Assembly: GCF_013009555.1 (NCBI RefSeq)
Contig: NZ_CP046176.1
Span: 5,425,501-5,489,500 of the forward strand
Length of the DNA: 64,000 nucleotides
Source: Phocaeicola dorei
GTDB taxonomy: Bacteria > Bacteroidota > Bacteroidia > Bacteroidales > Bacteroidaceae
Reading direction: 5' to 3'
Shown here: one piece after another, positions 1 through 64,000 of the stretch
Numbering within the stretch: the stretch's first letter is position 1
Layout of the letters: every line of letters starts with the position of its first letter
Notes under the pieces: model-generated
The model's input: only the letters and a program-made list of their open reading frames with translations
Databases searched by the model: none
What the model was told of the DNA's origin: nothing
Position numbers and translations under genes: made by a program

Positions 1-81
1 TCTGCGCCGGTGTCATGCGGTAAAGGGAACCGTCCGGCCTGCGTTCCAGCGGCGGCAAGTCTTTATAGGGGTTATCTCTCA
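1..81 (-). CDS. N-terminal fragment of cysteine-rich VLP-type element protein (partial)
   Basis: The minus strand starts with ATG at 81 and reads MRDNPYKDLPPLERRPDGSL..., running off the window edge, so only 27 codons are visible. From memory this start matches small proteins of Gram-positive integrative elements that carry a cysteine-rich VLP domain. The cysteines themselves lie outside the window, so the assignment rests on the N-terminus alone. Its ATG overlaps the end of the upstream small frame (72-386), which suggests translational coupling if that frame is real. Function unknown. Confidence 0.45.
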
Positions 82-386
82 TGCGTTCCCTCCATTTTGC
101 TTTCCATTGCCGTTCTCCCCGAAAAGGTTTCCTGCCTCGTCGTCGCAAGCTGCGTATCGCTCGTTTCGCCGCAAGCGGCAAAACTCACTCGCTCCGCTGC
201 TCCTCCTCTCCCCACAAAGCCATGCGGCTTTGCGGGGGCCCCGACAATAGCGGCGTATTCCGGCGTTGGCACGCTCCCCGCAGCTTCGGGACGTTTTGTC
301 CCGAAGTGACCTCTGGACAAAGTGTCCAAAAGTCCGGCTCCTGGCGGTGCTTCCCCAGCCGTGGTATTCTCTTTTCGGACGGTCAT
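72..386 (-). CDS. Small hypothetical protein of the foreign block
   Basis: A 104-residue frame, proline/glycine/alanine rich, with no recognised domain. It overlaps the start of the next minus-strand gene by ten bases (stop TAA at 72-74, next ATG at 79-81), as in a coupled pair. It lies divergently from the XRE regulator at 553, with a ~130-bp intergenic region full of operator-like repeats between them. The composition is unusual and a frame open on both strands here could be chance, so confidence that it is translated is low. I cannot assign a function. Confidence 0.3.
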   Translation of the reverse strand: MTVRKENTTAGEAPPGAGLLDTLSRGHFGTKRPEAAGSVPTPEYAAIVGAPAKPHGFVGRGGAAERVSFAACGETSDTQLATTRQETFSGRTAMESKMEGTHER

Positions 387-436
387 TCTGTTTTCAAGGT
401 GCTGTCCATCGATGAACTACCCTAAGTCTACACGAA

Positions 437-513
437 AAAAATGCAAATCCCGGCTTTTTGCGAGAATTGCATTTTGATGAAGTTTACACTTTGGAAATTG
501 CATTTTTGCAATT
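437..513. promoter_or_regulatory. Operator-like repeats around the XRE-regulator promoter
   Basis: AATTGCATTTT occurs at 465-475 and again at 496-506, with a near-match in reverse orientation (AAAATGCAAAT) at 437-447. The second copy is part of a perfect inverted repeat, AATTGCA-TTTT-TGCAATT (496-513), lying between the -35 and -10 elements of the promoter at 498-525. A palindrome in a promoter spacer is a classic repressor site. The gene it serves encodes an XRE-type DNA-binding protein, so autoregulation and control of the divergent unit are the natural inference. Confidence 0.55.
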
Positions 514-525
514 ATCTTGTATAAT
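498..525 (+). promoter_or_regulatory. Sigma70-type promoter of the XRE regulator
   Basis: TTGCAT at 498-503 and TATAAT at 520-525, separated by 16 bp. This is the ordinary Gram-positive/enterobacterial form and not the Bacteroides TTTG/TAnnTTTG form used elsewhere in the window, which supports foreign origin. A strong ribosome-binding site, GGAGGAGG (536-543), follows. Confidence 0.6.
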
Positions 526-552
526 GGAAGTATGCGGAGGAGGTGCGTGTCT

Positions 553-1353
553 ATGGCTTTACCCGGAACACCCGGACAGCGGATTTCCGATTTATGCAAC
601 GGGAACCACATCACACAAAAGGAACTTGCGGAGAAGATAGGCGTTTCCGCTTCCCAATTGAGCCGCATTGTCAGCGGCGAAACAAGAACGGTAAGCAGTG
701 ATATTCTCATAGGTGTGGCAAAGGAATTTAAGGTATCGACAGACTACATACTGGGCTTGTCTACCGTGAGCGTCCGTAAAAGTTACGATATTTCTGAATT
801 AGGCTTGTCAGAGGGGGCCGTGAGGGGGCTTGTGACGGGTGCTGTTGATGTGCAAATCCTCAACCGTCTGTTGGAACACAGGAATTTTCCCAAGCTGATA
901 GATTTGATACGGATTTATTTTCAGGATACGGCGGCAAAGGGCATAACAGCAAGAAACCAGCTTATCGAGATGGCAACGGCTTCCCTGTCCGACCTGATGA
1001 AAGAACACCCGGAACACCGGGCAGAAGCGAAGCAGGATTTACAGCTTTTGAACGCCCAAAAGATGGGGGAACATGAAGCGGAGATTGAAAAAATCAAAAA
1101 TGTGTTCCTGGCTATCCTGCGGGACATTAAGAAAGACATAGACAACGGGGAACAGCCGGGAGAAGCTGTGACCGCCGCTATGTTCCAAGCCATGCGGGAC
1201 GCACTGGCGGAACAGAAACAAAAACCGCTTTCCATTGACGATGTAACGGCGATGATAGCCGGACAGATTGGACAGCTTGCGCCGATGGACGAGGAAACCG
1301 CCGACCTGTTTCAGCGGTTAGTAAAGAAAATGATTGAACAGGCAGAGAAATAA
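553..1353 (+). CDS. XRE-family helix-turn-helix transcriptional regulator
   Basis: A 266-residue protein. I chose ATG 553 over the longer in-frame start at 517 because GGAGGAGG (536-543) sits 9 nt upstream of 553 and because 517 precedes the -10 box. Residues ~8-62 form an XRE-type helix-turn-helix: QKELAEKIGVSASQLSRIVSGE is the recognition unit, followed by the usual STDYILGL. The rest (~80-266) is helical and charged and may serve as a sensor or oligomerisation region. Regulators of this build are common in Lachnospiraceae-type integrative elements. It probably represses its own promoter through the palindrome at 496-513. Target genes outside the window cannot be seen. Confidence 0.75.
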   Translation: MALPGTPGQRISDLCNGNHITQKELAEKIGVSASQLSRIVSGETRTVSSDILIGVAKEFKVSTDYILGLSTVSVRKSYDISELGLSEGAVRGLVTGAVDVQILNRLLEHRNFPKLIDLIRIYFQDTAAKGITARNQLIEMATASLSDLMKEHPEHRAEAKQDLQLLNAQKMGEHEAEIEKIKNVFLAILRDIKKDIDNGEQPGEAVTAAMFQAMRDALAEQKQKPLSIDDVTAMIAGQIGQLAPMDEETADLFQRLVKKMIEQAEK

Positions 1354-1373
1354 ATGTAGGAGAATATTAGAAA

Positions 1374-1568
1374 ATGGGAAAAAGCAACTCGTACTATATG
1401 CAGCTTCATGTAGAAGCACTGTTTACAATGAATGAAAAGAACGAACTTATGACTATAAGGGAACCATGGGACTCCACTTCACAGCCGGCTCCCCGCTTCT
1501 ATTTGACAAGACCACTTTACGAAAAACCACATACTTATTTTCGTGCTGACGTACCGAAAGAATTATGA
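1374..1568 (+). pseudogene. Short truncated-looking reading frame, foreign block
   Basis: 64 residues beginning MGKSNSYYMQLHVEALFTM, with GGAG about 11 nt upstream of ATG 1374. It has no recognised domain. It may be the N-terminal piece of a longer protein, perhaps an acetyltransferase-like family, cut off where the promoter of the next gene begins: the stop TGA at 1566-1568 abuts TATAAT at 1569-1574. It could equally be a genuine small protein. I do not assign a function. Confidence 0.35.
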
Positions 1569-1604
1569 TATAATGAGTTATCAACAAATCAAAATTTGTG
1601 GAGG
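1569..1604 (+). promoter_or_regulatory. -10 box and strong RBS of the P-loop kinase gene
   Basis: TATAAT at 1569-1574, with a weak -35 (GCTGAC, 1545-1550), followed by GGAGG at 1600-1604, ten bases before ATG 1615. The signal style is Gram-positive, unlike the Bacteroides genes that follow. Confidence 0.45.
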
Positions 1605-1614
1605 TAAAATATAG

Positions 1615-1971
1615 ATGAATCAAGGAAGAATTATTGTGATTACAGGCTCACCGGGGACAGGAAAAACAACAACTGCGTCAATTGTCGCAAAGGAATCAGA
1701 TATGGATAAATCAGTGCATATGCACACCGATGACTTTTTTCATTACTTAAGCAAAGGCGCAATACCACCACATTTGCCAGAATCCAACGAGCAAAATCTG
1801 GTTGTCATTGAAGCCTTTTTAGAAGCTGCAAAGCGATATGCTCGTGGCGGATATGATGTAATTGTAGATGGGATTGTCGGGCCATGGTTTTTGGAGCCAT
1901 GGAAAGCTCTTGTTCGGGAACATTATGAGGTGCATTATATTATTTTAAGGGCAAGTAAGAAGCTGTTTTGA
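1615..1971 (+). pseudogene. AAA/P-loop kinase-like ATP-binding protein, 3' end cut off by an IS
   Basis: The N-terminus carries a Walker A motif, GSPGTGKTT (residues ~11-19), followed by a HTDDF segment and DVIVDG, as in small nucleotide/antibiotic-kinase-like P-loop proteins. From memory related proteins run to roughly 170-180 residues; here only about 115 are native. The reading frame enters the IS end at ~1959 and the last residues (about KKLF) are IS-encoded. The rest of the gene is not found on the far side of the IS (from 2859), where the sequence looks like Bacteroides non-coding DNA. The gene is therefore dead, and the IS marks a junction as well as an insertion. Confidence 0.7.
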
Positions 1972-2858
1972 TTTCATTCGATAAATCTGTTAAGCATGAT
2001 TTGGATGAATGCAATCTGTACCATAGCTTCTGCGGTTTCAGCAAGGAATTCGTAATCGATGGTCAGCCTTCTGAAGTTTTCCAGCCATGAGAAAGAGCGT
2101 TCCACAATCCAGCGTTTGGGCAGTACCTGAAATTTGGATGGACATTCGTCCGGTCTGAGTACGACCTCCAATATCCATCCGAATTTCTTCTTGACCCAAT
2201 CAGCCAAATCTCCCCTGTAGCCTCCGTCCGCCAGGATTTTCACCAAACGCGGAAATTTATAAGCGAGTTTTTCTATGGCTTGTGGGGCGCCCTTGCTGTC
2301 ATGCAGGTTGGCCTCATGGATTGCGACGGCTAACGGAAGGCCAAGCGTATCGACAATGATGTGCTCTTTCCGTCCTTTGATTTTCTTGTTCCCGTCTATA
2401 CCACGGTCTGAATCAACATGATGGGAAGTCTTTACGCTTCTGGAATCCATGATGCCAAGACTGGGACTTTCCTGCCGTCCTGCCTGTTTACGGATGAAAG
2501 CGTGCAAGGTATCCATCACTTCTTCAAACACGCCTTCAAGCTTCCATTTACGGAAGTAGTAATAGACGGTTTGCCAAGGGGCGAAGTCAGAAGGAAGCAT
2601 ACGCCACTGGCAGCCGGTCTTGTTGATATAAAGGATGGCATTCATTATCTCTTTAAGCGAATGTTTTCGGTTCCTCGCTTGCGGCTCTAAAATATTTTTT
2701 ATAACTTGCCACTGTTTTTCAGTCAGGTCGGTTGGATACTGTGTCATAACTTTATTGTTTGGTACCTTTAAAGATATAACATTTTTCCAATTGACCGGCT
2801 GATTCTGAATTGTATGTAGCCCTATAACATTATTCTTAAATCAATTCAAAACAGTTTC
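1959..2858 (-). mobile_element. IS5-family insertion sequence (~900 bp)
   Basis: One transposase gene lies between imperfect terminal inverted repeats. The left end begins GAAGCTGTTTTGATTTCATT at ~1959; the right end, read on the minus strand from 2858, begins GAAACTGTTTTGAATTGATT. Flanking bases are ...AAGTAA on the left and TATATTG on the right, so there is no clear target-site duplication. The left flank is foreign-block coding sequence and the right flank is not its continuation. That fits an IS-mediated deletion, recombination between two IS copies, or an assembly join. Confidence 0.8.
1974..2747 (-). CDS. IS5-family DDE transposase
   Basis: 257 residues, full length for a single-frame IS5-type transposase. 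The N-terminal region (LTEKQWQVIKNIL, then CQWRMLP and WQTVYYYFRKW) is the usual DUF4096-like DNA-binding part. The DDE catalytic residues appear as the D in IMDSRSVKT (~residue 101), the D in ILADGGYRGD (~173) and the E in WIVERSFSW (~218). It catalyses excision and insertion of the element bounded by the inverted repeats at ~1959 and ~2858. The gene is intact, so the element may be active. Confidence 0.9.
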   Translation of the reverse strand: MTQYPTDLTEKQWQVIKNILEPQARNRKHSLKEIMNAILYINKTGCQWRMLPSDFAPWQTVYYYFRKWKLEGVFEEVMDTLHAFIRKQAGRQESPSLGIMDSRSVKTSHHVDSDRGIDGNKKIKGRKEHIIVDTLGLPLAVAIHEANLHDSKGAPQAIEKLAYKFPRLVKILADGGYRGDLADWVKKKFGWILEVVLRPDECPSKFQVLPKRWIVERSFSWLENFRRLTIDYEFLAETAEAMVQIAFIQIMLNRFIE

Positions 2859-2956
2859 TATATTGCCGGATACATTTTTTCAATTTATTCCAAAGATACA
2901 CCAAATCCCGTTTTCAAAGACTTTTTATAATTGAAGATAAATAAAGAACCCCGGCA

Positions 2957-2990
2957 AAGAGAGCGGATGTCCCGATTTCATCCTCTTTTT
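2957..2990 (+). terminator. Orphan rho-independent terminator
   Basis: AGAGA..GGATG (about 2958-2969) pairs with CATCC.TCTTT (2979-2988), followed by a T-run. It reads on the + strand, yet no + strand gene precedes it up to the IS. It may be the terminator of a chromosomal gene removed when the IS junction formed. Apart from this and the IS end, 2748-3088 shows no gene. Confidence 0.45.
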
Positions 2991-3088
2991 TGCTTCATCA
3001 GACAGATTAATTCTCTAAATAATTGATTAGCAAACAGAAAATCATTAAATTTGTCCCATCAATTGAAATTACGTAATTATCATTTAAG

Positions 3089-4537
3089 ATGAAGGAAGAA
3101 TTCGAGCTAATCGCCAAGACTTTCCAGGGACTGGAAGAAGTACTGGCAAAAGAACTCACCGAGCTGGGAGCCAGCAATATAGAAATAGGAAGACGCATGG
3201 TAGCCTTTATGGGCGATAAAGAAATGATGTATAAGGCAAACTTCTGCCTGCGTACTGCCATCCGCATCCTGAAACCCATTAAACATTTTGAGGCGAAGAA
3301 TGCCGACGAAGTTTACGAAGCTATCAAAACCATTGCATGGGAAAACTTCTTGGATAAAGATAAAAGTTTTGCCGTAGACGCTGTGGTTTTCTCGAACGAA
3401 TTCCGTCACTCCAAGTTCGTGGCCTATAAAGTAAAAGATGCCATTGTGGACTATTTCCGTGAAAAGACAGGAGAGCGCCCCTCGGTACGCATCAACCATC
3501 CCGATGTGGCACTGAACATCCATATAGCCGAAGATAAATGTACTCTGTCACTAGATAGCTCGGGTGAGTCACTCCACCGCCGGGGTTATCGCCAGGAAGC
3601 CGTAGAAGCTCCTTTGAATGAGGTACTGGCAGCCGGTATGATCCTGATGACCGGATGGAAAGGCGAATGTGATTTGATAGACCCGATGTGCGGTTCAGGA
3701 ACAATCCCTATCGAAGCCGCCCTGATAGCACGTAACATCGCTCCCGGCGTATTCCGCAAGGAGTTCGCTTTTGAAAAGTGGAACGATTTTGATCAGGAAC
3801 TATTTGACCGCATCTACAATGACGACTCACAGGAACGTGAGTTCACACATAAAATTTTTGGATATGACAACAATCCGAAAGCAAATGAAATCGCCACTCA
3901 CAATGTGAAAGCAGCCGGACTGAGCAAGGAAATTATCTTAAAAATCCAACCGTTCCAGCAATTTGAGCAACCCAAAGAAAAAAGCATCATCATCACCAAC
4001 CCTCCTTATGGAGAACGTATCTCAACCAATGACTTGCTGGGCCTGTATCAAATGATAGGCGAACGTCTGAAACACTCTTTCACCGGCAATGATGCATGGG
4101 TACTAAGTTACCGTGAAGAATGTTTTGACCAGATTGGTTTAAAGCCTTCTATAAAAATTCCCCTGTTCAACGGTTCGTTGGAATGCGAATTCCGCAAATA
4201 CCAATTATTCGACGGCAAATTCAAAGAATTCCGTAGTGAAAATGCCGATCGGGAGTTCAAGCCCCGCCGAGAAGAAATCCGTCCGCGCCGTAACACGGAA
4301 AAAGTAGAATATGGAGAACGCAGAGAACATCGTAGTTTTGACAACAGACGTGAAGGACACGGAGAGTACAAAGGAGGAGAGCGCAGAGAAAGACGCTCTT
4401 TTGATGACAAACGTGAGAGACGTGGCGATTTCAAAAGAGGAGAACACCGCAACTTTGGTGACAAACGTGAAGGCCGCGACAATTTCAAAAGCAGCCCCCG
4501 TAAATTTGACGACAATAAGGAAAAGACAGAAGAATAA
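3089..4537 (+). CDS. rlmL: THUMP-domain 23S rRNA guanine-N2 methyltransferase, RlmL-like
   Basis: 482 residues. Residues ~1-155 form the RNA-binding THUMP region. The class I methyltransferase follows, with the SAM loop DPMCGSGTIPIEAA (~200-213) and the catalytic NPPYGER (~305-311), the motif of exocyclic-amine methylation. Family knowledge points to N2-methylation of a guanosine in 23S rRNA (RlmL N-half type); this protein lacks the second RlmK methyltransferase domain found in Escherichia coli. The last ~90 residues are a highly charged tail with repeats of the type GERREHRSFDNRRE, about ten residues each, probably disordered and RNA-binding. It is first gene of a tight operon, 6 nt before the next gene. 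Confidence 0.85.
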   Translation: MKEEFELIAKTFQGLEEVLAKELTELGASNIEIGRRMVAFMGDKEMMYKANFCLRTAIRILKPIKHFEAKNADEVYEAIKTIAWENFLDKDKSFAVDAVVFSNEFRHSKFVAYKVKDAIVDYFREKTGERPSVRINHPDVALNIHIAEDKCTLSLDSSGESLHRRGYRQEAVEAPLNEVLAAGMILMTGWKGECDLIDPMCGSGTIPIEAALIARNIAPGVFRKEFAFEKWNDFDQELFDRIYNDDSQEREFTHKIFGYDNNPKANEIATHNVKAAGLSKEIILKIQPFQQFEQPKEKSIIITNPPYGERISTNDLLGLYQMIGERLKHSFTGNDAWVLSYREECFDQIGLKPSIKIPLFNGSLECEFRKYQLFDGKFKEFRSENADREFKPRREEIRPRRNTEKVEYGERREHRSFDNRREGHGEYKGGERRERRSFDDKRERRGDFKRGEHRNFGDKREGRDNFKSSPRKFDDNKEKTEE

Positions 4538-4543
4538 ACAGTT

Positions 4544-6757
4544 ATGAGAAAATTAATCAATCTGATCGCCTTATTAATCATGGCTTCATCTGTAACATGG
4601 GCACAAGACAAGAAAAGTTTCACACTGGAAGACTTGATGCCGGGAGGAAACAATTACTATAACCTGCTTCCACAGAATCTGTATGGTTTGCAATGGTGGG
4701 GGGATGTATGCATCAACGCCGACATAGAAGAGGTAAAAACCATCCATCCGGCAAATGGAAAGGAAAACGTACTTATCACTTTGCAGGAAGTGAATGAACT
4801 GTTGGCAAACAAGAAATTAGGGAAAATCAACCACTTCAGAAATGTATCTTTCCCATACGCTGAAAAGATGATGTTGGTAAATACCACATCCAATAAAGTG
4901 CTGATCGATTTAACTAAAAAGGAAATAATATGGAGTCAGCCTCTCTCTCCTAAAGCCGCCAACCAGGACTGGAACAAGGAAAGCCGTTCATTGGCTTATA
5001 CCCTTGACAACAATCTGTTTGTAACGACTGCCGACGGGAAAACACAACAAGTCACCGATGAACCGAAAGGCATCGTATGCGGACAAAGCGTACACCGTCA
5101 GGAATTTGGTATCTCAAAAGGTACTTTCTGGAGTCCGAAAGGAAATCTGCTTGCTTTCTACCGTATGGACGAGAGCATGGTAACCGATTATCCACAAGTA
5201 AATACCTCCACCCGCATAGCGACACTGGAGCCGGACAAGTACCCGATGGCAGGAATGACCAGCCACAAAGTGACTGTCGGCATCTACAATCCGGCTACCC
5301 AAAAAACAGTTTATCTGAAAGCCGGAGACCCCACCGACCGTTATTTCACCAATATCAGCTGGAGTCCTGACGAAAAAAGCGTTTATGTCATTGAACTGAA
5401 CCGTGACCAGAACCATGCCCTGCTATGCTGCTATGATGCGGAAACAGGAGAGCCACTGAAAAATAACCCCCTTTACGAAGAGGAGCATACTAAATATGTA
5501 GAACCTCAACATCCCATTGTCTTTCTGCCTTGGGACCACACGAAGTTTATCTATCAGAGCCAGCGCGACGGCTACAACCATCTTTACCTGATGGACACCA
5601 AGACTTCCATATATCCGGAATCACATGGAGCCGCGGCCGAAGGTTCTTACCGGGAAAGCTACAAAACCAGACAGCTTACCCAAGGCAACTGGGTAGTACA
5701 AAACATCCTCGGATTCAATGAAAAGACCAAGGAAGTCATCATCATGAGCACAGAGGTTTCCCCTTTGCAGAGCAACGCATACGCTGTGAATGTAAAGACA
5801 GGCAAACGCCGCCTCATCGGCAATAAAGATGGTATGCATCATGTACAACTATCCGGTAGCGGCAACTATGTAATAGACAATTATACTTCTTTCACCATTC
5901 CCCGGAATATCGAGATCGTTCCCACTTCCGGAAAGGAAAAGACTGTCAGCCTGTTGACAGCTACCAATCCGATGGAAGCATACAATATGCCCGAAATCAC
6001 CGTCGGTACCCTCAAGGCTGCCGACGGCAAGACCGACTTATACTACCGCCTGATAAAACCGGTAAATTTTGACCCAAACAAAAAATACCCGGCCGTAGTC
6101 TACGTGTATGGCGGTCCACATGCCCAGCTAATCCACAACAACCGCAACTATGACGCCCGCGGATGGGATATTTACATGGCACAACTGGGTTACGTCATGC
6201 TGACCGTTGACAACCGGGGCAGTGACAACCGGGGACTGGAATTTGAGAACTGTACGTTCCGCCAATTAGGAACCGAAGAGATGAAAGACCAAGTGAAAGG
6301 AGTGGATTTCTTAAAATCGTTGGGTTATGTGGACAATAACCGCATTGGCGTACACGGTTGGAGTTTCGGTGGTTTCATGACCACCAACTTGATGCTGACT
6401 TACCCCGAGTTATTCAAAGTAGGAGTAGCCGGCGGCCCTGTCATCGACTGGGCTTACTACGAAGTAATGTACGGCGAACGCTACATGGATACTCCACAAA
6501 CCAACCCCGAAGGCTACAAGAACGCCAACCTGAAGCTGAGAGCCGGAAATCTGAAAGGACGCCTGGAAGTGATCATTGGCGCCAATGACCCCACTTGTGT
6601 CCCTCAGCACAGCATCAGTTTCCTCCGTGCCTGCATTGATGCCGGGACCCAACCCGATTTCTTTATGTATCCGGGCGACGGCCATAATATGTTCGGACGC
6701 GATCGTGTCCACTTGTATGAACGCATTACACGCTATTTTGAAGACCATTTAAAATAA
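4544..6757 (+). CDS. S9-family dipeptidyl peptidase IV, periplasmic/secreted
   Basis: 737 residues with a signal peptide ending near SSVTWA-QDK. The N-terminal two thirds is a DPP-IV beta-propeller (WSPKGNLLAFYRMDE, WSPDEKSVYV). The C-terminal alpha/beta hydrolase has the nucleophile elbow GWSFGG (Ser607), Asp682 in GANDP and His714 in DGHNMF, so the Ser-Asp-His triad is complete. The family cleaves X-Pro or X-Ala dipeptides from peptide N-termini, feeding peptide uptake in Bacteroidales. It lies in an operon with rlmL and purD, 15 nt before purD; that context is conserved housekeeping and not a clue to function. Confidence 0.9.
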   Translation: MRKLINLIALLIMASSVTWAQDKKSFTLEDLMPGGNNYYNLLPQNLYGLQWWGDVCINADIEEVKTIHPANGKENVLITLQEVNELLANKKLGKINHFRNVSFPYAEKMMLVNTTSNKVLIDLTKKEIIWSQPLSPKAANQDWNKESRSLAYTLDNNLFVTTADGKTQQVTDEPKGIVCGQSVHRQEFGISKGTFWSPKGNLLAFYRMDESMVTDYPQVNTSTRIATLEPDKYPMAGMTSHKVTVGIYNPATQKTVYLKAGDPTDRYFTNISWSPDEKSVYVIELNRDQNHALLCCYDAETGEPLKNNPLYEEEHTKYVEPQHPIVFLPWDHTKFIYQSQRDGYNHLYLMDTKTSIYPESHGAAAEGSYRESYKTRQLTQGNWVVQNILGFNEKTKEVIIMSTEVSPLQSNAYAVNVKTGKRRLIGNKDGMHHVQLSGSGNYVIDNYTSFTIPRNIEIVPTSGKEKTVSLLTATNPMEAYNMPEITVGTLKAADGKTDLYYRLIKPVNFDPNKKYPAVVYVYGGPHAQLIHNNRNYDARGWDIYMAQLGYVMLTVDNRGSDNRGLEFENCTFRQLGTEEMKDQVKGVDFLKSLGYVDNNRIGVHGWSFGGFMTTNLMLTYPELFKVGVAGGPVIDWAYYEVMYGERYMDTPQTNPEGYKNANLKLRAGNLKGRLEVIIGANDPTCVPQHSISFLRACIDAGTQPDFFMYPGDGHNMFGRDRVHLYERITRYFEDHLK

Positions 6758-6772
6758 ACAAAAGATAAGATT

Positions 6773-8041
6773 ATGAAACTGTTGCTATTAGGCTCAGGCG
6801 GACGTGAACACGCCCTGGCATGGAAGATTGCTCAAAGTCCCAAAATTGAGAAACTATATATCGCTCCGGGAAATGCCGGCACAAGTAATGTAGGCGAGAA
6901 TGTAGCGATTAAAGCAGATGACTTTACAGCAATCAGGGAGTTTGTAGTAAAGAATAATATAGATATGGTAGTGGTAGGTCCCGAAGACCCGTTAGTCAAA
7001 GGAATCTATGATTATTTCAAAAAAGATGAAGCGCTGAAAAACATTCCTGTTATCGGGCCTTCAAAAGCAGGTGCGGTACTGGAAGGCAGCAAGGAGTTCG
7101 CCAAAGGCTTCATGCAACGCCATAACATCCCGACAGCCGGTTACAAAAGTATCACTGCCGCAAATCTGGAAGAAGGATTAGCCTTTCTGGAAACATTGGA
7201 AGCTCCATACGTACTGAAAGCCGACGGTCTTTGCGCCGGAAAAGGCGTACTGATTCTTCCCACCTTGGAAGAAGCCAAGAAAGAATTGAAAAAAATGCTG
7301 AGCGGAATGTTCGGTAACGCTTCCGCCACCGTAGTGATTGAAGAATTCCTGAGCGGTATAGAATGTTCCGTATTCGTTCTGACCGATGGAAAAAACTACA
7401 AGATTCTGCCCGAAGCAAAAGACTACAAACGCATCGGCGAAGGCGACAAAGGGCTGAACACCGGTGGTATGGGTAGTGTATCTCCTGTTCCGTTTGCCGA
7501 CAAAGCATGGATGAAAAAAGTGGAAGACCGTATCATCCGCCCCACAGTAGAAGGACTGGCAGCAGAAGGCATCGACTATAAAGGCTTTATTTTCTTCGGC
7601 CTAATTAATGTAAAGGGCGAACCGATGGTCATTGAATACAATGTACGCATGGGCGACCCGGAAACGGAAAGTGTCATGCTGCGCATCAAGAGTGACTTGG
7701 TGGAACTGCTTGAAGGAGTGGCAACAGGCAATCTGAATGAAAAAGTCTTGGAGATAGACCCCCGTTCGGCAGTATGCGTCATGCTGGTATCCGGCGGATA
7801 TCCGGAGCATTATGACAAGGGATTTGCCATCAGCGGAATAGAAGAGATTGAAAACAGCATTGTATTCCATGCAGGAACGGCACTGAAAGACGGCCAGGTA
7901 GTCACTAGCGGCGGGCGTGTCATTGCAGTCAGCTCCTACGGCGCCAATAAAGAAGAAGCCTTGGCACAATCATTCACCAATGCGAAGAAAATCAATTTCG
8001 ACAAGAAATATTTCCGTTCTGATATTGGATTCGACCTGTAA
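6773..8041 (+). CDS. purD: Phosphoribosylamine-glycine ligase (GARS)
   Basis: 422 residues, the normal length. It joins phosphoribosylamine and glycine with ATP, step two of purine synthesis, in the cytosol. The start is typical ([18 protein letters not shown]), followed by the ATP-grasp signatures [12 protein letters not shown] (~144-155), [13 protein letters not shown] (~229-241) and the metal-binding RMGDPETES (~290). Nothing is missing. It is third in the operon, 18 nt upstream of the membrane-protein gene. Confidence 0.95.
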
Positions 8042-8059
8042 TCAGCGGACTATTAACCC

Positions 8060-8995
8060 ATGGCAGGCTATGACAAATTCCAGACAGATATGGCAAAGGG
8101 AAGATTCACCTTCCCTGTTGCCATCCTTATATGCCTGCTTCTCCGGATCATCACCGGCAATGAATGGCAGGATGTAATCAATTTGCTAGTCTGTGCTTTG
8201 ACTGCTTATCTGCTGATCGAGATAAACACCGCCTTCACGCTGATACGGACACGCAGTACCTTGCATGTCAGCTTTTACATATTCCTGTCCACAACCTGTC
8301 TGTTTCTGCATTCCTTCCAGTATGCCGTTTTTGTGCCGCTCGCCTTTCTGATCGCTACTTCCCAATTATTCAGTAGCTACGAATCTCCCTATCCGGCGGG
8401 AAGTATATTCCACGCTTTCTTTTTCATCGGACTGGGAAGCCTGTTGTTTCCACAGTTACTTTATTTTGTACCTCTGTTCTATTTGGGAATGATTAGTTTC
8501 AGATCCCTGTCACTCAAAAGTTTCTTTGCCGGGCTTACAGGACTCTGTATGCCCTACTGGCTCTTTTTCGGTTACGCGTTCTATTACGACAAAATGAATC
8601 TCTTCTATCACCCTTTACAGGAGCTTATTCATTTTCAACCCATCAGTTATGGGACATTAGGAATGGACAGGATCATATCCTGTGGAATCATCACCTTGAT
8701 ATCACTGGTCAGCAGCGTGCATTATTTCCATGTTTCTTATTTAGATAAGGTGCGCACGCGTATATTCCTTTCTTTCCTGATCACCGTTGAAGCCTGGATT
8801 TATTTACTGGGTATCTTACAGCCACAGCATTTCGACATCCTGTTACAGATGCAAATCATTGTAGGGTCCATTTTAACAGGACATTTATTTACTTTAACCC
8901 ACAACCGCTTTACCGGCATCTTTTTCATCATTACATTTGTTCTATTAATAGTTCTAACTATATACAATTTATGGATGCAATTCTTCAATTCCTGA
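8060..8995 (+). CDS. Polytopic membrane protein of unknown function
   Basis: 311 residues with about eight hydrophobic segments spread over the whole length (for example FPVAILICLLLRIITG near the N-terminus and FIITFVLLIVLTIYNLWM at the C-terminus). I see no catalytic or transport motif. It sits between purD and the yqaA-like gene and overlaps the latter by 25 bp (8971-8995), so the two are translated together. The overlap with another small membrane protein suggests a shared envelope role, but that is inference. I do not recognise the family. Confidence 0.75.
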   Translation: MAGYDKFQTDMAKGRFTFPVAILICLLLRIITGNEWQDVINLLVCALTAYLLIEINTAFTLIRTRSTLHVSFYIFLSTTCLFLHSFQYAVFVPLAFLIATSQLFSSYESPYPAGSIFHAFFFIGLGSLLFPQLLYFVPLFYLGMISFRSLSLKSFFAGLTGLCMPYWLFFGYAFYYDKMNLFYHPLQELIHFQPISYGTLGMDRIISCGIITLISLVSSVHYFHVSYLDKVRTRIFLSFLITVEAWIYLLGILQPQHFDILLQMQIIVGSILTGHLFTLTHNRFTGIFFIITFVLLIVLTIYNLWMQFFNS

Positions 8996-9438
8996 TCGAC
9001 TGGGGATATTGGGGCCTTTTCCTAGGCTCTTTTATAGCCGGAAGTGTTCTCCCATTCAGCTCGGAGGCCGTACTGGCAGCCTGTGTCGGTCCGTTGGGCT
9101 TAGACCCGGTGATCAGTATAGCTGCCGCCACCGCCGGCAATGTTGCCGGCGGCATGACCTGCTACTGGATGGGACATCTGGGCAATATGGAATGGATCGA
9201 GAAATATTTTCATGTAAAAAAAGAGAAGATGGACCGTGCGGAGCGGTTTGTACACGGACGGGGTGCCTGGATGGCTTTCTTCGCCTTTATCCCTATTTTG
9301 GGAAGTGCCATATCCATTGTATTAGGCATGATGCGTGCCAATATATGGATTGTCATTCTCGCTATGACCATCGGAAAGATACTCCGCTACGCCTTATTGG
9401 TATGGGGGGTATTGGAAGCCTCCGCTTTAATGCATTAA
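8971..9438 (+). CDS. YqaA/DedA-like small membrane protein
   Basis: 155 residues resembling the YqaA branch of the DedA (SNARE-associated) superfamily. It has an N-terminal re-entrant-type segment, GSFIAGSVLPFSSEAVLAA (~19-37), a glycine-rich helix (AAATAGNVAGGMTCYWMG), and a second half with FAFIPILGSAISIVLGMMR. DedA proteins act in membrane lipid (undecaprenyl phosphate or aminophospholipid) translocation; YqaA itself is not characterised. The start lies inside the preceding gene, and mnmD begins 4 nt after the stop. Confidence 0.8.
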   Translation: MDAILQFLIDWGYWGLFLGSFIAGSVLPFSSEAVLAACVGPLGLDPVISIAAATAGNVAGGMTCYWMGHLGNMEWIEKYFHVKKEKMDRAERFVHGRGAWMAFFAFIPILGSAISIVLGMMRANIWIVILAMTIGKILRYALLVWGVLEASALMH

Positions 9439-9442
9439 AATT

Positions 9443-10126
9443 ATGAAACTGGAACAAACAGCAGATGGAAGTTATACCCTCTATGTACCCGAACTGGACG
9501 AACATTATCATTCGGTGAAAGGGGCACTGACGGAGTCACAACATATCTTTATCGAAATGGGATTAAAACATTCTCCCGTTTCCGAGCCCCACATTCTGGA
9601 GATAGGACTAGGAACAGGACTGAATGCCTTTCTGACACTGCTTTCAGCAGAAGAAACCCGACGGAAAGTACATTATACCGGTATCGAACGCTATCCGTTA
9701 GCCGAAGAAACCTTGAAACAACTGGACTACCCCCGCCTGATCGGCAAACAGCATGAGGAGGATTATTACGCCATCCACCAGGCACCCTGGGACACGGAAA
9801 CAGAGGTATCCCCTTGGTTCACATTACATAAAATTGAAGACGATTTTACCCGGCTTTTCAACTCGGTGGAAGGCAGCCGTCCTGCCGTTCCCTTATACGA
9901 TATCGTCTACTTTGATGCCTTCGCTCCCGACAAACAACCCAAAATGTGGGAACAATCTCTCTTCGATACTTTATACAAGGTATTGAATGACGGAGGTATC
10001 CTGACAACTTACTGTGCCAAAGGGGTGGTAAGAAGGATGTTGCAAACAGCCGGATTCACAGTAGAACGCCTTCCCGGCCCTCCGGGGGGAAAACGCGAGA
10101 TACTGCGGGCAACCAAGTCTGATTAA
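9443..10126 (+). CDS. mnmD: tRNA 5-methylaminomethyl-2-thiouridine(34) methyltransferase MnmD
   Basis: 227 residues, matching stand-alone MnmD (equivalent to the N-terminal half of MnmC). It uses SAM for the last methylation of the wobble uridine in tRNAs for Lys, Glu and Gln. Motifs: SAM loop EIGLGTGLNAF (~52-62), acidic TGIERYP, the DIVYFDAFAPDKQPKMW signature (~152-168), and C-terminal LTTYCAKGVVRRML with PGPPGGKREILRA. No oxidase domain is attached, as is usual in Bacteroidetes. It is last gene of the 3089-10126 operon. Confidence 0.9.
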   Translation: MKLEQTADGSYTLYVPELDEHYHSVKGALTESQHIFIEMGLKHSPVSEPHILEIGLGTGLNAFLTLLSAEETRRKVHYTGIERYPLAEETLKQLDYPRLIGKQHEEDYYAIHQAPWDTETEVSPWFTLHKIEDDFTRLFNSVEGSRPAVPLYDIVYFDAFAPDKQPKMWEQSLFDTLYKVLNDGGILTTYCAKGVVRRMLQTAGFTVERLPGPPGGKREILRATKSD

Positions 10127-10322
10127 ACTTCTAGGACCGAAACTGATGAATGGTCAAGTTTCACCTAAAACAGTAAAACCGTTGTAAAATCCTTCAAATC
10201 CGTCATATATGCATAACTGCATATTTATCAGCAAATTACCATGAAACATTCATCGCTGAATCCGTCATAGATTCTTCATATTCTTTTTCCACGCTGAGAT
10301 GATTGCCGTTATATACATAAAA

Positions 10323-10360
10323 AATCTCCGGCTTATCACAAGCCAGAGATTCTGTTTTAT
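10323..10360. terminator. Hairpin terminator, usable in both directions
   Basis: AATCTC.GGCT (10323-10333) pairs with AGCC.GAGATT (10341-10351) around a short loop. It is followed by CTGTTTT on the + strand and by a six-T run on the minus strand. It sits between mnmD (+) and the convergent lipoprotein gene (-), so it can end both transcripts. Confidence 0.65.
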
Positions 10361-10424
10361 AAATTTAAAGTTTTTATTATATAAGATTCTCCCGTCGGAG
10401 AAAGTCTTATCTTGGAATTGTTAG

Positions 10425-10456
10425 TGAGAGTGCCCCGAAAGTCACTCTCATTTTTT
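10425..10456 (+). terminator. Rho-independent terminator
   Basis: A perfect 8-bp stem, TGAGAGTG (10425-10432) with CACTCTCA (10443-10450), a ten-base loop and TTTTTT (10451-10456). It works on the + strand, toward the convergent lipoprotein gene. The rest of 10127-10478 shows no gene. Confidence 0.7.
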
Positions 10457-10478
10457 AAGACTCTACTGTTAGAAACAA

Positions 10479-13400
10479 TTAGTTCAAAGTCTGTACATAG
10501 AATGTCAAGTCTTTAGTCATGCCAAATACATCTGTGATATGATATGTGATTTCGATAACCTTACCATTACCTACTTCCTTGGCAATATCAAACTTCATCT
10601 TGTTGGTATTGGCAGTTTGAGCAGCACCGTCTAAGATATAAGTTACCACATTTGTAGCCTGTTGATCCATCTTGGCAGAAGGATACAAGCCATAGAATGA
10701 AGGATCAGCCTTATCTACAACAATGCTTTGTCTGTTATTTACCAATGAAGAGTTCAATTCGGCACGTAATGCAGCAGTTACACCTTGTGCGGCAGCACGG
10801 TCAAACAGATAGTACGGTTTGTCGAATGCATCAGCCAAAGTGAAATCAGTATTGCTTACTTCGAATGCATACTTCAAAATAGTCTGCAAACCATCTGTTG
10901 AATAAACAGCTTTTGCAATGAACGGATTCTCTTTTGTACCCTTAGATGCTACTTTTGCAACCTTAGAGTCAGCAATACGGCTGGCGAACTGTAATATAAT
11001 ATCATCCTTAGCTTCTGTATAAACATTGAAGTGATGATATTTAACATCGGTCAAAGTATATGCATCCATGTTACCGGCTGTGCCATAGAAGCCGATTGTA
11101 TTCCATTCAGTATATAATGAGCTATTTGAGATATCGGCAAGAGTTACATAGCTTTCATTAGTCTTACCAATAATTTGGAACGAGTTAGTCGGAACCAATA
11201 CTTCATACCAGTTAGCTTCAACATTTGCTTGTGCATTGTAAGCACCATTTTGGTAATTATAAACTCCCTTGAATGCATCACGCATATCAGCAGCAACAGC
11301 ATCATAGCGGTCCAACAGTTTTTCACCATATACTTTCAATACATCATTTCCGTCTTTGTCTTTAGACCAAGCAGACGTACGGTTAGCTACAGATTCACGT
11401 TTGATCGGGCAGTTAGTAGGCATCTGCAATTCGAATGAGAAGTTCATTCTTGCCACTTCGTATTGATCATAACGAGTTGCGATTTCTACACGGAACGCGT
11501 TGTCCAAAGGCAATGCAATCTTCGTGTTGTCACCACTATACTGACGATTGTCTGTTGTGTAATAAGGAGCAGTTACATGTCCTCCTAATTCACTGTCAAC
11601 CTTGAATGTTACCTTCAATGCGGTAATCTTATCCAAATCACGGATGTTTCCGGTCAGACAAGACTTGCCGGTTGCGTCTACATAATCAAATTCAATGTAT
11701 TTGTCCAGCAATGCACCATTGTATGCAACACGGTCCCAAGTACCTTGGTTGTTGATAGGATCACCACCGGTCAGTTCTACATTGAAGTCAAGGTCATTGC
11801 TACCATATTTCTTATCGAATACACTTCTGTTGATTTCTTGTGGATCGGTTGAATTACCCATGCTGCGTGCAATCGCATCAATCCATTTCATCTTGCCTGC
11901 ATCTCCCAAAGTATTGAAGAATTCTGTCAAGTCAAGTGCCTTACTCCATCCATACCATCTGGTTTGATCGGCAATAACCGTAGCATTGAATGGCGCAACG
12001 ATATCTTCCAGGAACTTGTCAGGAACAGTCACAGCCTCATCATTAAAGTTGACAGAGAAGTAAGTCTTACCTTTCTGACCGTTTATCAAGATGTAGTTGT
12101 AAATGAACGGAATAGTATTGTTCACTACAGCTTCTTTCTTAGCGATGAAACGATAACCGTCTTCAGTAATCTCCACACCATATTTTCTGATGGATTCATC
12201 TGTAATCTTACTCTTGTCTATTTCCAGATAGTAGTCGTATACCAATACAGAGTCTTCTGCCCATTGATCATAGCCGTCAGAACTAAATCCTAGTATATCG
12301 AAGGAAGGAGTATATTCCTTTCCATACAAGAATGAGCTTCCTGAAGGAGCAAATGTCAAGCCATTAATGTAAATGTTTTCAGTTGCGTTTACATTGCTGG
12401 CTTTGAATGTATATACAAACGGGGATTTTACTACTTCTCCATTATTTTTTGATGTAGCTTTCAGTGCAAACAGGTACTTGTCACCATCATTAGCCTTGAA
12501 CTGGCCTGCATAGTCAGGACGTCCCTGGCTTCCGGCTGCATCCAAATCCCATTTCTGTACGTCACGAGGCAGTAACCACATACCGTTGGCCGATGTAGCA
12601 CGGGTAGCTGTAGTAGCTTTGCCGGTCCATGCTTGGGGAGCACCAAAATTCAATCCCCAAGGAGTGGTGTTGTCTGTAGATACAAACGCCCAGTCATAAG
12701 CGTCAGCATCAGCACCTGCGGGATTCACTTGCATCTTGATGTCGCGGTCGGCAGTAGGATACATACCTTTCAACATTTTGCCGTTTACAGCTTTATGTCC
12801 TGCCCAATCCACGTCATTATTCAATATACCATAATAGATATCGAAATCTTGAGCATAGTTTTGTCCGTTCAGTTCAGGAATAATGCTTAACAATGCGGCT
12901 CCACCCGGAATAAAAATAGTTTTCGGCTCACCGTTTGCTTCTGTTACAGTAAAGTTGTAACCACCGGCAACTTCAACCACTCTCAGACCACCGGCAATAT
13001 ATTCGGTATCCACGTATGCACCTTTTTCAGCATCCCATACCTGCCAATAACCAGTTTCCTCGTTCACTTTGGCATCGTGTCCGGCAGCGGCAGCATCACC
13101 CGGTTCGCCTTGGTCACCTTTGTCACCCTTATCACCTTTGGCAGGATATTCAGATTTCACACCGTCAAATGCCCAGTAACCGTCGATAATGGTCACAACT
13201 GTACCATTCTTACCGTCTTCACCCTTGTCACCTTTAATAGTTTCAATGGTACTCGTAGAGTTGTCACTCCAGGTTACAGTGATACCGTCACCGTTCTTCA
13301 CTACGTTGGTAACATACTTACCAGCATCAACTTTTGCCTGTAAAGCTGAAAGAGCCGACTTGATATCGACCAGTTCCTTGTCGATGCGGTCAATGTCCTC

Positions 13401-13487
13401 ATCATAGTCTTTACAAGACACAAATGTTCCTGTTGACGAAACCATTAAGGCTCCGAACAGAACTGCACTTAAAAACTTTTTGTTCAT
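10479..13487 (-). CDS. Large surface lipoprotein with coiled coil and collagen-like triplets (DUF4988-like)
   Basis: 1002 residues. It has a lipoprotein signal peptide with Cys25 (FVSC-KDYDED). A short coiled coil (~30-53, DRIDKELVDIKSALSALQAKV region) is followed by NVVKNGDGITVTWSDN and DGKNGTVVTIIDGYW, as in DUF4988-type N-termini, and then collagen-like Gly-X-Y triplets GDKGDKGDQGEPGD (~117-130). The remaining ~850 residues look like repeated beta-rich domains with no enzyme motif. It probably stands on the outer surface as a trimeric stalk with a head, a role in adhesion or shielding being inference. It lies 57 bp downstream of a small AraC regulator, and both would be driven by the invertible promoter at 14081-14286. 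Confidence 0.75.
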   Translation of the reverse strand: MNKKFLSAVLFGALMVSSTGTFVSCKDYDEDIDRIDKELVDIKSALSALQAKVDAGKYVTNVVKNGDGITVTWSDNSTSTIETIKGDKGEDGKNGTVVTIIDGYWAFDGVKSEYPAKGDKGDKGDQGEPGDAAAAGHDAKVNEETGYWQVWDAEKGAYVDTEYIAGGLRVVEVAGGYNFTVTEANGEPKTIFIPGGAALLSIIPELNGQNYAQDFDIYYGILNNDVDWAGHKAVNGKMLKGMYPTADRDIKMQVNPAGADADAYDWAFVSTDNTTPWGLNFGAPQAWTGKATTATRATSANGMWLLPRDVQKWDLDAAGSQGRPDYAGQFKANDGDKYLFALKATSKNNGEVVKSPFVYTFKASNVNATENIYINGLTFAPSGSSFLYGKEYTPSFDILGFSSDGYDQWAEDSVLVYDYYLEIDKSKITDESIRKYGVEITEDGYRFIAKKEAVVNNTIPFIYNYILINGQKGKTYFSVNFNDEAVTVPDKFLEDIVAPFNATVIADQTRWYGWSKALDLTEFFNTLGDAGKMKWIDAIARSMGNSTDPQEINRSVFDKKYGSNDLDFNVELTGGDPINNQGTWDRVAYNGALLDKYIEFDYVDATGKSCLTGNIRDLDKITALKVTFKVDSELGGHVTAPYYTTDNRQYSGDNTKIALPLDNAFRVEIATRYDQYEVARMNFSFELQMPTNCPIKRESVANRTSAWSKDKDGNDVLKVYGEKLLDRYDAVAADMRDAFKGVYNYQNGAYNAQANVEANWYEVLVPTNSFQIIGKTNESYVTLADISNSSLYTEWNTIGFYGTAGNMDAYTLTDVKYHHFNVYTEAKDDIILQFASRIADSKVAKVASKGTKENPFIAKAVYSTDGLQTILKYAFEVSNTDFTLADAFDKPYYLFDRAAAQGVTAALRAELNSSLVNNRQSIVVDKADPSFYGLYPSAKMDQQATNVVTYILDGAAQTANTNKMKFDIAKEVGNGKVIEITYHITDVFGMTKDLTFYVQTLN

Positions 13488-13544
13488 AAATAAAGATTTA
13501 AATTTATAAATTTAAAAAACTAAAAATTGGTTATACATATACTG

Positions 13545-14042
13545 TTATAAAAGGACTTCATTCTTTATTTCCAAGTTTACCAGATTCCTCTCGCGCGCCG
13601 CATACCGTTTCGGTGTCATACCCGTCTGACGGACGAAAGCCAGATAGAAAGGACTCTTCGAGCCGAAGCCACTCCGTGACGGAACCTCACCCAGCGGACA
13701 ACCGCCGTTGCGAAGCAACTCCTTAGCGTATTCCACCCGGTAGCGGTTAAGCAACTCCTTCAGGTGACAACCGAAGTAGCGGTTCACCGCATTGCTCAGG
13801 TAAGTCTGGTTTGTTTCGAGCATCACACTCAGTTTCTTTAACGAAAGAGAGGAATCAAGGAATGCCCGACGTATCTCCAACTGATACAATATACCTTTAT
13901 ATATAAGGCTGTCTGCCGGACGAACATCCGACAGTGACGAGAACCGCGCCGTCCACTCGCGACCGGCGGCACGATAGAGCAATGCCTTCTGCCTTACAGA
14001 AGTGCCGCTCGTCTTTTTACGTCTCAGAAACAGGTATTCCAT
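13545..14042 (-). CDS. Small AraC-type transcriptional regulator
   Basis: 165 residues. The C-terminal ~100 residues form an AraC double helix-turn-helix: first helix pair SLSLKKLSVMLETNQTYLSNAVNRY, then the linker RYRVEYAKELL and the second pair ending GMTPKRYAARER. The N-terminal ~60 residues are too short for a usual ligand-binding domain. It matches the small regulators that accompany phase-variable surface-protein loci in Bacteroides. It shares direction with the downstream lipoprotein and may regulate it. Its ATG is only 38 bp from the left inverted repeat of the promoter switch. Confidence 0.8.
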   Translation of the reverse strand: MEYLFLRRKKTSGTSVRQKALLYRAAGREWTARFSSLSDVRPADSLIYKGILYQLEIRRAFLDSSLSLKKLSVMLETNQTYLSNAVNRYFGCHLKELLNRYRVEYAKELLRNGGCPLGEVPSRSGFGSKSPFYLAFVRQTGMTPKRYAARERNLVNLEIKNEVLL

Positions 14043-14080
14043 CTAAACTCGTTATTCGTTCTTATTGGCTTTTTATGCAG

Positions 14081-14102
14081 ATCTCTTAGTAAGAGATCGA
14101 CA
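14081..14102 (+). repeat. Left inverted repeat of the promoter switch
   Basis: 22 bp, identical in reverse complement to 14265-14286. Outside flanks differ (TATGCAG here, TATAA on the other side), so the identity is confined to the repeat, as expected for a recombinase crossover site. Confidence 0.85.
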
Positions 14103-14264
14103 AACAGACGATAACAAGCTTGAAATCAAAACATTAACTATACACATACAAGGTTAAACCAGAGCTGGCAGAACTAGAAGAAATACTTTTTTTCACAATA
14201 TTCCATATTTTTTCCGCGAAAAGTGTACTAGTTATCAAAACTTTCCTTATTTTTGCACGTGAAA

Positions 14265-14286
14265 TGTCGATCTCTTACTAAGAGAT
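14265..14286 (-). repeat. Right inverted repeat of the promoter switch
   Basis: Exact reverse complement of 14081-14102. It would lie in the 5' leader just downstream of the transcription start set by TATTTTTG at 14248. Confidence 0.85.
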
Positions 14287-14566
14287 TTATATTTTTTCAT
14301 CTTCCAGACATATAATAACCTATTGATTTTCAACCATCCACAACTAATCCCTACTTCCTCCCTTAACATATAGTAAGATAAATACATGAAACAAAGATTG
14401 AAAGGATTTTTTTACAATTCTTAGTCTTCATGAATACGAGAGCCTTATATGGCCTCTTAAAAAGATTGACAAACGATAAGACACTTCCCACAAAATATAA
14501 AGCGCATATTTATAGAGAACTATAAAGACTACATAGAATGCCATATAGAATCTCTTACCTGAAACT

Positions 14567-14609
14567 AAGGCTTCTCATACAGCCACAGAGCAACCGTATG
14601 AAAAGCCTT
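14567..14609 (+). promoter_or_regulatory. Long stem-loop upstream of the zinc-transport genes
   Basis: 14-nt arms AAGGCTTcTCATAC (14567-14580) and GTATGAaAAGCCTT (14596-14609) pair with one mismatch around a 15-nt loop. No T-run follows, so it is not a plain terminator, although it could stop read-through from the promoter switch. It lies ~100 bp before the znuA-like start. Confidence 0.4.
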
Positions 14610-14634
14610 AACCAAACTGAAATTGCTTATCAAT

Positions 14635-14688
14635 TGAGCAATTTGGGAAGTATTTGTACCTGATTAATGAGCAATTTGCGTATATTTG
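14635..14688 (+). promoter_or_regulatory. Promoter and direct repeats upstream of the znuA-like gene
   Basis: A perfect -7 box TATATTTG lies at 14681-14688. TGAGCAATTTG occurs twice, at 14635-14645 and 14668-14678, exactly 33 bp apart (three helical turns), the second abutting the -7 box. For a metal-uptake operon a metal-sensing repressor such as a Fur/Zur-type protein is the obvious candidate binder. That is inference. Confidence 0.5.
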
Positions 14689-14716
14689 TTGTTGTTAAAC
14701 AGAAAAGATAACATTC

Positions 14717-15622
14717 ATGAGAACCAGACATCACATATTTTCCCAATTGCATCCCGGTAAAAGTATCCTTTGTTCATGCTGCATGGCACTGATAGTGTGC
14801 CTGTTTACCGCCTGTGACAGTAAACAGCCCACTTCCAGAAAACCGACCCTGACTGTCACCCTGGAGCCCTTGCGCTATTTCACAGAAACCATTGCAGGCG
14901 ATAAATTCAAGGTAGTCAGCATGGTTCCGAAAGGAAGCAGCCCCGAAACCTACGACCCTACCCCCCAGCAGCTGGTCAATCTGGATAAGAGTATCGCCTA
15001 CCTGCGCATAGGCTATATCGGTTTTGAACAAGCCTGGATGGATAAACTGACCACGAATGCCCCTCATCTGAAAATATTCGATACTTCAAAAGGGATAGAT
15101 GTCATACAGGAAGCAGGATACAACCACGGTGACCATCATCACGAAGGGGGGATAGAGCCTCATATATGGAACTCCGCACGCAATGCCTCAGTAATCGCCC
15201 GTAATATCTACGCCGCCCTGAGCGAACTGGACAGTGCAAACGAGCCCTATTACAAACATCGTTTGGACAGTCTGCAACAAATTATCGCACAGACAGACAC
15301 GGAAGTTCGTAACCGGCTACAGAATGCCGACACCACTTTCCTCATCTATCATCCGGCACTCAGTTATTTTGCCCGGGACTATGGATTGAAGCAAATCAGC
15401 ATTGAAGAAAGAGGAAAAGAACCCTCGCCCGCCCATCTGAAAGAATTGATAGAAACCTGCCGCCGGGACAATGCCCGGGTTATTTTTGTCCAGCAGGAAT
15501 TCGATACGCGCAATGCCAGACTGATAGCAGATGAATTGGGGATTACCGTTGTTCCCATCAATCCGCTAAGTTACGAATGGCAGGAAGAGATGATTAATGT
15601 AGCAAAAGCACTTGCCAAATAA
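14717..15622 (+). CDS. znuA: Metal (zinc-type) ABC transporter substrate-binding lipoprotein
   Basis: 301 residues. A long basic N-terminus is followed by a hydrophobic stretch and lipobox LFTAC (Cys33), so the protein should be membrane-anchored. TLEPLRYFTETIAGDKF and SPETYDPTPQQL are typical of cluster A-I metal-binding proteins. A histidine-rich loop, HGDHHHEGG (~136-144), and PHIWNS with its metal-binding His (~148) favour zinc over manganese. A second conserved His is in IYHPALSYFARDYGL. The ATPase gene begins 9 nt after the stop. An internal Met just before the hydrophobic segment could be the true start. Confidence 0.85.
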   Translation: MRTRHHIFSQLHPGKSILCSCCMALIVCLFTACDSKQPTSRKPTLTVTLEPLRYFTETIAGDKFKVVSMVPKGSSPETYDPTPQQLVNLDKSIAYLRIGYIGFEQAWMDKLTTNAPHLKIFDTSKGIDVIQEAGYNHGDHHHEGGIEPHIWNSARNASVIARNIYAALSELDSANEPYYKHRLDSLQQIIAQTDTEVRNRLQNADTTFLIYHPALSYFARDYGLKQISIEERGKEPSPAHLKELIETCRRDNARVIFVQQEFDTRNARLIADELGITVVPINPLSYEWQEEMINVAKALAK

Positions 15623-15631
15623 TACAGCCTT

Positions 15632-16399
15632 ATGACGAATCCCATTATACAACTTACAGACATTTCCGCTTCTTACGATGAGAAAACAGTGCTAAGCCAT
15701 ATCAACCTCACCGTATATGAGCATGACTTCCTAGGTGTAATAGGTCCCAATGGTGGTGGAAAAACCACATTAATTAAAATCATACTAGGATTACTAAAGC
15801 CTATTTCAGGCACAATCCGTTTCTATAAAAATGGAAAAGAAATACCCGAGATAGCCATGGGATACTTACCACAATACAACAGTATTGACAAGAAATTCCC
15901 CATTTCGGTGTACGAGGTGGTATTATCAGGGCTCAACAAGCAGAAATCCCTGTTCCACCGCTACACTCCCGAACAGCACGAACTAGTGAACCGGATTATT
16001 GCCCGCATGGGATTGGAAGGTTTGGAAAGCCGTGCCATCGGCGAACTGAGCGGAGGACAACTGCAACGCGCGCTCTTGGGACGCGCCTTGGTTTCAAATC
16101 CTGAGGTTGTCATTCTGGACGAACCCAATACCTACATTGACAAACGGTTTGAGGCCAAACTCTATTCCCTGCTGGAAGAAATCAACAAGGAACGGGCCAT
16201 CATCCTGGTAAGCCATGATATAGGCACTGTGCTGCAAAATGTAAAAACCATAGCGTGCGTCAACGAAACGCTGGATTATCATCCCGATACGGAAGTACCC
16301 ACCGAATGGCTGGAAGAGCATTTCGGATGCCCCATTGAACTGTTAGGGCATGGAAACTTCCCTCACCGCATCTTGAAATGCCATCATCACGACGAATAA
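15632..16399 (+). CDS. znuC: Metal ABC transporter ATP-binding protein
   Basis: 255 residues with every nucleotide-binding motif: Walker A GPNGGGKTT (38-46), Q-loop in LPQYNSIDKKFPISVYEVV, signature LSGGQLQR (~133-140), Walker B VVILDEPN (~152-159) and the switch His in VSHDIG. It belongs to the ZnuC/MntB branch and ends in a histidine-rich tail, KCHHHDE. It partners the binding protein immediately upstream. The expected permease is absent: 16400-16860 has no gene, and the next gene is unrelated. Confidence 0.88.
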   Translation: MTNPIIQLTDISASYDEKTVLSHINLTVYEHDFLGVIGPNGGGKTTLIKIILGLLKPISGTIRFYKNGKEIPEIAMGYLPQYNSIDKKFPISVYEVVLSGLNKQKSLFHRYTPEQHELVNRIIARMGLEGLESRAIGELSGGQLQRALLGRALVSNPEVVILDEPNTYIDKRFEAKLYSLLEEINKERAIILVSHDIGTVLQNVKTIACVNETLDYHPDTEVPTEWLEEHFGCPIELLGHGNFPHRILKCHHHDE

Positions 16400-16498
16400 A
16401 TCCGATTATCGTGACCTAATTCTTTTCATGCGGCAGGTTAAGCCCTATCCACCTTATCATTAAGCATTTTCTTACGGTAGGCTTCTACAGTCGCCGGC

Positions 16499-16590
16499 AG
16501 TGGTCTGTACGGTCTGTTGCAATGGACTGTACGGACCACTATAGCAGACTGTACAGTCCACTGTAGCGGTCTATACTAGTTTACCGTATA
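16499..16590. repeat. Four imperfect 22-bp tandem repeats with palindromic cores
   Basis: Units begin at 16503, 16525, 16547 and 16569, each exactly 22 bp. They start G(T/A)CTGTAC or GTCTATAC, and the middle two continue GG/AGACCACT-like to TATAGC/TGTAGC. Unit 3 contains the perfect palindrome GACTGTACAGTC (16547-16558). Positions 16499-16514 also pair with 16525-16540, giving a ~16-bp stem with G-U pairs. Two-turn spacing puts all cores on one DNA face. The rest of 16400-16860 shows no gene. Confidence 0.7.
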
Positions 16591-16817
16591 AAAGACCTTA
16601 ACCTAGCCATTAATCAAGCTTAATCATAGAGTAGAAAAAAGGTTAGGAATCCAACGATTCCCTCCATCTGCACAAACTGAAATTTCAGAACACAGCATAC
16701 AAACCAGCAATAAAACATAGAAATTCCGTTAAGGACTGAAAGAAACATTTTCTGCCGCATCCCCGAAGGATAACACTAAATAACAGACCATTGTACCCCT
16801 ATTCCAACTTTCTTTCG

Positions 16818-16825
16818 TATCTTTG
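16818..16825 (+). promoter_or_regulatory. Bacteroides -7 promoter element of the DUF2723 gene
   Basis: TATCTTTG, a full match to TAnnTTTG, 35 bp upstream of ATG 16861. The -33 element is weak (TTGT at 16791). Confidence 0.55.
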
Positions 16826-16860
16826 CGCCCATTGAACGTTAACGAAACAATAATATATTC

Positions 16861-19800
16861 ATGAAACAGTACAAATTAGTCAACAACCTGGTGGGTTGGT
16901 TCGCTTTTGTCATCGCAGCTTTTACTTACTGTATGACTATAGAACCGACAGCCAGTTTCTGGGATTGCCCGGAATTTATCACTACCGGATATAAATTAGA
17001 GGTAGGTCACCCGCCCGGCGCACCTTTCTTTATGCTTACCGCCAACTTATTCAGCCAATTTACAAGCGACCCCAGTCAAGTAGCCAGAATGGTCAATACC
17101 ATGAGCGCTCTGATGAGTGCGGCTTGTATCCTATTCCTTTTCTGGAGTATAACCCATCTGGTGAAAAAACTGATATGCCCCGATGATCAAGAGATGACCT
17201 TAGGCAAACTCATTACCATAATGGGGTCAGGACTGGTAGGAGCCTTGGCTTATACATGGAGCGACACCTTCTGGTTCAGTGCCGTAGAAGGTGAGGTATA
17301 TGCTTACTCCAGTCTTTTCACCGCAGTAGTCTTTTGGTTGATTCTAAAATGGGAATCCGTTGCCAATGAGCCTCACAGCGACCGCTGGCTGGTTTTGATT
17401 GCTTACCTGACCGGACTTTCCATCGGTGTGCACTTGCTGAACTTATTGTGTATTCCGGCCATTGTACTGGTGTACTATTATAAAAAGAATCCCGATGCTA
17501 ACCTCAAAGGCAGTCTGTTGGCACTTACAGGCTCCATGGTGTTGGTTGCAGCAGTGCTGTACGGTATCGTGCCGGGCGTAGTAAAAGTGGGAGGATGGTT
17601 CGAACTGCTGTTCGTCAACAGTTTCGGTATGCCTTTCAACAGCGGTCTGATTGTATATATCATTCTACTCGCCGCATCCATTATTTGGGGTGTTTACGAA
17701 AGCTATACGGAAAAGAGCCGCAAACGCATGAATATCTCCTTCATGGTAACTATCGCCATGCTGGGCATCCCCTTCTATGGCTACGGATGGAGCAGCGCCT
17801 TGATAGGCATTATCATACTAGGAATCTTGGGCGTTTATCTGTTTGCTGATTTGAACAAGAAATATCAGATTAGTGCACGTACTTTAAATACCTCTTTGCT
17901 GTGCATCATGATGATTATGGTAGGATACTCCTCGTACGCATTGATTGTGATTCGTTCTACCGCCAATACTCCGATGGACCAGAATTCTCCGGAAGACATC
18001 TTCACTTTAGGCGAATACTTGGGCCGTGAGCAATATGGAACCCGTCCTTTGTTCTACGGACAGACATACGCCTCCAAACCGGCACTGAAAGAAGTGGACG
18101 GAGGATGTGTATATGATGTGACGGAAGGCGCTCCCGTGTATCAACGGAAGGAGAAAGCGACTCCCGATGAAAAAGACAGCTACGAAATAGTGCGTCATAA
18201 GACCGATTACAAATATGCACAAAATATGCTCTTCCCACGCATGTACAGCGACGCACACGCACAGGCCTACGAAGACTGGCTGGGCGGCATCAAAGGCGTG
18301 CAGGTTCCTTACGACCAGTGCGGACAGATGGTGATGGTGAAAGTCCCGACCCAATGGGATAACATCAAGTTCTTCTTTATCTACCAGTTGAACTACATGT
18401 ACTGGAGATATTTCATGTGGAATTTTGCTGGACGCCAGAATGACATACAGGGACAAGGTGAAATAGAACATGGCAACTGGATTACCGGAATACCGTTTGT
18501 GGACAAGTTCCTGGTGGGCGACCAAAGCCTGCTCCCCTCCGACCTGAAAAACAACAAAGGACACAATGTATTCTATTGCCTGCCGTTGATTCTGGGACTT
18601 ATCGGTCTGTTCTGGCAGGCTTACAAGACAAGACGTATCACGACTCCCAATGGGGAAGAAATAGAAGAACCAGTAGGTATCCAGCAATTCTGGATCGTAT
18701 TCTTCCTATTCTTCATGACTGGTCTGGCCATCGTACTTTATTTGAACCAGACACCGATGCAGCCCCGCGAACGTGACTATGCATACGCAGGTTCATTCTA
18801 TGCATTTGCCATCTGGATAGGCATGGGTGTGGCGGGTATTGCCCAATGGCTGCAAGGCAAACTGGGTGAGAAACCAGCTTCCGTCATTGCAACTGTAGTT
18901 TGTCTGTTCGTACCCATCCAGATGGTGAGCCAGACCTGGGACGACCACGACCGCAGCAACCGTTATGTGGCACGCGACTTCGGACAAAACTACCTGAGCA
19001 CCGTACAAGAAGAAGGCAATCCGATTATCTTTACCAATGGTGACAACGATACTTTCCCCTTGTGGTACAACCAGGAAACGGAAGGTTTCCGCACCGATGT
19101 ACGTGTATGTAACCTGAGTTACCTGCAAACGGACTGGTACATCGACCAAATGAAGCGTCAGGCATACGACTCTCCGGCAGTACCTATCGAATGGAGCCGT
19201 TTGGAATATGTACAGGGGCATAATGAAGGAGTGGCTGTACGACCGGAAGTGATGGAAAGCATCAATAACTTCTACAAGCAGAATCCGGAAGAAGCCGCCA
19301 AGGAATTCGGAGACAACCCGTATGAATTGAAAAATATTCTGAAATACTGGGTACGCTCACCCAAAGAAGGTTTACAGCTGATACCGACGGACAGCATCGT
19401 CATCAAGCTGGACAAGGAGGCTGTGAAACGCTCGGGCATGATGATTCCCGACTCCCTGCATGGTGAAATCCCCGATTATATGAGTATCTCCCTGAAAGGC
19501 AAACGTATGCTGTACAAGAGCGAGCTGATGATGCTTGAGATGCTGGCAAATACCAACTGGGAACGTCCGTTGTACATGGCTATTACGGTGGGTAGCGACA
19601 ATCATCTGAATTTAGGCAACAACTTCATGCAGGAAGGTCTTGCCTACCGCATCACTCCGTTCAACACCACCCAGCTGAACGCACGCATCGACAGCGAGAA
19701 AATGTACGACAACCTGATGAACAAGTTCAAGTTCGGAGGAATTGACAACCCGGATATCTACATTGACGAAACTGTGATGCGTATGTGCCAGACCCACCGC

Positions 19801-20265
19801 CGTATGTTTATACAGCTGGCTACCCAGTTGATAAAAGAAGGCAAGAAAGATAAGGCGTTGAAAGTTCTTGACTATTGTTCGGAAGTAATCCCAAGCACTA
19901 CCGTTCCTCACGATTACATCATGAGCAGTTCCAAAGAGATGGCCGACGATTATCTGACATTGGGTGAAAAAGAGAAAGGTGAGGCTATTCTGAATGATTT
20001 GGCAAACAAATCGGTGGAATACATCACCTGGTACCTGAGTCTGAATGACCAACGTCTGCAAGGTTCATACGAGGACTGTCTGCGCAATTTCTATATTCTG
20101 GATGAAATCAACAAGAGCCTTGCCCGCGCAAATGCTGCCGGCGGTGTACAAGGTGAAGGTGAACAACAGAATAAATCGGATATGGCAAGCCACTATGCCA
20201 AGAAGTTTGAAGAGCTCTATGAGGTGTTCAACAAACGTGTAGGCGGCGGAGCAGGCAGAAAGTAA
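16861..20265 (+). CDS. DUF2723 polytopic membrane protein (GT-C, O-mannosyltransferase-like)
   Basis: 1134 residues. About ten hydrophobic segments occupy residues 1-340, a few more follow around 560-690, and the C-terminal third is soluble and helical (TPR-like). Near the N-terminus, after the first membrane helix, is FWDCPEF (Asp35, Glu38), in the position of the catalytic acidic residues of GT-C protein mannosyltransferases. YKLEVGHPPGAPFF follows. DUF2723 is also the domain of animal TMEM260, a protein O-mannosyltransferase. A role in protein O-glycosylation, which Bacteroidetes perform in the periplasm, is therefore plausible but unproven. A terminator follows at once. Confidence 0.8.
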   Translation: MKQYKLVNNLVGWFAFVIAAFTYCMTIEPTASFWDCPEFITTGYKLEVGHPPGAPFFMLTANLFSQFTSDPSQVARMVNTMSALMSAACILFLFWSITHLVKKLICPDDQEMTLGKLITIMGSGLVGALAYTWSDTFWFSAVEGEVYAYSSLFTAVVFWLILKWESVANEPHSDRWLVLIAYLTGLSIGVHLLNLLCIPAIVLVYYYKKNPDANLKGSLLALTGSMVLVAAVLYGIVPGVVKVGGWFELLFVNSFGMPFNSGLIVYIILLAASIIWGVYESYTEKSRKRMNISFMVTIAMLGIPFYGYGWSSALIGIIILGILGVYLFADLNKKYQISARTLNTSLLCIMMIMVGYSSYALIVIRSTANTPMDQNSPEDIFTLGEYLGREQYGTRPLFYGQTYASKPALKEVDGGCVYDVTEGAPVYQRKEKATPDEKDSYEIVRHKTDYKYAQNMLFPRMYSDAHAQAYEDWLGGIKGVQVPYDQCGQMVMVKVPTQWDNIKFFFIYQLNYMYWRYFMWNFAGRQNDIQGQGEIEHGNWITGIPFVDKFLVGDQSLLPSDLKNNKGHNVFYCLPLILGLIGLFWQAYKTRRITTPNGEEIEEPVGIQQFWIVFFLFFMTGLAIVLYLNQTPMQPRERDYAYAGSFYAFAIWIGMGVAGIAQWLQGKLGEKPASVIATVVCLFVPIQMVSQTWDDHDRSNRYVARDFGQNYLSTVQEEGNPIIFTNGDNDTFPLWYNQETEGFRTDVRVCNLSYLQTDWYIDQMKRQAYDSPAVPIEWSRLEYVQGHNEGVAVRPEVMESINNFYKQNPEEAAKEFGDNPYELKNILKYWVRSPKEGLQLIPTDSIVIKLDKEAVKRSGMMIPDSLHGEIPDYMSISLKGKRMLYKSELMMLEMLANTNWERPLYMAITVGSDNHLNLGNNFMQEGLAYRITPFNTTQLNARIDSEKMYDNLMNKFKFGGIDNPDIYIDETVMRMCQTHRRMFIQLATQLIKEGKKDKALKVLDYCSEVIPSTTVPHDYIMSSSKEMADDYLTLGEKEKGEAILNDLANKSVEYITWYLSLNDQRLQGSYEDCLRNFYILDEINKSLARANAAGGVQGEGEQQNKSDMASHYAKKFEELYEVFNKRVGGGAGRK

Positions 20266-20270
20266 ATAAA

Positions 20271-20308
20271 AGGTGTGGATTCTGCGGTGAATCCACACCT
20301 TTATATTT
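20271..20308 (+). terminator. Strong rho-independent terminator after the DUF2723 gene
   Basis: A perfect 12-bp stem, AGGTGTGGATTC (20271-20282) with GAATCCACACCT (20289-20300), a six-base loop and then TTATATTT. Confidence 0.85.
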
Positions 20309-20335
20309 GTATAACCAACAAAAGCACACACATTC

Positions 20336-20947
20336 ATGTTTATAGAACAACCCCCGCTGATACTCCGCTGGCTTTATCCACGCGCCTTCTGGCGAATGGA
20401 CAAGAATGAAAAAGCGGTCTATCTGACTTTCGATGACGGGCCGATTCCCGAGATCACACCGTGGGTACTCGATTTATTAGACAAGTACAATATTAAGGCT
20501 ACCTTCTTTTTGGTGGGCGACAATGTGCGCAAGCATCCCAAGGAATTCCAGATGATTGTAGAACGAGGACATCGTTTGGGAAATCATACTTTTAACCATA
20601 TCCGGGGATTCGAATACCGAAGCAAGAATTATCTGGCCAATACGGACAAAGCAAACGAACTGATCCATACCAACCTGTTCCGTCCGCCACATGGCCACAT
20701 GCGCTGGATGCAGTACATGGTGCTGCGCCATAAGTATCAAATAGTGATGTGGGACTTAGTAACCCGTGACTATAGCAACAAGCTGAATGGGAAGCAGGTA
20801 CTGAGGAAAGTAAAACATTATGTGCGGAATGGTTCCATCATTACTTTCCATGATTCCATCAAGGCAGAGAAAAACATGAAATATGCCTTGCCCCGGGCCA
20901 TAGAATGGCTGCTGGAACAAGGCTATGAGTTCAAGGTATTTGACTGA
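20336..20947 (+). CDS. NodB-type polysaccharide deacetylase
   Basis: 203 residues, a single NodB domain of carbohydrate esterase family 4 type. TFDDGP (31-36) supplies the catalytic base and a metal Asp, GNHTFNH (~85-91) the two metal His residues, then RPPHGH, MWDLVTRDY and ITFHDS (the His that acts as acid). All are present, so the protein should be an active metal-dependent deacetylase. There is no clear signal peptide, only WRWLYPRAFWR-like hydrophobics at the N-terminus. The natural substrate, perhaps a cell-wall glycan or lipid-linked sugar, cannot be read from the sequence. It lies alone between two terminators. Confidence 0.85.
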   Translation: MFIEQPPLILRWLYPRAFWRMDKNEKAVYLTFDDGPIPEITPWVLDLLDKYNIKATFFLVGDNVRKHPKEFQMIVERGHRLGNHTFNHIRGFEYRSKNYLANTDKANELIHTNLFRPPHGHMRWMQYMVLRHKYQIVMWDLVTRDYSNKLNGKQVLRKVKHYVRNGSIITFHDSIKAEKNMKYALPRAIEWLLEQGYEFKVFD

Positions 20948-20963
20948 TAAGGCCAAATACCTT
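20933..20963. terminator. Shared hairpin terminator between convergent genes
   Basis: AAGGTATTTG (20933-20942) pairs perfectly with CAAATACCTT (20954-20963). The left arm includes the last codons of the deacetylase gene. AT-rich sequence follows on the + side; the GH144 gene ends at 20971 on the other strand. Confidence 0.65.
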
Positions 20964-20970
20964 GAGTTAT

Positions 20971-22329
20971 TTATTTAGTATATGTAAACCCCAGTTTATT
21001 CAACCCATTCTGTACATCGGGATGGCTCATAAACAGTTTCCATAACAATCCCGAACGATAATTCTCTATCATCACTGCTATAGGGCCCTGGTCAATAGCC
21101 AGATAACGTTTCGGATACCAGTTATCCGTTTCACTGAAAGCATCATAAAAGCCATACGGGCCGAATACTTTCTCACCCATTCCATACAGATGACGCATTA
21201 CCTGCAAAGAATATTCAGGAGTATAGACAATAGAGGATAAAGCGGCAGTCGGAGAGATCACTCCCAAATCTTCTTTCTCATTAGGAGCGTGTGCCGCATA
21301 ACCGTTTACCGAATAACTGGCAGTCAATCCCCAACAATCCGGGCCAAAGCCGGTATAATGCTTGGGATTACGGATGCAGTAGGCACGGTTGACCAAGGTA
21401 AGATTACGCATTTCATTGAAATAACTGGGACAATATTTATCCTGCAAACCGTTGGGATTCATGCCCAGAAAAGAATATTGCGCCCAGAACAACGGTCCTG
21501 CTTCCGTACCCTGATAACGAAGATGTAATTTAATCCCCTCTACCGTATGAGGAGAAACAATCTGTCCATTCTGTGCCCAGCCCTCATTATAAACCGTGGC
21601 AGGTATCCCATGAGTAGGAGAAGCAGCAGCCAGAATATACATAATCATACATTCATTGTATCCATGCACCGGAAAGTTCATGGCCCAGCCATCTGTGGGG
21701 CTCCAATGCCAATAAAGCACATTTTGCCCGTTCTGACGGTAAAAGTTCCAGTCTACCTCACGCCACAATTTATCAATACGTGCCGCCAACTCTTTTTCAT
21801 CCGAAGTACCATTTACATAATATTGATGCACAGCCAGCAAGCCTTGCATCAAAAAAGCAGTTTCCACCAGGTCACCGCCATTATCTTTGGAACCGAAAGG
21901 CAATACTTTACCTGTCTCACCATTCCACCAGTGAGGATAAGCCCCATGAAAACGGTCGGCTTTCTCAAGGAAAGTCACAATCTTGTCCATTCTTTCGAGC
22001 CCTTCCTGCCGGCTCACATAGCCCCGGTCTATACCGGACAGAATAGCCATGATGCCAAAACCACTTCCTCCCGAGGTTACCACCTCGGGCCCTCCTGCGG
22101 GATATACATTATCTATATGATAACGCTCACGAGCCATACCGCTATAAGGTTCGCCCCCCTCCCAGAAATATTGGAAAGTACGACGCTGGACAGTATCCAT
22201 CAAAGCATCATCGGAAAGCGTGTCGGACGCCGATGCCGGACGCTTGTCAGAAGAAGCTGCCGGCTTGTTTTTACAAGCCAGCAATGAGAAAAGCAGCAAC
22301 ACCGCTGCACATAAGGGAATTCTTTTCAT
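20971..22329 (-). CDS. GH144-type glucoamylase-like lipoprotein (probable endo-beta-1,2-glucanase)
   Basis: 452 residues. It has a lipoprotein signal with Cys19 (FSLLAC). The catalytic (alpha/alpha)6 domain has FQYFWEGGEP, the GGSGFGIMAIL glycine-rich segment, PHWWNGETG, and GPDCWGLTASYSVNGY. This matches the glycoamylase fold family (Pfam PF10091), whose characterised Bacteroidetes members are endo-beta-1,2-glucanases of GH144. Gene order GH144-GH3-SusD-SusC is what is known for beta-1,2-glucan loci in this phylum. It cuts the polymer into sophoro-oligosaccharides for the GH3 enzyme encoded 17 bp upstream. Confidence 0.8.
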   Translation of the reverse strand: MKRIPLCAAVLLLFSLLACKNKPAASSDKRPASASDTLSDDALMDTVQRRTFQYFWEGGEPYSGMARERYHIDNVYPAGGPEVVTSGGSGFGIMAILSGIDRGYVSRQEGLERMDKIVTFLEKADRFHGAYPHWWNGETGKVLPFGSKDNGGDLVETAFLMQGLLAVHQYYVNGTSDEKELAARIDKLWREVDWNFYRQNGQNVLYWHWSPTDGWAMNFPVHGYNECMIMYILAAASPTHGIPATVYNEGWAQNGQIVSPHTVEGIKLHLRYQGTEAGPLFWAQYSFLGMNPNGLQDKYCPSYFNEMRNLTLVNRAYCIRNPKHYTGFGPDCWGLTASYSVNGYAAHAPNEKEDLGVISPTAALSSIVYTPEYSLQVMRHLYGMGEKVFGPYGFYDAFSETDNWYPKRYLAIDQGPIAVMIENYRSGLLWKLFMSHPDVQNGLNKLGFTYTK

Positions 22330-22346
22330 TTTTTCACAGGTTTAGG

Positions 22347-24686
22347 TTAGTGCAGCACAAATGTTGCTGTTTTCACATGCTGGCTGTCCGTACCAATCAT
22401 CAAATCGAAAGCTCCGGGTTCGGCCACGTATTGTAACTCGTAATTATAATATTTCAATAAATCGGGAGTAATCTTGAAGGTTATCTCACGGGATTCACCT
22501 GCTTTCAGGAATACTTTTTGGAAACCTTTCAGTTCTTTTACAGGACGGGTACTTTCAGCTACCTTGTCACGGATATACAACTGCACTACTTCCGCACCAT
22601 CCCTGTTTCCTGTATTTGTCAGTATCACTTTAGCTGTCAGACTCCCGTCCATAGGCATTGAAGTACGGTCCAACGTAATATCTCCATAGTTGAAAGTAGT
22701 GTATGAAAGCCCATAACCGAATGGATAAAGCGGCTCGTTGTCCACGTCCAGATAGTTGCTACGGAATTTCTCAAACCATTTCCCTTCGTGCAGCGGACGT
22801 CCGGTATTCTTGTGGGCGTAGTACAAAGGAATCTGCCCCACATTCTTCGGGAAAGTCATAGTCAGTTTTCCACTTGGATTAATAGCGCCAAAAAGTACGT
22901 CACCAATAGCATAAGCAGCTTCGCTACCTCCAAACCATACGTTCAGAATCGCAGGAACATGAGCCTGTTCCCACTCCAACGTCAGCGGACGTCCGGTGAA
23001 AAGTACCAAGACTACAGGTTTTCCAGTTTTTAGCAGTTCCTTCAACAAAGTACGTTGTACATCGGGGATATCCAGTGAAGTACGGCTGCTGCTTTCACCG
23101 CTCATTTCTGAAGATTCGCCCAAAGCAGCTACTATGACATCGGCTTTCTGAGCTACCGTCAATGCTTCTTGCAACAGTTGGGCATCGGTACGGGCATCCC
23201 GATGAAGGCTGCGCCCGAAGAGAGTCGCCCGTTCTTCATAGGCGGCATCACTGGTCAGATTGCTGCCTTTAGCGTATGAGATGGTAGCTTTTCCGACAGT
23301 CATCTCTTTCAAACCTTCTATCAGTGAAGGGGATTTATCCAGTATGGCAGCCACGCTCCAAGTTCCGGGCATATTGGTACGAGTATCTGCCAACGGGCCT
23401 ATTACGGCAATATTACCCTGCATCTTCAAAGGAAGTACAGGTTGCACTGTGCTTCCGGACGGATTCGATCCCGCCCTATCGGTAGAAGGTTCGTTTTTCA
23501 GCAAGACAAAGCTTTCTCCGGCAATACGGCGAGCTACGGCACGGTGTTCCGGAGTGAAGATATCACGTGCGGGACGTTTCAGATCACAATATTTATAAGG
23601 ATTGGCAAATAACCCTAATTTATACTTTGCCTCCAGAATAAGACGACAGGCAGTATCAATGGTCTGCATGGATACCTTTCCTTCCTGCACCGACTGTTTC
23701 AATGTTCCTACAAAAGCATCGCTCACCATGTCCATATCTACTCCGGCATTGACAGCACGGGCAGCTACGGTTTGCAAATCACCGATTCCATGGTCTATCA
23801 TTTCATAGATTCCGGTATAGTCCGTCACCACAAAGCCCTGAAAGCCCCACTGGTTACGCAGCACATCAGTCATCAACCATTTACTGGCTGTAGCCGGAAT
23901 GCCATCCACTTCATTAAAGGAAGCCATCACACTACCCACTCCGGCATCAACAGCTGCCTGATAGGGGAGCATGTACTCATTGAACATGCGTTGACGGCTC
24001 ATATCCACCGTGTTATAATCGCGTCCGGCCTCGGAAGCTCCATACAAGGCGAAATGCTTGACACAAGCCATTATCTCATCATTGCGTTTCATCTGGCCGC
24101 CTTGATAGCCACGCACCATGGCTTTAGCTATCTCAGCACCCAGGAACGGGTCTTCCCCACTCCCTTCCGAAACACGTCCCCAACGGGGATCCCGGCTGAC
24201 ATCTACCATCGGACTGAAAGTCCAGGAAATACCATCCGCACTGGCCTCAATGGCCGCAATACGGGCCGATTCCTCAATGGCTTTCATATCCCAGGTACAT
24301 GACAAGCCTAAAGGGATGGGGAAAATCGTTTCATAACCATGAATCACATCCATACCAAACAGTAGAGGTATCCCCAGACGGCTCTCTTTCACAGCCAGTT
24401 CCTGCACATCCTTGATACGGGCAACTCCTTTCAAGTTAAACAGTCCTCCTACTTCACCCCGTTTTATACGGGCTGAGATATCGCTACTCTTTGCCTGTCC
24501 CGTAGTGATTTCACCGGTAACGGGCAAGTTCAACTGGCCTATCTTTTCTTCCAAGGTCATCTTTTTCATCAAATTATCAATGAAACGATTCATATCCTGA
24601 GGTGATTTCTGCGCATGCACACTCAGGGTGGCAAATAGCAGCATGGGAGCCACTTGCTTCATTCTTTGAAATATTCTATTCATCAT
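22347..24686 (-). CDS. bglX: GH3 beta-glucosidase, periplasmic
   Basis: 779 residues, full length for a three-domain GH3 enzyme (TIM barrel, alpha/beta sandwich, fibronectin-III-like). A signal peptide ends near SVHA-QKSPQ. The nucleophile is Asp289 in GFVVTDYTG; KHFALYG (~210-216) and FSPMVDVSRDPRWGR (~158-171) are the standard substrate-pocket motifs. The C-terminal Fn3-like part ends in YVAEPGAFDLMIG. In this operon it most likely hydrolyses sophoro-oligosaccharides made by the GH144 enzyme. The bglX label reflects overall family likeness only. Confidence 0.88.
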   Translation of the reverse strand: MMNRIFQRMKQVAPMLLFATLSVHAQKSPQDMNRFIDNLMKKMTLEEKIGQLNLPVTGEITTGQAKSSDISARIKRGEVGGLFNLKGVARIKDVQELAVKESRLGIPLLFGMDVIHGYETIFPIPLGLSCTWDMKAIEESARIAAIEASADGISWTFSPMVDVSRDPRWGRVSEGSGEDPFLGAEIAKAMVRGYQGGQMKRNDEIMACVKHFALYGASEAGRDYNTVDMSRQRMFNEYMLPYQAAVDAGVGSVMASFNEVDGIPATASKWLMTDVLRNQWGFQGFVVTDYTGIYEMIDHGIGDLQTVAARAVNAGVDMDMVSDAFVGTLKQSVQEGKVSMQTIDTACRLILEAKYKLGLFANPYKYCDLKRPARDIFTPEHRAVARRIAGESFVLLKNEPSTDRAGSNPSGSTVQPVLPLKMQGNIAVIGPLADTRTNMPGTWSVAAILDKSPSLIEGLKEMTVGKATISYAKGSNLTSDAAYEERATLFGRSLHRDARTDAQLLQEALTVAQKADVIVAALGESSEMSGESSSRTSLDIPDVQRTLLKELLKTGKPVVLVLFTGRPLTLEWEQAHVPAILNVWFGGSEAAYAIGDVLFGAINPSGKLTMTFPKNVGQIPLYYAHKNTGRPLHEGKWFEKFRSNYLDVDNEPLYPFGYGLSYTTFNYGDITLDRTSMPMDGSLTAKVILTNTGNRDGAEVVQLYIRDKVAESTRPVKELKGFQKVFLKAGESREITFKITPDLLKYYNYELQYVAEPGAFDLMIGTDSQHVKTATFVLH

Positions 24687-24744
24687 CTTTAAATAATGTG
24701 CTAATGTGTCAATGTACTTATAAGCCTATTGACATATTGAATAA

Positions 24745-26268
24745 TTATAAATAATCAGGATTCTGTTTCAGCACTCCTTTCGACTTGTCTATTTCATCCT
24801 GCGGTATAGGCAAAAGTGCATTCTTCGGTTGATAATTCAACTTACCTGCCGCATGAAGAACTTGCTCGGCGATTCCCCAACGTACCAAATCATAGAAACG
24901 GTCGAATTCCAGTCCTAATTCCACCCTACGCTCGTGTCGGATTGCTTCACGCAATACCGATTGGTCCAAAGAAGTAATTTCAGGTAGTATATCCGGATTA
25001 CCGCCACGCGCACGGGCACGCACCATCTCCAAATCCTTTTGCGCTTCCGAAGTATTACCTAACTCGTTTGCTGACTCCGCTGCCATTAAAACGACATCCG
25101 AGTAGCGGATCAGCCGGATATTCACCCAAAAGCCTTTATTGGTAAACTCCTGGCGCAATGCCGGATTGGTATAGGCTTTCTTGTTGAAGTAAGCACCTTC
25201 TGCCTGCGACACCGGGGACTCTCCGTATGGTGTATTGGTATTCTCCGGAGTAACAGGGTCGGAATCACTCTTACGGAAATAAAGCAAGGTGGCATCCTTA
25301 CGGGGGTCACCAGGCTCAAAAGCTTCCGCCATCAGTTCGGTAGCCATGTGCCATCCCCAACCCAAATCCCATTTTCCGGAACCACGAATCCCCTGTACTT
25401 CACAGAATTGGCTTCCTATCTTATCACTTTGCGGCAAGGCGGCCGTAGACAAGCACTGCAACTCAAACACCGAACCACCGCTGTTCTCTCCCTCGTCAGT
25501 AAAAATCTTATCGTAAGGGGTATCCAGATTATAAATTCCTTTTCCCATTACATCCGAGGCTGCTTTGTACATATTCTGCCAATCATTGCGCATCATATAG
25601 GTACGGGCATGCAGGGAACGGGCAGCTCCCCACGTCAGACGTCCCAAATAGGCAGCCGGCCACTGTTCGGGAAGCAAATCTTCCGCATCTTTCAAGTCCT
25701 TGTCTATCTGTTCATAAATTTTGTCTACCGTTGTTTTGGGTACATTAGCCTCCGAAGCTTCATTTACCTTAAAGGTAACCAATGGAACCTCCCCGAAGGC
25801 TCGCACTAAATTAAAGTAACAGTAGGCACGGAAAAATAACGCTTCTCCTTTATTATAGAGGTCATTCTCTTCTGTCAGATGACCGGTCTCAATGGCATCC
25901 ACCACCTCATTGCATTGATAAATAATCGCATAATTCTGACTCCAATAGGCCTTTATCAACCCATTGCTGGCATTGTACTGAAAATCATCATACATTGCCG
26001 CCTGTTCCGACCCGTCGCTGGAAATACTTCCTTTCTCCGAATCTTCGGAACGGAAACAATGAATAGCGAATGCGGGAGTTCCTGCAGTAATATTGAAATT
26101 ACGCATCATGGTATAGATGTTGAATATCTTTCCTTCTGCCAATGCACCGGGATTATCATCCTCCGTGAACTGACCTTGAGGACTGCGGTCAAGGAAATCA
26201 TTACAACCGGTAAAGGCCAGGATTCCTCCAATCGCCCAAATGTATAGTATATATTTACTTCGTTTCAT
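24745..26268 (-). CDS. SusD-like outer-membrane glycan-binding lipoprotein
   Basis: 508 residues as read from ATG 26268. The longer frame to 26274 would need a TTG start and is less likely. The lipoprotein signal ends LAFTGC-NDFLDRSPQGQF, the classic SusD beginning, and the C-terminus has the conserved RRVELGLEFDRFYDLVRWG and LLPIPQDEIDKS. SusD proteins cap the partner SusC barrel and bind the incoming oligosaccharide at the cell surface. The start lies only 6 bp downstream of the susC stop. With GH144/GH3 next, the ligand is probably beta-1,2-glucan or sophoro-oligosaccharides. Confidence 0.92.
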   Translation of the reverse strand: MKRSKYILYIWAIGGILAFTGCNDFLDRSPQGQFTEDDNPGALAEGKIFNIYTMMRNFNITAGTPAFAIHCFRSEDSEKGSISSDGSEQAAMYDDFQYNASNGLIKAYWSQNYAIIYQCNEVVDAIETGHLTEENDLYNKGEALFFRAYCYFNLVRAFGEVPLVTFKVNEASEANVPKTTVDKIYEQIDKDLKDAEDLLPEQWPAAYLGRLTWGAARSLHARTYMMRNDWQNMYKAASDVMGKGIYNLDTPYDKIFTDEGENSGGSVFELQCLSTAALPQSDKIGSQFCEVQGIRGSGKWDLGWGWHMATELMAEAFEPGDPRKDATLLYFRKSDSDPVTPENTNTPYGESPVSQAEGAYFNKKAYTNPALRQEFTNKGFWVNIRLIRYSDVVLMAAESANELGNTSEAQKDLEMVRARARGGNPDILPEITSLDQSVLREAIRHERRVELGLEFDRFYDLVRWGIAEQVLHAAGKLNYQPKNALLPIPQDEIDKSKGVLKQNPDYL

Positions 26269-26274
26269 AATCAA

Positions 26275-29200
26275 TCAAAATGTAATATTGAGTCCAAATG
26301 TATAAATCGCAGGTACCGGATAACTTCCATTATCCACACCAAAAGCAATGGCAGAACCACCAAACTCAGGGGTGTAGCCGGTATTATGTTTCCAAGTTTT
26401 CAGGTTCTGAATATTGAAATAGGCTTTCAAAGCCTTCAAACCGATTTTGGATATCAGGGCCTTATCAAAAGTATAGCCCAATTGCAGGTTACGTATACGG
26501 AAGAAACTGCCGTCTTCTACATAATACTCCGAATTTTCAAAGTTAATGGCATGACCGGTATTTAGGACAGGTTGTGTATTGGATGTACCTTCGCCGTGCC
26601 AACGGTCCAGACGTTGCTCCATATAGTTGAACTGCGCCCAATTGTAATTGTCCCAAGTACGGTAAATCTGATTACCGCCCTGTCCCATCATGTCAATACC
26701 CAGTTCCCAACCTTTATAGGAAACACCTAATGAGATTCCATAGGTAACATCCGGAGTAGGATCACCAATCAAAGTACGGTCTGCCGGTGTAATCTCACCA
26801 TCCCCATTCACATCGGCGAACTTCAAATCACCGGGAGTCACTGTAGCCAATGTATTCTTGGGCGAAGCATCAATATCGGCCTGTGACTGATAAACACCAT
26901 CTACCTTATATCCATAGAAGAAACCGATGGGATAACCCGCCATAGTATAGCTCTGGCTCTTGTCTCCGGCAATAATGGAATAGCCGTCTTGTACCAGACT
27001 CTTCACCTTATTCTTGATAGTAGTCAGGTTGACTCCCACATTATACCCCCAATCGCCAATCTGATCCCGCCAAGTGGCAGACAATTCCACCCCTTTATTC
27101 TCTATCTGTCCCAGATTTCCTATTCCGGGAATGGTTCCGGAAAGTCCGGGAACCTTTGCCAGCAAGTCCTTCGTATTCTTTTTATAATAAACTCCTTCCA
27201 CATGCAGGCGGTTGCGAAACATATTCGATTCAAAGCCTGCTTCCCAAGCTTCCACTTTTTCCCATCTAAGGTTCGCATTAGGCAAATAGGCCAACTGATA
27301 GCCCGGATAGATGGTGGACGGATTGCCAAACACAGCTCCAAAAGCATTTTCAAGCAACGGCTCAGCCGGATAAGCAGTATCCAGATTCTGATTGCCCAAC
27401 GTACCCCAGGAACCTTTCAACTTCAACATATCCAACCAAGAAATGTCTTTCATAAACTCTTCTTCAGTCATCAGCCATCCGGCACCTGCCGAGTAAAAGT
27501 TCTGCCATTGGTTGCCCGTATACGAAAAAGCCGAAGAACCGTCCCGACGAAAAGACCCGTTGAACAAATATTTTCCTTTGTAATTATAAATCACACGCCC
27601 CAGAAAAGAAACAGTAGTACGTTCCCACTGTGTACTTCCATTGGTAGCTGTGGCCAAATCACCAATACTGACGAACCATTTATCGGGATTATCGGGAATA
27701 ACCAATCCAATACCTTGCCCACGGGCGGCATCCAGACGGCTGAGAGAATTGTAATAAGTAGTGAAACCGGCGGTTGCCGTCAGATTATGGTCACCAAAAC
27801 TATTTGTATAAGTCAGCACATAATCACTTTGCACCTTCGTTTCATTTTCCTTGAACTGGCTCACTTCAGTCTTACCCGTTCCCAGTGTAGCCACATTTCC
27901 TTTCACTGTGTTATCATATACCTTGATAATCGGCTGATAGGTACGCCCGTTATTCGAGCCGTAATCCATAGAGAACACAGCCCTGAAATTAAAATGTTCC
28001 AGAAAATCCACCTCTCCATAAATGTTACCTGATGCACGATAATTCTCTGCGCGAGTGGTGTTGGCTTTTAAATCCACATCCACCATCGGATTCATCATCT
28101 GTGCTTTCTGAAACTCCGGCAACGCCGCATACAACTGATATTCTTCATTGAATACAGGAGCTATAGGAGTGGTACGGACAGCATTCAGGACTGATTTACT
28201 ATCAGCAGGCAGCATACGTGCTCCGTTAAACTGAAACCCAACCTTTATCTTGTCGGTTATCTTATACTCATTGCTGGCATTCAAGGTGATTTTGCTGAAC
28301 TTCTCGTGCTTTATATTTCCTTGTTCGTATGAGTATCCCATCCCCAGATAAAAACTATGTTTTTCAGAAGCTCCTGTCACACTGATATTATTATTGGTAA
28401 TGAAGCCATTCTGAAGCACTTCATCCTGCCAATCGGTATCAGCATTCCAGCCGGAAAAATCAAAAGCGGGATTCTTTTCATTAACAAGCTGCTCACTATA
28501 CAATTCTTTGAACTGAGAAGCATTCACCATCTTGATTCTGTCCACCACATGTTTCCAGCCGAATGAGGTGTTGATATTCACCAAAGTCTGCCCCTCCTTA
28601 GCCTTCTTTGTAGTGATAATGATAACCCCATTAGCTCCACGCACACCGAAAATGGCCAATGAAGACGGGTCTTTCAACACTTCCATAGACTCAATATCCT
28701 CGGGATTCAGAAAGTTAATGTTATCATTGAACAAGCCGTCGACAATGTAAAGAGGTTTGTAGCCGTTAATGGAGTTCGTTCCACGTACACGGATTTCGGG
28801 GTCCGAGCCTGCTTGTCCCGAGTTGATAATCTGCACACCGGCTACCTTTCCCTGCAAGGAAGACAAGGGATTTGTAGAAGGTTTATTAGCGATTTCGGCT
28901 CCCTTGATATTCGTGATAGAGCCGGTCAAGTCACGCTTCTTCGCACTACCGTAACCTATCACTACTGTTTCAGCCAGCATTTGTGAGTCCTCTTTCAGCT
29001 GTATATTTATCACATGCTGGCTGCCTACTGTCACATCTTGCTTCACCATTCCCACGTACGAGAATTCCAGTACATTGTCGGGTGAGGCGGTAATACTGTA
29101 CTTCCCATCTATGTCGGTAATCGTACCATTGGAAGTACCTTGAATCACTACGGATGCTCCAATCAGAGGTTCATTGGTCGAATCGGTTACCGTTCCGGTC

Positions 29201-29313
29201 ACTGTCTTCTCCTGAGCAAACAGCGACGTAGTCATCAACAGCAGACAGACTAAAGCACTAAAAGTCCTCAATCCCTGCCGCCCATGTTGTAAAGGTTTAG
29301 GTTTATTGTCCAT
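26275..29313 (-). CDS. SusC-like TonB-dependent outer-membrane transporter
   Basis: 1012 residues from ATG 29313; a TTG 18 bp further upstream also opens the frame, but ATG is preferred. After the signal peptide (TTSLFAQ-EKT) comes a carboxypeptidase-regulatory-like domain (VTGTVTDSTNEPLIGASVVIQG), the TonB-box/plug start ETVVIGYG, the plug signature VRGTNSINGYKPLYIVDG, and a 22-strand barrel ending in an aromatic C-terminus (ITF). It imports oligosaccharides captured by the adjacent SusD using TonB energy. It is first gene of the GH144 operon, preceded by a terminator at 29431-29468. Confidence 0.93.
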   Translation of the reverse strand: MDNKPKPLQHGRQGLRTFSALVCLLLMTTSLFAQEKTVTGTVTDSTNEPLIGASVVIQGTSNGTITDIDGKYSITASPDNVLEFSYVGMVKQDVTVGSQHVINIQLKEDSQMLAETVVIGYGSAKKRDLTGSITNIKGAEIANKPSTNPLSSLQGKVAGVQIINSGQAGSDPEIRVRGTNSINGYKPLYIVDGLFNDNINFLNPEDIESMEVLKDPSSLAIFGVRGANGVIIITTKKAKEGQTLVNINTSFGWKHVVDRIKMVNASQFKELYSEQLVNEKNPAFDFSGWNADTDWQDEVLQNGFITNNNISVTGASEKHSFYLGMGYSYEQGNIKHEKFSKITLNASNEYKITDKIKVGFQFNGARMLPADSKSVLNAVRTTPIAPVFNEEYQLYAALPEFQKAQMMNPMVDVDLKANTTRAENYRASGNIYGEVDFLEHFNFRAVFSMDYGSNNGRTYQPIIKVYDNTVKGNVATLGTGKTEVSQFKENETKVQSDYVLTYTNSFGDHNLTATAGFTTYYNSLSRLDAARGQGIGLVIPDNPDKWFVSIGDLATATNGSTQWERTTVSFLGRVIYNYKGKYLFNGSFRRDGSSAFSYTGNQWQNFYSAGAGWLMTEEEFMKDISWLDMLKLKGSWGTLGNQNLDTAYPAEPLLENAFGAVFGNPSTIYPGYQLAYLPNANLRWEKVEAWEAGFESNMFRNRLHVEGVYYKKNTKDLLAKVPGLSGTIPGIGNLGQIENKGVELSATWRDQIGDWGYNVGVNLTTIKNKVKSLVQDGYSIIAGDKSQSYTMAGYPIGFFYGYKVDGVYQSQADIDASPKNTLATVTPGDLKFADVNGDGEITPADRTLIGDPTPDVTYGISLGVSYKGWELGIDMMGQGGNQIYRTWDNYNWAQFNYMEQRLDRWHGEGTSNTQPVLNTGHAINFENSEYYVEDGSFFRIRNLQLGYTFDKALISKIGLKALKAYFNIQNLKTWKHNTGYTPEFGGSAIAFGVDNGSYPVPAIYTFGLNITF

Positions 29314-29430
29314 TGCATTTTCTATTAACAAATAAATAACTAGTTTAATTTCTTATATTGCAATGAAACAAAAGGAACCGGAAAAAGATGTTTAAGACGA
29401 GAGAATTAACACTTTAACATCCCATGAAAA

Positions 29431-29468
29431 AAAGTTACCCGAAGAGCATGTGCTCCTCGGATAACTTT
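29431..29468 (-). terminator. Terminator after the DUF4861 gene
   Basis: An 18-bp nearly perfect stem (29431-29448 with 29451-29468; TAACTTT/AAAGTTA at the base, GAGCA/TGCTC at the top). On the minus strand it is followed by TTTTTTT. It separates the kdu unit from the susC operon. Confidence 0.8.
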
Positions 29469-29489
29469 TATTATTCTTATATCACCATT

Positions 29490-30662
29490 CTATGGTACAT
29501 GGACCACCAAGGGATTACGTACCTTCTGAGCGTATTCTTCCAAATATTTGTTCCAATCGGTATCGGCTTCGAAACCATATTTGCTCCAGCCTGATCCCCA
29601 ATAATAAATATACTCGGAACCCGGTTCATAATCACTGACCGACAACACATGCCCCAAAGCACCTCCACGTTCTTTCTGCTCTTTTTCGGAGAACATTTGG
29701 GGCAGCGCTCCTTTTATATTAGCCGGAAATACAGCACCTATATAAATCACTCCATTGTTATTGGCTGCATTCTCTGTAGAGTCCGCATAGGCTATATAAC
29801 CTGCATTTGCATCAAAACTATACCCCGTAGGATTCTGTTTGTGCAATACAATGCCGGTCACCACCGGAGTTGTTTCCTGCAAATTATCAAAAGAAACCAC
29901 AGTCTTGTTCAACTGCGATCCCTTGTCCAAAGAAATGATACGCGTTTCTATCACATTTGAATCTCTTTTTACAACCAACGGATTATAAACTAACTTGGTG
30001 GTGAATCGAAGCGGACCGTTATCCAAGACTTCACAATCCTTGTAACAATAGGGATAAACAATGGTACTATCGGGGAATAAAGCTGCTGTTCCGCCACCCA
30101 GAGTCGGACCCACCGCATAACAATCCATTCCGTTTCCATGATCTATGTGATAAGAGATTCCTTGATTCAAATCACCGTCATAACGATCTTCCACCACCGG
30201 TTCGGGTACATTCTTGGTCCAGATGTCATAACCAAAGGCACGCTCGCCCTTCTCCTGCAAAGCAGGACCGTATGCACGATAAGCGGCGCGATCGTTTTCC
30301 CATGCCACATCATCCAGACGCTCGGGATATTGACGCCCACAAGCAACCACATCCACCGGCTGTGGAGTTCCTTCTGCAATTGTATAAGTAACCGAAGCTC
30401 CCCCTTTCACCGAAACAGGAAAGATAAGCATATCATCGTATGTTATCTGATAAGGTACTTCAAGCCCGTTCTCGTCCAATACGATAACTTGTGCCGTATC
30501 GGGTAATTGTAGTTTGCCTGTTATTTCAGCCATAGAGATTTCCACCATTTCTCCATTCCTATCAATAGAAAGCGGATTGGTTATAGTGACAGTCACCGGC
30601 TCCTTTTGCGAACAGGAAAACATAGCTAACGCCGTTGCGACTGCTAAAAAGATTTTTCTCAT
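29490..30662 (-). CDS. DUF4861 lipoprotein, probable uronate/pectin-related enzyme
   Basis: 390 residues from ATG 30662, with lipoprotein signal LAMFSC (Cys17). The longer frame to 30728 runs through the promoter and is rejected. The body is beta-rich, with YQITYDDMLIFPV, CGRQYPERLDDVAWENDRAAYRAYG and YHIDHGNGMDCYAVG, a DUF4861 signature known from Bacteroidetes loci that degrade pectin and other uronate-containing glycans. The biochemical activity is not known to me. It has its own promoter (30691-30698) but follows kduD by 96 bp and ends in a strong terminator, so it forms a functional set with kduI/kduD. Confidence 0.75.
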   Translation of the reverse strand: MRKIFLAVATALAMFSCSQKEPVTVTITNPLSIDRNGEMVEISMAEITGKLQLPDTAQVIVLDENGLEVPYQITYDDMLIFPVSVKGGASVTYTIAEGTPQPVDVVACGRQYPERLDDVAWENDRAAYRAYGPALQEKGERAFGYDIWTKNVPEPVVEDRYDGDLNQGISYHIDHGNGMDCYAVGPTLGGGTAALFPDSTIVYPYCYKDCEVLDNGPLRFTTKLVYNPLVVKRDSNVIETRIISLDKGSQLNKTVVSFDNLQETTPVVTGIVLHKQNPTGYSFDANAGYIAYADSTENAANNNGVIYIGAVFPANIKGALPQMFSEKEQKERGGALGHVLSVSDYEPGSEYIYYWGSGWSKYGFEADTDWNKYLEEYAQKVRNPLVVHVP

Positions 30663-30690
30663 ACTATTTATTGTTTGTCGAACTGAAAGA

Positions 30691-30738
30691 CAAAAATACA
30701 AAGAATCTGCAAGTATCAACAAAGACACAAGCAGATTC
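30691..30738 (-). promoter_or_regulatory. Promoter and hairpin before the DUF4861 gene
   Basis: The minus strand has TTTG, 21 bp, then TATTTTTG (30691-30698), a good Bacteroides -33/-7 pair. An inverted repeat GAATCTGC (30703-30710) / GCAGATTC (30731-30738) encloses the -33 region. It could be an operator or the kduD terminator. Confidence 0.55.
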
Positions 30739-30758
30739 TTCCTATTTATATCTACTAA

Positions 30759-31562
30759 TTATTTAGGCTGTTTACCAATGTAGGCCAGAATACCGCCATC
30801 TACATAGAGAATATGGCCATTCACTGCATTAGATGCTTCGGATGCAAGGAATACAGCAGGACCAGTCAATTCCTGCGGATCCAACCAACGGCCGGCCGGA
30901 GTCTTGGCACAGATGAATGTATCAAACGGATGACGGCTTCCATCGGGCTGGATTTCACGTAACGGAGCAGTCTGCGGAGTAGCGATATAGCCCGGACCGA
31001 TACCATTACACTGAATATTGTATTCTCCGTATTCAGAACAGATGTTACGAGTCAACATCTTCAAACCACCTTTAGCGGCAGCGTATGCAGAAACGGTTTC
31101 ACGACCCAACTCAGACATCATAGAGCAGATATTGATGATTTTACCATGTCCTTTTTCCATCATCGCAGGCAAAACAGCTTTAGAAACAATGAACGGAGCA
31201 TTCAAGTCAATATCAATAACACGGCGGAAATCGGCAGCTTCCATTTCGTGCATCGGAACGCGACGGATAATACCGGCATTGTTTACAAGAATATCAATTG
31301 TACCTACTTCCTTTGCGATAGTGGCAACCATAGCCTGTACGGCAGGCTCGTCAGTAACATCACATACATATCCGTGTGCTTTAATTCCTTTTTCAGCGTA
31401 AGAAGCCAAACCTTTATCCACCAATTCCTGATTGATGTCGTTGAAACAGATGGTTGCACCTTGTTCTGCAAAAGCAGATGCAATAGCAAAACCGATACCA
31501 TAAGAAGCGCCTGTTACAAGGGCGACTTTACCTTCCAAAGAAAAATTCAAATACTGATTCAT
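30759..31562 (-). CDS. kduD: 2-dehydro-3-deoxy-D-gluconate 5-dehydrogenase (KduD-type SDR)
   Basis: 267 residues, a classical short-chain dehydrogenase: cofactor loop TGASYGIGFA (~17-26), NNAGI (~94-98), catalytic Ser in INICSMMSELG, and YAAAKGG with catalytic Tyr-x-x-x-Lys (~161-165). The pairing with kduI upstream fixes it as KduD, which oxidises or reduces the 2,5-diketo/2-keto-3-deoxygluconate pair in breakdown of unsaturated uronates; gluconate 5-dehydrogenase is the close alternative name. Cytosolic. It starts 36 bp after kduI and is surely cotranscribed. Confidence 0.88.
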   Translation of the reverse strand: MNQYLNFSLEGKVALVTGASYGIGFAIASAFAEQGATICFNDINQELVDKGLASYAEKGIKAHGYVCDVTDEPAVQAMVATIAKEVGTIDILVNNAGIIRRVPMHEMEAADFRRVIDIDLNAPFIVSKAVLPAMMEKGHGKIINICSMMSELGRETVSAYAAAKGGLKMLTRNICSEYGEYNIQCNGIGPGYIATPQTAPLREIQPDGSRHPFDTFICAKTPAGRWLDPQELTGPAVFLASEASNAVNGHILYVDGGILAYIGKQPK

Positions 31563-31598
31563 GATACTTATATTATTAAATTAATGAAGTTATATTAT

Positions 31599-32441
31599 TT
31601 ATTTCAAGTCTGTAATCAATGAGAAGTCTTGATCACCATAATCCAAATTCTCTCCACCCATACCCCAAATAAAGGTGTAATTGTGTGTTGCCGCCGCACT
31701 ATGAATAGACCATTCGGGAGACAAAACTGCCTGATCGCCTTTCATCCATATATGACGTGTTTCATCCACTTCTCCCATAAAATGACAAACAGCGTGTTCA
31801 TCAGGCACTTCAAAATAAAAATAAGCTTCCATACGACGGCTGTGCACGTGTGCCGGCATGGTATTCCACACACTTCCCGGTTTCAGTTCGGTCATCCCCA
31901 TCTGCAACTGGCAGGTAGGCAATACCTGACTTACCAGCATCTTGTTGATGCAACGATGATTGGAACCTTCCAGTGAACCCATTTCAGCAACGATGGCATC
32001 TGCCTTGGTCACTTTTTTATCGGGATAGTTACGATGAGCGGTAACAGAGTTAAAATAGAATTTGGCAGGATTTCCGGCATCTTTACTTTCAAAAGTCACT
32101 TCCCGGTCTCCCGAACCCAGATAAAGCGCTTCTTTATAATCCAGTTCGAACACGGCATTTCCAGCTTTGACCACACCGGGACCGCCCACATTAAAAATAC
32201 CCATTTCACGTCGGGAAAGAAAGTAAGATGCTTTCAGCGGATCAATGGCCTCCAGTTTTAATATCTCTCCCACCGGTTTGGCTCCTCCTACAACCATGCG
32301 GTCATACATGGAGTAAACCATGTTCACCTCATTGTCCGAAAATACTTTTTCTATTAAGAAATCCCGTCGTATCCTTTGAGTGCCATAGCTTTTGGCATCT
32401 TCGGGATGCGCGGCATAACGGATTTCATAATTTGTCTTCAT
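31599..32441 (-). CDS. kduI: 5-dehydro-4-deoxy-D-glucuronate isomerase
   Basis: 280 residues, the family length. This cupin enzyme isomerises 5-keto-4-deoxyuronate, released from unsaturated oligogalacturonides by lyase-dependent pathways, to 2,5-diketo-3-deoxygluconate, the KduD substrate. The metal-binding segment MPAHVHSRRMEAYFYFEVPD (~198-217) shows the His-x-His and Glu ligands, and WSIHSAAATHNYTFIWGMGGEN closes the site. It opens the operon kduI-kduD-DUF4861. The promoter just upstream has a palindrome that is a likely repressor site. Confidence 0.93.
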   Translation of the reverse strand: MKTNYEIRYAAHPEDAKSYGTQRIRRDFLIEKVFSDNEVNMVYSMYDRMVVGGAKPVGEILKLEAIDPLKASYFLSRREMGIFNVGGPGVVKAGNAVFELDYKEALYLGSGDREVTFESKDAGNPAKFYFNSVTAHRNYPDKKVTKADAIVAEMGSLEGSNHRCINKMLVSQVLPTCQLQMGMTELKPGSVWNTMPAHVHSRRMEAYFYFEVPDEHAVCHFMGEVDETRHIWMKGDQAVLSPEWSIHSAAATHNYTFIWGMGGENLDYGDQDFSLITDLK

Positions 32442-32490
32442 AAGCAGCTATTTTATGTTTTTATAGTATTCCGAATTATTTCGACTTGGG

Positions 32491-32516
32491 CAAAGTTACG
32501 AAACAATCTTGTTTCG
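32491..32516 (-). promoter_or_regulatory. kduI promoter with adjacent palindromic operator
   Basis: On the minus strand a perfect inverted repeat CGAAACA-N4-TGTTTCG (32499-32516) runs straight into TAACTTTG (32491-32498), a full match to the -7 consensus. A dimeric repressor bound here would cover the promoter. A LacI- or GntR-type sensor of a uronate intermediate is plausible, but no such regulator is in the window. Confidence 0.65.
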
Positions 32517-32611
32517 ATGCTGCAAAAATCGTTCAGAATAGGTATAAATTTTGTCCTATTATATGCAAAATCTGCTACTTAATACGTTTCAGAACACTCA
32601 AAAACTCAAAA

Positions 32612-34012
32612 TCAACGAGATAAAATATCACAAAACTTATCTTGAAACGCACGCGCCCGGCTTAATTTCAGTACGTTTTGGTTAATGATAACAAAGGCCA
32701 ATTGATGTCCATTAGCAGCTTTTACATACCCTGCCAGTGAACTGACCCCGGTTACAGAACCGGTTTTTGCATGCACATTTCCCCGAGCCTTGGTCTGTTT
32801 CATCCGATTTTGTAAAGTACCGTCCACTCCTGCTATAGGCAGAGACTCATAGAAAGGAAGAAAAACTTCCCGATGATAATAGGCATACTTCAAATACTCC
32901 AATAGTAAACGTGGAGAGATATAATTATAAACGGAAACACCGCTACCGTCCGCTATCTTATAGTTCTCCGGATTAAACCCTAAAGCTGTTTTCATAAAGG
33001 CGTGAATGGCATCGGTTCCATCTTCTCCTGTCACCCGTTTATGCAGGGAACGCTTGGCAGCCAAATGATAAAACATTGATTCGGCACACAGGTTATCACT
33101 TTTCTTCAAAGCTCTTTCCAACACTTCCTTGAGTGGTCTTCGGACGGTATAAAGCGTAACTATACTGTCGGCCGTTACAGGACAATCGGCATACGTGCAG
33201 GTTCGCGCTTCAATTCCTTTGCTGCGCAAACGGCTGACAAAGGTATGAAAAAAGAAATCTTTGGAAGTATATACATTCAATTTCTCAGTATAGGGATAAG
33301 AAACATTTCCGGAAACGGTAATGATATTGCCATTGCTGAGCCAGTTACGAGTGATTTTCAGCTTTCCGGCTTGTGGATTACGGCTCACCCCGTGATTATG
33401 AACTTGATAATAATCGGAAACCGGCGTACAAACTACTTTGGGCAACGAGTCTTTCTGAGCAGGAGAAACCGATACATCCACGCAGCCCCTATTCAGCATG
33501 AGAGGGGAAAGATAGGGTTGGAAGGAATAAGGAGTATCGTCCCAACACCAACCGGAACCCCAATAAACTGAGTCTGTCATGGAAACATCCGCTGCAAGGG
33601 TATCTGTCACATAACGGATGCCTTTACTTGCCAATGCATCTACCAGACGGTCCAGATCCTCGTCCATAAATTCCGGATCAAAACCGCCTATCAGATACAA
33701 GCTGCCTTTCAACGTGTCATTTTCTATTTTTCCACGATAACGAAGACTGGTATCCATGGTATAATCTGCTCCCAGTTGTACCAAGGCGGTAACCGAAGTG
33801 ATTATTTTCTCAACAGAAGCAGGCCGGTACAGTTTATCGTCTTGGTAACGGTAAACGGATTCTCCGGCGGTCAAATCAAATACGGCAATACCCACTTCGG
33901 ATGTTTTCAGAACTTCTTCATGCAGTAAAGCGTCCAGCCGCTGAGATAGCGGCTGGGCGTTTATGAAGTGAATAGATAAAATCAGTAAAAAGAAAAATAA
34001 AACTCGTTTCAT
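32612..34012 (-). CDS. dacB: D-alanyl-D-alanine carboxypeptidase/endopeptidase (PBP4, S13)
   Basis: 466 residues with a signal peptide (ILSIHFINA-Q). The three penicillin-binding motifs are present: SxxK as SVEK (Ser66-Lys69), SxN as SDN in KKSDNLCAE (~300), and KTG in HAKTGSVTG (~413). It has the long insert between SxxK and SxN that marks class C PBP4. It trims and cross-bridge-cleaves peptidoglycan in the periplasm. The ATG overlaps the lpdA stop by one base (TAATG), so the two are translationally coupled, an odd pairing of functions. Confidence 0.93.
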   Translation of the reverse strand: MKRVLFFFLLILSIHFINAQPLSQRLDALLHEEVLKTSEVGIAVFDLTAGESVYRYQDDKLYRPASVEKIITSVTALVQLGADYTMDTSLRYRGKIENDTLKGSLYLIGGFDPEFMDEDLDRLVDALASKGIRYVTDTLAADVSMTDSVYWGSGWCWDDTPYSFQPYLSPLMLNRGCVDVSVSPAQKDSLPKVVCTPVSDYYQVHNHGVSRNPQAGKLKITRNWLSNGNIITVSGNVSYPYTEKLNVYTSKDFFFHTFVSRLRSKGIEARTCTYADCPVTADSIVTLYTVRRPLKEVLERALKKSDNLCAESMFYHLAAKRSLHKRVTGEDGTDAIHAFMKTALGFNPENYKIADGSGVSVYNYISPRLLLEYLKYAYYHREVFLPFYESLPIAGVDGTLQNRMKQTKARGNVHAKTGSVTGVSSLAGYVKAANGHQLAFVIINQNVLKLSRARAFQDKFCDILSR

Positions 34013-35352
34013 TATAGTTCCCTGAATATCTCACCCACAGTAGGATGAGGAAATACATATCGTTTCCAATCCTCTATGGTCTTACCATCCTCAATAGCCA
34101 TACCTGCCAATACAATCAGCTCGGAAGCAGGATTACCCAACATGTGCGCTCCCAATACAGTACCGTCTTCGGCTGTCAAAACTTTGCAGACGCCGTTCAC
34201 TCCTTCATTCTCGGCTACAAAACGCCCGGAGTAAGCCATCGGCAACTTAACGGCTCGATAAGGAATACCTGCGGCCTGCAAAGCTTCCTCGCTCATACCT
34301 ACCCCGGCAATCTCGGGATTTGTATAGACCACACCCGGTATGGCACGATAACTCATCGCATCTTCCTTACCTGTAATATGATGGACAGCCACTTCCGCTT
34401 CACGCACGGCGGTATGTGCCAACAAAGAGACTCCGTTCAAATCACCGCATACATAGACACCGGGGACAGAAGATTGCAAATGTTCATCTACTTTGATGCA
34501 TCTGCGCTCCGTCCATTCCAAATTCAGATTTTCCAATCCGAAACCTTTTGTCACCGGACGACGGCCCACACTCATCAATAACTTATCAGCTGTAACAGTT
34601 CCTGTTCCATCTGCATTTTCATATGACACAGTAATACCGGTTTCCTCTTTGGACACCCCTACTACTTTCGTACTGAGCAGGAACTTGATTCCTTTTTTGG
34701 CATATTCAGCCCGGAGCATAGCCGACAGCTCTTTATCCATGCCACCCAGGATCTCATCCAACATTTCGACAACTGTCACCTGTACTCCCAAACTGGTAAA
34801 GAAAGAAGCAAATTCCATACCGATCACTCCACCGCCGACAATAGTCAATGAAGCAGGTACTTCTTTATTATCCAGTGCATCACGGTGCGTCCAGTAATCC
34901 ACATTTTCCACTCCCGGAATAGGAGGAATAAATGTTTCACTGCCGGTACACAGCAGCAAATTCTCACATTCATAGGTTTCCCCACCACATTGGATGGTAT
35001 TCTTATCTACAATTACAGCTTCTCCCGTTACTATATTTACCTGATGCGCAGTCAGTTTTGCCTTGATACCCAGTACCAGTTTACGAACCACCTTTGATTT
35101 ACGCGCCACAATTTTTCCTAAATCAAAAGAAGCTTCAGGCACATTCACGGCATACTTTGAAGCATGTTTCGCATAATCATATACTTTAGCCGAATAAAGC
35201 AAGGTTTTGGTAGGAATACATCCCTCATTCAGGCATACACCGCCCAAACTTCTTTTTTCGAACAATACAACACTCAGTCCTGCCTTTCCGGCAGCTTCGG
35301 CAGCAGTATACCCTGCGGGACCTCCACCGATGATTGCAATTTGATATTTCAT
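34012..35352 (-). CDS. lpdA: Dihydrolipoyl dehydrogenase (E3)
   Basis: 446 residues. The FAD-binding GGGPAGYTAAEAAGKAG (~9-25) is followed by the redox disulfide in GGVCLNEGCIPTKT (Cys40, Cys45), an NAD-binding TIVGGGVIGMEFASF (~170-184), and the second FAD motif VYVCGDLNG. The dimer-interface catalytic His-Glu is in FPHPTVGEIF at the C-terminus. It reoxidises lipoyl groups of 2-oxoacid dehydrogenases or the glycine cleavage system. No E1/E2 genes are adjacent. It lies 15 bp downstream of the PH-like gene pair. Confidence 0.92.
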   Translation of the reverse strand: MKYQIAIIGGGPAGYTAAEAAGKAGLSVVLFEKRSLGGVCLNEGCIPTKTLLYSAKVYDYAKHASKYAVNVPEASFDLGKIVARKSKVVRKLVLGIKAKLTAHQVNIVTGEAVIVDKNTIQCGGETYECENLLLCTGSETFIPPIPGVENVDYWTHRDALDNKEVPASLTIVGGGVIGMEFASFFTSLGVQVTVVEMLDEILGGMDKELSAMLRAEYAKKGIKFLLSTKVVGVSKEETGITVSYENADGTGTVTADKLLMSVGRRPVTKGFGLENLNLEWTERRCIKVDEHLQSSVPGVYVCGDLNGVSLLAHTAVREAEVAVHHITGKEDAMSYRAIPGVVYTNPEIAGVGMSEEALQAAGIPYRAVKLPMAYSGRFVAENEGVNGVCKVLTAEDGTVLGAHMLGNPASELIVLAGMAIEDGKTIEDWKRYVFPHPTVGEIFREL

Positions 35353-35367
35353 GGTATTTATTTTGGG

Positions 35368-35781
35368 TTAATTAGTTTTTATCTGTTCAAAGCCTTCAAC
35401 AGACAGATTTGGATCTACTTCTCTCAATGCTTCTACAAATTCCAAAGGCTTATCAGGGTTAATCATTACAAAACCTTGGGCATGCTCTATTTTCACCTTT
35501 TGCATTCCTATTGCATTCGGATTATAAGACACTTTACGGATTCCGTCTACACATATTCTGTTCCCCCATCCCGGTTTGATTTCCAGAACACCATTGTCTT
35601 TTACAATATAAATAGTTTTCGACCGCGAATAAAACATTAACACAGGAATAATAATTCCCCCAAGCGCCGAAAAAGCCCAATTTTTCTCCAAATACACATT
35701 CAGAAAAATAATCAGAACAACCAGACCGACTATAATGATCCACCAGTTACGGGTTCTTTTTGTTTTAAATACTTTCTCCAT
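35368..35781 (-). CDS. Small membrane protein with PH-like domain
   Basis: 137 residues. Two hydrophobic helices (WWIIIVGLVVLIIFLNVYL and WAFSALGGIIIPVLMFY) are followed by a ~75-residue beta-rich domain (TIYIVKDNGVLEIKPGWGNRI, VSYNPNAIGMQKVKI, KPLEFVEALREVDP). That plan resembles the upstream neighbour and bacterial PH-domain membrane proteins. The start is 3 bp after the preceding stop. Function unknown; paralogy with the neighbour suggests they act as a pair. Confidence 0.7.
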   Translation of the reverse strand: MEKVFKTKRTRNWWIIIVGLVVLIIFLNVYLEKNWAFSALGGIIIPVLMFYSRSKTIYIVKDNGVLEIKPGWGNRICVDGIRKVSYNPNAIGMQKVKIEHAQGFVMINPDKPLEFVEALREVDPNLSVEGFEQIKTN

Positions 35782-35784
35782 AAT

Positions 35785-36198
35785 TTATTCCTCCTCTATC
35801 CTATGCTCCAACCGCTTCACCAACGCATTGATAAATTCTTCCGGCTTTACAGGAACCAATGACAATAAATTTTTCTTCTCATAATGTATCAATACATATT
35901 TCGAAGGCATAATTCCACCGAATCCGGAACTTCGTTTCAGCTCCACATCCGTAATGTCAGTCAAGGGAATGGTCTTCCCTTTATAAAAACGACCATAATA
36001 CACCACTAACTTTCCATCCGCAGTCAGCGTATAAGTAGAATGGATAATACGTTCAATAATAATGATCAGACCCAATGCTACTACCAATCCTATCATTGCC
36101 TTCATACACCAAAAAGCAAATACCATGACGGCTGTCAGCAGTATCAGGAGAAAATAAGTACCTCCTGCTATCTTCACATGAAAAATTCGATTCATCAT
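35785..36198 (-). CDS. Small membrane protein with bacterial PH-like domain
   Basis: 137 residues from ATG 36198. The in-frame ATG at 36249 is upstream of a probable -7 box TATCTTTC (36216-36223), so the shorter form is preferred. Two membrane helices (FLLILLTAVMVFAFWCM and IGLVVALGLIIII) precede a PH-like domain: YTLTADGKLVVYYGRF, IPLTDITDVELKRS, and PEEFINALVKRL. It starts the four-gene unit PH-like, PH-like, lpdA, dacB. No known function. Confidence 0.7.
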   Translation of the reverse strand: MMNRIFHVKIAGGTYFLLILLTAVMVFAFWCMKAMIGLVVALGLIIIIERIIHSTYTLTADGKLVVYYGRFYKGKTIPLTDITDVELKRSSGFGGIMPSKYVLIHYEKKNLLSLVPVKPEEFINALVKRLEHRIEEE

Positions 36199-36270
36199 CT
36201 TATTGTAATTTGCCCGAAAGATAATAAATTTATCGTTTATCGACCTCATTACGGCGCAGAATGAGAGAAT

Positions 36271-36831
36271 TTATCCTTTTTTTGTCCTCTTTACTGTACG
36301 TTTCATCTTCAAAGCATACAAATTTAATTCGATAGAAGATTCCGTTTCTGTTATATCACCCTCATCAGTCAGCAGTTCATTCAGCAGTTCTCCACTACGT
36401 TGTACCAGACTCTTCCTCTTTTCCTCATCATACTCGGTAGCCATGATATTTACATTCCGTACTAATGTCCTTAACTTAAAGAATGATTCGATAATGGCAA
36501 AAGTAGTTGCGGTAGCTCTCGGACTTCTTAAAATTGTAGCCAGCATATAAAGCCCTTTTTCGGTAAATGCTTTAGGTTCTACGGGAGAATGTTTCAAACT
36601 ACTGAACCGGTCGAAATTTTCGACCAGTTGCTGTTTTTCAGATACTTGCAACGAAAACATATAACCATTTGGGAATTTGTCCCGATTGTTTTTTACTGCT
36701 TCATTAATTCGTTTGGTTTCTACGCCATAAAGCTTAGCTACATCCCGGTCTATCAGTACTTTCTCACCCCTCAACTCAATTATAAGTTCTTTTACCTCAC
36801 TTTCGTGAATGATTTCTTTATTGTTTTCCAT
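36271..36831 (-). CDS. ORF6N-domain protein (phage-type DNA-binding regulator)
   Basis: 186 residues. The N-terminal ~90 residues are an ORF6N domain: LIIELRGEKVLIDRDVAKLYGVETKRINEAVKNN, then FPNGYMFSL and FTEKGLYMLATILRSPRA. Such domains occur in phage antirepressor-like and chromosomal proteins of Bacteroidetes. The C-terminal half is helical and ends in a basic tail (MKRTVKRTKKG) that could contact DNA. A -7-like TAACTTTC lies at 36853-36860. It is divergent from nadB and stands alone. Target and role are unknown. Confidence 0.8.
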   Translation of the reverse strand: MENNKEIIHESEVKELIIELRGEKVLIDRDVAKLYGVETKRINEAVKNNRDKFPNGYMFSLQVSEKQQLVENFDRFSSLKHSPVEPKAFTEKGLYMLATILRSPRATATTFAIIESFFKLRTLVRNVNIMATEYDEEKRKSLVQRSGELLNELLTDEGDITETESSIELNLYALKMKRTVKRTKKG

Positions 36832-36958
36832 CCTATTCTATTTAAAAATGCAGAAAGTTACACTTTTAATTTCATACTTGCATTATCTATTTCGTTTATT
36901 CTTCACGAAAAAAATAGTAAAAACAAGAGTAAAAGGTACAATGAATAAAGGTTTTTCG

Positions 36959-36966
36959 TAGCTTTG
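36959..36966 (+). promoter_or_regulatory. -7 promoter element of nadB
   Basis: TAGCTTTG, a full match to TAnnTTTG, 20 bp before the nadB ATG at 36987. Confidence 0.6.
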
Positions 36967-36986
36967 CACCCATAAAGCATATTATC

Positions 36987-38567
36987 ATGGTTAAAAAATT
37001 CGATTTCCTTGTTATCGGCTCAGGACTTGCCGGAATGAGCTTCGCACTGAAAGTAGCTCACAAAGGTAAAGTCGCCCTGATTTGTAAAGCAGGACTGGAA
37101 GAAGCCAATACCTATTTTGCTCAGGGAGGTATAGCATCTGTTACCAACTTGAAAGTAGACAATTTCGAGAAACACATTGAAGACACGATGATTGCCGGCG
37201 ATTGGATCAGTGACCGCGCGGCTGTAGAAAAAGTAGTGCGAGAAGCACCTGCACAAATCCAGGAACTGATAAAATGGGGAGTGGATTTTGATAAAAAAGA
37301 AGATGGAGAATTCGACCTCCACAAAGAAGGAGGACATTCCGAGTTCCGCATCCTGCACCACAAAGACAATACAGGAGCTGAAATACAAACTAGCCTGATA
37401 GAAGCGGTAAAAGCCCATCCCAATATTACCATATTTACAGATCACTATGCGGTAGAAATCATTACCCAGCATCATTTGGGAATTATCGTCACCCGCCATA
37501 CACCAGGCATCAAATGTTTCGGTGCTTACGTATTGAATGAGAAAACAGGAGAAGTGGATACGTTCCTGTCCAAAGTAACTGTAATGGCAACAGGCGGATG
37601 CGAAGCGGTATACCGCAATACAACCAATCCACTGGTAGCTACGGGAGACGGCATTGCTATGGTGTACCGTGCCAAAGGAGCAGTAAAGGACATGGAATTT
37701 ATACAATTCCATCCCACCGCCCTTTTCCATCCGGGAGACCGTCCCAGTTTCCTCATCACCGAAGCCATGCGCGGTTACGGTGCTGTCTTAAAGAATCAAA
37801 GTGGCGAAGAATTCATGCAAAAATATGATCCACGCCTGTCATTGGCTCCACGTGATATCGTAGCACGTGCCATTGATAACGAAATGAAGCAGCGTGGTGA
37901 AGATCATGTATATCTGGATGTAACTCATAAGGATCCGGAAGAAACAAAAAAACATTTCCCCAATATTTATAAAAAATGCCTCAGCCTGGGCATTGATATT
38001 ACTAAGGACTATATTCCTGTAGCTCCGGCTGCTCATTATCTGTGCGGAGGTATCAAAGTCGATCTGGACGGACAGAGCAGCATCAACCGTTTGTATGCCA
38101 TCGGCGAATGTTCATGTACCGGTCTGCACGGAGGTAACCGTCTGGCTTCCAATTCGCTGATAGAAGCTGTGGTCTATGCGGACGCGGCAGCCAAACATGC
38201 ACTAAATGTACTCGACCGATATGACTTTAATGAGGATATCCCCGAATGGAACGATGAAGGAACCATGAACAATGAAGAACGGGTACTGATAACCCAAAGC
38301 ATGAAAGAGGTGAACCAAATTATGGAAGCTTATGTAGGTATTGTACGCAGTAATACGCGATTAATCCGTGCTTGGAACCGATTGGATATTTTATATGAAG
38401 AAACCGAGCGTCTTTTCAAACGTTGTAAGGCTTCACGCGAGCTTTGCGAACTGCGTAACATGATTAACATCGGGTATTTGATCACCCGTCAGGCAATGGA
38501 ACGGAAAGAGAGTCGCGGACTGCATTATACGATTGACTATCCACATGCCGCTGAAGAAAAAAAGTAA
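36987..38567 (+). CDS. nadB: L-aspartate oxidase
   Basis: 526 residues, full length. A cytosolic flavoenzyme that oxidises L-aspartate to iminoaspartate for NAD synthesis. The FAD-binding VIGSGLAGMSFALKVA (~10-25) is followed by NTYFAQGGIASV, the catalytic RxxxR-type region PGDRPSFLITEAMRGYGAVL, and the flavin-binding CTGLHGGNRLASNSLIEA (~370-387), which also distinguishes it from fumarate reductase. nadA and nadC are not in the window. An AT-rich hairpin, AAGTAAAAAA..TTTTTTTACTT (38562-38584), overlaps the stop and may terminate it. Confidence 0.95.
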   Translation: MVKKFDFLVIGSGLAGMSFALKVAHKGKVALICKAGLEEANTYFAQGGIASVTNLKVDNFEKHIEDTMIAGDWISDRAAVEKVVREAPAQIQELIKWGVDFDKKEDGEFDLHKEGGHSEFRILHHKDNTGAEIQTSLIEAVKAHPNITIFTDHYAVEIITQHHLGIIVTRHTPGIKCFGAYVLNEKTGEVDTFLSKVTVMATGGCEAVYRNTTNPLVATGDGIAMVYRAKGAVKDMEFIQFHPTALFHPGDRPSFLITEAMRGYGAVLKNQSGEEFMQKYDPRLSLAPRDIVARAIDNEMKQRGEDHVYLDVTHKDPEETKKHFPNIYKKCLSLGIDITKDYIPVAPAAHYLCGGIKVDLDGQSSINRLYAIGECSCTGLHGGNRLASNSLIEAVVYADAAAKHALNVLDRYDFNEDIPEWNDEGTMNNEERVLITQSMKEVNQIMEAYVGIVRSNTRLIRAWNRLDILYEETERLFKRCKASRELCELRNMINIGYLITRQAMERKESRGLHYTIDYPHAAEEKK

Positions 38568-38613
38568 AAAATATTTTTTTACTTCAAATAGAACTGATTA
38601 TTTTTATAACTCC

Positions 38614-38681
38614 CGTTAGCAGAATTACTTTTTCTTGTTGACCATTATTGCACTACGAAAATTAAATCAATTCTGCTAACG
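38614..38681. repeat. 13-bp inverted repeat between nadB and the DUF1593 gene
   Basis: CGTTAGCAGAATT (38614-38626) and AATTCTGCTAACG (38669-38681) are perfect inverted repeats 42 bp apart. GATTATTTTT flanks the structure at 38596-38605 and again at 38683-38692, and TATTTTTG (38686-38693) resembles a -7 box pointing right, where no + strand gene follows. It could be a small mobile or invertible element, or simply a distal terminator. Confidence 0.35.
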
Positions 38682-38758
38682 AGATTATTTTTGTCCCATT
38701 CGTATAAACATGAACTAAAAACAGCAGGAACAATGACGGAATCATCTATCCGTAATAA

Positions 38759-40129
38759 TTATTTTTCCTCAAGCGGATTAATATTCAGAATGATTCTCTT
38801 ATAAGATTTTAGATTGGGAATTCCATTATCTGTAAGTTCAAGTATCAAATGTAACTGTTTGCCCGGATTATCCGGTACAATTATCTCCGCCCTCTTCTCA
38901 TCGGCGTGCTTTATAGCCACCTTTGTTTGCACACTGCCTGCTTCCCGATATTGCCACCATTGGTAAGACAATGAATTTTTATCAGGGTCAAATGAAGAAG
39001 AGGCATCCAGTATTATTTTTTCTCCCGGCCGGACTGTGCGTACACTTTCTCCCAATATCCGGGCAACAGGTTGATGATTTGCCTTTGAATATTCATCAGC
39101 CACGCACCAGTCGGCACGAGCCGCCCAGTCATTTTGTATAGCAGGCAACCAACGCTGGAAAGTATAATGCGAATCCGGCACACCGTTTTTCAAATCATTC
39201 CCATCTTGCATGTGATTGCCATTTTTATACTCCGGGCGTCCTCCCCATCCTCCTAATGTATAGTCTGTATGCTGTTCAAGTCCATTACGTATAAGAGGCA
39301 TAAAAGAAGGAGTATCCCCCTCACTGGTATATTCCTGAGGATAGGCGGCACAAAGTGGTCCGTGCCCATTCTTAATATGGTCAGCCAACCAAGGTTTATC
39401 CATGATTTGTTGCAACTCTTTTGAATTTTTACTAAGTCTGTTCTTAAAATAATAATCCACACTCATGTAATCCCATACATATCTCCATCCTCCATCATGA
39501 TCCGGCGCGCCCGATTCATAAATAATGATTTCAGGAAGATTCTGTTCTATCCATTTTCCACCGCCGTCCTGATACCAAATACAATATAATCTGGCTTTTG
39601 ATACCGCTTTTGCCCATTCTGCAGCAGAATATTTCTGCTTGATCTGCCATAAGGCATTGGCCTGGGTGTTGGCTCCACCCCATGCTAAAATATGAACAGG
39701 CCTCGGATCAGAATCAAGCAATGTCCTTATGATGAGCTGTGCCCCCTCGCTATCAGACAGTAAAGGAGGCAATTTATGCAAGTCCTCTCTGTTCTCATTA
39801 CCAACCGCCAAGACACTTAGCAGATATTCAGCATCGGGATAATCGGGATTATGTTTCCTCAAATTAGGCAGACATTCCGCATATTTGGCAATTTGTGATT
39901 CGATCCATTTATCTTTACTATGTCCGTCTTTCTGTACCCCATTGACTTGAACAATGCCTGCGACATCATAATCAGAAGAATACATAAGAAAACGAATCAT
40001 AGAACTTTGATCGTCAATCTCACCATCCGTAGTGACAATAACCCGGGGCTTCTCCTGCTGTCGGGCAACAGCAGATAACATTGACACAAACAAAAAAACA
40101 ATACAGCATAAAACAGGGGTCATTTTCAT
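38759..40129 (-). CDS. DUF1593 nucleoside-hydrolase-like secreted protein
   Basis: 456 residues from ATG 40129, which gives a proper signal peptide (VLCCIVFLFVSMLSAVA-RQQ); the longer frame is rejected. PRVIVTTDGEIDDQSSMIRFLMYSSD is the aspartate cluster of the nucleoside-hydrolase fold, and HILAWGGANTQANAL and APDHDGGWRY are typical of DUF1593. The C-terminal ~90 residues form a PKD/Ig-like beta domain (IILDASSSFDPDKNSLSYQWWQY). DUF1593 proteins occur widely in plant-glycan loci, but their substrate is unknown to me. It begins 16 bp after the PL10-CE8 gene and is cotranscribed with it. Confidence 0.8.
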   Translation of the reverse strand: MKMTPVLCCIVFLFVSMLSAVARQQEKPRVIVTTDGEIDDQSSMIRFLMYSSDYDVAGIVQVNGVQKDGHSKDKWIESQIAKYAECLPNLRKHNPDYPDAEYLLSVLAVGNENREDLHKLPPLLSDSEGAQLIIRTLLDSDPRPVHILAWGGANTQANALWQIKQKYSAAEWAKAVSKARLYCIWYQDGGGKWIEQNLPEIIIYESGAPDHDGGWRYVWDYMSVDYYFKNRLSKNSKELQQIMDKPWLADHIKNGHGPLCAAYPQEYTSEGDTPSFMPLIRNGLEQHTDYTLGGWGGRPEYKNGNHMQDGNDLKNGVPDSHYTFQRWLPAIQNDWAARADWCVADEYSKANHQPVARILGESVRTVRPGEKIILDASSSFDPDKNSLSYQWWQYREAGSVQTKVAIKHADEKRAEIIVPDNPGKQLHLILELTDNGIPNLKSYKRIILNINPLEEK

Positions 40130-40145
40130 ATTACAAACTGTTAAA

Positions 40146-42287
40146 TTAGTAGGCCAACACATTCCAAAGATCTCTGATACGTTGTTCGGGGTCCCATTTG
40201 CCATTGAATGTCCACTTGGCGGTAACGCCATAAAACTCCGGAGCATTCTCCGCCTCCTTCAAATTATCGTTTAACCAGCCACTATGCCCTCCTTCACGGG
40301 TACAACCATAATAATAGGTACGTAGCCCCCACGGACAGGGATCAAGCACTTTATCCGAATAAGCATAATGAATATTCCCGTCAAGCACATTCTTCGACAT
40401 TTTACATTTGATGAGATAAAATTGGGAATCATGATGATAGCGTCCTAAAAGTGTCGGTGTCTCAGCATCAAATGAAGAATTGGTAATAACCAGTTTCTTG
40501 TTCTTGTCACCTCGTCCGTCATGCCAAATCATGGCACGGCTATCACCATAAAAATGGCAGCGTGTGGCATAGCACCATCCGCGAGGACAAAGAAAATCCA
40601 CACCCGGACAACGAAGATAGAGATCGGCATGATAATACATACCATTGCTTCCGGGCGCCCACAAGGAAAGGGCATCGTTTCCATCGGCCCATACATTACT
40701 GTTGATGATGATGGTACGAGTGGCACGTCCAAAAATCGCCATCTGATGGATGGTCGTATTTTCAACGGCAGTTCCGTAATTGTTGTAAACAGTCAGTCCG
40801 CTAATAACACAATCATCCGCACCTTCCTGCAACACAATGACACCATTGCCTACCGGACGTCCATGATATTCCGTGATGGCACGTGTCTGGGCTGTTTCAG
40901 CCAAGACAATCCGCGTACTGTCACGGTTTTCCCCCACCAAAACAATATTAGGCCTGTCAATAATCACTTTTTGATGATACGTTCCGTTCAGCAATAAGAT
41001 TTTAAAAGGTTCTGTCGGAATTTCCGGAGCCTTTTCAATAGCTGCCTGAATACTCTCTCCCGGCTTTACCACCACATCAAAAGCCGTACGCTCTACCATG
41101 GGACGACGATACATTTCAATAAGCCCGTTTTCATTCGCTCCTTTGGTTGCCAGACTGATTGCCACCTTATGCTTCGGATCATATTTGTCCGCCCATGCAT
41201 TGTATATGGCAAAAAGCTCAGCCGGTCTGCTATTGTACCAACTATATCCGTTACGACGTTCTGTTCCTATTTCTTCCAAATGGCGACGTGGCAGCCCATC
41301 ACGGTCACATACATACGGTTCACAATATTTCAAATCATAATAACGCGCCCAAATAGGCTTGGCTTGAGGATCTTCCACAAGACGAGTATCCCGCTCACCA
41401 TTTGCCAGCACGATACGCTCGCATTTCAAACCGGTAAGTTTATACCTGTCAAACCATTTCATGGCTCCGTGAACCGCCCGCTTCACGCGTGCGTCGGGTG
41501 CAGGTAATTCCATGAGCAGACGCACAATTCCGGCACTCTCCGCCGAACAATAAGACGGCAACTCATACGCACGTGCCGGTGCAGGCTTCAATGTTTCCCT
41601 ATCATTCTGCTGACACCACACTGAAGGTTCTCCATCCTTTATAATTTGTGTAGCCAGTATACACTCTATTCCTTTATTAAAGGCTTTTCCCAAACGTACA
41701 CACAAAGCCTTGTCTATCAAATCATCCTCATAAGGCGCTTTGTGATTCATCATATCACGTATCATATTCAATGTATTGACAATGGCATCGTCATTAAAAG
41801 TAATATGTACCTGATAACCACGCGGACCGGGCCAGAATTGCGGCCATCCTCCGTTTTCGTATTGACCACTCAGCAAATATTCCACTCCCTGAAGGAAAGC
41901 ATCCCGATAACGTATATCCTTAGTCTGCCTATAAAGACGGGCTAAAAAAATCATCTGGGCAGTTGTGGCATTATTATCTATCGTAGAATCATCACGACGT
42001 GATTTATCCTTTATCACTTTAGCCAGCTCTTTATCATTCATGCGGCGGGCCATATCTATATTCTTCGGCCAACCGCCCGTACAGCGTTGAAAAGCCAATA
42101 CATTTTCAGCAATCCGCCGAGCTTCATCTGTCAGAAAGAAAGAATCCTGCTCCATACGTGCTATTTGTTTCCATTCCTTAGGATACGACTCATTATCCTT
42201 TTTATGAGCTCTTTGCTGCGCAAAGGAGCCGGTTGCCATGGCAAAAGCCATAAAGCCAATAAACACTTTTTTGAATGTATTTTTCAT
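40146..42287 (-). CDS. Pectate lyase (PL10) - pectin esterase-like (CE8) fusion
   Basis: 713 residues from ATG 42287, which starts a clean signal peptide (MAFAMATGSFA-QQR). Residues ~25-350 form a PL10-type (alpha/alpha) pectate lyase: CTGGWPKNIDM, STIDNNATTAQM, NGGWPQFWP, and the conserved AYELPSYCSAESAGIVRLLM region. Residues ~375-713 form a right-handed beta-helix like CE8 pectin methylesterase (GTYHQKVIID, then GVDFLCPRGWCY and LLGRYHHDSQF). In the canonical esterase the motif is DFIFG and LGRxW, so the esterase half is divergent. Together they would de-esterify and cut homogalacturonan. A -7 box TAATTTTG (42320-42327) precedes it. Confidence 0.82.
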   Translation of the reverse strand: MKNTFKKVFIGFMAFAMATGSFAQQRAHKKDNESYPKEWKQIARMEQDSFFLTDEARRIAENVLAFQRCTGGWPKNIDMARRMNDKELAKVIKDKSRRDDSTIDNNATTAQMIFLARLYRQTKDIRYRDAFLQGVEYLLSGQYENGGWPQFWPGPRGYQVHITFNDDAIVNTLNMIRDMMNHKAPYEDDLIDKALCVRLGKAFNKGIECILATQIIKDGEPSVWCQQNDRETLKPAPARAYELPSYCSAESAGIVRLLMELPAPDARVKRAVHGAMKWFDRYKLTGLKCERIVLANGERDTRLVEDPQAKPIWARYYDLKYCEPYVCDRDGLPRRHLEEIGTERRNGYSWYNSRPAELFAIYNAWADKYDPKHKVAISLATKGANENGLIEMYRRPMVERTAFDVVVKPGESIQAAIEKAPEIPTEPFKILLLNGTYHQKVIIDRPNIVLVGENRDSTRIVLAETAQTRAITEYHGRPVGNGVIVLQEGADDCVISGLTVYNNYGTAVENTTIHQMAIFGRATRTIIINSNVWADGNDALSLWAPGSNGMYYHADLYLRCPGVDFLCPRGWCYATRCHFYGDSRAMIWHDGRGDKNKKLVITNSSFDAETPTLLGRYHHDSQFYLIKCKMSKNVLDGNIHYAYSDKVLDPCPWGLRTYYYGCTREGGHSGWLNDNLKEAENAPEFYGVTAKWTFNGKWDPEQRIRDLWNVLAY

Positions 42288-42441
42288 TATTCCTATATGT
42301 TTTGATAAAAACCAGCAAACAAAATTATGCGTTTTCCGATCTGAATACAGAGAATATTTGGTCTTTTTCAGGCAGATTTTGCACAGACACTGCTCAACCG
42401 ACATAATTTCCATCAATGAAAACACGGAATTACATAAAAAA

Positions 42442-42474
42442 GCAGTGCTATGGACTTGTCCTCCATAACACTGC
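42442..42474 (-). terminator. Strong terminator after the S9 peptidase gene
   Basis: GCAGTG.TATGGA (minus strand from 42474) pairs with TCCATA.CACTGC down to 42442, 13-bp arms with one G-T/C-A type mismatch, followed by TTTTTT on the minus strand. It ends the GH97-GH43-GH127-S9 transcript. Confidence 0.85.
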
Positions 42475-42527
42475 CACCTATATTTATTATAACTGACAAA
42501 CTCCTACAGCTACAAACCTCACTCCTC

Positions 42528-44771
42528 CTATTTTATCTCATCCCACTTCGGTGGATTCACCTGCATCAAATGGCGGACAAAGAAATCATACCGCTTATGT
42601 TCGCCAAAAGCTTCCCCCATTGTATGATGTGCTCCGGGAATCACGACCAATTCAAAATCTTTATTCGCCTTAATCAATGCATTGACCACCTGCATAGTAG
42701 AGGCAGGATCTACATTATCATCCAACTCACCTACCACTAACATCAAAGGACGGCTCAACAGATGTGCATTTTCCACATTAGATCCTTCTTTATATTGATC
42801 TCCTACCGGATAGCCCAACCAAAGTTCATTCCACCAAATCTTATCCATACGGTTATCATGACAACCACAAGCTGAATAAGCCGCTTTATAGAAATCAGGA
42901 TAAAGCAAAACTGCATTTGTAGATTCCTGACCACCGGCAGAACAACCGTAAATACCTACCCTGTCCACATCCATATAAGGATATTTCCGTGCAGCCGCCT
43001 TCATCCAAGCAATATGGTCCGGCAAACCGGCATCTTTCAAATTCTTATAACATACATTCTCAAAAGCACGCGAACGGAAAGAAGTTCCCATTCCATCGAC
43101 CATTACGACGATAAAACCAAGTTCGGCCAAGGAAGTCATATTCCAGTCATAAGGACGGAAAGTCTTCGGAACATACTGGTCTCCGGGACCTTGATAAATG
43201 TATTCAATAACCGGATATTTCTTGTTCGGATCAAAGTTAGTGGGCCGGGCAATCAATCCCCACATATCCGTCTTGCCGTCCCGCCCTTTGGCAACAAATA
43301 CCTCCGGAGCGTTCCAACCTTCAGCCTCCAAGCGAGTGATATCAGCTGTTTCCAACGGCATCATCACTTTACCATCCCTGGCACTACGTAACACAGCTAC
43401 AGGAGCCTTATTCACCATAGAATAAACATCTACCAAATACTTCATATCTTCCGAAAACCAGGCACGGTGCATCCCTTCTTCGGGAGTAAGACAGGTAAGA
43501 CCTTTGCCATCAAAACCAATGCGGTAATAACGGATGAGATAGGGGTCCTCACCGGCTTCCATACCATTTGCCGAGAAATAGATCTGACGGTTATCCTCAT
43601 CTACCCGAAGCACTTCGCGTACATACCATTCTCCTTTAGTAATTTGATAATCGGGCTGTGCGGTAATACGGTTGTACATATAAAGATGATTCCAATTGTC
43701 ACGCTCACTCATCCATATCATCTGCTTGCCGTCTTTTAAGTCATGACGGAAATGACGGGTATAATTCACATATTTATCGCTGGTTTCTTCTACCAACGGA
43801 CGCACTTTTCCCGTTTCGGCAGAAAGTTCAAGCACTCTGTACACCTGATGTCCGCGCTGGTTATATTCAAAAGTCACGGCACGGCTGTCGGGATTCCATT
43901 CGGGACCATATACTTCATATTGTCGGTCGAACAATTCAGTAGAAGGAATAATGCTTCGTCCGCTTTCCACTTCATAGATGCAGGGCACTTTAAAAGGAAG
44001 TTCGTCTCCCGGCTTCGCATACTCCTGTTTGTGAAGCTTGGGCTGAAGCTGATCAGCCGGAGAAGATTCCACATAATAAACATAGCGCTTTTCCACCGGA
44101 CGGATCTTGCAGGAAGCCACCTTCTTACTGTCCGGTGACCAGCGGATGTAGGCTGAATAATAATTACCCAGTGTCCCGTCCAAGCTCAGTTGCTTTTCTT
44201 TTCCGGTAGCCACCTCCTTTACATAGATATTCTGATTTTTAATAAATGCTATCCATTTACCATCAGGAGACGGAACCGGCGATGCTGTCTTCTCATCATC
44301 CACCTCCATCCAATGCTTTTGCTTGGGAGGGAGAGGAAGCGCCCCTTCATTGACCAGCTGATTTTTCCGGGATGCATACATCCAACGTTGATTATTAAAC
44401 ACAAAGTGTAGCGTATCCAATCCCTTACTGACCGACAAATGCCCCAATGCAAGAGCTTCCGGCTTGACCTCTTTTCCGGATGCAGCACCCAGCGCCTTTG
44501 CCAGACGATGAGAATCAAACAATTCTTTTCTAGCTTTTTTATCTGCATCTACAGATACATACAGGCGTCCGTCCGGAGTATTCCGCACATACCAAAACTG
44601 ATGAGTACCCTCTATCCATTGCGGATTGACATTGGAATAGAAAACTTTATCCGCACTGAACTTCTCTTTCAATGCATAAGCACGCCGATAATCATCAGCC
44701 GTACCTTGAGCGATAGCCATGCCCCCACTAAGGAACATGGCTACCAGCCAACCTAACTTACCAACCTTCAT
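42528..44771 (-). CDS. S9-family (DPP-IV-like) peptidase within the glycan locus
   Basis: 747 residues with a signal peptide (GGMAIA-QGT). The N-terminal beta-propeller (SPDGKWIAFIKNQNIYV, WSPDSKKVASCKI) and C-terminal alpha/beta hydrolase match prolyl oligopeptidase family S9. The nucleophile elbow is GCSAGG (Ser611) instead of the usual GWSYGG; Asp684/685 in GELDDNVDP and His715/716 in GAHHTMGE complete the triad. A secreted dipeptidyl or Xaa-Pro peptidase is expected, but the unusual elbow leaves room for an esterase role. It is last gene of the GH97-GH43-GH127 operon, 11 bp after GH127, so peptide cleavage is apparently part of this locus. Confidence 0.82.
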   Translation of the reverse strand: MKVGKLGWLVAMFLSGGMAIAQGTADDYRRAYALKEKFSADKVFYSNVNPQWIEGTHQFWYVRNTPDGRLYVSVDADKKARKELFDSHRLAKALGAASGKEVKPEALALGHLSVSKGLDTLHFVFNNQRWMYASRKNQLVNEGALPLPPKQKHWMEVDDEKTASPVPSPDGKWIAFIKNQNIYVKEVATGKEKQLSLDGTLGNYYSAYIRWSPDSKKVASCKIRPVEKRYVYYVESSPADQLQPKLHKQEYAKPGDELPFKVPCIYEVESGRSIIPSTELFDRQYEVYGPEWNPDSRAVTFEYNQRGHQVYRVLELSAETGKVRPLVEETSDKYVNYTRHFRHDLKDGKQMIWMSERDNWNHLYMYNRITAQPDYQITKGEWYVREVLRVDEDNRQIYFSANGMEAGEDPYLIRYYRIGFDGKGLTCLTPEEGMHRAWFSEDMKYLVDVYSMVNKAPVAVLRSARDGKVMMPLETADITRLEAEGWNAPEVFVAKGRDGKTDMWGLIARPTNFDPNKKYPVIEYIYQGPGDQYVPKTFRPYDWNMTSLAELGFIVVMVDGMGTSFRSRAFENVCYKNLKDAGLPDHIAWMKAAARKYPYMDVDRVGIYGCSAGGQESTNAVLLYPDFYKAAYSACGCHDNRMDKIWWNELWLGYPVGDQYKEGSNVENAHLLSRPLMLVVGELDDNVDPASTMQVVNALIKANKDFELVVIPGAHHTMGEAFGEHKRYDFFVRHLMQVNPPKWDEIK

Positions 44772-44782
44772 TTTGAATTATT

Positions 44783-47188
44783 CTATTTCACTTCCCATTC
44801 AAACAAACCCGATGAATTATCGGCCGGCTGAACAATCTCCAGTTTTACCGCTTTTGTCTTTACCGGGTCAAAATTGACTGTATTCCCCGTACCTTTTTCC
44901 ACTCCATACTTATCCGCTCCACTCACCGGTTGCCACTGACCTTGTGCATCTTTATAGTACACCTTCCAACTTTGCGGTATGCGGCATCCTCCCCAAGGAG
45001 CATCATCATACCAATATACGGTAGCACTGGAAACAGTCGCTTCGGACGGAAACTCGTAGGATATCCATTCGGTAGTTCCCTGTTTGGGCCACCAATGGTA
45101 ATAGGGTACGGAACGGTCATTCTCATCTTTCGGTACCAGACGGTCATTAATGGCGGAGATGGATTTCACCTTATGCGAAGCATCCACTTTGCTTTCCGAT
45201 GCCAGCGTAGCAGGCATAGTCGGACGGGAAGCACTTAATTCCTGAGGCAACCATACAGCCATAGCACCTGCACCGCGGTGTGCCCAAGCATAGTAAGGGA
45301 TCAACGTCAGCTTTACATCAGTAGCCGTCAGACGACCTCTATCGTCATAACCCAGAATCTGTGCATCTGTTTTCAATTGGTTAATACCATACAGCAAATC
45401 CGGCTTTTCAACCACCTCGAATTGAGGAGTGCGGTTCATAAACACGCTCAGCACATCAAAATCATTATCCGGCCATTCCGCACAATATACGACAGGACCC
45501 CGTTCCACGGCAACACGTCCCCGGTCAGCCTCCACCTTGTTATTCGCCTTGACCGTACGCGGTTCCATGTCAAAATGCACTTCCACCTTGTCTCCCTTCT
45601 TCCAACGGCGGTCTATGCAGAAATAACCGTCCTTCAGTTCACTCTGTACCGGTTCCCCATTTACTTTCACTGTATAGCTCAAACGCTTTCCATCCGAATA
45701 AGTGTACAGGTCACTGGGAACTACCTGATTACGCACCCATCCCGGAATACGGATTTTCATTGTAAACTGTCCGGCATTGTTTTTGTTGACACCGATAGTG
45801 ACATCACCGTCCCAAGGATAATGAGTGGCCTGCTCCAAAGAAACAGCCTTACCCTCTACCTTCAAGTTCGAAGTATTGGACATAAACAGATTCACATACA
45901 CGTCCTTGTCCTTCACCGCATAAACATATCCCGGCAAAGAGGGGATAAAACGACAGACATTGGACGGGCAGCAGGCACAACCGAACCAAGGCTGGCGCTG
46001 ATGCTGGCCGATACTTTCCAACGGATTGGGATAGAAAAAGCCGCCTCCGTCCAATGATACGCCGGAAATCAGGCCATTATACAAAGTACGTTCCAGCACA
46101 TCATAATATTTGGACTCGCCGTGAAGCAGGAAAAGACGATAATTGACATACACATTGCCGATAGCCGCGCAAGTCTCGCAATAAGCCGACATATTGGGCA
46201 ACTCATAGTTTTTGCCGAAAGCCTCTCCGTTGCTGGTCGCCCCGATGCCGCCGGTAATATAATATTTCTTGCCTACAATATTATCCCAGATACGGTCGAT
46301 GGCATGAATATAAGCCGAATCCCCGGTCAATGCGGCAACGTCTGCCATACCGGCATACATATAAGCGGCACGCACGGCATGTCCCACCGCCTCATCCTGT
46401 TCCGTCACCGGCTTATGCGCCTGGCTGTATTCATCCGTACGGCTGGTATGTCCCCGCTGGTCAAGGAAGAATTTTGCCTGATCCAGGTATTTCTGCTGCC
46501 CCGTTACCAGATAGAGCTTGGCAAGCGCCATCTCGGCAATCTGATGGCCGGGCACACGGACTTGCTGTCCGGGACCGGAGCCTATCTCACGGCATACGCA
46601 GTCGGCATAACGGATAGCGATATCCAGAAAATTACGCTTCCCGGTCGCCTGGTAATGAGCGATGGCCCCCTCTACCATGTGTCCCAGATTATAGAACTCA
46701 TGGCTCAGTTCCTCCACCTTTTCCCAACGCTTGCTGCCCGCCCATTCGTGCGGATGCTTGGGATTCATGGTACGGCTGGTGTAAAGGTATCCGTCCGGCT
46801 CCTGTGCGGCAGCGACGATCACCAGCACGCTGTCAATGTATTTGGCCAGCTTTTTATCCGGATAAGTCTGCAACAGGTAACTGGCCCCCTCTATCGTCTT
46901 ATATACATCCGTATCATCAAAAGCCAGCCCGCCCACTTTGATAGTATCGCTGGGATGGGCCGCATTGATAAAATTCCGGTATCTTCCCGTCTCCTCACAT
47001 TTGCTGAAAGCCAGGGGAATGGTCACTTCACGGCTGGCCTTGAGACGCTGCCCCCAAAACGAGTCGGTCACTTTCACCGAAGTGAAAGGCACAGGGTCTA
47101 TAGGATAACCGTGTGACTGGTGTTTCACTTGTGCCTGACCGCCGGTTACGGCAGCCGCCAATAAAGTAGTAACTAAAAGTTTTTTCAT
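44783..47188 (-). CDS. GH127-type beta-L-arabinofuranosidase (periplasmic)
   Basis: 801 residues with an ordinary signal peptide (AVTGGQA-QVK). It is a DUF1680/GH127 enzyme. All active-site residues known from Bifidobacterium HypBA1 are present: Glu338 and Cys340 (YCETC) as zinc ligands, and CACC (404-407), where Cys406 is the expected nucleophile and Cys407 a zinc ligand. QEPDGYLYT and GHQIAEMALAKLY are family signatures. HypBA1 removes beta-1,2-L-arabinofuranose from hydroxyproline-linked arabinans; GH146 is a closely related alternative. A C-terminal beta domain (~700-801) follows. It is one of two GH127 genes in this locus. Confidence 0.85.
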   Translation of the reverse strand: MKKLLVTTLLAAAVTGGQAQVKHQSHGYPIDPVPFTSVKVTDSFWGQRLKASREVTIPLAFSKCEETGRYRNFINAAHPSDTIKVGGLAFDDTDVYKTIEGASYLLQTYPDKKLAKYIDSVLVIVAAAQEPDGYLYTSRTMNPKHPHEWAGSKRWEKVEELSHEFYNLGHMVEGAIAHYQATGKRNFLDIAIRYADCVCREIGSGPGQQVRVPGHQIAEMALAKLYLVTGQQKYLDQAKFFLDQRGHTSRTDEYSQAHKPVTEQDEAVGHAVRAAYMYAGMADVAALTGDSAYIHAIDRIWDNIVGKKYYITGGIGATSNGEAFGKNYELPNMSAYCETCAAIGNVYVNYRLFLLHGESKYYDVLERTLYNGLISGVSLDGGGFFYPNPLESIGQHQRQPWFGCACCPSNVCRFIPSLPGYVYAVKDKDVYVNLFMSNTSNLKVEGKAVSLEQATHYPWDGDVTIGVNKNNAGQFTMKIRIPGWVRNQVVPSDLYTYSDGKRLSYTVKVNGEPVQSELKDGYFCIDRRWKKGDKVEVHFDMEPRTVKANNKVEADRGRVAVERGPVVYCAEWPDNDFDVLSVFMNRTPQFEVVEKPDLLYGINQLKTDAQILGYDDRGRLTATDVKLTLIPYYAWAHRGAGAMAVWLPQELSASRPTMPATLASESKVDASHKVKSISAINDRLVPKDENDRSVPYYHWWPKQGTTEWISYEFPSEATVSSATVYWYDDAPWGGCRIPQSWKVYYKDAQGQWQPVSGADKYGVEKGTGNTVNFDPVKTKAVKLEIVQPADNSSGLFEWEVK

Positions 47189-47314
47189 GGTTATATCATT
47201 TAATTGTTATCGTCATATTCCGTGCCTGTTTTACGGAGGTGCAATTTACACATTCCGAACATAAAACAGGCTCCGTATTCCAAGCAATCCAGGTATATAA
47301 ATTCACCAAAATCA

Positions 47315-49723
47315 CTATTTCCGTCCTTGTAACGGTATATATTCATCCCACAACTTCAACGAGTGCAGATACCCCGTAAAAGGCCACTCTCCTTCCGCAT
47401 TCCGCCCCAAGGTCACAAACTGAGACGGTTTTACCAACAACTGGATGTCTTTTCCACTCACCTGTTCTCCATTGATATAGACCTGCTCCATGCGTCCGTC
47501 AAAACAGATGTAAATGTGCTGCCACCTGCCCGTCAGCTCCTTCATACCTTTATATCCCGCATCCTCATACCATCCGTAATGGTTGATCACCCCGCAGCGC
47601 GGTTCCGTACCGTTCACCAGCATGATCTTCTCCAGTTCGTCATGCAAGGTTGTAAAATCGGCTACACACTCATTCTCGGCTATGGAATCATTCAGCACCC
47701 ACGCCTCCAATGTATAGGGAGCATTGTCCTGCAAAGTAGCCGGCAAAGAGAAACTGGAACGGAACAACTGGCTGCCGTCAAAATGAAACGCCTTTTTCCC
47801 TTCCGTCTCCTTCACGACCACAGGAGCTTTCAAGGCCTCAAAATATCCTTTCACACCCCGGTTCGTCAAATAAGGAACGGTATCGCCGACAGCAAAATCA
47901 TCAGCAGTAATGCTCACCACCAAGCCACGTTTCCGACAGTCGGCAGCAGGCAGACGGACCACATCCGTAGCCGCGTCGTAAGCCCGTTCCGCCGGTTCCA
48001 GCTTCCAGTTATAATACCGCAAATTAGTAATAACCAACGGCTCATTGCCGCTGCGGAGCGAAATCATTCCCTGAGAGAGACAATGCTCCGTCTCATAACT
48101 CCGCCATTTCCCGGAACGGTAAACCAGTCCGCTCAGGGTATGTTCCTTGGACGGGGAAAGTAAAGAATGGCAATACTCCAATACAGTGCCTGGCTCCAGC
48201 ATCAACGCATCGCGTCCCTCTATACGGCAAGTACGCGCCGCACCTTCCTTCAAGACAAACGCACCGCCCAGCATTCCCTCATTATTCCGCCACTCGCGTC
48301 CATCCCAGTCGGCAGCGGTCAGTCCCAGCCATTGCTGGGGAAGCGCCTCTTCAATCCCCCCGAACACCTTCACGTTCCAGACAGCCCCTCCAAAACCGTT
48401 TTTCTGGCCGCCCGTAAAAGTAAGACGCACATAGCGGGCCTCCGCCTTGCCGAAGTCAACCATCGGACTGCCTGCCAAGTGGTTGTTCCGCTTATCAGCA
48501 AAAACAGACCAATGCTTGCCATCGACAGAAGTCTCTATCAAATACTGATAAAACTGGGTTCCATATTCAAACTGGGTCCAGACGGTCTGTATTTCCCGGG
48601 AACTCCCCAAATCTATCTCAAGCCATTCCTGCCCCATACCGCGAGGACGCCACAAAGTCCCGTTATTGTCATCTACGGCATATTCGGCGCGAAAATTATC
48701 ATCATAACAAGAAGAAGCCCTTACCCCGGCGCCCAATGCCAGATTCTCCGATTTCACCACCGAAGGAGCCAGTGCGCCTACCCCCTTGTGGGTAGGAATA
48801 ACCTTCCTGATGCTTCCATCCGCCGCAAACTCCATCTTATCCATGCAGAGCTGGCGGTGAAAGCCACGGTTGGAGTGCGGGTTGTCATGCCGGTGGTACA
48901 CTATATAATAGTCATCCCCTTCCTTCAAGATACTGTGATGTCCCGGGCCGTGCACCGTCCCGTCCTCATTCGTTTCCAGAATGCAGCCCTTATATTCGTA
49001 CGGTCCCAGCGGATGGTCCGAAGTAGCATACTGCACCCTGTAAGTATGGTCATGGCAAGAGCCCGAGGAATACATGAAATAATAGATTCCATTCCGCTTC
49101 AATACAAAAGGAGCCTCAAAAAAGTCAACCGCCTCCGTATTCGGTATGAGCCGCGTTTCCGTAAACCCCTTCAGGTCGGGAGTCATTTTTCCAGCTCCGC
49201 AACCGAAACCTTTATAGATTCCCCACGTTCCCCAATACAAGTACACGGAACCGTCATCATCTACAAAAGTCTGTCCATCCAGTGTAATCGCATTGGTCAC
49301 GAAGCGGTCGGGAACAAGCACCGCCTCGCTTTCACCCAGGATATTCTTCCAGGGTCCCCTGGGCGTCTCGCTCACCCCGCAATGAATGATACACGGCTGG
49401 CAATAAAAATAATAATACCTGCCATCCGTATGCCTGATCACATCAGGGGCCCATATCCAATGGCTGTCGGGCCAGTTCATGGGCATCAGCGTCCAGTTTA
49501 CAAAATCCTTGCTCGTCCACACCTGGGCCGGTCCGAATCCCGCACCGCTGCCGTCCGTAGTGGCATACATGTAATACGTGTCGCCAAACTTCTTTATCGT
49601 AGGATCGGCAAAGTATCCGGGAATCACAGGATTACCCGTCCCCGGCGCGTCATGCTTCTTGCGGGCAAACCCCGAAACCGCCCCCAGCAACAAAAAAGCG
49701 GCCACTAAGTATATTCTGTTCAT
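47315..49723 (-). CDS. GH43 enzyme with F5/8-type C and LamG-like domains
   Basis: 802 residues, signal peptide AVSGFA-RKK. A five-bladed GH43 propeller occupies ~30-320: base Asp40 (GYFADPTIKKFGDTYY), Asp94 in WAPDV, probable pKa-modulating Asp149 (TLDGQTFVDDDG) and acid Glu203 (FFEAPFV). An F5/8 type C (CBM32-like) domain follows (~328-455, ALGAGVRASSCYDDNFRAEY), then a linker and a concanavalin-like LamG domain (~640-795, PYTLEAWVLND, GRWQHIYICFDG). Family members act on alpha-L-arabinofuranosides, beta-xylosides or beta-1,3-galactans; the sequence alone does not decide. The gene starts 2 bp after the GH97 stop. Confidence 0.85.
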   Translation of the reverse strand: MNRIYLVAAFLLLGAVSGFARKKHDAPGTGNPVIPGYFADPTIKKFGDTYYMYATTDGSGAGFGPAQVWTSKDFVNWTLMPMNWPDSHWIWAPDVIRHTDGRYYYFYCQPCIIHCGVSETPRGPWKNILGESEAVLVPDRFVTNAITLDGQTFVDDDGSVYLYWGTWGIYKGFGCGAGKMTPDLKGFTETRLIPNTEAVDFFEAPFVLKRNGIYYFMYSSGSCHDHTYRVQYATSDHPLGPYEYKGCILETNEDGTVHGPGHHSILKEGDDYYIVYHRHDNPHSNRGFHRQLCMDKMEFAADGSIRKVIPTHKGVGALAPSVVKSENLALGAGVRASSCYDDNFRAEYAVDDNNGTLWRPRGMGQEWLEIDLGSSREIQTVWTQFEYGTQFYQYLIETSVDGKHWSVFADKRNNHLAGSPMVDFGKAEARYVRLTFTGGQKNGFGGAVWNVKVFGGIEEALPQQWLGLTAADWDGREWRNNEGMLGGAFVLKEGAARTCRIEGRDALMLEPGTVLEYCHSLLSPSKEHTLSGLVYRSGKWRSYETEHCLSQGMISLRSGNEPLVITNLRYYNWKLEPAERAYDAATDVVRLPAADCRKRGLVVSITADDFAVGDTVPYLTNRGVKGYFEALKAPVVVKETEGKKAFHFDGSQLFRSSFSLPATLQDNAPYTLEAWVLNDSIAENECVADFTTLHDELEKIMLVNGTEPRCGVINHYGWYEDAGYKGMKELTGRWQHIYICFDGRMEQVYINGEQVSGKDIQLLVKPSQFVTLGRNAEGEWPFTGYLHSLKLWDEYIPLQGRK

Positions 49724-49725
49724 CT

Positions 49726-52449
49726 CTATTTATGTACAATATTATTGACCGGTATCTCTATCTCATAAAAATATTCCTGTAACAACCGGTACATGTCCGG
49801 GTCATAAGATTTCAGCTTCGCACGGCGGTTCACCCAGTTATGCACCCCGTTAGCCGGATCGGCATAACGGTTACAGTTAAAGAAAGACTGCACACACTCC
49901 GCAAAATACTCTTCCTTGTTGCTGACCGCATACGTGTCTTTCCACAATCCTTTCCGGATGGCATTCTGCCGCAAAGCCTCCAGCCGGTCATTGAAACCGG
50001 GTTCCACCCCGACAATGCCCACCGTGTGAATCAGGTGTGCAAACTCATGAATCAAGATATTCTCGCCCACATATTTGTCTTGCGGCAATGCCAGCAGGTT
50101 CTCTTCTCCGCAACTGGACGAAAGTTCATCCTCAGGCGCCCCGCCAAAACCGCGCGCCCGCCAGTTCCAATACTTGATACTATCTTCACAATTACAAATA
50201 TGCGCAAACTCAGGCAGGTCACAAGTCTCCTCATCCTTGCCGATCACCATCACATGACAGCCCCTCTTCACCATGTGGGCCTTTACATCGGGACGTTTGG
50301 CCAGCATCAGGCTGATGATATCACACGCCTTCAGCAAAGCCTCGTCACTGACCCGTTCCGAAGAAGTGACATACAATCCCTCCGTCTCAATGTATTTCTT
50401 GTAGAAAGAAGGAATCCCCTTGCCTTCGGGAACCGCAGTTACCCGGCCGCGCAACGGACAAAGTTCCAGCTTCATGGCAAATCCTCCCCCCGAGGCAAGG
50501 TGCAGTTTCATCCGGCTTTCGCGGTCCACGATCCTTTTCTCCATACGGTAGTCTTCTGCCTGTTTGTCGGCATTGATGCCGTCAACAAACAGCGTAGCCG
50601 TATAACGGACCCCTTCCGGCAGGAAAGAGAAATCCAGCTCCACATCCCGTCTATCCCAATTGGTCATGCCACCCACATACCAGTTGACATCCTTCTTGCG
50701 GACAGTCACGATATACTTGCCAAGCTCACCGGAAGCGATAAAAGTAGAATCCGTCTCCACAGGCAGAGAAGCCATGAAATCCACACATTCCTGCTCATTC
50801 AGATAGTTGGTAGGCGCATCACACAACATAGTAAAAGGAGAATCGTGTACAATATAGGCAGCCAGTTGATGACACCGGGTTCCCATGCTGGCCGGTGTGT
50901 AATACATGGCACGCCAATCCGCCTTCGTAGCATTGCGCATAGCTCCCGGCGTATAATCCACCGGTCCCGCCATCATACGGATATAGGGGAAAGTAACATC
51001 ATAAAGAGGCATATTATTCTTGATATCCGTCCATTTCACCTCTTCCATGCCAAACACGCTTTCAAAATTGATAATATGAGGGTAGGTACGATTGATACCT
51101 GTCGGTTTGTAAATGCCGTGCAGATCAAGGGTTAATTTATACCGAGCCGTCATCTCAGCGATGCGATACACCATTTCGACGGCAGTCTGATCATCACGAT
51201 CCAGGAAATCCACTTTAAAACCTTTGATTCCCATATCCGCATATTTTTTACAAGCTGCTTCCAACTGGCTGTCGAGTACATTAAACACCGTCCAAAGCAC
51301 TATTTCCACCCCTTTGGATTTGCCGTATGCTATCAGCTCCGGTAAATCAAGTTCGGGAATAACGGTCAGCATATCCCCACTTTTCGGAGCATACCATCCT
51401 TCATCCAACACAATAAATTCCAATCCGTTCCGGCTGGCGAAATCGATATAATATTTATACGTATCCATGTTGATACCGGCTTTAAACGGCACTCCTTTCA
51501 AATTCCAGTCATTCCACCAATCCCATGCCACTTTCCCTGTCTTTATCCATGAGGTATCACCGATACGGTTAGGAGAGGCCAAGGCATAGACCAGGTTGTT
51601 GACCGGCATATCCGTATCCTTCTCCGTAATGGCCAACACACGCCACGGATAGGAACGGGAGCCACGGCTACGGGATATAAAATCTGTGGTTTCGGTTACA
51701 TATTCCTGCTTCCGCCAAGGATAAAAGTCTGTTTTAGCCGGATAAGGAGCAAAGACACCTTTCAATCCATACTTTCCCTGCTGTGACTGCACAAACATGC
51801 CCGGATAAGCTTCCAAATCTGACTCCAACAGGGTCAGTTTTACGCTGCCGCAATCCACAGTAACCGGAAGAAAAGCCTGTTTAGGCTGTGCTTTTGACAG
51901 AGGAGTGATATCATAGACATTCTGAAAGGCCATCGCCATAGGTTGCTTGTCGTTTGTGGTATAAGGAAGATAAGCCGTATAATCCTGAGGAAAGTTAAAT
52001 TCCGCCACTTCATCCTTCACAGTCACTTCTGATGTCACGGTGGTATAGAAGCGATAGGCGACCCCGTCATTGTAAGCCCGGAAAGTCACGCCGAATCCGC
52101 CTTGCAGCTTCAAGTCCAGTTCGTTGCAGGCTGCAACGAACTCCTTGAAGCGGTAGAACGGCGATTCTACCTTATCCTCTATCTTTTTCCTTCTTTCCCT
52201 TGTTACCCGGGAAGATTTACCTACCAAGGTTCCGTCGGCCAGAACCAAACCTATGTTAGAATGTGAGAGAATTGTATCATTTTCATGCATAATCCGGTAA
52301 GAAAGCCCATCCCCCGTACTAATCTCGACTTTCAGTCCTCCGTCCGGAGAAGAGAGAGTATAGTTCTTAACTTTAGCCGCCAATGGAGCATTTCCAATAA
52401 ATAAAAGCAATGACAAGATTGCCAAACCAAGTGTTCTGTTGTTTTTCAT
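49726..52449 (-). CDS. GH97 glycosidase fused to a C-terminal zincin metallopeptidase-like domain
   Basis: 907 residues, signal peptide NAPLAA-KVK. Residues ~28-650 are a complete GH97 enzyme (N-terminal beta-sandwich, barrel with VLDEGWYAP, C-terminal beta domain). Asp414 in GFKVDFLDRDDQ and Glu470 in FESVFGMEEVKW fall almost exactly where the nucleophile (415) and acid/base (470) of the retaining alpha-galactosidase BtGal97a lie, so an alpha-galactosidase is likely. About 250 extra residues follow, with HEFAH (801-805) and a downstream Glu in EEYFAECVQSFF (851), a zincin-type HExxH...E site. GH97 proteins usually end near 650-740 residues, so this is a true fusion. First gene of its operon. 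Confidence 0.85.
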   Translation of the reverse strand: MKNNRTLGLAILSLLLFIGNAPLAAKVKNYTLSSPDGGLKVEISTGDGLSYRIMHENDTILSHSNIGLVLADGTLVGKSSRVTRERRKKIEDKVESPFYRFKEFVAACNELDLKLQGGFGVTFRAYNDGVAYRFYTTVTSEVTVKDEVAEFNFPQDYTAYLPYTTNDKQPMAMAFQNVYDITPLSKAQPKQAFLPVTVDCGSVKLTLLESDLEAYPGMFVQSQQGKYGLKGVFAPYPAKTDFYPWRKQEYVTETTDFISRSRGSRSYPWRVLAITEKDTDMPVNNLVYALASPNRIGDTSWIKTGKVAWDWWNDWNLKGVPFKAGINMDTYKYYIDFASRNGLEFIVLDEGWYAPKSGDMLTVIPELDLPELIAYGKSKGVEIVLWTVFNVLDSQLEAACKKYADMGIKGFKVDFLDRDDQTAVEMVYRIAEMTARYKLTLDLHGIYKPTGINRTYPHIINFESVFGMEEVKWTDIKNNMPLYDVTFPYIRMMAGPVDYTPGAMRNATKADWRAMYYTPASMGTRCHQLAAYIVHDSPFTMLCDAPTNYLNEQECVDFMASLPVETDSTFIASGELGKYIVTVRKKDVNWYVGGMTNWDRRDVELDFSFLPEGVRYTATLFVDGINADKQAEDYRMEKRIVDRESRMKLHLASGGGFAMKLELCPLRGRVTAVPEGKGIPSFYKKYIETEGLYVTSSERVSDEALLKACDIISLMLAKRPDVKAHMVKRGCHVMVIGKDEETCDLPEFAHICNCEDSIKYWNWRARGFGGAPEDELSSSCGEENLLALPQDKYVGENILIHEFAHLIHTVGIVGVEPGFNDRLEALRQNAIRKGLWKDTYAVSNKEEYFAECVQSFFNCNRYADPANGVHNWVNRRAKLKSYDPDMYRLLQEYFYEIEIPVNNIVHK

Positions 52450-52479
52450 AATCTATCGGTTATATACTTTGTGCATTTG

Positions 52480-52487
52480 CAAAGTAA
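52480..52487 (-). promoter_or_regulatory. Candidate -7 element of the GH97 operon
   Basis: Minus strand TTACTTTG followed by CA, one mismatch from TAnnTTTG, 31 bp before ATG 52449. The same TTACTTTGCA precedes GH127 (61048-61055). Confidence 0.4.
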
Positions 52488-52580
52488 AATAAAAAAAGAA
52501 TAAGGAAAGGAAGAAATAATATAATGTAATGGCAGAATCGTCCAATAATTACCGTCCTGCGACACGAATATCCAGCCGGT

Positions 52581-52622
52581 TGTACTATTTTTCCATCCCG
52601 CTAGACTATTTTTCCATCCCGT
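52581..52622 (-). promoter_or_regulatory. 21-bp tandem activator-type sites upstream of the GH97 operon
   Basis: Two 21-bp units, 52581-52601 and 52602-52622, share the 17-bp core ACTATTTTTCCATCCCG exactly. Two-turn direct repeats upstream of a susC or enzyme operon are typical of hybrid two-component (AraC-type output) activators in Bacteroides. The second unit, TAGACTATTTTTCCATCC, resembles the pair at 61175-61216. Apart from this, the promoter and the terminator at 52730-52762, 52450-52789 has no gene. Confidence 0.65.
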
Positions 52623-52729
52623 CCGGAACCGGACTCCCCGTCATTTCTGTCCGGCACGGGCATTATACGCTCCCTTTCACATGAAATCCCTCCGGCATCC
52701 CTTCCCTTTTCTCCCGGCAGACCCCAAAA

Positions 52730-52762
52730 AAAGGATAGTCCCTTCACCCGGAACTATCCTTT
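52730..52762 (-). terminator. Terminator after the SusC-SusD-DUF4859 genes
   Basis: AAAGGATAGT (minus strand from 52762) pairs with ACTATCCTTT ending at 52730, and a T-run follows on the minus strand. It splits the locus into two transcripts. Confidence 0.8.
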
Positions 52763-52791
52763 CAAGCTCAACACAGAATCAATCCCCCGCG

Positions 52792-53790
52792 TTATTCAAC
52801 CGTATAATTGATCACGAAACGGAAATACTTCGAGGTATCATTCATATCCACCCAGCCGACATTCATTTTACCCGTTGTTCCTACGGCAAGCCCGTCATTG
52901 TAACCTACTCCGCAAGCCTCATCACTACTGTGATATTCAATGTAGGCGGCATAACCGTCCGTTCCCCAACTGACAGCCTCACCACTTGTATTCATCCAGT
53001 AGCCCGGCGCATTGGCTGTATAGTTTTCTCCCATATCGCTCCACTCTCCCGTAGACGGGTCTGCCAGACAGAACTTGATGTCCGTATTATCCGCCGCCTT
53101 AGCCAGGAACTCTTCTATGGACATATCAAACACGGTCTCGATATTTTCCTTGTAATCTTCAACCGGCAGGGTCACTGTCGCATTATCGGACGAGAAGACA
53201 ACAGAAACCACCGACACGGTAGGATCTGTGACCCCGACTTCAAAAGTAAAGCGCACATAGTCATCATAGTCTGGTCCGTTTACCGCAAAACCCACATTCA
53301 GCGTAAGGACCGTCCCCGCCACAATGCCTCCTTCCGTCAGTTCCACATTCAATGTTTTCGCCGCTTTATCCAACGTCACCGTAGCCTTGCCGTCCGCATC
53401 ATCCGCGCTGCACGGCTGGCCGACCGAATTGAAATACCAGCCTGCGCCGTCTTTGGTATAGGCCGTCTTCAACCATTGGTTGCGGGTCGTGTTTATGGGA
53501 TAAAAGACAGTGGCCTTGGTATCCAGCCCGGCAACAGCCGCATCCACACTCATTCCCATCAATTCTTCAAACTTGTTCGTATAGTCCGACAGGTTCAAAA
53601 CATAAGCGTGCCTGCCGTTCACTTCCAATGCCACATTAGTAGTAACCTGGGCATTGGTATTTGTCTTCAGATACGGGTTTTCGTTTTCTCCGTATATATG
53701 TTTGGATGTTGCGTCAGTATAATCATCGCTACAACCTGCAAAAGCAAGTAGCGAGCAACAGCAAAGTGCCAATAATATATTCTTTTTCAT
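52792..53790 (-). CDS. DUF4859-like surface lipoprotein, probable glycan-binding protein
   Basis: 332 residues from ATG 53790, with lipoprotein signal LLAFAGC-SDDY. The frame extension to 53814 has no signal and is rejected. Two similar beta domains follow (~70-180 and ~195-330), each with an EEL/EEFL segment, a GYWMN or GWYFNSVGQ motif and a terminal VRFTFEVGV/FRFVINYTV strand, as in DUF4859 repeats. Position directly after SusD (28 bp) is where surface glycan-binding proteins of these loci are encoded. No catalytic residues are apparent. Confidence 0.78.
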   Translation of the reverse strand: MKKNILLALCCCSLLAFAGCSDDYTDATSKHIYGENENPYLKTNTNAQVTTNVALEVNGRHAYVLNLSDYTNKFEELMGMSVDAAVAGLDTKATVFYPINTTRNQWLKTAYTKDGAGWYFNSVGQPCSADDADGKATVTLDKAAKTLNVELTEGGIVAGTVLTLNVGFAVNGPDYDDYVRFTFEVGVTDPTVSVVSVVFSSDNATVTLPVEDYKENIETVFDMSIEEFLAKAADNTDIKFCLADPSTGEWSDMGENYTANAPGYWMNTSGEAVSWGTDGYAAYIEYHSSDEACGVGYNDGLAVGTTGKMNVGWVDMNDTSKYFRFVINYTVE

Positions 53791-53818
53791 CGTTTTTCTT
53801 TTTATAGTTAACAAAGGG

Positions 53819-55483
53819 TTAATATCCCGGATTCTGAACCAGATTTATATTACCATCCATGATACTCTTGGGTATCGGGAAAATGTCACAATGTTTGTCC
53901 GTCGGATCGGTCTTGGCATCCTTGCAGAACCATGATTTGCCATTATACACATTCTGTCCGCTGGTAAGACGGAAACGGATCAAATCCTGACGGCGATGGT
54001 GCTCGGCCAGGAACTCCCATCCCAGGTCGTCCAGCAGGCCGCCCAGCTCGATGTCGCTGCCTCCTTCGGTAGTGGTCACCCAATTATCCGCCTCATCCTG
54101 CTGTGCAATGTTCTCCCGGTGTCCGTAAGAATATACGCTGCCGCCTTTCAACTGGGTTACCGTACGTGTCGCCTTATCGGGATTCCCTTTGAACGCACGT
54201 TGCCTTACCTGAGTAACCAGGCTAGCGGCATCCTGTTCCGTCTCGCCGTTATATCCTCCCAGACGCAACAGGCACTCGGCCTTCATCATCAAGACATCGG
54301 CATAGCGGAAGAAAGGCACATCATCATAACTGGTTCCCCAGTCACCATCCTTTATCTCATACTTTACCAACCGGTATCCTTCCATCGGATAGCATCCCGG
54401 ATTGTCCGTACTGCGGATTTCATACGTATAGTTCAAAGGCTGGCCGTCCACATAAATGGTGTTTCCACTCTGGTCTTGCTGGACACCGCCGATCCAGCAG
54501 TCTGTATAACGGGTGTCATTATTCTTGTCATAAGTATCCAGGAACTGGGGCAAGGCGGCTCCGCCTCCTGTAGCCCAACCGGTAAACCCGAAAGTGGCAC
54601 GCCCGGCCTCGTTCATCCACAAATTGGCAAAATAATTGCCACTGGCATACAGATACTCAAACGGAATCCCGAAGATAATCTCGGGAGAAGAAGAGATGTC
54701 CTCCTTAAAGTTATCAGCATAATTCGGCGCCAGGCTGAATTTGTTCGATTCAATGATCACATTCAGCTCGTCAACGCATTTCCGATAGTAAGAATCGTCG
54801 GAATGGTCGTCAAACCAAGCATTGTGATTCAAATACATCTTAGCAAGAATCATGTGGACGGTATAGTTATTTATCTTTCCCATCTCCACCTCATCGCCAC
54901 ACTTGTCCTTTATGTCGTCCAGCTCAGAGATGATAAAATCCCATACTTCCTGCGGTTCAGCCTGTTCGGGAAGCCAGCCGTCGGGATGATCATAAGTGGT
55001 ATCCAAGGGAATATTACGGAAAAGGTCGAACAAAAGATAGTAATACAACGCACGGTAAGCACGTAGCTGGGCCACAGACTCCTCCGATTCCTGCACGGCC
55101 TCGTCCGCCAACAGCTTGTTGCACGCATTTATTCCCGAATAGGCGTTTGACCACAACCCACTGAAATGACCGATTTCGGAATGAAACGTATGCTCATGCA
55201 GATTGATATACAAATCACCCCAACCTACGCCTATCCGCAAAGGGATCACCCACATGTCCGTACAGATATCCAGGTCAGCGTACCCGTACCATGCCCAATA
55301 GAAATTGCGCAAGGAGGAATATACCGGCGCAAACATACTGGCGGCATCCTTTTCCGTAAATTCATATTTCTCGGACGCGATCTGGTTGTAAATGGTTTCA
55401 CTCAAATCTGTGCAGCTTCCCAAAGAAAGCATGCCGGCGCCTACCATTGAGTATAATAAAGACTTATATAATTTCGGTTTCAT
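53819..55483 (-). CDS. SusD-like outer-membrane glycan-binding lipoprotein
   Basis: 554 residues. The lipoprotein signal ends MLSLGSC-TDLSET (Cys24). TPR helices and typical SusD segments follow (LRAYRALYYYLLFDLFRNIPLDT, RYADVLMMKAECLLRLGG). The C-terminal region has LGWEFLAEHHRRQDLIRF and FPIPKSIMDGN. It binds the substrate of this locus at the cell surface together with the SusC encoded 12 bp upstream. Its ligand should be the arabinose-rich glycan or glycoprotein that the GH127/GH97/GH43 set attacks. Confidence 0.92.
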   Translation of the reverse strand: MKPKLYKSLLYSMVGAGMLSLGSCTDLSETIYNQIASEKYEFTEKDAASMFAPVYSSLRNFYWAWYGYADLDICTDMWVIPLRIGVGWGDLYINLHEHTFHSEIGHFSGLWSNAYSGINACNKLLADEAVQESEESVAQLRAYRALYYYLLFDLFRNIPLDTTYDHPDGWLPEQAEPQEVWDFIISELDDIKDKCGDEVEMGKINNYTVHMILAKMYLNHNAWFDDHSDDSYYRKCVDELNVIIESNKFSLAPNYADNFKEDISSSPEIIFGIPFEYLYASGNYFANLWMNEAGRATFGFTGWATGGGAALPQFLDTYDKNNDTRYTDCWIGGVQQDQSGNTIYVDGQPLNYTYEIRSTDNPGCYPMEGYRLVKYEIKDGDWGTSYDDVPFFRYADVLMMKAECLLRLGGYNGETEQDAASLVTQVRQRAFKGNPDKATRTVTQLKGGSVYSYGHRENIAQQDEADNWVTTTEGGSDIELGGLLDDLGWEFLAEHHRRQDLIRFRLTSGQNVYNGKSWFCKDAKTDPTDKHCDIFPIPKSIMDGNINLVQNPGY

Positions 55484-55495
55484 AATCTGGTAAAT

Positions 55496-58400
55496 TTAGA
55501 AAGTTAAGTTAAGACCAAAAGTAAATGAACGAATGGATGGATATTTGTCGCGATTGTCTATACCTGCATAGGTAGGATACGGATTTGACAACTCCGGATC
55601 AAGTCCGGAATAACCGGTTATGCAGAAAAGATTGTCACCGGACAAATAGGCACGGACATTCTTGATGTATTTGTTATTTTTAAACGGGAAATTATAACCG
55701 ATGGTCAGATTGGTCAACTTCAGGAAGTTACCATTTTCCAGGTAATAGCTTACCATAGTCTGCGGCTGTGAAGAAGACAAGGTGTATTGTCCGCCATAGG
55801 GTGCTTCCTCCACCGATTTCAAACGGTTGTAAGCATGAGAATTATTTTCGTAATAAGCACGGGGTTCATTCAGGATCTTAAATCCCAACTGGCTGGTGAA
55901 CTGCATGCTCAGGTCCCAGTTTTTATAAGTGAAGGTGTTGCCCCATCCCAAATACACTTTCGGCAATCCGTTGCCCAAATATTGGCGGTATTCATCATTG
56001 GTCAGGTAAGCAGTAGAGAACTCAACGACTTCCCCGTCCGGCTTTTCAATCAGGAACAGTCCGTTTTCCGACGCGCCGACAGACTTCAAGCCATAAAACT
56101 CACCCAAAGGACGTCCTTCCTCCATACGGTGTGTGCTTACACTGATCGGTTCTCCCAAGCCACCGGTATCCATATAACTGTTTGACTCATACATGTCATT
56201 AGACAAGCTTAACAATTTGCTGGCATTATGAGCTACCGTCACCACGGTTTTCCACTCAAAGTCCTTGGTCTGCACAGGAATCGCATTGATGGCTACTTCA
56301 ATACCCTGGTTGCGTACAGAGCCTCCATTGGCAAAAGTGTAACTGTACAAATTGGGCGGAGTAGGAACGCTGTAATTAAACAACAGGTCGGTTGTCTTCT
56401 TCCTGTATATATCAACAGATCCTCCTAAACGGTCATTCAAGACACTAAAGTCCAGACCTATATTATATTCCGTAGACTTTTCCCATTTCAAGTCCGGGTT
56501 CGGATTGGAAGCGACTTCCAGCCCCGGTTTCCATGTTCCCTTGTCGTAATAATAGGAACTTCCATAGTTATACCGCGTCAACGACATATAAGGATCATTG
56601 GGAATCACACCGGTAATACCGAATCCCGCACGCAACTTCAAGTTGTTCAGCCAGGTAATACCCTCCATAAATCCTTCATTACTGATGGTCCATCCCAAAG
56701 ATGCAGAAGGGAAAGTACCCCATTTGTTATTGTCGCCGAACTTGGACGACCCTTCCTGACGTACACTGACCAGCAAATTATATTTATTGTCAAACGCATA
56801 GCTCACACGTGCAAAGAAACCGATCAGCGTATTCTCGTTCTTATCACTGCCCATGCCAGCCTTACCGTCTTTCAACGCCTGGCCGAGACCTAAATTATGC
56901 CATTGATAGAAATCTGTCGGGAAATTATAGTTATTGGCATAGAAACGTTCATAAGTATAATACTGATAACTGTAGCCCACCAACGCATTCATACGATGCT
57001 TGCCGACATTCAAGTCATACTTGCTGGTCAGTTCCAGGTTGTCCGTACGTGTCTCGTCCTGGGTATGATAAGCATAACCGGTCCATTCATTCAGTTGGTT
57101 GCTGAAATAATCCGTTGTGTTATACCCTTTATCATGTGCATTAAAGCGGCTGGTAGCCACCATCAGATTGGTCTGCCATCCTTTGACCGGTTCAAAAGTA
57201 ACATTACCCGTCGCACGAGTCTCTTCATAGGTATAATTACCCAGACGCTCTTCCAGCATGCCGACCGGATTGTAGTAATAATTCACGTTAAAATCCTCAT
57301 TATAAGAACCGTCCTCGTTGTAAATGGGAGCGGTAGGATTACGCATAATCGCCTGACGGTAAATATTTGACTGATCGGTGGCCGTTGCATTGGTGGCACT
57401 GTTCTTATGCCATTTCTTCACCATATTCAGGTTGACTTTCAGCATATCGTTAAGCATCCAGTGTGAGACATCAAAACGCATACGGATATCTTCGCTGTAA
57501 GTGTTCATTATCACACCGTCTTCCTTGCGGTAAGTCACATCCGCCGAGTAAGTGGTCTGCTTGCTTCCTCCCGTTATATTGAAATTATGGTTGTGAGTAA
57601 AGCCGGTCCGGCTGACGGCATCCAGCCAGTCGGTATCATATCCCTTATCGGTAAAGTTTGTCTTGCCTGCACGTATATCCTCGGCAGTCATAAATTCCAG
57701 CTTTTTGCCGAACTGAGATGCAGAGACGTAACCTGAATAGGATGCAGTCGTATGCGACTCACGTTTGCCGTTCTGGGTAGTGATCAGGATAACCCCGTTT
57801 GCACCCCGCGTACCGTAAATGGCAGCAGCCGAAGCATCCTTCAACACATCAATGGAGGCAATATTTTCAGGAGCCACCGTGCTTAAGTCTCCTTCCACTC
57901 CATCAATCAGAATCAACGGCGTAGTGCTGCCGTTGACGGAAATGACACCGCGCAGGCGAATCGTGGAAGTCGCATTCGGGTCACCGGACCCCTTGGCAAT
58001 GCTCAATCCGGCCACCTTACCTTTAATCAGGTCCGCCGCATCCCCGATCTTACCTACCGTAAAATCCTCTGCTTTGACCGAAGCCACCGCACTGGTCACA
58101 TCACCCTTGCGCTGGGTTCCATAACCAATAACGACCACTTCGTCCATCACCTCGGTATCTTCCTGAAGGGTCACATCAATCTTCCGGTTATTCTTTACCT
58201 CAAACTCCTGGGTTTTATATCCAATGTAGGAAATTACCAATACAGACTGGGAGCCTTTTACATTCAGCCTGTATTTCCCGTCAAAATCGGTAATGGTACC
58301 GTTGGTCGTTCCTTTTTCCATGATATTAGCACCAATGATGGGTTCTCCCTTTCTGTCTTTCACCACACCGCTTACTGTTACAGTTTGCTGTGTAATTTCC

Positions 58401-58534
58401 ATTTTCATAGACTCTGCTGTTCCCTGAAGTGCAAATACAGGGCTCATCCCTGCACCCGCAATAAGGAAAAAACAGGTTGCGGCCTTTAGCAATGCTTTGC
58501 TGAACAAGGCCCGATTGTCATGTGTTTTCATCAT
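55496..58534 (-). CDS. SusC-like TonB-dependent transporter
   Basis: 1012 residues. The signal peptide is long and basic (MMKTHDNRALFSKALLKAAT start). The regulatory-like domain (VSGVVKDRKGEPIIGANIMEKG), plug start DEVVVIGYGTQ, plug signature RGVISVNGSTTPLILIDG and the C-terminal aromatic strand (LNLTF) are all present. It imports glycan fragments with the adjacent SusD. Its first codons and the 31-bp gap to the GH127 gene lie inside an inverted repeat shared with 63780-63907, where the 5' end of a second susC is found. The N-terminus is thus a recombination point. Confidence 0.93.
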   Translation of the reverse strand: MMKTHDNRALFSKALLKAATCFFLIAGAGMSPVFALQGTAESMKMEITQQTVTVSGVVKDRKGEPIIGANIMEKGTTNGTITDFDGKYRLNVKGSQSVLVISYIGYKTQEFEVKNNRKIDVTLQEDTEVMDEVVVIGYGTQRKGDVTSAVASVKAEDFTVGKIGDAADLIKGKVAGLSIAKGSGDPNATSTIRLRGVISVNGSTTPLILIDGVEGDLSTVAPENIASIDVLKDASAAAIYGTRGANGVILITTQNGKRESHTTASYSGYVSASQFGKKLEFMTAEDIRAGKTNFTDKGYDTDWLDAVSRTGFTHNHNFNITGGSKQTTYSADVTYRKEDGVIMNTYSEDIRMRFDVSHWMLNDMLKVNLNMVKKWHKNSATNATATDQSNIYRQAIMRNPTAPIYNEDGSYNEDFNVNYYYNPVGMLEERLGNYTYEETRATGNVTFEPVKGWQTNLMVATSRFNAHDKGYNTTDYFSNQLNEWTGYAYHTQDETRTDNLELTSKYDLNVGKHRMNALVGYSYQYYTYERFYANNYNFPTDFYQWHNLGLGQALKDGKAGMGSDKNENTLIGFFARVSYAFDNKYNLLVSVRQEGSSKFGDNNKWGTFPSASLGWTISNEGFMEGITWLNNLKLRAGFGITGVIPNDPYMSLTRYNYGSSYYYDKGTWKPGLEVASNPNPDLKWEKSTEYNIGLDFSVLNDRLGGSVDIYRKKTTDLLFNYSVPTPPNLYSYTFANGGSVRNQGIEVAINAIPVQTKDFEWKTVVTVAHNASKLLSLSNDMYESNSYMDTGGLGEPISVSTHRMEEGRPLGEFYGLKSVGASENGLFLIEKPDGEVVEFSTAYLTNDEYRQYLGNGLPKVYLGWGNTFTYKNWDLSMQFTSQLGFKILNEPRAYYENNSHAYNRLKSVEEAPYGGQYTLSSSQPQTMVSYYLENGNFLKLTNLTIGYNFPFKNNKYIKNVRAYLSGDNLFCITGYSGLDPELSNPYPTYAGIDNRDKYPSIRSFTFGLNLTF

Positions 58535-58649
58535 ACAGTTTTATTTAAAAGGTTTATATGTTCATTCAGTTTACTTTCCATTCAATCACCCCTCCCGAAG
58601 CTCCTTTCTGCAATTGTGCTGCAATTTTAAGCCCCTTTGTTTTGACAGG
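58518..58649 (-). repeat. Left long inverted repeat (GH127 3' end plus susC 5' end)
   Basis: Read on the minus strand from 58649, 81 of 82 bp are identical to the + strand from 63780 (last 27 GH127 codons). A short divergent spacer follows, then 42 identical bp spanning the susC ribosome-binding region and first five codons. The partner is 63780-63907. Confidence 0.9.
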
Positions 58650-61001
58650 GTTGAAATCCAAACTATTATAGCAATCTTTTTTTACAGTATATTCAGTTAA
58701 CGCCTCTACCTCTTTCCAACTTTCGCCTTCTTTATAATATAGTTTCCAGCTTTCCGGCACACGGAAATCTCCGTCATAATGGTCAAAATCCAACCAATAC
58801 ACTTGTACGTTCGATACGGTATAAAGCTGGTCGAATTCATAAGCCAGTGTTTCGACAGTACCGTTCTTCAGCCACCAATAGTGGTAAGGTTTCGAGATAT
58901 CCGATGAACGTTTGGGTTCCCATTGGTCATTTACCCCCCATGCCCATGTTTCCACTGAAGCCGATTCAGGAGCGTCTTTCTGTATGGGGGCTTGTATCAT
59001 CAAAGTACGTGCTTTGCTGGCGATGGTAGGTTCCGGAGTAGGACGAGCGCACTCGGCTGTTTCGGGAATCCATACGGCCATCTGGTCAGCACCGCGGTTG
59101 TTCCATGTAGAATAAGGAATTGCCTTGAATGGAACGTCTTTTACATTGCCGTTTCTTTCAACTTCTTTGGCTGTACCGTTCAAAACTATTACGCCATTCA
59201 GCAAATCAGCATGGAAAGAAGCCTCCATCGGAGTACCATCGGGGATGAATTTGTTGAATACAGTACTGTCGGCTTGGTCTTGTCCTTCCAAACAGAACAT
59301 AATAGGGCCCCGTTCTATAGCCAGTTTGCCATGATCATCCTCTACTTGGTCATTTGCTTTCACACGACGTACCTCCATAGGAAGATTGATTTCAACCACA
59401 TCACCCGCTTTCCAGTTGCGTACAAGGGTGGCATAACCGTCATATTGCTTCGCATTGACTTTGGAGCCGTTTACAGAAATGCTATAAGCCTGAGCCTTGT
59501 CTGTAAATGAGTAGAGGTCTGTGGGTACGGGAGCGTCTTGTGCCCATCCGGGAATACGCACACGCAAAGCAAACTCCTGTTCTTTTTCGGGAGTGACGGA
59601 AATACTTATCTTTCCGTTCCACGGATAGTCCGTAGTTTGTTCCACATTTATTTTATTGCTTTCCGTTTCAATATCCGCCTTGCTTTGGATATAGAGATTG
59701 ACATACACATCATTGCCTTGAGTAGCATACATATAATAAGGTACCGAGGCCACGAAACGGGTTATGTTGCCCGGACAGCAGGCACATCCGAACCAATGCT
59801 GGCGCTCATGCTGCCCCATGGATTCCAACGGATTGTCATAGAAGAACTTGTCACCACTGAGTGATACGCCCGAAATGACTCCGTTATACAACGCGCGTTC
59901 CAGCACATCCGCATATTTGGCATCTCCCGTAGCGAGGAACATACGATGGTTCCAATACACATTAGCTATAGAGGCGCAGGTTTCGCAATAGGCTGTGTGA
60001 TTATTCAGTTCATAGTTGGGACCGAATCCTTCACCTTGTGGACGAGAACCGATTCCGCCTGTGATAAAGAGTTTTTTGCCGGCCATATTTTCCCAAATAC
60101 GGGTTAAGGCATTGAAATAGGCGGTATCATGAGTCAAAGCGGCTACATCTGCCACTCCGGAGTAGAGATATCCGGCACGGACGGCATGACCTACTATCTC
60201 GTCTTGTTGCAGGATGGGCTTGTGATCCTGACTATATTCGCTCAGTTTATGTCCGTCAGAGCCTCTGCCGGTTTCCTCTACAAAATATTTGGCTGTCTGC
60301 AAATATTTCTCATCACCTGTCACCTTATATAGTTTGACAAGAGCCATCTCAGCGATAGGATGACCGCTGGGACGATGGATCTGTCCTTCGCCGGGTCCGA
60401 AGACCTGACATACCAGATCGGCATTTTTGATAGCTACATCCAGTAACGTACGTTTTCCGGTGGCGCGATAATGAGCAACGGCGGCTTCGTACAAATGGCC
60501 GCTATTATAGAGTTCGTGACTGTTGATTTTTTCCCAACGGTGCGTGCCCCACCAACCGGATAAACGGGTACATTGATTGGTTACACAGGTAGTAAGATAA
60601 CCATCCGGTTCCTGTGCGGCAGATATGATATGGATTACACTGTCCAGGTAGTGATCCAGTTTCTCATCATATTTTACGGCTAACGAGTAGGAAGCTCCTT
60701 CTATAATTTTATAGGGATCGGTATCGTCGAAAGAAAAGTCACCGCGATGTTCGCCTTTCATCAGACCACCCGCAATGGCAAAATTATCGAACCGGCCGTT
60801 CTTTTCACATTCTTTGAAAGCGGATGGGATGGAAACGGTGCGGTTAGTTTCGATGCGCGGTGTCCAGAAATTATCATCTAAATGAACTTGGGTGAAGGGA
60901 ACTTCTTTGATAGGGGCATCAGGTTGTGTATAAGGCGTACTACATGCACATACGCTTATTATAGCAATGCTGCTCCATACTATTTGCAATTTGTTTTTCA
61001 T
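58566..61001 (-). CDS. GH127-type beta-L-arabinofuranosidase (lipoprotein)
   Basis: 811 residues. It begins with a lipoprotein-like signal (IIS VCAC-STPY), unlike the 44783 paralogue, so it is probably membrane-anchored. The GH127 active site is intact: Glu340 and Cys342 (YCETC) and CACC (406-409, Cys408 expected nucleophile). EPDGYLTT, WGTHRWEKIN and GHPIAEMALVKLY are shared with the paralogue. A C-terminal beta domain ends GASGGVIEWKVN. It is first gene of the susC operon and lies wholly within the putative invertible segment; its last 26 codons are duplicated at 63783-63863, so inversion would still give an intact gene. Confidence 0.87.
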   Translation of the reverse strand: MKNKLQIVWSSIAIISVCACSTPYTQPDAPIKEVPFTQVHLDDNFWTPRIETNRTVSIPSAFKECEKNGRFDNFAIAGGLMKGEHRGDFSFDDTDPYKIIEGASYSLAVKYDEKLDHYLDSVIHIISAAQEPDGYLTTCVTNQCTRLSGWWGTHRWEKINSHELYNSGHLYEAAVAHYRATGKRTLLDVAIKNADLVCQVFGPGEGQIHRPSGHPIAEMALVKLYKVTGDEKYLQTAKYFVEETGRGSDGHKLSEYSQDHKPILQQDEIVGHAVRAGYLYSGVADVAALTHDTAYFNALTRIWENMAGKKLFITGGIGSRPQGEGFGPNYELNNHTAYCETCASIANVYWNHRMFLATGDAKYADVLERALYNGVISGVSLSGDKFFYDNPLESMGQHERQHWFGCACCPGNITRFVASVPYYMYATQGNDVYVNLYIQSKADIETESNKINVEQTTDYPWNGKISISVTPEKEQEFALRVRIPGWAQDAPVPTDLYSFTDKAQAYSISVNGSKVNAKQYDGYATLVRNWKAGDVVEINLPMEVRRVKANDQVEDDHGKLAIERGPIMFCLEGQDQADSTVFNKFIPDGTPMEASFHADLLNGVIVLNGTAKEVERNGNVKDVPFKAIPYSTWNNRGADQMAVWIPETAECARPTPEPTIASKARTLMIQAPIQKDAPESASVETWAWGVNDQWEPKRSSDISKPYHYWWLKNGTVETLAYEFDQLYTVSNVQVYWLDFDHYDGDFRVPESWKLYYKEGESWKEVEALTEYTVKKDCYNSLDFNPVKTKGLKIAAQLQKGASGGVIEWKVN

Positions 61002-61047
61002 ACTATATCTGTGTTTTTTATTTCAGTATCAACTATGTCAACAGATG

Positions 61048-61128
61048 CAAAGTAAGTGAACAAACCGATAAAAGGATGGAAGAAAAATCTATTATGCTGC
61101 GAAAATCGTCTTGAATATGACAAATATA
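61048..61128 (-). promoter_or_regulatory. Candidate promoters of GH127-susC operon
   Basis: Two -7-like boxes lie on the minus strand: TATATTTG (61121-61128, full consensus) and TTACTTTG (61048-61055, one mismatch, as before the GH97 gene). I cannot tell which is used. A weaker, reversed pair of motif copies (GGATGGAAGAAAAATCTA at 61074-61091 and a second half ending GTCTT at ~61112, 21 bp apart) lies between them. Confidence 0.4.
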
Positions 61129-61174
61129 TATATAATTTAATATTGCTGATTATCAGATGAATATACTATTATTG

Positions 61175-61216
61175 TAGACGATTTTTTTATTCTATTAGAC
61201 AATTGTTTTATCCTAT
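61175..61216 (-). promoter_or_regulatory. 21-bp tandem activator-type sites upstream of the GH127-susC operon
   Basis: Units 61175-61195 and 61196-61216 are directly adjacent 21-mers identical at 18 positions (TAGACRATTKTTTTATYC core, + strand reading). They share T-A-G-A-C-n-A-T-T-n-T-T-n-n-A-T-C-C with the pair before the GH97 operon, in the same orientation relative to the gene served. The rest of 61002-61378 shows no gene. Confidence 0.65.
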
Positions 61217-61378
61217 AAAGACAAAAATCAAGTGAATTTCTCTGTTCTTGAACTTAAATAGTTGGAGATACTTAATTCTTCTTAGAAAACCTCAACGGGG
61301 TTTGGTGAAACTTTCCTTCTCTGATAATATAAGTTAGATTGGCATCTCTTATTTAATAGAAAATTTAATGATATAAAT

Positions 61379-61990
61379 ATGATATATGCATATATTCGGG
61401 TTTCAACTGATAAACAGACTGTAGAGAACCAGCGATTCGAGATAAATCGTTTTGCCAAACAGAGGGATTTCCAGATTGATGTGTGGGTAGAAGAAACGGT
61501 TTCGGGAACACGGTCAGCCAAAGACAGAAAGCTTGGCGTACTATTGAAAAGAATAAAGAAAGGTGATACATTGATTGTGTCGGAGATTTCTCGTTTGGGA
61601 AGGAGATTGATGGAAGTAATGAGCATATTGAATGCATGTATGTTGAAAAATGTCATCCTACTCACGGTGAAAGAGAAATATGAGCTGGGAAATAATATAC
61701 AATCCCAAATATTGGCATTCGCTTTTTCCCTCTCTGCACAAATAGAACGTGACTTGATTTCCCAACGTACCCGTGAGGGACTTGCACGCAGAATTGCCTC
61801 CGGACAAAAGTTGGGACGTCCCATGGGAGGACATAACTCGAAATATAAACTTACGGGAAAAGAAGAAAAAATTAAGGCTATGCTGGAGGCGGGAACCAGC
61901 AAGGCGGAGATGGCGAGGAAATTGAAAGTGAGCAGAAATACACTGGCAGCTTTTCTGAACAGGAATGAGGCAGGGATTCATTCCAACTGA
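61379..61990 (+). CDS. Serine site-specific recombinase (DNA invertase/resolvase type)
   Basis: 203 residues. A resolvase/invertase catalytic domain spans ~1-140: nucleophile Ser9 in YIRVSTDKQ, the arginine-bearing GTRSAKDRKLG and EISRLGRRLMEVMSIL, and AQIERDLISQRTREGL, whose arginines complete the site. A C-terminal Hin-type helix-turn-helix (~165-195, SKAEMARKLKVSRNTLAAFL) binds DNA. It resembles the master-invertase type that flips promoters in Bacteroides. It sits between the long inverted repeats 58518-58649 and 63780-63907 and could serve that switch, or act in trans on sites such as 14081-14286. Confidence 0.9.
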   Translation: MIYAYIRVSTDKQTVENQRFEINRFAKQRDFQIDVWVEETVSGTRSAKDRKLGVLLKRIKKGDTLIVSEISRLGRRLMEVMSILNACMLKNVILLTVKEKYELGNNIQSQILAFAFSLSAQIERDLISQRTREGLARRIASGQKLGRPMGGHNSKYKLTGKEEKIKAMLEAGTSKAEMARKLKVSRNTLAAFLNRNEAGIHSN

Positions 61991-62744
61991 TAAAGGTGGT
62001 ATGTCTGTCATTTGTAATAAGAAGAGATAAAGCCTCTGATAGATTATTCTTACTCAAGTTTCGGTTTTAGCATAAAGTCAGGATATACATAAAGCACAAA
62101 AACGTTCTGTCACAGTAACATGCACATTACTAATCACTTCCTGTGTAAAAGTCTCTCAAATACCCCTCAATTGGTATGCCGGTGGCAAAACACATTCGTT
62201 TTTGGGGTGTTCGCATTCGGGAATTCCAGCGGACAGGATGTAGAGTCAGCCCCTCACTGCCTCCCGGCTACTCGTGGGTATCATAGTTCATACCTGACAG
62301 GACAGGATACTGTTTGCTTCGGCTACTGACCCCTGTTGCGTATGTAATAAGAACCCATTCCTATCGTATCTTCACTCCGCTCCGTTTGATATTTCACCTC
62401 AGTGAAGCAACTGTTCCACTAGGGTGAAAGCGGCTGTTCACCTAAGTGAAATCGCCTCTTCACCTGGGCGAAACAACAAATGCAGCAAGACAAAATACGC
62501 CATAGCTACGCTCTCTTGCAAAGAAGCGACCGCAACTATGGCACAGGAGTTAAAACGACCTGTATACGTTAAGCTGAATTTGACAGCGGAGAATGGCAAA
62601 CCGTTTCAGGGGAACTTGGAATGCATTCACACAGTATATCGTTGGTTTACAGTAAGATACTGCGCACAATTTGGAATGATAATGTACTGATACAGAAGAA
62701 ACTGAGACGAAAAATCATCGAAAATTGGCATCTTATCTTTGTAA
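61991..62744. other. Non-coding stretch with a repeat array
   Basis: I find no convincing gene in these ~750 bp. The only structure is the palindromic array at 62393-62473, a + strand TATCTTTG (62734-62741) and a 14-bp palindrome TTTGTAATTACAAA (62738-62751) at its right end. The frames open on the + strand run through the repeats and resemble nothing I know. Confidence 0.5.
62393..62473. repeat. Four palindromic ~22-bp tandem repeats
   Basis: TTCACCTCAGTGAA (62393), TTCCACTAGGGTGAAA (62414), TTCACCTAAGTGAAA (62437) and TTCACCTGGGCGAAA (62459) recur every 21-23 bp, each an imperfect TTCAC/GTGAA palindrome. The layout parallels the 22-bp array at 16503-16590 although the sequence differs. Confidence 0.65.
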
Positions 62745-63720
62745 TTACAAATGCGGCAAGAAGCAACAATTTTGTGCGGTTATGGCAAGAGTAAAACCAT
62801 GAACAAAATATTCACCTTTCTGCTTGTCCCACTGCGAGGCATAACGGTGCAGGCACCCGGCAATGTATTCAAAGTAAGGTTTCCATTTGCCATCATAAGC
62901 CAGCCCTGAGGCAAGCTTCCTCTTTTCATAACTGTCGAAAGTCAAGTCGTTTTCATGATAAGTATCCAGAATGTAGGCAAAGAGTTGTTCACGTACCACT
63001 TGGTTGGGGATGGTGAGTTTGGTTTCTCCTTTATGCATTCCGCTGATGGTCAGCATTCCGAAGTAGAAAAGCAATCAGTTCTATCAACTCGTCTACCGAA
63101 TGATTGAATTGGCACGTTGTGGAGTAATACTCCAGCATGTCCCGTACATCCTTTTCTGTGAATCCTGTCATTTCATTGAATTGTGGATTCAGCGTGTAAT
63201 TGGTGCCGATGTTGAATCCGCTGGTCAGGTCATCCATGGTAACCGGACTCACTCCCGTTATAAAACAACGCTTGATAGCATATACGTTCCGGCCTTTACA
63301 GTGTCGAAAAAACTGCGCAGGTAACCGGTGCCGTGTGTCTCGCTTCTATAATTGTCCAGGCATGAGGGTTCGGATAAAATCTTATTGGTGAAATGGTCGT
63401 ATTTATCCATAAAAAGATAAATGCTTTGTCCGGCTTTATAACATTCTTTGTACAAGTAATCCAACTGTTCCACAGCACCCCGTTTGGCGTTAAGCCCTTC
63501 CTTTATCCCTTGGGGGAGCATAGATATCACAAAAGAAGTTGAACTCGGTATTGCAATGTGCATCCAGTGACTGGCGGTACGAGTGTAATTCGGCATTTAC
63601 CACTGCGAAGTTCAGATAGATAATAAGATAAGAATTGCGTTCGGGAGTGGGGTGTTATCCATGGTAGTTTTATCCGTTTACGATAAAACAATACTGGGTG
63701 ACTCATATTAACATCTTCAC
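62745..63720 (-). pseudogene. Decayed AAA-ATPase/PD-(D/E)XK-type ATP-binding protein
   Basis: Three or four minus-strand frames together read as one damaged protein. 63258-63596 has IYLFMDKYDHFTNKILS, the Walker B region of the common Bacteroides AAA-ATPase-like/DUF1703 family, where DEYDHF is usual. 63031-63252 has SPVTMDDLTSGFNIGTNYTLNPQFNEMTGF, the next conserved block, and 62745-63074 carries the C-terminal nuclease-like part. Frameshifts separate the pieces, and the N-terminal Walker A part is missing where the right inverted repeat begins. The intact family is ~500-570 residues. Its truncation next to the repeat fits repeated rearrangement here. Confidence 0.65.
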
Positions 63721-63779
63721 ATGCCAAGCTTAAAATAAAACATGCAGTAATATATGTGTATAATTATTTTCTTCTTCTT

Positions 63780-63907
63780 CCTGTCAAAACAAAGGGGCTT
63801 AAAATTGCAGCACAATTGCAGCAAGGAGCTTCGGGAGGGGTGATTGAATGGAAAGTAAACTAAGAATATAAACCTTTTAAATAAAACTGTATGATGAAAA
63901 CACATGA
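63780..63907 (+). repeat. Right long inverted repeat (GH127 3' fragment plus second susC 5' end)
   Basis: Inverted partner of 58518-58649. Similarity starts sharply at CCTGTC (63780); the sequence to the left is unrelated to the GH127 gene. It continues at protein level into the second susC. Confidence 0.9.
63783..63863 (+). pseudogene. Last 26 codons of a GH127 gene (fragment)
   Basis: Reads VKTKGLKIAAQL, QQGASGG and VIEWKVN then stop. It differs from the end of the 58566-61001 gene by one residue (Gln for Lys) and a TAA instead of TGA stop. It has no gene body upstream. It is the tail that the GH127 gene would acquire if the segment between the inverted repeats were flipped. Confidence 0.85.
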
Positions 63908-64000
63908 GAACCGGGCCTTGTTCAGCAGGGCTTTGCTGAAGGCTACCACCTGTCTTTTCCTTACTGCGGGTGCAGGAGTCAGTAGTGTATGGGCAGCACC
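63891..64000 (+). CDS. Second SusC-like transporter, 5' end only (runs off window)
   Basis: ATG 63891 begins MMKTHENRALFSRALLKATT, then CLFLTAGAGVSSVWAA, 36 codons in view. This is a variant of the signal peptide of the susC at 55496-58534 (MMKTHDNRALFSKALLKAAT). It has no promoter of its own in the preceding sequence, which is a GH127 fragment and a minus-strand pseudogene, so it is probably silent in the present orientation. Whether a full susC-susD pair follows cannot be seen. Confidence 0.8.
   Translation, partial: MMKTHENRALFSRALLKATTCLFLTAGAGVSSVWAA

Follow-up and report, generated by a model that had tools for sequence, protein, structure and literature searches.

In Bacteroides fragilis, the recombinase Tsr0667 serves three SusC/SusD clusters in addition to nine other regions (Nakayama-Imaohji 2009, as relayed in the accessible text of PMC4747536; also cited in PMC12632263). 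In the same species, Mpi inverts 13 regions, seven of which are polysaccharide promoters, according to the accessible portions of PMC4747536 and PMC12632263. For B. thetaiotaomicron, the available text of PMC12548429 describes nutrient-receptor shufflons with several receptors per one transcription factor, and one of these receptor shufflons shifted after phage exposure. Invertible regions that differ in bowel disease have been reported in Phocaeicola dorei itself (accessible text of PMC10939037), and the locus described here may overlap with them.

We analyzed a stretch of 64,000 nt of P. dorei DNA (assembly GCF_013009555.1, contig NZ_CP046176.1, positions 5,425,501-5,489,500, forward strand), hereafter called the window, to which all coordinates refer. 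Based on its sequence, we consider it likely that the locus is a dedicated two-position DNA-inversion switch that has its own invertase and selects a receptor operon. As part of this explanation, it would form part of a Phocaeicola polysaccharide utilization locus of the pectin type: an HTCS gene, a SusC/SusD pair, GH127, GH97, GH43 and a pectate lyase occur together, as in an HTCS-controlled utilization locus. The features are as follows.

53819..55483, minus strand: susD1, 554 aa, left receptor operon (PF07980 SusD_RagB)
55496..58534, minus strand: susC1, 1012 aa, left receptor operon, currently behind GH127 (PF13715, PF07715, PF00593)
58430..58670, minus strand: left inverted-repeat arm, comprising the GH127 tail, spacer and susC1 head (repeat search and gapped alignment)
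58566..61001, minus strand: GH127-family glycosidase, 811 aa, intact after in-silico inversion (PF07944, PF20736, PF20737)
58617..58648, minus strand: left one of the two proposed 32-bp recombination sites, within GH127 codons, with the same sequence as the right one, its exact limits being putative
61047..61110, minus strand: conserved footprint upstream of GH127, a GAyxATTTT element and a TTTG box (seen on aligning 14 of the 16 upstream regions of orthologues)
61379..61990, plus strand: Mpi-family serine DNA invertase, 203 aa (PF00239; NF009949)
62745..63596, minus strand: AAA-ATPase/PD-(D/E)XK gene within the segment, broken here; its IMSAGC_004 counterpart is open (582 aa)
63759..63995, plus strand: right inverted-repeat arm (repeat search and gapped alignment)
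63780..63863, plus strand: orphan GH127 tail, 27 codons and a stop, which would complete GH127 in the other orientation (alignment and in-silico inversion)
63781..63812, plus strand: right one of the two proposed 32-bp recombination sites, with the same sequence as the left one
63891..64000, plus strand: start of susC2 (1055 aa; read from the contig beyond the window, ending at 67058 in continued numbering)

A repeat search of the window detected two adjoining pairs of inverted repeats, 58430-58559/63866-63995 (130 nt, 85%) and 58568-58670/63759-63861 (103 nt, 89%). The sequence-only reading had described a GH127 tail and a susC head recurring in inverted form, and our gapped alignment of the arms returned the same figures: a block of 81 identical bases out of 82, a spacer containing two 2-nt indels and one mismatch, and a block of 42 identical bases out of 42, past which the susC heads diverge. 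The 32-bp inner part of the repeat occurs exactly twice in the 5.6-Mb genome when up to three mismatches are allowed, while the pattern read backwards, used as a control, has no match; a chance origin of the repeats is thus ruled out. The orphan GH127 tail claimed by that reading also exists, as both the alignment and the in-silico inversion attest, although its length is 27 codons and a stop rather than 26.

Inverting the segment in silico generates the full 811-aa GH127 joined to susC2, with a single K/Q change in P. dorei and with zero changes in P. vulgatus, and leaves GH127, susC1 and susC2 all open. The proposal that a flip would restore an intact GH127 linked to the second susC is therefore borne out by simulation in two species. 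Extending the sequence rightward, the check proposed to find a full susC-susD, revealed an intact susC2 of 1055 aa, not a truncated pseudogene just past the window. Behind it come susD2, DUF6055 and an HTCS regulator.

The repeat copies enclose GH127 with its upstream region, the serine recombinase and a remnant of an AAA-ATPase/PD-(D/E)XK gene. The domain matches and the conserved upstream footprint agree with the earlier description of a segment carrying GH127, regulatory sites and a serine recombinase; the ATPase remnant had not been named there. We take the GAyxATTTT element and the TTTG box to be a putative HTCS operator and a putative -7 box, respectively. A scan for sigma-70-type promoters returned 6 sites against 4.4 expected, which is not an informative excess. 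With respect to the enzyme, the match to the NCBI family "aceric acid hydrolase" reached 495 bits, well under the cut-off of 950, and we therefore claim no substrate for GH127.

The recombinase scores 328 bits against NF009949, the NCBI family of Mpi-family serine DNA invertases, above the curated cut-off of 272, and matches PF00239 with an E-value of 2.3e-32. Its S9 and R72-L73-G74-R75, the conserved Ser and the RLGR region of the resolvase/invertase catalytic domain, are invariant in an alignment of 6 relatives. As in phase-variable invertible segments, a recombinase gene is linked to a stretch bounded by inverted repeats, and the enzyme is a putative invertase acting between these repeats. 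Relatives of the recombinase were found in phage-like contigs, where no inverted repeats spanned them at the threshold used, and a 36-base part of the repeat had no exact match in viral contigs. Four more distant relatives (L281, L282, L288 and L291) are associated with repeats of 31-41 bp of different sequence, approximately 0.7-0.8 kb apart. Among 30 recombinase loci surveyed, susC was present at 3, GH127 at 2 (P. dorei and P. vulgatus), and neither at 25 within the short flanks covered.

In genome collections with one genome per species, 4 of the 61 genomes of the genus carry the switch. The same architecture recurs in three further species; in all four genomes the GH127 tails stay open and end in a stop, to the extent that the contigs cover them, and the P. 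dorei tail keeps its frame and stop despite indels right at the stop. Between P. vulgatus and P. dorei, GH127, the invertase and the HTCS are 97-99% identical, while susC1 and susD1 are only 73 and 71% identical, respectively, and the right-hand susC and susD of P. vulgatus are of a different type. In IMSAGC_004, the segment is a separate contig of 5884 bp bounded by a perfect 55-bp terminal inverted repeat. A fifth genome, G066, has the same layout with a different GH127-family enzyme, placed between divergent susC1- and susC2-type operons, and a recombinase 80% identical to that of P. dorei. In P. faecalis, a 67%-identical recombinase lies between divergent susC genes with spanning repeats. 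Among 12 GH127 orthologues without the switch, the next gene is of the susC1 type in 10 and of the susC2 type in one.

Several observations count against a switch. Two single-contig genomes, those of P. vulgatus ATCC 8482 and of P. dorei, share one orientation, with GH127 joined to the left susC. In the other two switch genomes, both drafts, the contigs end at the repeats, so that only 2 of the 4 are assembled across them. A symmetry scan revealed no clear palindrome in the P. dorei repeat; the best 34-bp dyad was in one G066 arm, where 11 of 16 arm positions matched, and the second arm of G066 reached 9 of 16 at a different place. Nor did the P. dorei repeat significantly resemble the palindromic site of the P. 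faecalis and IMSAGC_004b susC loci (163 of 2000 shuffles). The G066 repeat likewise showed no significant likeness to that site (769 of 2000 shuffles). In favour of the switch, G066 contains a 33-bp stretch like the P. dorei site at the inner end of its repeat, with a score matched by 2 of 2000 shuffles, in a comparison for which only one of the two sequences was shuffled and the stretch was picked after inspection.

The shared orientation would suit a frozen relic, in which an inverted susC2-susD2 cassette carrying an old piece of GH127 was inserted beside GH127, leaving the tail as a scar of a locus that no longer inverts. A plausible donor arrangement exists in G001, a relative without the switch in which GH127 is followed by a susC2-type gene. 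However, the tail keeps its frame and stop in four species, all four switch genomes encode an intact invertase at 98-99% identity, and the arms hardly differ over the tail, in contrast to the divergent susC heads next to it. We consider such a relic improbable. Another possibility would be that RecA-type homologous recombination between the long repeats inverts the segment, the invertase serving elsewhere or nowhere. Substitutions outside the 32-bp site are common to both tails in IMSAGC_004 but present in one of the two tails in P. sartorii, pointing to exchange of sequence between the arms beyond the site.

As a further point against the switch, the sharing in IMSAGC_004 hints at additional homologous exchange between the arms. 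As the sole route of inversion, however, it is an even less probable explanation, since G066 and P. faecalis also have related recombinases placed between divergent susC genes and accompanied by inverted repeats, and the site-like part in G066 is the inner end of the repeat. The enzyme might also be a global invertase that mainly flips other segments, with this locus being hit by chance or as a minor target. The NCBI family to which it belongs takes its name from Mpi, for which the accessible text of PMC4747536 gives 13 inverted regions in B. fragilis, but allowing up to three mismatches, neither the 32-bp nor the 23-bp site pattern recurs anywhere else in the P. dorei genome, and we consider this explanation very unlikely.

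In the preferred reading, the two-position switch, the local Mpi-family serine invertase would catalyse recombination between the 32-bp sites, one at the inner end of each repeat arm, with presumptive crossover bases. Because these sites lie in the GH127 coding tail, the last 22 or so codons would fall outside the crossover and remain on each flank. The segment of approximately 5.16 kb would flip as a unit, so that GH127, the control region upstream of it and the invertase move together. A complete GH127 would be rebuilt in either orientation, and the next operon genes would be susC1-susD1 or susC2-susD2. The enzyme would therefore stay available while the receptor/transporter pair is swapped, and the benefit may be in substrate range or in escape from phage or immunity. 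The segment probably flips in cells, and the unlinked susC operon is presumably silent.

More tentatively, the locus may represent a modular receptor-selection platform, although we rate this as slightly less likely than not. An invertase with close relatives in gut phages would have become a dedicated switch; the control region, enzyme and invertase would form the movable block, with the site hidden in the reading frame of the enzyme; and the flanking SusC/SusD pairs would be exchangeable slots, diversified or replaced between species. Recombinases of this kind would seem to have come to serve susC pairs on more than one occasion. The near identity of the movable block and HTCS, set against variable receptors, would fit phage or immune selection on the receptor rather than the enzyme.

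If the segment flips, a common gut bacterium keeps one polysaccharide-degrading enzyme and one control region while swapping a large surface receptor, one that phages or immune cells may recognise. With two proposed states, its own invertase, a candidate regulator and receptors that have been naturally replaced from one species to another, the locus could allow selection on substrate uptake to be separated from selection on receptor exposure. The approximately 5 kb between the repeats may place it beyond the reach of short-segment inversion surveys, given the usual tool settings.

The locus is best read as a variant of the known SusC/SusD inversion systems; among the papers listed by literature searches, no title or available abstract describes it. 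In phage tail-fibre inversion systems such as Gin and the G segment of phage Mu, an invertase gene accompanies a segment that, on flipping, links one shared portion to different receptor-related portions. The P. dorei flip would likewise join a common part to alternative receptors, and its recombinase has relatives in phage-like contigs, but the payload is a bacterial utilization operon. Tsr0667 is a tyrosine recombinase, as its name implies, whereas the P. dorei enzyme is a serine resolvase/invertase encoded inside the segment. As in the Tsr0667 shufflon, so far as the accessible accounts describe it, inversion would change the SusC/SusD pair expressed, here as proposed from sequence, and SusC/SusD pairs lie at the recombining junctions; in P. 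dorei, however, the control region and a glycosidase would move, and not the receptor genes. The B. thetaiotaomicron shufflons resemble the locus in linking several receptors to one transcription factor, but the available text of PMC12548429 mentions no glycosidase that moves with the promoter. The Mpi system of the B. fragilis capsule promoters shares the NCBI recombinase family and, as proposed, the inversion of a control region. While Mpi, in the accessible accounts, acts on 13 regions, the P. dorei site was found at one locus, where a segment of approximately 5.2 kb would pick between two operons rather than turn one on or off.

The inverted repeat described in the sequence-only reading was confirmed: it comprises an 82-bp block that differs at one position, a short indel-bearing spacer and 42 identical bases, beyond which the susC heads diverge. 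The window belongs to a single-contig genome of 5,625,488 bases, and extending it rightward bore out the postulated second receptor operon, in which susC2 is intact and susD2 follows.

Features of the proposed switch and its flanking operons (window coordinates)
Left operon: susC1 (-), susD1 (-), DUF4859 protein, GH97, GH43, second GH127, peptidase, pectate lyase
58617-58648 and 63781-63812: the two copies of the 32-bp proposed recombination site
Between the arms: GH127; 203-aa recombinase, divergently transcribed; remains of an AAA-ATPase/PD-(D/E)XK gene
63780-63863: orphan tail, a copy of the GH127 end
63891 and past the window, (+): susC2, 1055 aa
Past the window, right operon: susD2, 590 aa; DUF6055 protein, 446 aa
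Past the window: HTCS, 1328-aa hybrid regulator

The regulator was called an HTCS because it contains propeller, kinase, receiver and AraC-type domains. The enzyme set of the left operon suggests a pectin-type utilization locus. The left neighborhood (38759-49723) encodes a pectate lyase, GH43, the second GH127, a prolyl-oligopeptidase-type enzyme and an Sde182-like protein, which suggest pectin side chains as the substrate. The AAA-ATPase/PD-(D/E)XK gene (62745-63596) is broken here and open (582 aa) in IMSAGC_004 (L081:230-1978); it seems to be a passenger of the segment.

The inversion was simulated by turning bases 58634-63795 (5162 bases), with the crossover placed, by assumption, at the GGGG within the 32-bp site. 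As had been proposed, GH127 is whole after the inversion, a forward gene of 811 aa that stops at 63863 and leaves 27 bases to susC2; it carries the single change K799Q, and susC1 is unaltered. The same operation in P. vulgatus leaves GH127 unchanged at 811 aa, with an intact 1015-aa susC located 31 bases downstream. The orphan tail therefore corresponds to the end that GH127 needs in the opposite orientation. Most likely, the local invertase would recombine the two copies of the 32-bp site, identical to each other here and absent elsewhere in the genome at ≤3 mismatches, and would thereby link the control region and GH127 to susC1 or susC2. The orientation is identical in both single-contig genomes, this one and P. 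vulgatus, so that inversion in cells is a strong prediction rather than an observation.

Besides this genome, P. vulgatus ATCC 8482, P. sartorii JCM 17136 and Bacteroidaceae bacterium IMSAGC_004 carry the switch, making four among the 61 genus genomes. The recombinases and GH127s of the other three are 98-99% and 95-97% identical to those of this genome, respectively. In all four, the GH127 tails are in frame with a stop on both flanks, as seen in P. sartorii only past the contig break; here, terminal indels turn TGA into TAA and retain the stop. In IMSAGC_004, the segment forms its own contig of 5884 bp, the ends of which are perfect 55-bp inverted repeats; a 5805-bp P. sartorii contig ends at the repeats, and further contigs end at each susC head. 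Such breaks are expected of any unresolved inverted repeat, and alone do not demonstrate flipping. Outside the 32-bp site, substitutions are common to both tails in IMSAGC_004, whereas in P. sartorii they occur in one tail only, which argues that homologous exchange between the arms probably takes place as well.

Comparison with P. vulgatus revealed a wide spread of identities: HTCS 99.2%, the rubrerythrin-like and SulP neighbors 99%, recombinase 98.5%, GH127 97.0%, second GH127 96.6%, GH97 89.8%, GH43 84.3%, susC1 72.9%, susD1 70.9% and the DUF4859 protein 37.8%. The susC on the right in P. vulgatus shares 49% identity with susC1 and 31% with susC2. The movable block and regulator are thus stable, rapid change or replacement affects the receptor pairs and the DUF4859 protein, and the left-hand enzymes are intermediate. 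Among 12 non-switch orthologs, the gene next to GH127 is of the susC1 type in 10 and of the susC2 type in one (G001), and one (G049) has no susC there. The same enzyme has thus been partnered with both receptor types, which the switch unites. The HTCS adjoins GH127 in seven of these 12 and lies one gene away in two; none was seen in the available stretch of the other three. Fourteen of the 16 regions upstream of GH127 orthologs were aligned (G052 and G062 omitted; some start codons picked by eye), and all 14 share a GAyxATTTT element and a TTTG box, at 61047-61110 here, within the movable segment. We take these to be a candidate HTCS operator and -7 box by their consensus sequences; the box of this genome differs from the consensus TAnnTTTG by one base.

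The recombinase scores 328 bits against the NCBI cut-off of 272 for the "master DNA invertase Mpi family serine-type recombinase" and matches a PHROG DNA invertase family; among solved structures, its best sequence matches are two DNA invertases, followed by resolvases. This genome has only two other matches, both weak (32% and 24% identity). Matches occur in 14 of 61 genus genomes, including this one (E ≤ 1e-20), and in 22 of 299 family genomes (E ≤ 1e-60). We mapped 34 recombinase loci: the six susC/GH127 loci described here and 28 others (64-77% identity; 16 from a viral collection), among which no inverted repeats spanning the recombinase were detected at the threshold used. The neighbors examined in four of them (L125, L127, L128 and L211) include phage tail-measure matches and weak tail-fiber or terminase matches. 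Contigs with phage-like content or from the viral collection carry the relatives at L125, L127, L128 and L201-L213 (66-77% identity); tail genes lie close to some of these relatives, which are a possible source of the enzyme. Mpi-family relatives at L281, L282, L288 and L291 (56-58% identity) adjoin inverted repeats of 31-41 bp separated by about 0.7-0.8 kb; these repeats look coding by eye and perhaps belong to a switch of restriction or methylase specificity.

A tree of about 100 relatives places the susC-linked enzymes in two groups, one with this genome, P. vulgatus, IMSAGC_004 and G066, and the other with P. faecalis and a second IMSAGC_004 gene. Their common clade (support 0.998 for the clade as a whole) also contains other relatives, which suggests two recruitments to susC loci. 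In G066, an 80% identical recombinase and a GH127-family gene of 1113 aa lie between operons of the susC1/susD1 and susC2/susD2 types. At its inner end, the G066 repeat holds a 33-bp stretch, picked after inspection, that resembles the 32-bp site; two of 2000 shuffles of the sequence from this genome reached its score. Common descent of the stretch is possible, but beyond it the GH127 tail is not recognizable in G066. The right-hand operon of P. vulgatus encodes an 1118-aa enzyme (L024:15849-19205) with the domain make-up of the G066 segment enzyme, so that a GH127-family enzyme of this kind is found within movable parts as well as outside them. In P. faecalis, two divergent susC genes flank a 67% identical recombinase, with repeats of 226 bp (85%) and 70 bp (94%), and only this recombinase and a 106-aa susC-head frame separate the long susC frames; an assembly join is possible because this stretch contains one N. 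A second switch type is seen at L083:8619-10467 (P. faecalis) and L084:1-1144 (IMSAGC_004), where a 65-67% identical recombinase adjoins susC genes and a near-perfect palindrome, GTTTAAA-GGGACG-TTTAAAC, lies within the susC head; in P. faecalis, repeats span the recombinase.

In the literature, we found no description of an Mpi-family serine enzyme dedicated to choosing receptors, of an enzyme gene moving together with the control region, of sites lying in the coding tail of an enzyme that has a spare tail on the opposite flank, or of replaceable receptor slots. SusC/SusD inversion itself is already known, in agreement with the sequence-only reading: it has been described for Tsr0667 in B. fragilis (PMC4747536) and for receptor shufflons in B. 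thetaiotaomicron (PMC12548429). A further report describes P. dorei invertible regions whose orientation differs in bowel disease, and names the surroundings of susC/susD and upxY as the most affected classes overall (PMC10939037).
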